DNA of 31,201 nucleotides, taken from the IMG/VR virus record IMGVR_UViG_3300010885_028661, positions 1 through 31,201 of that record; one strand, written 5' to 3'. This DNA comes from a virus. Of the stretch, positions 1-31,201 are shown one piece after another. Below the pieces are notes generated by a model. It was given only the letters and a program-made list of their open reading frames with translations. It was not told the origin of the DNA and did not search any database. The stretch's first letter is position 1. Every line of letters begins with the position of its first letter. The translations under genes were made by a program, and so were the position numbers.

Positions 1-626
1 ACTGGACCATAGTTTGATTGTGAACCTGAGATTGCTTTATCATTGAAAATGTAATATTCATTGATAATATTCATGATATCGACACCACTGCGTTCGTCTT
101 TCTTTTTCTTTATTTCTCTGACTTTACGAATCTTACGTGGGTCAACATAACGCAATTCTTTAATGCCATCTGTTGGATTATCTCTATCTACAATAATATG
201 ATAGAATAGTCTACCATCAATATAATATCTTCTGAAGATATCATGCGCCATATTACTATAATTCAATAGACGCAGAATAGTATTAAATTCTTGTGTTATT
301 GCATTTTTGATTTTATCTGTCTGTTTCAAATCATCCATAATGAGTTTGATATTTCTACCATCATCGTCTTGAACGATTGCTTCACTAACAATATCATCAA
401 TAGCAGATTCAATTTCTGGTTGCATCGCCATTTCACGATAACGAGAAATTAATTCTACTTCGTTTTTTGCTGTGCCATCTAAATCGACATATGTTCCATA
501 GTATGCCGCTGATGTGATAGTTAATGCGCCATCATCACTATTGGGGACGGCGAACGACTGCTGGACCGCTGCATCTTCTTCGGTCTGCTTTCTTGATATT
601 GTGAATCCGAACAGAGATAGTGCCAA
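1..626 (-). CDS. 20: Portal vertex protein, T4 gp20 family (5' part only)
   Basis: About 208 N-terminal residues of the head portal, the dodecameric ring through which DNA is packaged and to which the neck attaches. The window edge cuts the gene; T4 gp20 is about 520 residues. Seen in my translation of the minus strand: an acidic stretch reading ESAIDDIVSEAIVQDD, then the conserved FRRYYIDGRLFYHIIVD and ELRYVDPRKIRKVREI segments typical of T4-like portals. The start is TTG at 626: an in-frame TAG lies just upstream at 638-636, the next in-frame ATG is far downstream and would remove conserved sequence, and AGGAG at 633-637 sits 6 bases before the TTG. It follows gp19 as in T4. Family call is very secure; the TTG start is well supported. 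Confidence 0.95.
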   Translation of the reverse strand, partial: MALSLFGFTISRKQTEEDAAVQQSFAVPNSDDGALTITSAAYYGTYVDLDGTAKNEVELISRYREMAMQPEIESAIDDIVSEAIVQDDDGRNIKLIMDDLKQTDKIKNAITQEFNTILRLLNYSNMAHDIFRRYYIDGRLFYHIIVDRDNPTDGIKELRYVDPRKIRKVREIKKKKDERSGVDIMNIINEYYIFNDKAISGSQSNYGP

Positions 627-655
627 ATTTTTCTCCTACATTATATATTCAAATT

Positions 656-677
656 GGGGAAACCCGTAGGTCTCCCC
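656..677 (-). terminator. Stable C(UACG)G hairpin between gp19 and gp20
   Basis: The minus-strand RNA reads GGGGAGACC, then UACG, then GGUUUCCCC: a 9-bp stem with one G-U pair closed by a UNCG-class tetraloop on a C-G pair, the same class as the CUUCGG hairpins common in T4. No U-tract follows (AAUUUGAAU), so a classical intrinsic terminator is not proven. It could instead protect the 3' end of gp18/gp19 mRNA or attenuate read-through into the portal gene. Confidence 0.6.
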
Positions 678-698
678 TTCATTAATATCGATACCAAA

Positions 699-1241
699 TT
701 AATTAGTGGTATCTGCTTCCCACCATTGATATGCGAATGTAGCACTATATTCTTCAATGCTATCATTTGATCCCCAATCTAGTTCGATTGGTGCAATATC
801 AACAGGGAACATTCCAACAAACTTATAAGTCTTGAGAATATCGCCAGCCTTACCATATTGTTGAACTGTTGCATCAACACTATATTGATTAGGTGCCTTT
901 GCATTACCACTTCTTACGTTAGTTACGTGACTGTTGATATTGTTTGACCATCTTTCGAGTGCATTTCTAATGCTGAAATCTTCATCGTTAATGACGGTTA
1001 ATGTCCAATCACCAAAGGTTCTATTGCCGGCAAACTTTAGTTCGCGTCCAAAATAGTACATTGGAACTGCGGCAATTGAAGAACCAGGTAATTGTGCGGC
1101 CTTGGCCAAGAAGGTAGTTTTGGTACCTGCGGCTGAACCACCAGTCACAAATGTTGGAAACACTAGAGTTACGGCGAATAGATTGGGACGTGCTCCATCC
1201 CCTAACATATTCGCTCTAAATTCTGCTACGTTGAATGCCAT
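699..1241 (-). CDS. 19: Tail tube protein, T4 gp19 family
   Basis: Forms the hexameric rings of the inner tail tube through which DNA passes into the host. Length is 180 aa against 163 in T4. Recognisable features: N-terminal MAFNVAEFRANM, the LAKAAQLPGSSI segment, YFGRELKFAGNRTFGDWTLT, and NDEDFSIRNALERWSN, all characteristic of T4-type tube proteins. A strong ribosome binding site (AAGGAG) precedes the ATG. The gene lies between sheath and portal as in T4, with a 27-base gap to gp18 that holds a promoter-like box. High copy number is expected, which suits the strong ribosome site and the hairpin after its stop codon. Confidence 0.96.
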   Translation of the reverse strand: MAFNVAEFRANMLGDGARPNLFAVTLVFPTFVTGGSAAGTKTTFLAKAAQLPGSSIAAVPMYYFGRELKFAGNRTFGDWTLTVINDEDFSIRNALERWSNNINSHVTNVRSGNAKAPNQYSVDATVQQYGKAGDILKTYKFVGMFPVDIAPIELDWGSNDSIEEYSATFAYQWWEADTTN

Positions 1242-1265
1242 TCTTTTCTCCTTGTTCCTTTATTG

Positions 1266-1273
1266 TATTTAGA
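1266..1273 (-). promoter_or_regulatory. Candidate T4-type late promoter for gp19 (TCTAAATA)
   Basis: The minus-strand octamer TCTAAATA differs from the T4 late consensus TATAAATA at one base. It overlaps the gp18 stop codon and lies about 25 bases upstream of the gp19 ATG, a spacing also seen at the clearer boxes at 23416 and 26591. The same variant precedes gp18. It could be chance in AT-rich DNA. Confidence 0.4.
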
Positions 1274-3029
1274 TAGCACCAGTGACTTCAGAGAAGCTGA
1301 CGCCAGTTCCAACTGCAATGAAATTCAACTTGATGAAATTGATAGAACGAGCAGGTTTGATATAGATATCTCCAATAAATTGATTCTTATCAATAACTTC
1401 TCCAGTGTTATTTGTTTCATCGCAAACAACACGGAAATCATAGATGCCGCGGCGCCCTTGAACATCACGTAGGAATGGAGTTACTAGTGCAGCAAATTGG
1501 GCTCTAGTGAATGAATCATTAAACTCGAATAGTGAATATTTTGCAGCAATGGCGATTGCTTTTTCTAGAACAATAAACAGTCTGCGAACGTTGATTCTGT
1601 CAAATGCAGATGGTTTTGCTTGTAGAGTTTTATCGCCATATAGCACTGTTCCATTTCCTGGGAAAGTAACAACAGGATTAATTCCTAATGGGTACAGAAT
1701 ATCTCTTGCTGTTTGGTTTGGATTCCATGCTAACTTGACAGCATTCTTTATTGCACCGCGATTAAATCCTGCTGGAGAATACCAAGGATCGCGTGTTGCG
1801 TCTGTGTACACGCACAGTCCAGCAATATCACCATTTAATGGAACCCAACGATATACGCCGTTATACTTGTCGTACATGTACTTCCATCCACTGTCAGCGA
1901 CAACATATGAGCTTGAACGTGCTAAGGAAGTTAACCATGATTGGATGCTTGTGGTTTCATTTCCTGAGTTATTGACAACTGATGATAGTGGTGGTGAAAC
2001 GAACGCAATAGCATCTCCGCCTCTACCAGTTAGACTTCCAGCAGGAGTTACAATATTATCGATTACATATTGTTGAACTGTTGTTCCTGCATCTGATGTC
2101 AGTACTAGAGAAACATCGACTACATCTTTATTAGCAAACAAATCGTATCCTGCTTCAACATTAGCAGATGATGGTGTTGCATCGGCACCACCACTTAGAG
2201 TGATTGTTGTGTTTGCTACTAATGTTCTTGTAAATGGTGCAGCCCATTGTGATGCTCTCTTTCCCCAAGAATTAGTAGTTATTGTATAATCTACTGCATC
2301 CATTCCATAAACGTATTTTGATTGGCTCATCAAAACTGTTTTGAAATATACTGAAACTCCTGTTAGAGGATTCATTGCATCAATTGCTTTTGATACGTAT
2401 GGGAATACTTCTAGAATAGTACCTTTTACTCCAGTGATTAATCCTAAATTGTCAGATACTACAATATGGAATTCGTCATCAGATGCACCTTGTGATGCTG
2501 CATATGAAGATGTTCCTGGTGCACCATTGACAACTGATGACCAATATCTAGATACTCCACCTGTTGTGAATGTAGAATTTGCAAATTGGACAGATGTACC
2601 ATCAAAGGTATCAACTTGTAATGAATTTCCTAAACCGCCTGGATATTTTCCAGCAAATGCACCATATGCATTTCCGTTACCTTGAGAATACAATGCCTCA
2701 TATACGCCTTCGTTAGCAATAACTACCGAATTTGTATTATTTGCATCAGCATTGTATGTTTGTGGTGTCACAACACGGACAACACGTAAATCGTTTGCAT
2801 ATGCTAAGAAACTAGCACATGTGAAAAAGTTTGTTGCGGTATTTGAATCTGGACCATTAGGTGCAAATGTTGCAACAAGAGTGTTTTCGCTATCGATAAC
2901 TTTAATGACGTTTGCTGGACCCCAATTGAATCTTCCAGCAAATGCTCCGGTTGTTGAACTTACCGAAGGAACGACTGTCGTTAAATCGACCTCAGCTACA
3001 CTTACTCCTGGAGATAACTGAATTGCCAT
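1269..3029 (-). CDS. 18: Contractile tail sheath protein, T4 gp18 family
   Basis: Polymerises around the tail tube and contracts to drive the tube through the host envelope. Length is 586 aa against 659 in T4, so a shortened protruding domain is likely. Family signatures: N-terminal LSPGVSVAEVDL followed by TGAFAGRFNWGPAN (the start of the sheath fold), and the conserved C-terminal region with FAALVTPFLRDVQGRRGIYD, FRVVCDETNNT and FIGDIYIKPARSINFIKLNF, which forms the inner contractile domain. The start ATG is preceded by AAGGAGA. It follows the large terminase gene after a 72-base gap and is followed by the tube gene. Plus-strand open frames inside this gene are shadows. Confidence 0.96.
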   Translation of the reverse strand: MAIQLSPGVSVAEVDLTTVVPSVSSTTGAFAGRFNWGPANVIKVIDSENTLVATFAPNGPDSNTATNFFTCASFLAYANDLRVVRVVTPQTYNADANNTNSVVIANEGVYEALYSQGNGNAYGAFAGKYPGGLGNSLQVDTFDGTSVQFANSTFTTGGVSRYWSSVVNGAPGTSSYAASQGASDDEFHIVVSDNLGLITGVKGTILEVFPYVSKAIDAMNPLTGVSVYFKTVLMSQSKYVYGMDAVDYTITTNSWGKRASQWAAPFTRTLVANTTITLSGGADATPSSANVEAGYDLFANKDVVDVSLVLTSDAGTTVQQYVIDNIVTPAGSLTGRGGDAIAFVSPPLSSVVNNSGNETTSIQSWLTSLARSSSYVVADSGWKYMYDKYNGVYRWVPLNGDIAGLCVYTDATRDPWYSPAGFNRGAIKNAVKLAWNPNQTARDILYPLGINPVVTFPGNGTVLYGDKTLQAKPSAFDRINVRRLFIVLEKAIAIAAKYSLFEFNDSFTRAQFAALVTPFLRDVQGRRGIYDFRVVCDETNNTGEVIDKNQFIGDIYIKPARSINFIKLNFIAVGTGVSFSEVTGAI

Positions 3030-3081
3030 CTTTTTCTCCTTGTTTTATAATAATTTGGCAGGTATAAAGGACTATACTCTT

Positions 3082-3089
3082 TATTTAGA
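3082..3089 (-). promoter_or_regulatory. Candidate T4-type late promoter for gp18 (TCTAAATA)
   Basis: TCTAAATA on the minus strand lies in the 72-base gap after gp17, about 53 bases before the gp18 ATG. It is one base from the TATAAATA late consensus and identical to the box before gp19. A separate promoter for the highly expressed sheath and tube genes would make sense. Confidence 0.45.
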
Positions 3090-3101
3090 TTTTATTAGTT
3101 C

Positions 3102-4781
3102 TCATAACTTTTTGAAATAATCTGCAAAAACGTCATTTGGATTTCCAGTCACCCAAACATCTCCACCATCAAGAATAAAAGGAACATCTAATCCGTCATC
3201 AATAACAGGAGCAGGAATCATTTCATCATCAATTTGATTTAGTTTTTCTAATTGGAGTTGCTTTCTCAAATCATGATTAACTAAATCTTTAAAATATTTT
3301 TGTGTAGACAACCATGAGAATAATACCATTGTCATAACTAAGTCATCTGTTTTTCCTTCTTCTGCTGCCCAAGATGACCCATCAGAAATAAATGATGATA
3401 ATTCGGAAATCGAATCAAAATCGTTTGTCAATAATTTATTTGATTCGACGAGAGTTTTAAGATTATAGCAGCCTATGCGTTTTACCATAGGTGACATCTT
3501 AACACCCATCTGAACTCCACGACCAAATCCAGCAGAGATTTGTTGTGCCTTTTTGTTGCCTGTTTGAACCTTTAATAGATTCTCATACTCTAAATCAGTA
3601 TGTAGTATATCCGCGACCTGAGGGGTGTTGTTGACTTCTACTAGAACATATGCATCATTATAGTATTTTGCTGTGTTATAGATTACAGTAGGAAACAATA
3701 TTGGTGATATTAAAGAATCTGCATATTTTGCAACTTGTTTATATGGTGTCGTTGAAATATCAAATACTGAAAATGCAGAACTATCTTGATTCTTTCCTTC
3801 TGCAACGTCAACACACATCGCATAGATATGGTCTAATGCGACATTATCGTCACCTTTAATTGGTTGCTCATAGATATCAAGAATATTATCTCCTGCAATC
3901 TTCTTTCTTTCTATTGGATCGTTGTATGCTAATCCTTGAAGTTTAGATGCAGAAATCAAAGTATCTGCGGAACCTAAGAACTCAGTTTCAAACTCTTGTG
4001 CAAACTGTCTCTCTGATGTATTTCTAATTGTTTCTTCGCGCCACTTGTCATCTCTACCTGGCACCATTGACCAGTGAATTTCAAATGTCGCGTAATTGTT
4101 TTTATTGTTGATTGCATCCATCCACAATTTGTAGAATAGATTCAATCCGTTGGGTGTTGAAACAATAATAATCTTTGTCGATTTACCTGATGATATAACA
4201 GGATAAACTGAGTTAAAGAATTCGTGTGCGATACTGTTTGGCACGAAAGCAAATTCGTCAAGGAACACAAGATTAAAAGAACCACCGCGAACTGCTGATG
4301 ATGACGTTGCTGCTGCGACTATCTTAGAACCATTCTCAAGTTCTATGTTACCTTTGTTCCATGTGATAACACCTTGCTGCATCCATATAGGAAGATTCTC
4401 ATATGCAAGTTGATATTTGCCTAGAATGTCTCTTGCTAACTGCCCTTTGTTTGCAAGTATAGCAACGCTTTGAGAATCGGTAAAAAGAGTCAACCAAAGA
4501 ATATATGATATTGTTGTGGTTGTTTTACCAACCTGACGAGGACATTTCGTAATTGAGAATCTATTTTCATGATATGTTTTAATCATATCACGTTGAAAGT
4601 CCCACATTCTAAAAGGCATTAGACCTTCATCGACGTTGACAATCTTTATATAATTTTCAGCAAAGTAAACAGGATCTTTGGAGCACTTAATATATTCTTG
4701 TACTTGCTCTTGTGTATATTCAACATTTACTCCTGCTCTCTTTAAGAGAGGATTATCACGATACGATTCTTTAATTGTCAC
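3102..4781 (-). CDS. 17: Terminase large subunit, T4 gp17 family
   Basis: The DNA packaging motor: an ATPase that pumps DNA through the portal and a nuclease that cuts the concatemer. It has 559 residues (610 in T4). ATPase domain: Walker A-type PRQVGKTTTT at residues 81-90, Walker B LVFLDEFAFV at 171-180 with the catalytic Glu at 176, and the coupling motif IIIVSTPNG at 204-212. Nuclease domain (RNase H-like fold): acidic residues in MCVDVAEG (Asp325), VEVNN (Glu382) and GKTDDLVM (Asp479/480), all present, so it looks fully active. The start is GTG at 4781, overlapping the gp16 TGA by 4 bases (GTGA), consistent with translational coupling and stoichiometric expression of both terminase subunits. 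Confidence 0.97.
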   Translation of the reverse strand: MTIKESYRDNPLLKRAGVNVEYTQEQVQEYIKCSKDPVYFAENYIKIVNVDEGLMPFRMWDFQRDMIKTYHENRFSITKCPRQVGKTTTTISYILWLTLFTDSQSVAILANKGQLARDILGKYQLAYENLPIWMQQGVITWNKGNIELENGSKIVAAATSSSAVRGGSFNLVFLDEFAFVPNSIAHEFFNSVYPVISSGKSTKIIIVSTPNGLNLFYKLWMDAINNKNNYATFEIHWSMVPGRDDKWREETIRNTSERQFAQEFETEFLGSADTLISASKLQGLAYNDPIERKKIAGDNILDIYEQPIKGDDNVALDHIYAMCVDVAEGKNQDSSAFSVFDISTTPYKQVAKYADSLISPILFPTVIYNTAKYYNDAYVLVEVNNTPQVADILHTDLEYENLLKVQTGNKKAQQISAGFGRGVQMGVKMSPMVKRIGCYNLKTLVESNKLLTNDFDSISELSSFISDGSSWAAEEGKTDDLVMTMVLFSWLSTQKYFKDLVNHDLRKQLQLEKLNQIDDEMIPAPVIDDGLDVPFILDGGDVWVTGNPNDVFADYFKKL

Positions 4782-5191
4782 TCTTTACCTTTTAATAACT
4801 TTGACAATTCAGCAGTTGAACCAACAAAGATTGCCTTATCTATAGTTGTCTTTGATGTTTCTTTTTGACCTTTCTTCATGTCACGCATTTGTTTTTGCAA
4901 GAGAATTAATTTTTCATTCGCCTCTGTCACATTTTTAATCATTGTTGCAGCAACTTCAAATGCTCTAGGGTGTTCTGATTCTCTTGCAATCTCAAGAATA
5001 TCATCAATTGCGTCTTTACCTTTTTCAATGATTTCTTCATAATTATTTCTTACGGTTTCATAATCTGATTGGAGGTCATCATCAAGTTCAGAATGTTCTT
5101 TTTCAATTACACTAGGAACCATTTTTTTCTCAGTTGTCTCAATAGGAGTAACATCAAATATTTGCTCCATATTCTTCTCAAATTTTGTCAT
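4778..5191 (-). CDS. 16: Terminase small subunit, T4 gp16 family
   Basis: DNA-recognition and regulatory partner of the large terminase; forms an oligomeric ring that helps initiate packaging. It has 137 aa (164 in T4). The central helical region contains the family signature EHPRAFEVAATMIKNVTEAN (residues 73-92), which follows a charged helix predicted to contribute to the coiled coil. The tail is basic and Lys-rich. It starts three bases after the stop of the upstream fibre-like gene and overlaps gp17 by 4 bases. Assignment rests on the helical signature and on position; it is secure. Confidence 0.92.
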   Translation of the reverse strand: MTKFEKNMEQIFDVTPIETTEKKMVPSVIEKEHSELDDDLQSDYETVRNNYEEIIEKGKDAIDDILEIARESEHPRAFEVAATMIKNVTEANEKLILLQKQMRDMKKGQKETSKTTIDKAIFVGSTAELSKLLKGKE

Positions 5192-5194
5192 CGT

Positions 5195-6550
5195 TTATGC
5201 TATTCCAAAACCACTAATATACCAAGTATTTGCTTTTACCATCATCAATGTTGCGACCCCGTATGTTAATACATTTCGGGAGGCCGAAGTTGTATTTCCT
5301 GCAAGGTATAATGACGTTCCTGTATTTGGAGTTACTATTATATTTGCACTTGATGTCGTTTGCGACACTATCATAACTGTTGTTCCGTTTGAGAATGCTA
5401 CGTTAGCACTTGTAGGAATATACAGATAATTGTTTGTTGACTGTGTAAAATATATGTATTTACCTGCGTCAGAAAGTTGTAACGTATAATTTCCTGATTG
5501 TGGATTTTGAGGAACTAATGTAGCAGCACTATTTGCCTGACTAAATGCTGCTTGTATACTTAAGTTCTGCGTAGCATCAACACCTTGAATTACAGTAATG
5601 GATGCATTTTGTGTAGCATCAACACCTTGAATTACAGTAATGGATGCATTTTGTGTAGCATCAACACCTTGAATTACAGTAATGGATGCATTTTGTGTAG
5701 CATCAACGCCAACTGTTACGTTTGCTTGGTTATATCCTGCTTGGGCTAATAGTTGTGCCGTGTTCGCTTGGTTATATGCCGACTGTATTTGGGTATTTTG
5801 AGTCGAGTTAATTCCTTGACTTACAATAGTATTTGATGTAGCACTATTTGCGGTATCAAACGCTGCTTGTATTTGGGTATTTTGAGTCGAGTTAATTCCT
5901 TGACTTACGATAGTATTCGATGAGGCATTGTTTGCCACATTAAATGCTGCTTGAATTGATAGGTTCTGTGTAGCATCAACACTTTGTATTATAGCAATGG
6001 TTGCATTCTGTGTTGCGTCTACACCTTGAATGACAACGATAGACGCATTTTGTGTTGCATCGACACCGATGGTCACATTTGCTTGGTTGTAACCAGCTTG
6101 GGCTAGTAGTTGTGCAGTATTGGATTGATTGTATGCTGCCTGTATTTGGTTGTTTTGTGTAGCATTGATTCCTTGACTTACAATAGTATTTGATGATGCA
6201 TTATTGGCAACATTAAATGCGGATTGTATTTGGTTGTTTTGTGTAGCATTGATTCCTTGACTTACAATAGTATTTGATGATGCATTATTGGCAACATTAA
6301 ATGCGGATTGTATTCTAGTATTCTGTGTAGCGTTGATAGTAGATTGAATTTGTGATGTAGTGTTAGATAAATTATATGATGCTGCCGCTGCTAACACAGC
6401 AGAATTTGCTTGATTGTATGCAAGATACGCGACCTGAACACTATCATACACTTCTGTAAAATTCTCATTAATTTTTATTCCGGCGTTTCTTAGTGTGTCT
6501 CCGGTTCCATCGTTCGTTGCAGAACCAACATTAATGATTTGCTGTGTCAT
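5195..6550 (-). CDS. Repeat-containing fibre-like structural protein inserted between gp15 and gp16
   Basis: A 451-aa protein in three parts. The N-terminus (MTQQIINVGSATNDGTGDTL and a following IKINENFTEVYDS) is a module common in T4-like phage fibre and virion proteins. Residues about 45-340 are repeats in multiples of seven residues built on TQN, IQAAFNVANNAS and NTIVSQGIN elements, likely a trimeric coiled or beta-fibrous shaft. The C-terminal ~100 residues form a beta-rich tip domain starting near GNYTLQLSDAGKYIYFT. The repeats match those of the 1234-aa protein at the other end of the window. Two runs are identical at DNA level (5581-5706 and 6141-6308). T4 has no gene here between gp15 and gp16. 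Ribosome site AAAGGG precedes the ATG. Role inferred as a fibre or whisker component; no specific homologue is claimed. Confidence 0.75.
   Translation of the reverse strand: MTQQIINVGSATNDGTGDTLRNAGIKINENFTEVYDSVQVAYLAYNQANSAVLAAAASYNLSNTTSQIQSTINATQNTRIQSAFNVANNASSNTIVSQGINATQNNQIQSAFNVANNASSNTIVSQGINATQNNQIQAAYNQSNTAQLLAQAGYNQANVTIGVDATQNASIVVIQGVDATQNATIAIIQSVDATQNLSIQAAFNVANNASSNTIVSQGINSTQNTQIQAAFDTANSATSNTIVSQGINSTQNTQIQSAYNQANTAQLLAQAGYNQANVTVGVDATQNASITVIQGVDATQNASITVIQGVDATQNASITVIQGVDATQNLSIQAAFSQANSAATLVPQNPQSGNYTLQLSDAGKYIYFTQSTNNYLYIPTSANVAFSNGTTVMIVSQTTSSANIIVTPNTGTSLYLAGNTTSASRNVLTYGVATLMMVKANTWYISGFGIA
5581..5706. repeat. Three identical 42-bp tandem repeats
   Basis: Copies at 5581-5622, 5623-5664 and 5665-5706 are base-for-base identical in my reading. 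Each encodes 14 residues (two heptads) of the VDATQNASITVIQG type. Perfect identity including third codon positions points to recent expansion. Confidence 0.95.
6141..6308. repeat. Two identical 84-bp tandem repeats
   Basis: Copies at 6141-6224 and 6225-6308 are identical. Each encodes 28 residues (four heptads) containing FNVANNASSNTIVSQGIN. Unit length stays a multiple of 21 bp, so the duplication preserves the heptad register. Confidence 0.95.
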
Positions 6551-6562
6551 TTTGATACCCTT

Positions 6563-7555
6563 TTAGTATTCTGTTGTTGTTGATGCGATTGTATAGTTTG
6601 AATTTGGTAATGCATCTTTTGGAACTACAGCAACATTTGCAGTAGCCAAGTGAGAATTCGAATTGACTACATCAATTAATGTGTGTTCTGCTCCTGATGA
6701 TGCACCATACAAATATGTATTAGTTTTTAAATCTCCTACGAGATTTGTTATTTGTAATATATTTGTATTATTACTGTAACTTACAACATCTGCTTTTCCG
6801 GCTGCCATGCTAAGAGAATATCCTTGAAAAACAGATTCACCTACTTTATAGATTCCTGTTCCTTCTGGACTGACACTTAATGATATTGTATCTTTTGATC
6901 CGAGATTTGTAAGATTTTTTATATTTACTAATGCTTGTTTAATTACTGAGGACTCACTAATCGCACCATACAAATATGACTTAACTGTAAATTTTAAAGT
7001 CCAAATGATGACTCTTGTGTCAGAATCTCTTTCTCCTTCAAATTCTATATTAGTATCAACCGAATCTAATAATATTGGCACTTCTCTTATTGCACCCATA
7101 GTAGGAATCAAGTTTAATTTGATAGTATAACTTGGTGTAAAGAATGGTAATATGTGTTCGATTATTTGGTCACCATCTTCAATATTTCTAACGTACAAAT
7201 ATAATTCAAAATCAAAGTTATATGGAACAGGATTGTATTGAGAATATGCAGTCAATCCATTTCCAGAATATCCTATATTTTTGATTCCTGATATTTGTTT
7301 TCTTGATGAGTCATAATACATGTTGGTCAAATCATATGATAAACGTGGTAATGTGATTTGAACTTTTTTATCTAGATTTGGATCACCAAGAAGACGATTT
7401 ACATATTTTTCTTTTGGTGCATATACGATAGGAACTTTTATTCTTTGTTCTTCGTTGCCATTAGAGTCGTGTCTTGTCATAGTGATATTATCAAATACAC
7501 TACCAAAACCAACAATTAATTTACGAATGATTTGGTGATATGTTGCGTTTGACAT
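6563..7555 (-). CDS. 15: Tail sheath stabilizer / tail completion protein, T4 gp15 family
   Basis: Hexameric terminator that caps the finished tail sheath and tube and joins the tail to the neck. It has 330 aa (272 in T4). The N-terminal two thirds carry the family pattern: FGSVFDNITMTRHDSNG, RIKVPIVYAPKEKYVNRL, ITLPRLSYDLTNMYYDSSRK, then the INLIPTMG-like KLNLIPTMGAIREVPILLDS segment and the RVIIWTLKFTVKSYLYG strand. The last ~100 residues are a longer, low-complexity beta-type extension relative to T4. The ATG shares one base with the gp14 stop (TAATG at 7555), indicating coupled translation. Confidence 0.93.
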   Translation of the reverse strand: MSNATYHQIIRKLIVGFGSVFDNITMTRHDSNGNEEQRIKVPIVYAPKEKYVNRLLGDPNLDKKVQITLPRLSYDLTNMYYDSSRKQISGIKNIGYSGNGLTAYSQYNPVPYNFDFELYLYVRNIEDGDQIIEHILPFFTPSYTIKLNLIPTMGAIREVPILLDSVDTNIEFEGERDSDTRVIIWTLKFTVKSYLYGAISESSVIKQALVNIKNLTNLGSKDTISLSVSPEGTGIYKVGESVFQGYSLSMAAGKADVVSYSNNTNILQITNLVGDLKTNTYLYGASSGAEHTLIDVVNSNSHLATANVAVVPKDALPNSNYTIASTTTEY

Positions 7556-8436
7556 TAGATACCACCTAATGGATTGTTTTCAGAGATGTCTAGATATTTT
7601 GTTGCTTCTGTATTAATAATTTTGTTGTCGTAGTTAGCATGTGCTTGAGATTCAACAAATTCGTCAGTAGAGACAAGAATAGCACTTGCGTTGTCGCTAT
7701 ACAGCATTGTTCCTGTTAATAACGTACCTTTGATTTGGTCTAGGTCAAGAGTATGATTTACTGAATTGTATGTCAAGACGACCGCGGTTGCTATAGCATT
7801 TGCATATGTACTATCTGGACTTTGAAATACAATATCATCAATCGCAAATATTCCACTAACAGAAGTGACGGTATATTGCTCTGCATATGCTTCTTGTGTT
7901 TGTATGATATCGATATCCGGTATGCCTGTTGTAATTTCTTCGTGAGAATACTTGAATTTCTCTAATTCAAGTTCATAGAAATATGGAACTTGACGACCCA
8001 ACATCATCATATCTTTTGTCGAATTCACAAATTTAATTTCATATAATTCACCGACACCATTCATTACTGGAATATAAATTAAATCTCCTTCACGTGGTCT
8101 TGTGACTGTTGTTCCGTTTGATACTCTTTGTAGAAAAGTTCTCTTTGATAATACAATTGTTAATGTATTACGAATTTCTAATCCAAATTTACTGAAGAAT
8201 TCTTTTTCTCCACCATACTCATTTACGTTGTTTGGATAAATTTCAACTGGATATGCAGAAGTAAACTTTTTTAATGGGTCTTCGCCATATAGTAAGTCTC
8301 TTGCTATATCATTATCGTTCGGTAGATAATACGAATCCGTACCCATTATCTTTATACTTTCGATAATTAGGTCCTCGACTAAACGCTGTTCGTTATATCG
8401 TGCGCTATAATTGTTGAAATAGTGATTTAGTGGCAT
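7555..8436 (-). CDS. 14: Neck protein, T4 gp14 family
   Basis: Neck component that, with gp13, closes the filled head and provides the tail-docking surface. It has 293 aa (256 in T4). Recognised by the N-terminal NHYFNNYSARYNEQRLVEDL, then IKIMGTDSYYLPND, GEDPLKKF, and EFFSKFGLEIRNTLTIVLSK, followed by RPREGDLIYIPVMNGVGELY. It starts one base after the gp13 stop and overlaps gp15 by one base, so gp13-gp14-gp15 form a tight translational unit. Confidence 0.94.
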   Translation of the reverse strand: MPLNHYFNNYSARYNEQRLVEDLIIESIKIMGTDSYYLPNDNDIARDLLYGEDPLKKFTSAYPVEIYPNNVNEYGGEKEFFSKFGLEIRNTLTIVLSKRTFLQRVSNGTTVTRPREGDLIYIPVMNGVGELYEIKFVNSTKDMMMLGRQVPYFYELELEKFKYSHEEITTGIPDIDIIQTQEAYAEQYTVTSVSGIFAIDDIVFQSPDSTYANAIATAVVLTYNSVNHTLDLDQIKGTLLTGTMLYSDNASAILVSTDEFVESQAHANYDNKIINTEATKYLDISENNPLGGI

Positions 8437-8437
8437 G

Positions 8438-9217
8438 TTAGTTTAGGAAGAATTCCAATGGTGCACCGTAGTTGTTTTCCATTTCTTTTTCTAGTCTTTC
8501 AATTTCATCTACTGCTTCTTGATATGTTTCGGTGCCGTTAAGAGTTACACCACCAAGAAGTTGAACACCACCAAACTTTTTCATATTTGAACCCCAGGTA
8601 CGTTTGATTAGTGCAGTAGCATATTCTTTTAACCAACGGTCATTCCATACACCATGATACACATCAGGATTGATAGCAGCATAGCATTCAGCAACAACTA
8701 CTGTACCGCTTGGTGCTTCTGATTGTCCCCAATTCCAATCCACAAACAGACGATGCATATGTCTCTGGAAACGAATAGGTACTTCACCAGTAAACATGAT
8801 TTCTAGTGAGCGTAGATGTTGTTGCGTTAGTGTGTAGTTGATATATGACGCTGAAGTGAAATCATATAATTCATTTAGACGTAGTTGATATCTCAAGTCA
8901 AACATGTTGACGGTTGCTTGAGAATCTTGTATAGGAAATATACGAGTTACACCTACAATTTCAAGAGAGTTATTTGCATCATCTCTTGTTACTTCTGGAC
9001 GCATGTCAATATAACGATTTGATATATCTGTTTCATCTAGACGTTTGATGTAATATATTTTTTGTAGACCATCAAAATGATAATCTTGCCAATATTGCAA
9101 TGCATCATCAATTCTATCTTCTATCTGGTCATCATCTACGTTTATATCTATTACAGGAAATCCTAAACGACGCAGGCAATAGTTCTTAAAATCTTTTCTT
9201 GAAGTGATGGTGGCCAT
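8438..9217 (-). CDS. 13: Neck protein, T4 gp13 family
   Basis: Head-completion protein bound under the portal. It has 259 aa (309 in T4). N-terminal signature: DFKNYCLRRLGFPVIDINVD, then QIEDRIDDALQYWQDYHFDG, and further on RHMHRLFVDWNWGQ and NDRWLKEYATALIKRTWG, all typical of the family. Ribosome site AAAGGC is upstream of the ATG, and a late-promoter-like AATAAATA sits about 29 bases upstream, overlapping the end of the bilin reductase gene. This starts the canonical T4 gp13-gp20 block. Confidence 0.94.
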   Translation of the reverse strand: MATITSRKDFKNYCLRRLGFPVIDINVDDDQIEDRIDDALQYWQDYHFDGLQKIYYIKRLDETDISNRYIDMRPEVTRDDANNSLEIVGVTRIFPIQDSQATVNMFDLRYQLRLNELYDFTSASYINYTLTQQHLRSLEIMFTGEVPIRFQRHMHRLFVDWNWGQSEAPSGTVVVAECYAAINPDVYHGVWNDRWLKEYATALIKRTWGSNMKKFGGVQLLGGVTLNGTETYQEAVDEIERLEKEMENNYGAPLEFFLN

Positions 9218-9245
9218 ATGTTGCCTTTATAATTACACATTGTAC

Positions 9246-9253
9246 TATTTATT
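9246..9253 (-). promoter_or_regulatory. Candidate late promoter for the gp13-gp15 unit (AATAAATA)
   Basis: The minus strand reads GAATAAATAG; AATAAATA is one base from the T4 late consensus and about 29 bases before the gp13 ATG. It overlaps the stop codon of the bilin reductase gene, so morphogenesis genes could be transcribed independently of the heme oxygenase/bilin reductase pair. Confidence 0.45.
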
Positions 9254-9938
9254 CAATTTCAGGAAACAAACAATTTTCTATAAAGTTTTTAATTGTAACT
9301 TCATCAAATCCTAATGATGCCATCACTCTAGGTGTGTGAGGATTTCTTTTTTGATTTTTACAGTATTTGTTTTGTTGGTCTGTATAGTTCGGACCTTTTA
9401 GTTTACTTTCGTATGTTCCTAAAACTTTATACTTATAAAGACCTTTCATGTAATACTCTAATGACCTTTTTGATAGGTCTAATACTTCGTCTAATTCAAA
9501 TTCTGTCTTGATGTTTCCTGCTGCTACCATATTGTCACTAAAAATATTTTTTGCCCAATCTGGTAATTCTCTTACTTTTGACCAACTGTGTTTTTTAACT
9601 TCATCACCAAACCATTGACTCATTGGATGATTTGGATCACCAGAAGGACTAAAGTCATGAAATGCTCCAGTGACTTTATTTGGTCCAGCAATCAAGTCAA
9701 AACCATAAATTGGTGCAGGATCCCATGTTCTAGGAAACACACAAAGATGCATCATGTACAACTTTTTTGTTTCTCTAACATCAATAATATCTAAATGCGC
9801 TCTCCGTATATAAGCACTAGAGTAGATTTTATTTTCCCAATCAAATGGGTGAGTTTCGTCAGAAAGAATTGCATTATTTTTAAGGATAGTTTTAAAAGTT
9901 TCTGCATGTTTTATTAATTTTTCAAAGATTATACTCAT
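9249..9938 (-). CDS. pcyX: Ferredoxin-dependent bilin reductase, PcyA-like (PcyX type)
   Basis: Predicted to reduce biliverdin IX-alpha to a phycobilin using electrons from ferredoxin; PcyX-type phage enzymes have been reported to make phycoerythrobilin. It has 229 aa, close to the family size. My hand alignment to cyanobacterial PcyA: RRAHLD (residues 45-50) matches RKMHLE, MMHLCVFPR (62-70) matches LHCVMFPE, IYGFDLIAGP (77-86) matches LFGCDIVAGP, HDFSPS (94-99) matches ADLSPT, RELPDWAKNIFSDN (123-136) matches RELPPWGEIFSEY, and YCKNQKRNPHTPRV (192-205) matches YCQQQQKNDKTRRV. The PcyA positions His74, His88 and Asp105 are kept as His48, His64 and Asp81, but Glu76 becomes Asp50. It does not resemble cyanophage PebS. 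The first 17 bases overlap the heme oxygenase gene. The family is very secure; the product is inferred. Confidence 0.92.
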   Translation of the reverse strand: MSIIFEKLIKHAETFKTILKNNAILSDETHPFDWENKIYSSAYIRRAHLDIIDVRETKKLYMMHLCVFPRTWDPAPIYGFDLIAGPNKVTGAFHDFSPSGDPNHPMSQWFGDEVKKHSWSKVRELPDWAKNIFSDNMVAAGNIKTEFELDEVLDLSKRSLEYYMKGLYKYKVLGTYESKLKGPNYTDQQNKYCKNQKRNPHTPRVMASLGFDEVTIKNFIENCLFPEIE

Positions 9939-10458
9939 TTGCTATTTCATCATGTAAATTCAAAACAAAAGCAAAACAATGATTTGCGGCTGAACCCAAA
10001 TCTTCACTCAACACTTCTCTTAATTTAGCAATCAGGTCTGAACGATTTTCAAATTCATACATTTTACCAGACCCTGGTATTTTGCTCTTTATAATTTGAC
10101 CACCATACATATCAGCAAAGTGTCTTACATATATATGACCCATTATATCTGCGCTTAGATTTGGATCATTTTCTAAAAATGCGATATATGCTTTTGTTGA
10201 ATTGTGTAGTTTAAGATTTGGTTCATTCAATTCTTCTAAGTCTTGTTTGATTAAATTCGCTCTTAAAAGTTCAGGGAAATCTTTTAATATACCTAGTTCA
10301 GTTGCCTTTTTTTCTAAGGCATTATAGCATTCATATTGATTGTACAAATACTCAGCATAAACTTCTTTTGGTATATTTCCACTCAAAAGTAATTGTGTGA
10401 ATTTTGTCTTTTCTGCTTCGTCGTGTTTTTCTTTGATTTGTTCTCTTAATGTAGGCAT
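9922..10458 (-). CDS. ho1: Heme oxygenase (biliverdin-forming)
   Basis: Predicted to open heme to biliverdin IX-alpha, releasing CO and Fe(II), with ferredoxin as likely electron donor. It has 178 aa, clearly shorter than cyanobacterial HO1 (about 240). Key features: REQIKEKHDEAEKTKF at residues 5-20, in which His12 fits the proximal heme ligand of the HxxAE motif; the following EYLYNQYECYNALE helix; and GHIYVRHFADMYGGQ at 107-121, the distal-helix glycine motif (compare YxRYLGDLSGGQ). AANHCFAFVLNLHDEI at 157-172 matches the C-terminal helix. The gene follows a glycine-rich fibre gene after a 32-base gap and overlaps the bilin reductase, so the two should act in sequence. No clear late promoter precedes it; a TATAAT lies at 10494-10489 on the minus strand, without a good -35 box. 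Confidence 0.93.
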   Translation of the reverse strand: MPTLREQIKEKHDEAEKTKFTQLLLSGNIPKEVYAEYLYNQYECYNALEKKATELGILKDFPELLRANLIKQDLEELNEPNLKLHNSTKAYIAFLENDPNLSADIMGHIYVRHFADMYGGQIIKSKIPGSGKMYEFENRSDLIAKLREVLSEDLGSAANHCFAFVLNLHDEIANEYNL

Positions 10459-10490
10459 ATTTAATCCATAATCCTATTGATTGTATAATA

Positions 10491-11885
10491 TTATAAGTCT
10501 GCGGTATTTACTGCTGGGAAGGCACGATATATGTTTGTACCACCCCAAATAATACGAACTGCACCTCTACCTCCGTTACCACCACCAACAGAAGTTCCTG
10601 GTCCTCCGCCGCCTCCACCATAAGCACCACCTGTTATCGTGCCGCTACTACCAGTAGAACTATTTGGTTCTCCGTTTGCACTGTTTTGGCCACCAGAGCC
10701 TCCTCCACCACCATACCCACTTCCGGCTCCTTGACCTTGAGCAAACAAACCATTTGCTCCTTGACCCAGAATTCCTACACCACCTCCGGCACCTGTTCCG
10801 TATGTTGACGAATAGTAACTTCCGCCGCCGCCACCTCCACCAGATCCAGCAGAACCGCTGTTACCGCCGTTGCCTCCGTTGCCGGCATATCCTCCTGCAC
10901 CGCCACCGCCTTGATAGTTTGATGCATATCCTCCGGCACCCCCACTTTGGCCAAACCAACCACCACCGTAGGTACTGTTTGAGTTTGGTCCTCCGGTTGC
11001 TGCACCACTGGTTGCATTACCACCACCATATCCAGCAACAGTCGTCAATGAGTTAAAATATGAATTTCCTCCTGCGGTGGCATTTGATCCTGTACCATAA
11101 GAACCTCCAGCACCAACAACTACAGTATATTGTTGTCCAGGTATTACTGCAAAATTATTAATCCATCCTAAACCACCACCACTACCAGCCGCGGCAGCCC
11201 AGTTAGCATTACCGCCTCCACCACCACCGACAGCAACGACTGAAATACTAAAAACTCCGGCCGGTACCGTCCAATTGTACGTTCCCGCAGAAGTATATGC
11301 TTGTTGTCCTGGTGGAATAACTGGTTGTCCATATTTTGATTGTGATGCTATAACAGAAAAGTTGTTATTTGAAACTTTAATAATATTAAAAGAATACAAA
11401 CCTATTGCGTTCGGATCTCCGGTTGAGGGAGCAGAACCACCAAGCCAAAATGGAGTTACACTGTTTCCGTCTATAGAAATAGACGTTAAAAAGTATGTTG
11501 TGGTACCTTGTGGAGTTAAAACTGACAGATTTATTGACTGCCCAGGTAACATAACATCATTTAATTTTACGTTTACATCATATGTAAAATTTAATCCAAA
11601 ATTATTAAATAGATTAGTTGTGTAGTAAACAACAGTAGACTTTGACGTATATATTGTTGTTGTTCCAGCACCAATACTTTGACCAGAAACAATGGTCGCA
11701 TTTTGAATCAAGTTATTTAATATTGCTGTACCACTCACATTTAAGTTGTTTGTGATAATATTGCCACTATAAGTATTGGATCCAACAACTAAGTTTTTTC
11801 CAATACTTATATTGTCACCAGAAGCAACTAATTGATTTGTTCCAACAATCAAACCATCTTGTTCAAGGAACAATTTATTTAACAT
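10491..11885 (-). CDS. Glycine-rich tail fibre / adhesin-like protein
   Basis: A 464-aa protein. Residues about 1-60 (start MLNKLFLEQDGLIVG) resemble the repetitive beta head of T4-like fibres. About 60-190 is a beta-rich domain. From about 205 (AGTYNWTVPAGVFSISVVAVG) to the end is a glycine-rich domain with poly-Gly runs, ending GRGAVRIIWGG. The NWTVPAG start and the GAVRI end are shared with three Cys-rich proteins at 20025-23069, but this one has essentially no cysteine. Glycine-rich motifs of this kind form the receptor-binding loops in T2-type gp38 adhesins, so host recognition is a reasonable inference. Ribosome site AGAGGA precedes the ATG. The next genes are heme oxygenase and bilin reductase, not a chaperone as after the other three. 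Confidence 0.75.
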   Translation of the reverse strand: MLNKLFLEQDGLIVGTNQLVASGDNISIGKNLVVGSNTYSGNIITNNLNVSGTAILNNLIQNATIVSGQSIGAGTTTIYTSKSTVVYYTTNLFNNFGLNFTYDVNVKLNDVMLPGQSINLSVLTPQGTTTYFLTSISIDGNSVTPFWLGGSAPSTGDPNAIGLYSFNIIKVSNNNFSVIASQSKYGQPVIPPGQQAYTSAGTYNWTVPAGVFSISVVAVGGGGGGNANWAAAAGSGGGLGWINNFAVIPGQQYTVVVGAGGSYGTGSNATAGGNSYFNSLTTVAGYGGGNATSGAATGGPNSNSTYGGGWFGQSGGAGGYASNYQGGGGAGGYAGNGGNGGNSGSAGSGGGGGGGSYYSSTYGTGAGGGVGILGQGANGLFAQGQGAGSGYGGGGGSGGQNSANGEPNSSTGSSGTITGGAYGGGGGGPGTSVGGGNGGRGAVRIIWGGTNIYRAFPAVNTADL

Positions 11886-11897
11886 AAGAAATCCTCT

Positions 11898-14800
11898 TTA
11901 TGCTTGTGCTTCTGTCCAACCTAGACGGGCAATAACGTTTGCTGATGCTGCACCTAAGTTTGTAGCAACAACAGTTACAACGTCGGGACCATCTGGATAG
12001 AATGGTGAGTTACCAGCATTACTATAACCACCACCTAAGATAGAATTACCCAAATCTCTAACTTGCGTCAAATCTTGATAGATGTTAGAAATGTTTCCAG
12101 TACCAGCAGTGTTAACACCGTAGGTACCAAAAATATTTTCGCCACCTGAAATTGTTACTGCACCAGTGTGGTCAGCAATTTGTGATAGACTTGATGTACC
12201 AACAGCAACGCGTTGGAACGTTCCAACTGTACCACCAGCAGAAGATATTGATCCATTTAGCACCAGTGAAATCAGGAATGATCCACTAACAAGAAGTTCC
12301 ACTGATTGTAGTTTCAATTGCATGCGATTAATGAGTTCTTTTAATCCTAGAGTTGCCGGTATACCAGAATCAACTGATGGTGATACACGAATACTCATTA
12401 GTGCGTATGATGCCCCGGAAGGAATACTTGTGAAAACTGGTTCACCATAGAAGTAAATGAGAGATTTATCGTCATCAAATCTTCCATCCATGATAACAGA
12501 AGTTCCCCAATGGTCAATCGTTGGTGCAACTGCTGGTAAATGCAGATGTACTGGAATTAGTGCAGTATTAGAATAAGTATGAGTATTTGCAGCACCACCC
12601 ATTTGACTTAACGTTAATGTTGTTGTACCTGTACCTGTTGCTGCTTGAGTCAATTGAATTGTGTTTGTTAGTCCAGGATAAACTGCATATACAAAAGTGT
12701 TATTGGGTATGTTTGTACCTGTTACAAACATACCGGGTTGTACAATACCAACAGAACTTGATGTTGTTACGTTTGCATTGTTTGCTGTTGTGCCTACAGA
12801 CGCCACTTGTGAACCTAATTGTCCTCTAGTTAATCCTGTAAATGTTGTTGGTGTTAATCCAGTATAGTTAACATATTCGTAGTTACTTGGATTTGCAATT
12901 AGTAGTGTCCCGGCTGGAGGAAAACCAGAAGTATTTGCAACAGACATTGTTGAGTTAACAGAAAATAAAGTAGAAGATAATATTGTGACTGGTGCAAACG
13001 TATTAGTTTCATATCTCGCTGGTAAGTTACCTGAGCGCATCCATGCCAAAAAGTTTTGATTGTTATTAACAAATCTATGACAGTAAACTATTTTACCGTC
13101 TGTGGCACGGAAACCAAATCGAATTGTTCCAGCACCATACCAAGAATAATCCAAATAGAACATCTGCATCTTAGACAAATCTAAAACAAAACCAGAAGGT
13201 CCAGTTCCATCTAGTCGGTCAAGATTGAACTGACTTTGTGGAACTTTAATATCAATTGTCTTTGATATCACCACACCGTTTGTACCAGATAATGTTGGTC
13301 CTCTGTATGGTGGAGAGACTGTCATTGCAGAATCAGATAGTATGTCTAGAACTCGATATGACATACCGCGTATTACAATAAAATCACCAGGCGTTAATTG
13401 TTTGCTGAATTTGGTGTTTATGACGCCACCTGGTCCCACTGCTCCAGTAACTAATGATGAATTGTTTGTAACTAATGCAAATCCTGCAATTTGATATGTT
13501 GAAAATCTGCGAACAGCATATAATTGTTGACCATCATACTCAAAGAAAACACCATTTTGATTATCATATAGACCTGTACGACTTCTAGCACCATACCATG
13601 TACTTACCACAACGACCGGATTTCCACTTGCTGGTGATGCTGAAGGAACAGTGTTTGCATTATACGTAAAGCGGAAAGCATCAATAACTTGATTGATTGT
13701 AAATGTTCCGTTATATGCTGACTCATTACAACCAGCAACAATGATACCTGTACCTGGAGATGCATAGTGTGCAACTTTAGTTGTTACTGTTACTGTTGTG
13801 CCTGATGCGCTAATATCATCAATATTGAAATTAGGTTTTAGTATAGTACCAGTACTCATAGCAATTGCTTTACCTGACTGGTATCTAAAATATCTTCGTG
13901 TTTGGCGAATAATTTGGTTACCGTGTGCAGCATTTGTACAGGTAAATTGAACACCACCATCAAATGGGCGGTGAATATAGATTCCATCTGGACGAGCATA
14001 TACTGTCGCACCAGTAATTGAACCTGTTGGCGTTCCTTGATATGAAATAACTTGGAAAACAGTGTTTGACAATACAGAAGAAACTTGGAAAGAACCATTT
14101 GGTGGATTTGATGATGCACTTGAACCGGTGATAAAAACACCATCTCCAAGTTGCAACCCGTGCGCTTCAACGGTATTGACTGTAATAGTGCTACCTGAGT
14201 ATGTTGGTTGTGATACTAAACTAAAGGCACTGTTACTATAGAATGCTCCAGAATAAACTTGTGTCAGTGTTGAATCATATACTGAACCTGTTGTTCCAGT
14301 ATATGCATAACGTGCAGTATATGTGAATGAAGTACCTGCTGATGCTGTTTCAACAACAAAGTTTCCGTTACCGCCACCAAATAAACTGTCTTGCATTGAG
14401 AATGGTGTTCCAACTGTTGGTGGAGAAGAAGTGAAAACTGTAACTGTTGCTGAACCGTTAACTGCGGTTACGTTAGTAATAGTTAAAGGAGTCTGTGGGT
14501 TCACATAAAAACTTGGACGATTATTCAGAAGTGTGATAGTTTCCCATTTCGTTGGCTGCAAACCATATTCAAAGTCGGTATCGATAAGTGCTTGAGGTGT
14601 AGAAATTCTAAGTTTTTGTGAACCATCAAGTAACGCTTCGTCAGGAATAAATACCTCAGCCGCTTCATCAATAGTAATTGATAATTGGTCAGTAGCCGAC
14701 ATAGTAGTTGTGTTATAGTTTAACACAATTGTCGTCGTTGGGTTTGTTGTATTTGTGCCTTGCGATTGACTAAAACTAGTAATAGTGAGAGCAGGATCAC

Positions 14801-14939
14801 TAAAATTATAGATTACTTTATTAGTAGTAACATTAGTGATTAATAAAAAACGCTCTCTAGGTATTATTCTAGGAATAACAATCGTTCTAGTTGCTGGAGT
14901 AAATGTATATTGAGTATCTAATATAACTCGACGTGCCAT
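11898..14939 (-). CDS. Large virion structural protein of T4-like aquatic phages
   Basis: A 1013-aa, Thr/Ser/Gly/Val-rich, beta-type protein without signal peptide, membrane segment or catalytic motif. It begins MARRVILDTQYTFTPATRTI. Residues about 130-450 contain repeated 'T(I/V)TxxxAHG/VxxGDxVxIxG' modules, for example VEAHGLQLGDGVFITG and VAHYASPGTGIIVAGC, which look like tandem small beta domains. The segment DLSKMQMFYLDYSWYGAGTI, and FGFR after it, recurs in large structural proteins of T4-like cyanophages as I recall them. Ribosome site AAGGAAA precedes the ATG. It sits between two fibre-type genes; a tail or baseplate-attached fibre component is the best inference. The exact virion role is unknown. 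Confidence 0.7.
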   Translation of the reverse strand: MARRVILDTQYTFTPATRTIVIPRIIPRERFLLITNVTTNKVIYNFSDPALTITSFSQSQGTNTTNPTTTIVLNYNTTTMSATDQLSITIDEAAEVFIPDEALLDGSQKLRISTPQALIDTDFEYGLQPTKWETITLLNNRPSFYVNPQTPLTITNVTAVNGSATVTVFTSSPPTVGTPFSMQDSLFGGGNGNFVVETASAGTSFTYTARYAYTGTTGSVYDSTLTQVYSGAFYSNSAFSLVSQPTYSGSTITVNTVEAHGLQLGDGVFITGSSASSNPPNGSFQVSSVLSNTVFQVISYQGTPTGSITGATVYARPDGIYIHRPFDGGVQFTCTNAAHGNQIIRQTRRYFRYQSGKAIAMSTGTILKPNFNIDDISASGTTVTVTTKVAHYASPGTGIIVAGCNESAYNGTFTINQVIDAFRFTYNANTVPSASPASGNPVVVVSTWYGARSRTGLYDNQNGVFFEYDGQQLYAVRRFSTYQIAGFALVTNNSSLVTGAVGPGGVINTKFSKQLTPGDFIVIRGMSYRVLDILSDSAMTVSPPYRGPTLSGTNGVVISKTIDIKVPQSQFNLDRLDGTGPSGFVLDLSKMQMFYLDYSWYGAGTIRFGFRATDGKIVYCHRFVNNNQNFLAWMRSGNLPARYETNTFAPVTILSSTLFSVNSTMSVANTSGFPPAGTLLIANPSNYEYVNYTGLTPTTFTGLTRGQLGSQVASVGTTANNANVTTSSSVGIVQPGMFVTGTNIPNNTFVYAVYPGLTNTIQLTQAATGTGTTTLTLSQMGGAANTHTYSNTALIPVHLHLPAVAPTIDHWGTSVIMDGRFDDDKSLIYFYGEPVFTSIPSGASYALMSIRVSPSVDSGIPATLGLKELINRMQLKLQSVELLVSGSFLISLVLNGSISSAGGTVGTFQRVAVGTSSLSQIADHTGAVTISGGENIFGTYGVNTAGTGNISNIYQDLTQVRDLGNSILGGGYSNAGNSPFYPDGPDVVTVVATNLGAASANVIARLGWTEAQA

Positions 14940-14954
14940 TTTGAGATTTCCTTA

Positions 14955-15950
14955 TTAGTTTAGCATTATATTTAGTGGGGAAAATGGTAATTGGTAAAAG
15001 TAAAAAGGAGGCAATTTATCAGAACTTGTTTTGTATGTTCCATAAAATCCCATACCATTCATGGGTGCTGTTGCAAAAGTTATCACGTTTCCGCTCAAAG
15101 TAAATCCATTTTGTTGAGTGTATATTTCTGATACGTGATTAAAATAATCTGTGGATCGATTGTTTGGATAGATAGAAATGTTTCCTATTTCTACTTGCAC
15201 TTGATTTGGATTATTAGGAGCAATAGGAATTCCATTGTATGTCAAACTAAACGATGTTGATATTCCATCAAAATAACTTGATATATCATCTAGAGTATAT
15301 ATGAATCCTACTGATTCTCCATTAGAATACGTAAAATTATTTGATACTAAAGTGTTTGTAGTTACTGTATTTGATGTTACTGTATTTGATGTTACTGTAT
15401 TTGATGTTACTGTATTTGATGTTACTATGTTTAATGTTACTATGTTTAATGTTGCAACGTTTGAAGTTACTGTATTTGCTACTACATTGGATGATGATGG
15501 TAATGTAGATAAGTCTGCCCAACCAATATCACCATTAGTCACAGATAATACTTGATACATATTACCTATAGGTAATCTTTGTGGTAATGTTGCACCTTCG
15601 TATTGTATATCACCCGGCTCATATGTTACAATGGTTTTGTAGTTATCATTAAATACCTTCCAATTACTACCTATTGTTCCTGGAGTTTGATTGTTGCTTG
15701 TACCTCCTACCAAAACAAAAGATGTATTTTGATATCTTACCGTATCTCCAACACCATATGTTGTATTTGCACTCCAATTACTCTTATAAGTAAATGTGTT
15801 AGATGCAACAGACCAAACGCTAGGATTAAAAATAGGCGCAGCACCTAAATTTCTATTTGTCGCCTTGTATAATTTTCCACCATAGATGGTGTAGTCATTA
15901 GGATTATACGTGGTCGTTGTTGAGTAATAACCGGTAAAAGTATTTGCCAT
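14955..15950 (-). CDS. Fibre-type protein with CBM5/12-like domains and pentapeptide repeat
   Basis: A 331-aa protein. Two carbohydrate-binding (CBM5/12, chitin-binding-like) units lie at about residues 5-35 (YNPNDYTIYGGKLYKATN) and 57-92 (WSANTTYGVGDTVRYQN). A short linker (PIGNMYQVLSVTNGDIGWA) is followed by a run of the pentapeptide S-N-T-V-T at about 157-200, and then by a C-terminal domain (SSYFDGISTSFSLTYNGIPI) found in other marine phage fibres. The N-terminal units match the eight repeats of the 1045-aa protein. It is first in the minus-strand unit left of the plus-strand island and has a consensus late promoter 48 bases upstream but no obvious Shine-Dalgarno. Sugar binding is inferred from the fold match only. 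Confidence 0.7.
   Translation of the reverse strand: MANTFTGYYSTTTTYNPNDYTIYGGKLYKATNRNLGAAPIFNPSVWSVASNTFTYKSNWSANTTYGVGDTVRYQNTSFVLVGGTSNNQTPGTIGSNWKVFNDNYKTIVTYEPGDIQYEGATLPQRLPIGNMYQVLSVTNGDIGWADLSTLPSSSNVVANTVTSNVATLNIVTLNIVTSNTVTSNTVTSNTVTSNTVTTNTLVSNNFTYSNGESVGFIYTLDDISSYFDGISTSFSLTYNGIPIAPNNPNQVQVEIGNISIYPNNRSTDYFNHVSEIYTQQNGFTLSGNVITFATAPMNGMGFYGTYKTSSDKLPPFYFYQLPFSPLNIMLN
15361..15480. repeat. 15-bp minisatellite coding S-N-T-V-T
   Basis: The plus strand shows four identical 15-mers (gttactgtatttgat) at 15361-15420, two copies of a variant (gttactatgtttaat) at 15421-15450, then two diverged units to 15480. The number of units sets the length of a flexible or beta-solenoid linker in the fibre protein. 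It is likely prone to slippage. Confidence 0.93.
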
Positions 15951-15997
15951 TTTTTAGTGATGTCACAAGATGATGGTTAAATAAGATGATGCTTCTT

Positions 15998-16005
15998 TAT
16001 TTATA
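15998..16005 (-). promoter_or_regulatory. Consensus T4-type late promoter (TATAAATA), leftward
   Basis: An exact TATAAATA on the minus strand, in the 115-bp divergent gap, 48 bases upstream of the ATG at 15950. It would drive the fibre genes 15950-10491 and possibly the heme oxygenase/bilin reductase pair beyond them. Confidence 0.65.
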
Positions 16006-16018
16006 AAAGAGGCCTATA

Positions 16019-16026
16019 TATAGATA
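16019..16026 (+). promoter_or_regulatory. Possible rightward late promoter (TATAGATA) for the plus-strand island
   Basis: The plus strand has TATAGATA, one base from the late consensus, about 40 bases upstream of the ATG at 16066. It lies back to back with the leftward TATAAATA. The surrounding sequence is alternating TA, so a host-type -10 element is also possible. Weak evidence. Confidence 0.3.
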
Positions 16027-16065
16027 TACGATTTGTAATTTGTTGTCCTAATTTATGGAGAGATT

Positions 16066-16995
16066 ATGTATAAGATTGCTTTTGTTAATGGTGGTGCTGG
16101 TCGAATGATTTGCTCAATCCCAGCACTGGAAAAGTTTATTCTTAAAAACCCAGAAAACTATGTTATCAGTGAAGGTGGTTTAGATTTTGTTTGGGGAAAT
16201 AAAATTCTTCAGGACAGAACTTTTGATTCTAACACCAAAGGTATTTTTGAAAGTATCATTCGTAATGGAGAAATAATCTCTGTTGAACCTTATCGAGAGC
16301 ATGAATACTATAATCAAAAAATTAGTATTGCTCAAGCAATAGACAAAATCATTAATGGATCATATGAGAGTATTGAAAAATACAAGGTCAAATTAACACT
16401 CAACAAAGAAGAAGAAATTACGGCACTTGCTGTGACCACAGAAGCAAAAAAAGTGCAAGGTAAAAAGAAAACCGTGTTGATTCAACCTTTTGGTCGCGGC
16501 GTAGTTAATGATGAAAATTTAAGTATTACATACGACCATGGTAGTCGTAGTATGGAAAATGATTTCTATCTTAAATTGGCAACAGAAATTAAAAAGAAAT
16601 ATAACGTCATATCTATGTCAGAATTTCAAATTCCTGGTGATGACATTACTATGTCACCAAAAAATTTGACATTACGCAAATGGGCAGCTGTTATTGAACA
16701 GATAGATTATTTTGTTGGATGTGATTCTGTCGGCCAACATTTTGCTTATGGGTATGATAAACCAGGAACAGTTATTTGTGGCTCAACTTTTCCAATTAAT
16801 GTTAGTTATCCAAATCATTTTAACATTGTTGAGAAAAAAGGATTTGAACGCAAATATGACCCAATTCGAATTTGTGAATTTGGTAGCTACGAAGCAGGTA
16901 GATTAAATGATGTCGCTATGTCATTTAATGAAAACGAATCTAAAGAAATTATTCATAAAATTATGTTACATATTAAGTCTAAGATTGGAGAGTAA
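16066..16995 (+). CDS. GT9 (heptosyltransferase)-like glycosyltransferase
   Basis: A 309-aa protein with a GT-B-like layout. The N-terminal half starts KIAFVNGGAGRMICSIPALEKF (residues 3-24), matching the GxGxxxxxxPxLxxL start of ADP-heptose-type transferases. The C-terminal half has VLIQPFGRG (137-145) and DYFVGCDSVGQHFAYGYDKP (214-233) followed by GTVICGSTFP, which parallels the GT9 motif around TNDSGPMHLAAALGKP. The donor sugar cannot be told. Ribosome site GGAG is 5 bases before the ATG. It is first of three co-directional plus-strand genes with 3- and 1-base gaps. Likely substrates are a virion glycan or host lipopolysaccharide. Confidence 0.65.
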   Translation: MYKIAFVNGGAGRMICSIPALEKFILKNPENYVISEGGLDFVWGNKILQDRTFDSNTKGIFESIIRNGEIISVEPYREHEYYNQKISIAQAIDKIINGSYESIEKYKVKLTLNKEEEITALAVTTEAKKVQGKKKTVLIQPFGRGVVNDENLSITYDHGSRSMENDFYLKLATEIKKKYNVISMSEFQIPGDDITMSPKNLTLRKWAAVIEQIDYFVGCDSVGQHFAYGYDKPGTVICGSTFPINVSYPNHFNIVEKKGFERKYDPIRICEFGSYEAGRLNDVAMSFNENESKEIIHKIMLHIKSKIGE

Positions 16996-16998
16996 ATT

Positions 16999-18786
16999 AT
17001 GACACAGTGGATTGCAGGTATTACCCGAGGACATAATGGTGCAACATGCCTCTTGAAGGACGGCGAGTTGGTATTTTATATTGAAGAAGAACGTCTGAGT
17101 CGCAAAAAATATGATGGTGGTCCTTTTGCGGGTATGTTGAAGATTAAGGAATATACAGACAAATTAGATTATCTTGTTGTTGCACATACCAATTCTTTAG
17201 AGTTGTCTGCTGGTAAAATTGATTTTACTGGTGATGACATGTACACTGGCTTTGCACGTAAGATTGGTTTGATTGACCAGAAATCAGAACTAAGAAACCA
17301 CCCACAAGTTATTGATATGGGTATGATTCATCACGAAATGCATGCCGCTTGTGCTTTTTATAATTCTGGTTTTGAGGAAGCAGCCTGTGTTATTGTTGAT
17401 GGTGCTGGTACTTTTGTTCCATTGGGCGATAATGATATTGGGTGGGAATTAGAAACAATCTTTCATGCTTCATATCCAAACAATTTTGTGACCAAATATA
17501 AACATATTGGTGTTCGTGGTCCACAAACGACATTTGAAAAGATTCAAGTACCACATTCATTTAGAGGTAAACCTGAAGACCTACATGATGTAATTTTTTC
17601 GGATAAGCCTGGTATTACTAAATGTTACGAGGCGATGACAAACTATTGTGGGTTCCCATTTATTGAAGCAGGAAAAGCAATGGGTCTTGCACCATACGGT
17701 AAAGAAAATCCAAATATTCCTTTTATCTTTCATGGTGAAGAGGGTCGTCATTTGAGTAATCGTAATTTGTTTGTACCAAACTATCCAAATGGTGCTCATA
17801 TAGATTCGGTTGCATTTCCATATTTGAATACGGATAATCTAGAAGTCAAAAAAGATTTGGCTTATGCAGTTCAAAAGGCGACACAGGAACAGGTATTGAG
17901 ATTAATTAAAAAGGCAATCGAGATTACTGGTTCTAAAAATGTTGTGGTTGCTGGTGGTTATGGACTAAATTGTGTTGCGAACTATTATTATTTGTCGCAG
18001 CTACCAGAGGGTGTGAAAATTTACAACGAACCAATTAGTCATGACGGTGGAACATGTATTGGTGGCGCAAAATATGTACACCACGAAGTCGCAAAAGATA
18101 ACACCATTCGTAAACAAACAAGCATCTATTATGGTCCGAACTACTTTGAAACAACTGGATACAACATTAATTTGGACGAATCAAATGGTGAAACAATGTG
18201 TGAAATCACCAAAGATGAAATTATTGATTTGATTCGTGACAAAAATATTGTTGCTTTGTATCAAGGTGGTTCAGAAGCAGGTCCTCGAGCCTTAGGTAAT
18301 CGAACACTCATGTTTGATCCGACTGTGCATAATGGTAAAGACTTAGTGAATGAAGTTAAGCATCGTGAATGGTTCCGTCCTTTTGCGGGTACAGTTTTGG
18401 CTGAATATGCTCATGATTATTTTGACCTACGAGGCATGGAAGATTCTTCTTTTATGATGTATGCTGTTAATTGTAAGCCAGGAGTTGAAAAGATTATTCC
18501 TTCAATCATTCATGTGGATGGAACATGTCGTATTCAAACTGTCACAAAAGAACAGAACAAACACTACTATGAATTGATTGATGCATTCCGTGCAAAGACA
18601 GGAATTCCAATTCTATTCAATACTTCCTTCAACCTTGGTGGTGATCCATTAGTTGAAACAATTGACGATGCTCTAGATACACTTCGTAGGTCAGATATCA
18701 AATATTTGTATTTGCCTGAAATTGATAAATTGATTTATATTCCTAAAAATTATTCTGAAGAAATTGATCCGATTCTAGGAGAGTGA
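16999..18786 (+). CDS. Carbamoyltransferase, NodU/TobZ/CmcH family
   Basis: Predicted to transfer a carbamoyl group from carbamoyl phosphate, via an adenylated intermediate, to a hydroxyl of a sugar or similar acceptor. It has 595 aa, a normal full length. N-terminal Kae1-like domain: ITRGHNGATCLLKDGELVF at residues 8-26, the metal-binding HHEMH at 111-115 (HxxxH), VDGAG at 133-137, GKAMGLAPYG at 225-234, VAGGYGLNCVANY at 318-330 and SHDGGTCIGGA at 347-357. C-terminal carbamoyl-phosphate domain: GGSEAGPRALGNRTLMFDP at 423-441 and KHREWFRPFAGTVL at 454-467. All motifs look intact. Ribosome site GGAGAG precedes the ATG. Neighbours suggest it decorates the sugar handled by the upstream glycosyltransferase. 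Confidence 0.93.
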   Translation: MTQWIAGITRGHNGATCLLKDGELVFYIEEERLSRKKYDGGPFAGMLKIKEYTDKLDYLVVAHTNSLELSAGKIDFTGDDMYTGFARKIGLIDQKSELRNHPQVIDMGMIHHEMHAACAFYNSGFEEAACVIVDGAGTFVPLGDNDIGWELETIFHASYPNNFVTKYKHIGVRGPQTTFEKIQVPHSFRGKPEDLHDVIFSDKPGITKCYEAMTNYCGFPFIEAGKAMGLAPYGKENPNIPFIFHGEEGRHLSNRNLFVPNYPNGAHIDSVAFPYLNTDNLEVKKDLAYAVQKATQEQVLRLIKKAIEITGSKNVVVAGGYGLNCVANYYYLSQLPEGVKIYNEPISHDGGTCIGGAKYVHHEVAKDNTIRKQTSIYYGPNYFETTGYNINLDESNGETMCEITKDEIIDLIRDKNIVALYQGGSEAGPRALGNRTLMFDPTVHNGKDLVNEVKHREWFRPFAGTVLAEYAHDYFDLRGMEDSSFMMYAVNCKPGVEKIIPSIIHVDGTCRIQTVTKEQNKHYYELIDAFRAKTGIPILFNTSFNLGGDPLVETIDDALDTLRRSDIKYLYLPEIDKLIYIPKNYSEEIDPILGE

Positions 18787-18787
18787 A

Positions 18788-19507
18788 ATGTCACAATGTT
18801 TTATTTGGAGAGGAGAAGAACCAGTCACAAAATTTGGACCTAGAATCTATGCTCCGATGTATATGTCAAAAGATGGAACAAAAGACTTCAACAAACGTTT
18901 GATTGACTATGTTTTAGAATGTGAAAAAGTATTAGAAGATGAAGAATTGGTAAGTGAACTACCAAAGAATAATGCCGATCCATACAAGTACACACAACAT
19001 TGGAAACAACATAATTTGCTGGACGATACAGGTTCAAGGAAAGATGGTGACCATCTGGAGAAATTTAAACCTAATCCAGTTCAAAAGGAACTTTTTGATA
19101 AAATTAGAACAAATTATTTGTTGATGTTACAGAAGTTCAAATTTCCAAGAATTAAATGTTGGATTCATGCTTGGGGTAATGTTTTGCGTAAAGATGAGTT
19201 TATTAGTAAACATTCTCATATTCCTAGTGAGCAGGCATATTTGGCGTCAGTATACTATCCTCATTCTTCACCAACAGATTTGTTGTTGTTACACCCAATA
19301 TCACCGGATCAGACTATTAAAATTCCAACGGAAGAAAATTCATTGATTTTCTTCCCTAGTTGGATATCACATGTTGGAACTAAAGTTGATTATGACGGAC
19401 TAAGAATTAGCGTGGCCTCAGATATTGTTACAGAACATACTATGAATGCAAATCCTTGGAGACCACACATATTGTTTGATGATCCTGATACTATGCCTGG
19501 ACTTTAA
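18788..19507 (+). CDS. 2-oxoglutarate/Fe(II)-dependent oxygenase (PF13759-like)
   Basis: A 239-aa protein of the putative phage 2OG-Fe(II) oxygenase type. The core at residues 125-212 has a WIHAWGNVLRKDEF strand, then KHSHIPSEQAYLASVYY with His142/His144 as the likely first metal ligand pair, SLIFFPSWISHVG with His195 as the distal ligand, and LRISVASDI with Arg206 positioned for 2-oxoglutarate. The fold is thus complete, but the acidic ligand of the classical HxD motif is replaced by HxH, as in this subfamily as I recall it. Substrate unknown; hydroxylation of a sugar, protein or base is possible. Ribosome site AGGAGAG overlaps the upstream stop. Its stop overlaps by 4 bases the stop of the convergent gene at 19504. 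Confidence 0.85.
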   Translation: MSQCFIWRGEEPVTKFGPRIYAPMYMSKDGTKDFNKRLIDYVLECEKVLEDEELVSELPKNNADPYKYTQHWKQHNLLDDTGSRKDGDHLEKFKPNPVQKELFDKIRTNYLLMLQKFKFPRIKCWIHAWGNVLRKDEFISKHSHIPSEQAYLASVYYPHSSPTDLLLLHPISPDQTIKIPTEENSLIFFPSWISHVGTKVDYDGLRISVASDIVTEHTMNANPWRPHILFDDPDTMPGL

Positions 19508-19520
19508 TTTTCAGGCATAG
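19491..19520. terminator. Perfect 9-bp inverted repeat spanning both convergent stop codons
   Basis: ctatgcctg at 19491-19499 pairs exactly with caggcatag at 19512-19520, leaving a 12-base loop that holds both overlapping stop codons. It would form a hairpin in either transcript. There is no U-tract on either side, so it may be a weak bidirectional terminator or a 3'-end protection element. Confidence 0.6.
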
Positions 19521-20013
19521 GTATTACATTCGGTACTTCTGGTAGAGTAAATGATGGTGGTGTAGGCCAATTAATATCGTGAACAGTTTTCCATTCTGTT
19601 CCTACTTTTTTTGTGATATCTCTTAGTTGTTGTCTATAAGAAACAATTTCATCTTTTAAATTTTGTGGTAGGTCAGGTAATAACATATACTTATCGGTTG
19701 AAGTTATCATGTTATTTCTGACCTTTTTAAATTCCTCAATATTGATTGACCAGTCAATTTCAGTAAATGTAAATGTATTATTACTCTTATTATATACAAC
19801 ACCACCTTCATGCGGTAACAATAAGTCAACTGTCAATCTATTTGGGTCACCAAAAAACATAGCATAAATCTTTTCAAAGTCTGGAGTGCTTTGATTAAAC
19901 TTTACTAACATTGTATGTGAAGGTATAGTCGATGGAAATTCAGATTCTTTAAACCCTATATTATTAATAGGAACACCAGTATCTGAGTCTACTAAAAATC
20001 CATATTGTTCCAT
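19504..20013 (-). CDS. Tail fibre assembly chaperone-like protein (pair 3)
   Basis: A 169-aa soluble protein. Its C-terminal third has the layout of phage tail fibre/tail assembly chaperones: RNNMITSTDKYMLLPDLP, then EIVSYRQQLRDITKKVG, then INWPTPPSF (compare R-x-LL-x-x-TD ... LPD-x-P ... YRQ-LRDI ... WP-x-P). It lies 11 bases after the Gly/Cys-rich gene at 20837-20025, with ribosome site AAGGAA, so that protein is the likely client. The two smaller proteins at 20850 and 21994 share the R..LL and WP..P ends. The stop overlaps the convergent oxygenase gene by 4 bases. Chaperone role inferred from motif and position. Confidence 0.7.
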   Translation of the reverse strand: MEQYGFLVDSDTGVPINNIGFKESEFPSTIPSHTMLVKFNQSTPDFEKIYAMFFGDPNRLTVDLLLPHEGGVVYNKSNNTFTFTEIDWSINIEEFKKVRNNMITSTDKYMLLPDLPQNLKDEIVSYRQQLRDITKKVGTEWKTVHDINWPTPPSFTLPEVPNVIPMPEN

Positions 20014-20024
20014 TTTTTTATTCC

Positions 20025-20837
20025 TTAATATCTAATTAAAATCAAACCGTTAGATCCTGTTCCTGCACGGGCACACTGGCAGCACTGCGTCAGAAATGCT
20101 CCTTGTCCTGCTTGACCACCCATAGAGCATCCTGTCTGTGCGAAGCATGAGTTACTAGTTGCAGGAGCATAGCACCAATTGACTGTGTTTACGGTTGATG
20201 ATCCCCATGGTACACCACCTGTCGCAGATTTGTAATACTGACCAATAGAGTCTGTCCACATACCTATTGTTCCTGATCCTAAATTACTACATCCACCTCC
20301 GGTCTGACAACTGCTTCCTCCAGATATCGCACAAGATATATATGCCAGCCCAAAATTTGTATTTGGGCTGACAGCACACGCACAAATAGTAGTTCGCGTA
20401 TAGGGACTAGTACACAAACAATAAAGATAGCAGTTATTTACTCCACCTACGCCTCCACCAGCACATAACGTTGTTATGCTTGGTCCAGTGACGGAAGTAA
20501 ATCCTCCATCTCCACCGTAGCAACACGAATGTTGAGACGAATTACCAGATTCGGTGTACATTCCTCCAGCACCAACACACAATGCATATGATTGTCCGGC
20601 AACTACAGGAACAGTAATCGATGCATAATTTCCAGAACTTCCTCCAGATCCTTGATGATAGCATTCACAACAACATTTTGCTCCACCCCCACCACCTGCC
20701 CCCCATATTTCAAATGTCACACAATTGACTCCTGTTGGTACTGTCCAAGTATTAGCTCCTGGAGTATTATATGCAGAAATTATTGGGCCTCTAAAATATT
20801 GCGTATTAACGCTATCTGCCGTATTAAATCTAGCCAT
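20025..20837 (-). CDS. Glycine/cysteine-rich adhesin-like tail protein C
   Basis: A 270-aa protein with an N-terminal ~30-residue stretch, then TWTVPTGVNCVTFEIWGAGG, and a long Gly/Cys/Ser-rich domain ending NGLILIRY. I count about 23 cysteines, including the cluster KCCCECYHQG and a QCCQC near the end, very unusual for a phage tail protein. Poly-Gly runs resemble the loops of glycine-rich phage adhesins. It is related to the proteins at 21272-21994 and 22287-23069 and, without the cysteines, to the one at 10491-11885. Ribosome site AGGAA. Predicted receptor-binding tip; the cysteines may form disulfides after release or bind metal. Confidence 0.75.
   Translation of the reverse strand: MARFNTADSVNTQYFRGPIISAYNTPGANTWTVPTGVNCVTFEIWGAGGGGGAKCCCECYHQGSGGSSGNYASITVPVVAGQSYALCVGAGGMYTESGNSSQHSCCYGGDGGFTSVTGPSITTLCAGGGVGGVNNCYLYCLCTSPYTRTTICACAVSPNTNFGLAYISCAISGGSSCQTGGGCSNLGSGTIGMWTDSIGQYYKSATGGVPWGSSTVNTVNWCYAPATSNSCFAQTGCSMGGQAGQGAFLTQCCQCARAGTGSNGLILIRY
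20701..20750. repeat. 50-bp near-identical block shared by adhesin genes C and B (copy 1)
   Basis: Bases 20701-20750 match 21843-21892 with only 3 differences in 50. They encode the WTVPTGVNC and FEIWG segment. The homologous site in adhesin A (near 22972) is much more diverged. Confidence 0.9.
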
Positions 20838-20849
20838 TTTTTTTCCTAT

Positions 20850-21263
20850 TTACCAAGGTTGCGCTGGCCAATTAATTTGTTGAATTTCATTATTAGAAAA
20901 TTGCAACGAATTTAATTGTTCGATGTAGTTATTAACTGCCGTTTTAAATGTAGCCGATGCATCTACTATAGAAAGTTTTGTATTTGCTATTGTTAAAAGT
21001 CTATTTCTTTCTGCATTTCTAGTGCCTAAATAGTCAGTTATTTTTTGTGGGATTATAAAAACTGTATTCCAAACATTATTACTATATGTTGTATTTTCCC
21101 AATCAATAATTCTATCATGAATCTCTAAACATTCTATCATTTCATCTGTTAGTTTTGCATAGACCAACTCTTCTTCATTTATTGGTCTCAGTGTATCTGT
21201 TAATAATTGTAACGGAGGATGAATTTTTCCGTTTTCTTTTTCTATAAGTGTGTAGTAATCCAT
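20850..21263 (-). CDS. Small tail fibre chaperone-like protein (pair 2)
   Basis: A 137-aa protein lying 8 bases downstream of adhesin gene B and 12 bases before adhesin gene C. The C-terminus has RNAERNRLLTIANTKLSIVD, a helix NNYIEQLNSLQ, and ends QQINWPAQPW, the same R..LL ... INWP..P frame as the 169-aa protein at 19504. The N-terminal half (DYYTLIEKENGKIHPPLQLL) is unrelated by eye. Ribosome site GAGGAA. Inferred assembly factor for adhesin B; moderate confidence because overall similarity is low. Confidence 0.5.
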   Translation of the reverse strand: MDYYTLIEKENGKIHPPLQLLTDTLRPINEEELVYAKLTDEMIECLEIHDRIIDWENTTYSNNVWNTVFIIPQKITDYLGTRNAERNRLLTIANTKLSIVDASATFKTAVNNYIEQLNSLQFSNNEIQQINWPAQPW

Positions 21264-21271
21264 TTTTTTCC

Positions 21272-21994
21272 TCAGATAGTAATAATAACTAGACCATCTG
21301 CACCACCACCGGCACAGCCGGCGGTGCAGTCACACCAAGTATTCAGTTGTGGTTTTGGGGTACCTCCACCACCAGGAAAATTCCCAGAAGATCCACACGC
21401 TTGATATATATTAGCACCAACGGATTTTGTTCCTATTTGCCAACCTCCACCAAATGGTGAAGCACCACCAAACGAAGATCCAGAACAAAACGCATGGCAA
21501 CATACTGTTGAGCGTGGTTGTCTTCCCCTTATACTTACATCACCACCATATCCTATGCCAGCTGCCGCGGCATCGACATTGCTGTTACACCAAAGTCCAC
21601 CAGCACCGCCAGTTGCACAAAAATTAGATAATCCTGTTCCTGTTACGTATGATGTTTGTCCTGGACACCCACAAGCATTAGTGTTAAACCAACATTCATT
21701 GCCGCATCCACCAGCACCAACAGCTATATTATATACCTCCCCTGGAGTAACAGGAATGGTTTTTAAAGAATATCCACCACCGGCTCCCGCGTGGCCACTA
21801 TAGCAAGTACAACAACACATTGGTGCTCCTGCTCCACCACCACCCCATATTTCAAATGTCGCACAATTGACTCCTGTTGGTACCGTCCAGGTTGTAGTAT
21901 ATTGTGTACATCCACCACCTGGTACTCTAAACATTACTCTTTTAGCCGCACCGTTTTTAACATTTTGATAACCTGAATATACGTATCGTCCCAT
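21272..21994 (-). CDS. Glycine/cysteine-rich adhesin-like tail protein B
   Basis: A 240-aa protein with TWTVPTGVNCATFEIWGGGG near residues 35-54, nearly identical to adhesin C, then the cluster MCCCTCYSGHAG and repeated GGAGG/GAGGCG loops, ending DGLVIITI. About 19 cysteines. Its ATG shares one base with the stop of the 93-aa gene upstream (TAATG at 21994), so translation is coupled to that gene. Role as for adhesin C; variation between the copies is concentrated in the Gly-rich loops. Confidence 0.75.
   Translation of the reverse strand: MGRYVYSGYQNVKNGAAKRVMFRVPGGGCTQYTTTWTVPTGVNCATFEIWGGGGAGAPMCCCTCYSGHAGAGGGYSLKTIPVTPGEVYNIAVGAGGCGNECWFNTNACGCPGQTSYVTGTGLSNFCATGGAGGLWCNSNVDAAAAGIGYGGDVSIRGRQPRSTVCCHAFCSGSSFGGASPFGGGWQIGTKSVGANIYQACGSSGNFPGGGGTPKPQLNTWCDCTAGCAGGGADGLVIITI
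21843..21892. repeat. 50-bp near-identical block shared by adhesin genes B and C (copy 2)
   Basis: Partner of 20701-20750 (47 of 50 bases identical). Direct orientation, about 1.1 kb apart; recombination between the two would delete one chaperone-like gene and fuse the two adhesins. Confidence 0.9.
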
Positions 21995-22275
21995 TATAGA
22001 CCATCCTTTTTGATTATTTCTATTGCTTCTTGGTCACCTTCGGATGCTTTTTTGTGTAGAGCATCAATATCGGTTGGTTTTCTAGGCCAAACTAAATCTT
22101 TTTCATAATCAAAATCATCTGGCTTATCATCAAAAAATGTACGTAGTTTACTTCTATATTCTGTCCATCTGTTGGCTTCAGTGGTATTTCCTTGTTCTAA
22201 ATAATTTGCTATTGTCACATCACTTTGTTTTAATAAATTATTTCTTATTGTTTTTATAAATTCTTTTGTAATCAT
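21994..22275 (-). CDS. Small tail fibre chaperone-like protein (pair 1)
   Basis: A 93-aa protein: IRNNLLKQSDVTIANYLEQG, then ANRWTEYRSKLRTFFDD, then DLVWPRKP, followed by a charged helix. The order R-x-x-LL-x-x-SD ... W-x-x-YR-x-x-LR ... WP-x-x-P is that of phage tail fibre assembly chaperones, here in minimal form. It follows adhesin A by 11 bases and overlaps adhesin B by one base. Ribosome site AAGG. Client inferred to be adhesin A. Confidence 0.6.
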   Translation of the reverse strand: MITKEFIKTIRNNLLKQSDVTIANYLEQGNTTEANRWTEYRSKLRTFFDDKPDDFDYEKDLVWPRKPTDIDALHKKASEGDQEAIEIIKKDGL

Positions 22276-22286
22276 TTTTTTTTACC

Positions 22287-23069
22287 TTACCAAGTTATTC
22301 TTACGAGACCTGGACCACCTTTACCTGATTGTGTTGTTGTACAAGTACAACTCGTGCCCGGGTTGGTCGTGCCGTTTCTGTGTCCTGAACCTCCACCTCC
22401 TGGAATAGCACCATTCATATTGTATGCTCCGTTTGTGCCGTTGTCCGCACACGAGTAGCAGCAGGTCATCGATCCTAATATACCACCAGCACCACCTCCT
22501 GGTCCACCAGCATTTCCTCCCATAGTGACTATGGCCATCGCCGTCGATGCACCATCAGTGAATATGACTCCAGGCATACCACCAAGATTTAAATCTCCAT
22601 TGTAGCCTAATCCTCCAGAGGCTCTGTCGGCCGAACCTGCTAATCCACCAGTACATCCACAGAAACCGTAACAATTTAGTGCGAAATTAGAACAGGCTCC
22701 TTTTCCTCCAGTGGCACAAAAGTTCGCTGGAACATTATAACCGGTTACGAAAGAAGTTCCTCCGTCACAACCATTACAGCAATATCCGATACCTGCACCA
22801 AAAGTTCCTGTAGAATCTACGGCACCATTGGCCGCGCAGATAGTATATACGCATCCGGCAATCGTACTGACAGTTTTCATTGAATATCCGCCGCCGCCCC
22901 CGCCCATGGTGACGTTGCAGCAATCACAAGAAGAAATACCACCACCTCCTCCACCACCTCCGCCCCATATTTCAAAAACTACAGATGAGACACCAAGTGG
23001 AACTGTCCATGCACAACAAACACCAGCAGTACTTACGCAGGTTGTATCATATATTAATTGTACTGGCAT
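22287..23069 (-). CDS. Glycine/cysteine-rich adhesin-like tail protein A
   Basis: A 260-aa protein that starts MPVQLIYDTTCVSTAGVCCA, with WTVPLGVSSVVFEIWG followed by a run of nine glycines, then SSCDCCNVTM, and ends GGPGLVRITW. About 21 cysteines, often in CC or CxC pairs. It is the most diverged of the three paralogues in the FEIWG region. It starts 2 bases after the stop of the 106-aa gene. Predicted receptor-binding tail protein, as for the other two. Confidence 0.75.
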   Translation of the reverse strand: MPVQLIYDTTCVSTAGVCCAWTVPLGVSSVVFEIWGGGGGGGGGISSCDCCNVTMGGGGGGYSMKTVSTIAGCVYTICAANGAVDSTGTFGAGIGYCCNGCDGGTSFVTGYNVPANFCATGGKGACSNFALNCYGFCGCTGGLAGSADRASGGLGYNGDLNLGGMPGVIFTDGASTAMAIVTMGGNAGGPGGGAGGILGSMTCCYSCADNGTNGAYNMNGAIPGGGGSGHRNGTTNPGTSCTCTTTQSGKGGPGLVRITW

Positions 23070-23071
23070 AA

Positions 23072-23392
23072 TTAAGCCTCGATTCCATAAGCAAGAACTG
23101 AAACGTTTGCGGTAGATGACCTTGCGATTATATTTAATCCTGTAGGTAACACAATACCTGTTCTTTCCAACACCCCGGCTATGAGAAGAGGGGTGTCATA
23201 TTCCAAATATTCGTGTTGACCAGGAGATGTGTTTGCTGAAATTGAAAGTCTCACGACTACGTTTGTTGAGTTTAGATTGCACATGTTTATCGTAATAACA
23301 CCAGTTTTTCCTGATGCTACGGCAGTATTTGAAACTATAATGGTATCTGTACCTGCCGCTAAGTTAACTCTATTATATACACCTGTTGCCAT
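23072..23392 (-). CDS. Small beta-rich conserved structural protein
   Basis: A 106-aa protein starting MATGVYNRVNLAAGTDTIIV, with alternating hydrophobic strands (KTGVITINMCNLNSTNVVVR), a loop GQHEYLEYD, then VLERTGIVLPTGLNIIARSS and a hydrophobic end. It looks like a compact beta sandwich, similar in layout to small virion proteins found among tail genes of marine T4-like phages. There is no catalytic motif. It has its own consensus late promoter and a strong AGGAGA ribosome site, and leads the adhesin/chaperone array. It may be a connector for the adhesins; this is inference from position. Confidence 0.6.
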   Translation of the reverse strand: MATGVYNRVNLAAGTDTIIVSNTAVASGKTGVITINMCNLNSTNVVVRLSISANTSPGQHEYLEYDTPLLIAGVLERTGIVLPTGLNIIARSSTANVSVLAYGIEA

Positions 23393-23415
23393 TTTATAAA
23401 TCTCCTAATTTTAAA

Positions 23416-23423
23416 TATTTATA
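23416..23423 (-). promoter_or_regulatory. Consensus T4-type late promoter (TATAAATA)
   Basis: An exact TATAAATA on the minus strand in the 37-bp gap after the 1045-aa gene, 24 bases before the ATG at 23392, with AGGAGA between. It would drive the 106-aa gene and the three adhesin/chaperone pairs. Confidence 0.65.
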
Positions 23424-23429
23424 TATTCT

Positions 23430-26400
23430 TTAAATAGCCGCAAAGAAATAAGAATCTCTTTTAATAATGGGCGCTGCGATTTGAGATGCCACATAAGTAA
23501 CAACTGCTGCTTGTGTTGGTACTTTTTGATTTGAGTTTTGAGACATCGTTCCGTCTGTTGAAAACTCATTAATCTGTGCACCTAACTGAGCACCAATCGA
23601 ACCAAGTCTTAGTGATGACAGACCAGATAGATTAAATGATGATGCATTAAGTGTTGCAGCACCAGTTGCTTGGTTGACAGCAAAGTATTGTCCAACAGAG
23701 AAGTTACCCGATTGGTCAGTTGAAACATAGTACACACGACCAGGATAATTGTTTATTACTTGGTTGCTTGGTATATACTGAGTGACTGACGTATTTGGAT
23801 AATTTGTGTTCGCAATTCCACCAGTACCAATTCCTAAGAAGTCATGACCAGTTAGACGAATGTTACTATATTGTTGACGAATAACAATCGCCTGACCGTC
23901 ATATGTTGGATATGATTGTGGTTTTGTGCTGGTTAATGTTAGAACTACCGTATTTGGGCTGCTTGACCAGTTTGAAATAGATGCGATAACATATGCATAT
24001 GGGTCATAGCCTACGTTTGCAGTATTAGCAATAAACTGAACAGACGAACCAGGAAGTAATAATGTGTTTCCAGTTAGGTTGTTTGCAGTAAACACAACAC
24101 CATATTGTCCGCTTACTGGAGATGCAGTTTGTGTATTTGCAGTCACTCCAGTCGATGAACTAAAAGTTGCATCGGAATATTCTCTAACTACTTCACTGGT
24201 AGTAAAGGTGTTAGAATTTTGACCAGTATATTTGAAGTATATTTGGTTTGTACTAGTTTGGAAACTTAAAATTACGGCTCTTGCATTGGATGTTGCACCT
24301 AACAAATAGTTGTTAGATGTCATAACAGAACCTGACGGTGATAAAGTATTCGCTTGATACTGAAGCATCGAACCGTAAATGTTTGCTGTTATGGGAACTT
24401 CTGCTGAATTAAATCCTGTCGCAACAGCACCAAATCTACCATATGAGTTGTTACCATTCAGTGCGCGAATAACACCACCGTTATTGGTAACATATCCAAA
24501 GTTACAGAAATATGTAAAACACGAAACTATTTCAGCTCGGCCACCATTTGTGACATAATATCCAACACCATCATCGTTGATACATGTATATGCGTGGAAC
24601 AACATTGACTTGTTTCCACTAGCATGAACTGAACCATCAACTAATGCACCTATACCTCCTTTAGAGATACAACTCACATCATTAACATATGGTGATTTTA
24701 CTAGAATAGGACTTGCTGGATTCAATCTTAAGAACACACCAGCAATAGTATGAGTGCTGATATCTGAACCAGGAGAATATACTGTATTTGCTGTGACAGC
24801 ATTATTTGCAACATATCCTGTCATACCGCTCATAGTTAAGCGTGTTACCATTGTACTATCACTTAGATAGAACATTGTACTATTTGCGTTAGGTGTTGAT
24901 CCATCAAGCGATAGACCACTTGCGGGTTGAACAATTGTTGTTCTTGTTGAGTCGCCTACAATTGAACATCCTGCTGGAACAGTAATTGGAAGCACTTCAC
25001 TATATGTTGCTCCCTTGAGCATTAGTGTTGCTGCTGTTTGTCCTGGAGTATTTGCAGAACTTAATCTTTGTGTTGCATATTGAATTGTTTTCCATGGTCT
25101 TCCAAGAGAAGAACCGTAATCTGGTCTATCTTGTCCAATATCTGGAGCAATATAATAAACGTTTGCTGTAACTCCAGAATTTTCCCATTGTGGTAATCCA
25201 GTATTTGAAACAATCAATACTTGTCCATTTGCACCAATCGGCAATCTAACTAAACCAGAAACTCCTTGATATACCAAATCTCCGCTTGTGGTATAAATGC
25301 CAGATATTGAACCTTGTGCAAGTGTTTGCCAGTATGCCGTATTGCTTGCTGGAACTATATTAGTATTATATGACGAAATCGAAACATATGATGAGTTTGC
25401 ATAGAATACAGTATCACCAAGTTGATATACTGCTGATGAGTTCCAAGTTCCTTGATTTCTAATTCCTTGAGTGAATGTTAACCACTGCGAAGAATTTGCT
25501 GGAGTCGGAGCAATACCAACAGATGTTGCCAATGCAACATACGTATTACCACCAAATGCTACTATATCTCCAGGATTATATTGTGTCGATCCAGTTTGGT
25601 CGTAATAATTCTTAAAGTTCGTACCAGTAGTAAATGTAGTCCACTGTGTAGTATTTGATGGTGTTGGAGAAACACCATTAGTAGTCACTAAGGCAACATA
25701 TGTGTTGCCACCAAATCTTACTACGTCACCAGCATAATATTGTCTATTGGGATTATATATTCCGAGGAAGTTTGTACCGGTAGAATATGTTAACCATTGC
25801 GTTGAATTTGATAACGTTGGTGAAACACCTGTAGTTTCAGTTAATGCGATATAGTTATTACCACCAAATCTTACTACATCACCAGAAACATATGAATTTG
25901 CTGAATTGTAGGTACCTAGATGTTGAGTACCTTTACTTACTAGAGACCAGTAAGAAGCATTTGACGGTAGAATGCCTGTAGATTCTACTTTGTTTACGTA
26001 AGTATATGCACCATAGTTTACTACTTGACCTGGTTCATATTTTGTCGCAGGATTATAAGTTCCAACTGCAATATAACCGGTTGTCAGAACTGACCACGCG
26101 TTCGTGTATAGATTGGGTTGTAGGTTGATGTTGTTGTTTGATGCGACATATGAATATCCACCAAAGGTTACAACGTCACCAATCGAATAGTTTATTGTAT
26201 TTGCGTATGTGTTTAGAAACTCTAAACCACCAGCAAATAGTTGAAAGTTTCCTGAGTTTGCTACCCAACTATTTGAGTCGCCGGATCTATGTTGGTTTAC
26301 TGTGATGTATGCATCTGCACCGTAACGGACAATATCATTTAGATTATATTGTGTGTTTGGAGTCCAAACTCCAGACCAATTGAATCCAGGAGCAATCTTT

Positions 26401-26567
26401 GTCCAATTTGAAATATCATTGTAGAAGAATGAACTTGCAGTGTGGTTTCCTGTACATGCGTATGCAATACCGCCGTATGTGATGATATCATCTTTGATGT
26501 ATGAGGTACCTGTAACCCACGCACCCAAAAATGTAAATTTTAATCTACCAAGTACAAAATCTGCCAT
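23430..26567 (-). CDS. Large fibre protein: eight CBM5/12-like repeats plus probable beta-helix
   Basis: A 1045-aa protein. Residues about 10-430 hold eight units of about 45-55 residues of the pattern W/Y-N-x-x-x-x-Y-x-x-G-D-x-V-x-(Y/F)-G-G-x-x-Y-x-A, for example QYYAGDVVRFGGNTYVAL, which match small carbohydrate-binding modules (CBM5/12). From about 470 (YYIAPDIGQDRPDYGSSLGR) a pectin-lyase-like right-handed beta-helix is likely, starting with KTIQYATQRL and VPAGCSIVGDSTRTTIVQP. From about 905 the C-terminus (GHDFLGIGTGG, VYYVSTDQSGNFSVGQYFAV, LSSLRLGSIGAQLGAQINEF) matches a conserved end of T4-like cyanophage structural proteins. Ribosome site AGGAG. Probably a long tail-fibre component that binds surface polysaccharide; no enzymatic residues were identified. 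Confidence 0.8.
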   Translation of the reverse strand: MADFVLGRLKFTFLGAWVTGTSYIKDDIITYGGIAYACTGNHTASSFFYNDISNWTKIAPGFNWSGVWTPNTQYNLNDIVRYGADAYITVNQHRSGDSNSWVANSGNFQLFAGGLEFLNTYANTINYSIGDVVTFGGYSYVASNNNINLQPNLYTNAWSVLTTGYIAVGTYNPATKYEPGQVVNYGAYTYVNKVESTGILPSNASYWSLVSKGTQHLGTYNSANSYVSGDVVRFGGNNYIALTETTGVSPTLSNSTQWLTYSTGTNFLGIYNPNRQYYAGDVVRFGGNTYVALVTTNGVSPTPSNTTQWTTFTTGTNFKNYYDQTGSTQYNPGDIVAFGGNTYVALATSVGIAPTPANSSQWLTFTQGIRNQGTWNSSAVYQLGDTVFYANSSYVSISSYNTNIVPASNTAYWQTLAQGSISGIYTTSGDLVYQGVSGLVRLPIGANGQVLIVSNTGLPQWENSGVTANVYYIAPDIGQDRPDYGSSLGRPWKTIQYATQRLSSANTPGQTAATLMLKGATYSEVLPITVPAGCSIVGDSTRTTIVQPASGLSLDGSTPNANSTMFYLSDSTMVTRLTMSGMTGYVANNAVTANTVYSPGSDISTHTIAGVFLRLNPASPILVKSPYVNDVSCISKGGIGALVDGSVHASGNKSMLFHAYTCINDDGVGYYVTNGGRAEIVSCFTYFCNFGYVTNNGGVIRALNGNNSYGRFGAVATGFNSAEVPITANIYGSMLQYQANTLSPSGSVMTSNNYLLGATSNARAVILSFQTSTNQIYFKYTGQNSNTFTTSEVVREYSDATFSSSTGVTANTQTASPVSGQYGVVFTANNLTGNTLLLPGSSVQFIANTANVGYDPYAYVIASISNWSSSPNTVVLTLTSTKPQSYPTYDGQAIVIRQQYSNIRLTGHDFLGIGTGGIANTNYPNTSVTQYIPSNQVINNYPGRVYYVSTDQSGNFSVGQYFAVNQATGAATLNASSFNLSGLSSLRLGSIGAQLGAQINEFSTDGTMSQNSNQKVPTQAAVVTYVASQIAAPIIKRDSYFFAAI

Positions 26568-26590
26568 TGTTTAACTCCTAACGGATTCTT

Positions 26591-26602
26591 TATTTATTTA
26601 TT
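26591..26602 (-). promoter_or_regulatory. Candidate late promoter, two overlapping AATAAATA boxes
   Basis: The minus strand carries AATAAATAAATA, two overlapping one-mismatch copies of the late consensus, 24-28 bases before the ATG at 26567 in the only gap between the 270-aa and 1045-aa genes. Confidence 0.45.
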
Positions 26603-26607
26603 TTTAA

Positions 26608-27420
26608 TTATGCTGGACCACCAGAATAATCATAATCGTTTAGATATCTTGCTACAAGAAATCCTCTACTGTTAATATAATATGTCAATTTGATATTATC
26701 AAATCTAACTTGCTCATATTTTCTATGCTTTAAGTTTGTTGTTTCTCGTCGTATATTTATAATGCCATATACATTAGAATGATTTCCACTCGCATAATAC
26801 AGTACATTAGGAGCATCTAGAGGAATTGTAAATGTTAAAGGACCAGGACTTTCTGTATTCAGGTCACCATTTTTTCCACCATATGCGGATCTAGAATTTG
26901 TTACTCCTAATAACCATTCATAATTATAATTCGCACCAAAAGGCTGTGTGCTAATATACAACGGATACCCTTGTGTGCTTGAATCAGAAGTATCAAACGT
27001 ATATGTAGCACCATAAGTTAATTCTAATTCTATATTTGTGTTGCTCTGATTAGATACTCCGTTATAATCAATTGAGCCAGTAGACCCAGATAATTCCAAA
27101 TTGTATTTTCCGTTTACGACACGAACTTTTATTGTTTTAGCTTGTTGTACTTTGTCACCAACTTCATTGTAATATGTCGGTATAGTATTGTGAGCAACTC
27201 CACTGTCTGTTGTTCCTCTAATCAATTCTTCTAATCCGTTGTACGCAAAACCAGTTCCGTCGGTTAGCTGAATAGACTCTTGTGTATTTGCAAACAGTGC
27301 TTTTGAATAAGTTAGTTTACCATCTGCATCTCTATAGAGGCCATGAAATGCCATTTGTGACGATGGTATATCTTGTGCTAAATTATTTTTATTTGATAGT
27401 AAATCGCTTAAAGTTAACAT
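26608..27420 (-). CDS. Virion structural protein with cupredoxin-like domain
   Basis: A 270-aa protein. Residues about 1-95 resemble fibre N-terminal modules (AFHGLYRDADGKLTYSKALF). Residues about 128-223 have a cupredoxin-like pattern: TYGATYTFDTSDSSTQGYPL, then LTFTIPLDAPNVLYYASGNH and VYGIINI. In copper proteins the loop before the His normally supplies Cys; here it is Tyr-Ala-Ser, so only His214 of the usual ligands is visible and copper binding is unlikely. The same domain occurs in other marine phage virion proteins as I recall them. The C-terminus (KLTYYINSRGFLVARYL) is a short beta region. The start directly abuts the stop of the 1234-aa gene (TAAATG). Role inferred as baseplate or fibre component. 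Confidence 0.65.
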   Translation of the reverse strand: MLTLSDLLSNKNNLAQDIPSSQMAFHGLYRDADGKLTYSKALFANTQESIQLTDGTGFAYNGLEELIRGTTDSGVAHNTIPTYYNEVGDKVQQAKTIKVRVVNGKYNLELSGSTGSIDYNGVSNQSNTNIELELTYGATYTFDTSDSSTQGYPLYISTQPFGANYNYEWLLGVTNSRSAYGGKNGDLNTESPGPLTFTIPLDAPNVLYYASGNHSNVYGIINIRRETTNLKHRKYEQVRFDNIKLTYYINSRGFLVARYLNDYDYSGGPA

Positions 27421-30400
27421 TTAGACCGCCACTCTCCAGGTTGACCCGCTATAGATTACATAAAAGTTTGCTCCCATCATATTAAATGCTAGAGTATCAT
27501 CAACATCATTGATTGTATTACCATTACCATTTATATATGCAGGATTAACATCCTTGTTTCCACCACCATCCGCAAAGTTTATTGAGTCTCCCGCAGAAGG
27601 ACTTGGGGGTAACTTAACAGATATTGGTCCTGTAGTTGTTATTAATAAGCAAGTAGTCTGTCCAGAATTTAAAGTCACATCCGAATTGATTATTGAATAT
27701 TTATATTGTAGCGTTGTGTTCGCTTTATCGAACGCGGCTTGTATTGCTAAGTTTTGTGTAGAATTTACATCAATAGCAGAGTTTGCTAAATCTCTTGCAT
27801 ATTGGTCATACCCACCCGATACTGCTGCGTTTGCTCTATCAAATGCTGCCTGTATCACTAAATTCTGTGTAGCATCGACACTTTGAATTATAGTAATAGT
27901 AGTATTGACGCTGTTTAAGTTTCCTTGAACACTATTTGCAAAACTATATGCTGCTTGAGCAACCCCAGTAGCATATGTAATGTTCGTATTTTGTGTTAGG
28001 TCTACACCTTGAATAATTGTAATTAAGTTATTCTGTGTAGCATCAACACCAATGGTTACATTTGCTTGATTGTAGCCTGCTTGAGCTAATATTTGTGCTG
28101 TATTAGACTGATTATATGCTGATTGTATACTTAAGTTCTGAGTAGCATCTACACCAATGGTGACGTTTGCTTGGTCATAACCAGCTTGTGCTAGTACCTG
28201 TGCCGTATTGGATTGATTGTATGCTGCTTGTATACTTAAGTTTTGCGTTAGGTCTACATTTTGAATAACGCTGATTGCAGCATTTTGTGTTGCATCTACA
28301 CCAATAGTTACGTTTGCTTGATTGTAACCAGCTTGTGCTAGTACCTGTGCTGTATTTGCTTGGTTATACGATGCTTGTATACTTAGGTTTTGTGTGGCAT
28401 CGACACCTTGTATTGCGATAATAGACGCATTTTGTGTAGCATCAACACCAATAGTCACATTCGCTTGATTGTAGCCTGCTTGAGCCAGTAGTTGTGCAGT
28501 GTTAGATTGGTTATAGGCAGATTGGATCGCTAGATTCTGCGTTAAGTCTACACTCTGAATAATACTAATTGCAGCATTTTGTGTAGCATCAACTCCAACG
28601 GTAACATTCGCTTGGTTATATGCTGCCTGTACCAGAAGTTGTGATGTGTTCGCTTGATTGAATGCTGCTTGTATTTGGGTATTCTGTGTTGAATTTACTG
28701 AGGTGCTATACGTGTAAATATCAACGCCATTTGTAATCAAATTGCCTTTGAAATATCCAGCACGCAGATTAGCATACGTGAATGAAGGATCGGCAATATT
28801 GATTATATTGTTACTTTGTACTTCTGGTGTGTATCCTTGGAATACAATGAATTCTTTTAAATCAGGATCACGAATAAATCCTGTATGTGCATTTGTTCCA
28901 TCATTATAATGACCGATGAAACCAATATCAACTACGTCAGAATAATAATTATTTCCTGCTAAAAATATTAGAGGGTCATCAATACTAAGTTGTGACGCAG
29001 AAATTGTCGTTGTATTACCAAAGATTCTTAGGTTGCCTTGAATCGAAACATCTCTAGCAAAAGTAACATTACCTGATACTGTGCCACCATTATATACAAA
29101 CGAGTTTCCTACGTTAGCAGCAGTAAATGCGGAAGCGATAGCTAAGTTCTGTGTTGCATCGACACCAACAGTTACGTTTCCTTGGTTGTAGCCTGCTTGA
29201 GCTAGTAGTTGTGCCGTATTTGCTTGGTTATATGCTGCTTGTATTTGGTTGTTTTGTGTAGCATCAACACCAACAGTTACATTTGCTTGGTTATATCCTG
29301 CTTGGGCTAATAGTTGTGCTGTGTTGGACTGATTATATGCTGCCTGTATTGCTAGATTTTGTGTTAGGTCTACACTCTGAATAATACTAATTGCAGCATT
29401 TTGTGTTGCGTCTACACCGATTGTAACATTTGCTTGGTTATAACTGGCTTGAGCTAATAGTTGCGATGTATTTGCTTGGTTATACGATGCTTGTATACTT
29501 AAGTTTTGTGTTAAGTCTACACCTTGAATAATTGTGATTAAATTATTCTGTGTTGCATCTACACCAATTGTAACATTTGCTTGGTTATATGCCGCCTGTG
29601 CCAGCAATTGTGATGTGTTAGCTTGGTTATACGATGCTTGAATTGCTAAGTTCTGGGTAGCATCTACGCCAATGGTTACATTTGCTTGGTTATAACCGGC
29701 TTGTGCTAAAAGTTGTGCTGTATTTGCTTGATTATATGCAGATTGAATTGCTAGATTCTGCGTTAAGTCAACACCTTGTATTACAGTAATAGACGCATTT
29801 TGTGTTGCATCTACACCGATTGTAACATTTGCTTGGTTATAACTGGCTTGAGCTAGTAGTTGCGATGTATTTGCTTGGTTATATGATGCCAGTATACTTA
29901 AGTTCTGTGTAGCATCAACACTCTGAATAACAACGATTGCCGCATTTTGTGTTGCATCTACGCCAATAGTTACATTTGCTTGGTTATATCCAGCTTGGGC
30001 TAGTAGTTGTGCTGTATTTGCTTTATCAAATGCTGATTGAGTTAATAAACTAATATTATTAACTGTGGTGTTAATATGGGTAATTGCTAAGTTCTGTGTA
30101 GCATCAACACCTTGTATAGCAACAATGGACGCATTCTGTGTAGCATTGACACCAATTGTTACGTTTGCTTGGTCGTAACCTGCTTGTGCAAGTAACTGTG
30201 TAGTATTTGCTTGGTCATATGCTGCTTGAGCTAACAGTTGTGATGTGTTCGCTTGCGATGAACCAGAGTTTGACTGATTATATGCTGCTTGTGCTAGTAG
30301 TTGTGCTGTATTTGCTTGTGATGCGCCACTATTTGCCTTGTCAAATGCTGCCTGTGATAGTACACTAACATTGTTAATCGTATTATTTGCATATGCAATG

Positions 30401-31125
30401 GCAAGATTCTGTGTTAAGTCTACACCTTGAATAATAGTAATAGACGCATTTTGTGTAGCATCAACACCAATTGTTACATTTGCTTGATTGAATGCGCCTT
30501 GAGCAAGACCAGCACCAGTGTTTGCTTGTGTATATGCGGCAGATATGGATAAGTTTTGCGTGGCATCAACGCCTTGTATGACCACAATAGATGCATTAGC
30601 GCCATCCAGATTGCCTTGTACTGTATTTGCCTTATCATACGCACCTTGTGCGATACTAGTGGCATATGTTATATTTGTATTCTGTGTTGAGTCTATGCCT
30701 TGAATAATACTAATTGCAGCATTTTGTGTAGCATTGATACCTTGTAGTACTACAGTATTTGCTCCGGCAGTATTAGCAGTATCTCTTGCGTATTGGTCAT
30801 AACTTGCTCCACCACCAGACGCAGTAGAATTAATAGTGATACTCTTATTAAAAGTATCAGTATTAAATGTTATATTTGTTCCAGGAATTAAACTCAGAAT
30901 ATCACTTGCTGATGTCGCAAGAATTAATGAGTTATTTGAATTTATTGTTGCAAAAGAATTTGTATTTGATGTAACAGAAAATGGAACTATACTGCCAACG
31001 TAATTCTTATAATATATTTTTCCGTCTCTATAGTTTAGAGCGAGTTCACCAAAAGCAAGGTTCGCCGGAATATTTCCCAGAGAACCTGAACTTCTGATTT
31101 TAATTACGGTGTTGGAAATTGCCAT
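27421..31125 (-). CDS. Long repetitive tail fibre protein (heptad repeats)
   Basis: A 1234-aa protein. The N-terminus (RSSGSLGNIPANLAFGELAL, NYRDGKIYYKN) is the fibre module common in T4-like cyanophages. Residues about 120-665 and 815-1130 are repeats with a 49-residue full unit made of seven heptads, beginning YNQANTA and QLLAQAG and continuing through IGVDATQ elements. Shorter units lack whole pairs of heptads. A non-repeat beta domain (about 670-815, DVSIQGNLRIFGNTTTISAS, FIGHYNDGTNAHTGFIRD) interrupts the shaft. The C-terminal ~90 residues (SVKLPPSPSAGDSINFADGG) form a beta tip. Coiled-coil-like trimeric shaft inferred. Start chosen at ATG 31125, just after tandem upstream stop codons; no clear Shine-Dalgarno. 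Likely a long or whisker-type fibre. Confidence 0.8.
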   Translation of the reverse strand: MAISNTVIKIRSSGSLGNIPANLAFGELALNYRDGKIYYKNYVGSIVPFSVTSNTNSFATINSNNSLILATSASDILSLIPGTNITFNTDTFNKSITINSTASGGGASYDQYARDTANTAGANTVVLQGINATQNAAISIIQGIDSTQNTNITYATSIAQGAYDKANTVQGNLDGANASIVVIQGVDATQNLSISAAYTQANTGAGLAQGAFNQANVTIGVDATQNASITIIQGVDLTQNLAIAYANNTINNVSVLSQAAFDKANSGASQANTAQLLAQAAYNQSNSGSSQANTSQLLAQAAYDQANTTQLLAQAGYDQANVTIGVNATQNASIVAIQGVDATQNLAITHINTTVNNISLLTQSAFDKANTAQLLAQAGYNQANVTIGVDATQNAAIVVIQSVDATQNLSILASYNQANTSQLLAQASYNQANVTIGVDATQNASITVIQGVDLTQNLAIQSAYNQANTAQLLAQAGYNQANVTIGVDATQNLAIQASYNQANTSQLLAQAAYNQANVTIGVDATQNNLITIIQGVDLTQNLSIQASYNQANTSQLLAQASYNQANVTIGVDATQNAAISIIQSVDLTQNLAIQAAYNQSNTAQLLAQAGYNQANVTVGVDATQNNQIQAAYNQANTAQLLAQAGYNQGNVTVGVDATQNLAIASAFTAANVGNSFVYNGGTVSGNVTFARDVSIQGNLRIFGNTTTISASQLSIDDPLIFLAGNNYYSDVVDIGFIGHYNDGTNAHTGFIRDPDLKEFIVFQGYTPEVQSNNIINIADPSFTYANLRAGYFKGNLITNGVDIYTYSTSVNSTQNTQIQAAFNQANTSQLLVQAAYNQANVTVGVDATQNAAISIIQSVDLTQNLAIQSAYNQSNTAQLLAQAGYNQANVTIGVDATQNASIIAIQGVDATQNLSIQASYNQANTAQVLAQAGYNQANVTIGVDATQNAAISVIQNVDLTQNLSIQAAYNQSNTAQVLAQAGYDQANVTIGVDATQNLSIQSAYNQSNTAQILAQAGYNQANVTIGVDATQNNLITIIQGVDLTQNTNITYATGVAQAAYSFANSVQGNLNSVNTTITIIQSVDATQNLVIQAAFDRANAAVSGGYDQYARDLANSAIDVNSTQNLAIQAAFDKANTTLQYKYSIINSDVTLNSGQTTCLLITTTGPISVKLPPSPSAGDSINFADGGGNKDVNPAYINGNGNTINDVDDTLAFNMMGANFYVIYSGSTWRVAV
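27712..30763. repeat. Degenerate 147-bp / 105-bp / 42-bp coding repeats
   Basis: The shaft of the 1234-aa fibre gene is made of units of 147 bp (49 codons), with shorter ones of 105 bp (35 codons) and inserts of 42 bp, all multiples of 21 bp. The non-repeat stretch at about 28690-29110 splits the array. The same elements occur at 5500-6430 in the 451-aa gene. Confidence 0.85.
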
Positions 31126-31128
31126 TTA

Positions 31129-31201
31129 TTAGAAGTCATTTGGAATTGATACTATATTTATTCCTTCAGTATCAACGCCTGTTGCCTTTGTTGTTTTTCT
31201 C
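31129..31201 (-). CDS. 3' end of an unidentified gene
   Basis: An open minus-strand frame enters from the right edge and ends at TAA 31131-31129; the visible residues are RKTTKATGVDTEGINIVSIP followed by NDF. A second TAA follows immediately, then the ATG of the fibre gene. Too short to identify. Position just upstream of a fibre gene suggests another structural or baseplate gene. Confidence 0.6.
   Translation of the reverse strand, partial: RKTTKATGVDTEGINIVSIPNDF
31155..31162 (-). promoter_or_regulatory. Candidate late promoter for the 1234-aa fibre gene (AATAAATA)
   Basis: The minus strand reads GAATAAATAT inside the end of the preceding gene, 30 bases before the fibre ATG at 31125, the same spacing and flanking G as the box before gp13. 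Confidence 0.4.

Follow-up and report, generated by a model that had tools for sequence, protein, structure and literature searches.

Introduction

How can a phage fibre change its length without its repeats falling out of register? Three-stranded helical rods are a well-known way in which phages build fibres. The window analysed here, a 31.2-kb stretch of viral DNA (positions 1 to 31,201 of the IMG/VR record IMGVR_UViG_3300010885_028661), encodes a repeat protein of 1234 aa that puts this question. An earlier note had read positions 27712-30763 (-), which are aa 121-1138 of this protein, as one fibre shaft made of 49-residue units of seven heptads each. It had suggested a trimeric coiled coil or similar periodic fold, whose register is kept through every length change and whose length evolves by gain and loss of heptad pairs.

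The window carries T4-like structural genes in the order tail tube, sheath, and large and small terminase subunits, after which follow a repeat protein, a gp15-like sheath stabiliser, two head-closure/adaptor genes and then fibre and structural genes. Its large terminase shares ~56% identity with those of T4-like phages of Synechococcus and Prochlorococcus, and we regard the virus as probably T4-like, contractile-tailed and cyanophage-like. No annotated phage was matched by the whole 1234-aa protein, nor by the first 25 kb of the window in a megablast search. Two overlapping genes within the structural cluster (9249-10458, -), one for a ferredoxin-dependent bilin reductase (PF05996) and one for a haem oxygenase (PF01126), suggest a cyanobacterial host. 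Two genes downstream of the repeat gene help to place it:

26608..27420 (-): 270-aa protein, with a weak resemblance of its C-terminal part to a baseplate wedge/tail fibre connector (phrog_677, E 1.2e-6)
23430..26567 (-): tail fibre gene with CBM_5_12 modules (phrog_9851, E 5e-274; PF02839, E 8e-21)

The 1234-aa gene is thus adjoined by other fibre genes, with comparable synteny in L009, and this supports a tail-fibre role for 27421-31125. Elsewhere in the cluster, a 331-aa CBM_5_12 protein (14955-15950, -) contains ~8 copies of a 15-bp repeat (15338-15478) coding for VTSNT-like 5-residue units, and a plus-strand trio (16066-19507, +) of an unknown gene, a Nol-like carbamoyltransferase and a 2OG-Fe(II) oxygenase interrupts the minus-strand structural genes. 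Three genes (20025-20837, 21272-21994 and 22287-23069, all -) match phrog_4205, and two of the three match a tail fibre assembly family as well; they are apparently duplicates beside the tail fibre gene.

Results and Discussion

The 1234-aa protein is laid out as follows:

27421..31125 (-): fibre protein open reading frame, 1234 aa, ATG to stop
30802..31125 (-): N-terminal module, aa 1-108, probable anchor to the virion (BLAST matches in 53 ORFs of related loci; shaft types of the relatives)
29146..30801 (-): shaft 1, aa 109-660, heptad-register repeats, constant phase in aa 129-654 (autocorrelation, motif phase)
30220..30345 (-): two 21-aa (three-heptad) elements, aa 261-281 and 282-302, a single-heptad insertion against the 14-aa element
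30178-30219 (-): 14-aa element, aa 303-316, reference for the 21-aa elements
29884..30030 (-): 49-aa unit, aa 366-414
29737..29883 (-): 49-aa unit, aa 415-463
29632..29736 (-): 35-aa unit, aa 464-498, without 14 aa
29485..29631 (-): 49-aa unit, aa 499-547
29338..29484 (-): 49-aa unit, aa 548-596
29233..29337 (-): 35-aa unit, aa 597-631
29128..29232 (-): 35-aa unit, aa 632-666, the final unit ahead of the insert
28693..29145 (-): globular beta insert, aa ~661-811; limits approximate, sharing residues with the end of the unit before it
27730..28692 (-): shaft 2, aa 812-1132, constant phase in aa 844-1082 (autocorrelation, motif phase)
28516..28662 (-): 49-aa unit, aa 822-870
28369..28515 (-): 49-aa unit, aa 871-919
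28222..28368 (-): 49-aa unit, aa 920-968
28117..28221 (-): 35-aa unit, aa 969-1003
27970..28116 (-): 49-aa unit, aa 1004-1052
27424..27729 (-): C-terminal domain, aa 1133-1234, XD1 fold as in T4 gp9/gp10 and CBA120 TSP4 (AlphaFold and structure alignment)

The shaft is therefore not uninterrupted as first described, since aa ~661-811 form a non-repetitive beta domain that had been missed. Its repeats do come in multiples of seven. In the identity autocorrelation of aa 121-1138, lag 49 reaches 0.379 (z 29), followed by lags 98 (0.29), 133 (0.286), 35 and 84 (0.285 each), 14 (0.242) and 63 (0.181), all far above shuffled sequences (mean 0.099, 95% maximum 0.134). Lags divisible by 7 average 0.167 and every other class 0.080-0.098, so that multiples of seven dominate, contrary to the lack of peaks at such lags that the earlier note had named as its refutation. 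The earlier note had pointed to lags 7, 14, 35 and 49, of which the last three peak; lag 7 does not (0.070), and neither do 21, 28 and 42. The reason lies in the unit itself: its seven heptads (YNQANTA, QLLAQAG, YNQANVT, IGVDATQ, NASITVI, QGVDLTQ, NLAIQSA) differ from their neighbours in sequence, and what recurs is blocks of 2, 5 or 7 heptads only.

The motif phase modulo 7 is constant within aa 129-654 and again within 844-1082. Its sole break is a shift of +1 across the beta insert (spacing 190, i.e. 27x7+1), meaning that the register is kept through the length changes inside both segments but not across the ~150-aa insert. With this 190 left out, the spacings of V-D-x-T-Q-N in the protein and its paralogue are 14, 28, 35, 42, 49 and 91, all multiples of 7. 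Full units measure 49 aa and short ones 35 aa, a difference of 14 aa in line with the earlier view that shorter units lose multiples of 14; the two 21-aa elements, however, differ from the 14-aa form beside them (aa 261-316) by one heptad only.

Relatives of the fibre protein are encoded in 76 viral-contig loci, which were found partly through repeat motifs, so that heptad types are enriched, and otherwise through an N-terminal motif. Among the 47 proteins that form the non-redundant set with enough anchors, multiples of 7 account for 83% of the [YF]xx[AS]N spacings (expected 14%) and, in 12 proteins, for 93% of the [VI][DN]xxQN spacings (expected 14%). Multiples of 7 are the majority class in 45 of the 47 relatives, and in strongly repetitive windows of all ORFs of the related loci the dominant lag is a multiple of 7 in 66% of cases (expected 13%). 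Register keeping is family-wide. Odd and even heptad numbers are about equally common in the 47 relatives (364 and 416 spacings). Together with the local 21- versus 14-aa step, this speaks against growth by heptad pairs: the length quantum is one heptad.

The remaining strong periods in these loci include 11, 15 and 3, which are coiled-coil or collagen periods. Fibre proteins with 11- or 15-residue periods (L022 2178-5273, L029 4217-6238 and L028 5416-6894) show hydrophobic peaks that average near 3.7 and 3.74, as expected for hendecad and pentadecad coiled coils.

The domains around the shaft bear on how many chains build it. In the 53 ORFs with a related N-terminal module, the shafts that follow are of heptad, hendecad or collagen-like type, and the module probably anchors the fibre to the virion. 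(GPT)n collagen shafts are joined to such relatives in L046, L056 and L063 as well as in S-CBS2, and a relative of the C-terminal domain sits between GPT runs in L081. Collagen helices are obligately trimeric, needing three chains. In the AlphaFold model of aa 1004-1234 the C-terminal domain is a confident beta fold (pLDDT ~80). VIA-align places aa 1133-1234 with CBA120 TSP4 (7rfo, Z 12.1), T4 gp9 (1qex, Z 10.6) and gp10 (5iv5_AC, Z 10.2) at rmsd 2.2-3.4 over 93-100 residues, which assigns it to the XD1 fold, and Foldseek matches it to XD1 with E 2.8e-5. XD1 domains form trimers and are regarded as spacers that lie between docking modules (PMC8825819). Because the C-terminal domain matches a trimeric fold and relatives of both ends are joined to collagen shafts, we infer that the fibre is a trimer.

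The beta insert has a core of strands predicted at pLDDT 75-90 and is related by BLAST to 62 ORFs in the related loci; it gave no PDB match by sequence search, nor by Foldseek of the shaft-plus-insert model. According to BFVD, the insert (28693-29145) is found again in many proteins of uncultured phages, among them proteins whose annotation is collagen-like or names an Mtd N-terminal domain, and weakly matches models of Micromonas pusilla virus SP1. A link between the N-terminal module and the Mtd N-terminal domain was rejected: it was hinted at only by the names of BFVD matches to the shaft/insert model, and Pfam gave no match.

For the shaft itself, AlphaFold of aa 548-968 with 31 relatives predicts ~23-43-residue helices that are interrupted in every unit at NVT[IV]GV (a monomer model of low confidence, about 40-78 in the repeats). 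This agrees with the coiled-coil or periodic fold proposed earlier in that helices are predicted and a trimer is indirectly supported, but the prediction does not make the shaft a single unbroken coiled coil. Unlike textbook coiled coils it is rich in A, Q, N and T, with only 5% charged residues. The main hydrophobic periods of the 1234-aa protein are 12.1, 2.04 and 2.88 residues. The 3.5-residue peak is weak: in aa 254-675 its power is 8.5 where the null gives 3.3, minor beside the other peaks, and the windowed average yields 1.7. Nothing convincing emerged when the shaft, the insert or the whole protein was compared with PDB sequences, and Foldseek of the shaft-plus-insert model against the PDB gave nothing significant. 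Pfam matches to the repeats (SAMP2, EAD1 and others) lay below the cut-offs and were rejected as composition matches.

We consider it likely that the gene encodes a long trimeric fibre consisting of an anchor, a segmented parallel alpha-helical rod in heptad register, a beta insert and an XD1-fold end. The two long stretches, about 880 residues, would form a three-stranded rod, roughly 0.13 µm (about 130 nm) long if continuous, with the beta domain interrupting it. Each 35- or 49-residue unit would contain one non-helical NVT[IV]GV, and the helix would restart at a D-x-T-Q capping box. At the C-terminal end, the XD1-fold domain would hold the three chains together and may be a spacer or docking point for the next fibre protein. 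Only insertions and deletions of whole heptads would keep the core positions of the three chains aligned, which could explain why length changes survive as whole heptads and why length evolves in heptad steps.

The break itself could also be read in another way, namely that NVT[IV]GV(D), and perhaps QGVD, form trimeric beta-layers, so that the unit is a helix plus a beta-layer and not a helix plus a loop. Indeed, the break resembles known beta-layers in its beta-branched residues and D/T cap (PMC4786415), it occurs 14 times, mostly at 35/49/63 spacing, and the model of aa 1004-1234 has short strands at NVTIGVD/LITIIQG. These strands are of low confidence (pLDDT < 50), however, and published beta-layers are 2- or 6-residue insertions into heptads, whereas here all steps are multiples of 7; we hold such an alpha/beta coiled coil to be possible but unlikely. 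Less probable still is a beta-rich trimeric shaft, a triple beta-helix or beta-spiral, whose repeat is a multiple of seven by chance. The weak 3.5 signal, the 2.04-residue component and the many beta-branched residues would fit it, and many phage fibres are beta, but AlphaFold gives helices, the composition is Ala/Gln-rich, and nothing would oblige a beta shaft to keep to multiples of 7 in 45 of 47 relatives.

The age of the units speaks to the remaining alternative. Thirteen units share on average 80% of their amino acids and 75% of their bases. Differences at fourfold-degenerate sites (0.51) approach saturation (~0.62) at an amino-acid identity of 0.80, which marks the units as old and their pattern as maintained by selection acting on the protein. 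Repeat mis-assembly was judged unlikely, as the units differ at ~25% of bases. A second fibre gene of the same kind lies in the window:

5195..6550 (-): second fibre gene, 451 aa, built of the same units, between the gp15-like and terminase small subunit genes
5571..5707 (-): 3.3 identical 42-bp (14-aa) copies in this gene (TRF, 100% matches)

The identical copies point to a recent heptad-pair expansion, showing that 14-aa steps still occur. The N terminus of the 451-aa protein weakly matches the T4 gp9/gp10 N-terminal domain (PF07880, E 3e-4), so that the protein may be a neck or baseplate fibre. L007, which is identical to window positions 2046-8360, is uninformative on length variation. That the register only reflects how a 14-aa DNA module was duplicated in tandem, without structural constraint, is the reading we most disfavour and think very improbable: the identical 42-bp copies and the sequence shared between units fit it, but the units are old, odd heptad numbers are about as common as even ones in the relatives, and diverse sequences keep the phase.

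How does the segmented helical rod compare with known fibres? The closest principle is PCoil, a trimeric, helical, hydrophobic-poor phage coiled coil whose lengths vary in multiples of seven (PMC3368898), and our shaft shows the same heptad periodicity and length differences. In the collagen-like side tail fibres of E. coli prophages (EPclA, PMC3368898), PCoil has a likewise loose heptad and is combined with collagen modules. The principle of heptad-step phage coiled coils is hence already known, as far as the passages on PCoil in that paper go; those passages describe no 49-residue higher-order unit with a regular break. Our shaft also differs from PCoil in its A/Q/N/T-rich sequence, and no Pfam phage fibre-repeat family matched its repeats at E <= 0.01. 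T4 fibritin (wac) is a segmented trimeric coiled coil with non-helical interruptions, N-terminal attachment and a C-terminal trimerising domain (PMC3797505, PMC3004832), as we propose here too, and no fibritin family was among the Pfam, PHROGs and NCBIfam matches at E <= 0.01. Fibritin of T4 ends in the foldon and our protein in an XD1-like beta domain, a difference that excludes the T4 type only; fibritin C-termini vary (PMC3797505). Moreover, T4 fibritin measures 53 nm, less than half the length deduced for our shaft, and lacks the closely similar tandem units. The XD1 fold is common to T4 gp9/gp10, CBA120 TSP4 and our C-terminal domain (Z 10-12), but in gp9/gp10 it lies near the N terminus of a baseplate protein, whereas here it would end a ~130 nm shaft. 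S-CBS2 gp052, a collagen-like tail protein, has a related N-terminal module on a collagen-like shaft in place of the heptad one.

Conclusion

In summary, the 1234-aa protein repeats in whole heptads, and the register is kept throughout a family of phage proteins with a length step of one heptad. The 49-residue unit with its one regular break, together with the breadth of the family, may be new. A bolder proposal, to which we give only a small chance, is that the unit is a new periodic fibre architecture: a trimer in which ~six heptads of polar, nearly uncharged helix alternate in exact phase with one beta-layer-like NVT[IV]GV. If this were true, different aquatic phages would lengthen a modular rod heptad by heptad and exchange it with collagen shafts on a common anchor. 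The family offers a clean series from nature, with fibres that differ in length by fixed seven-residue steps as their sequences drift, and it suggests that heptad, hendecad and collagen-like rods have been combined with one phage anchor module. The rule of whole-heptad insertions and deletions for trimeric rods thereby becomes testable across many environmental phages, and sequence would offer a predictable ruler for the length of phage fibres.
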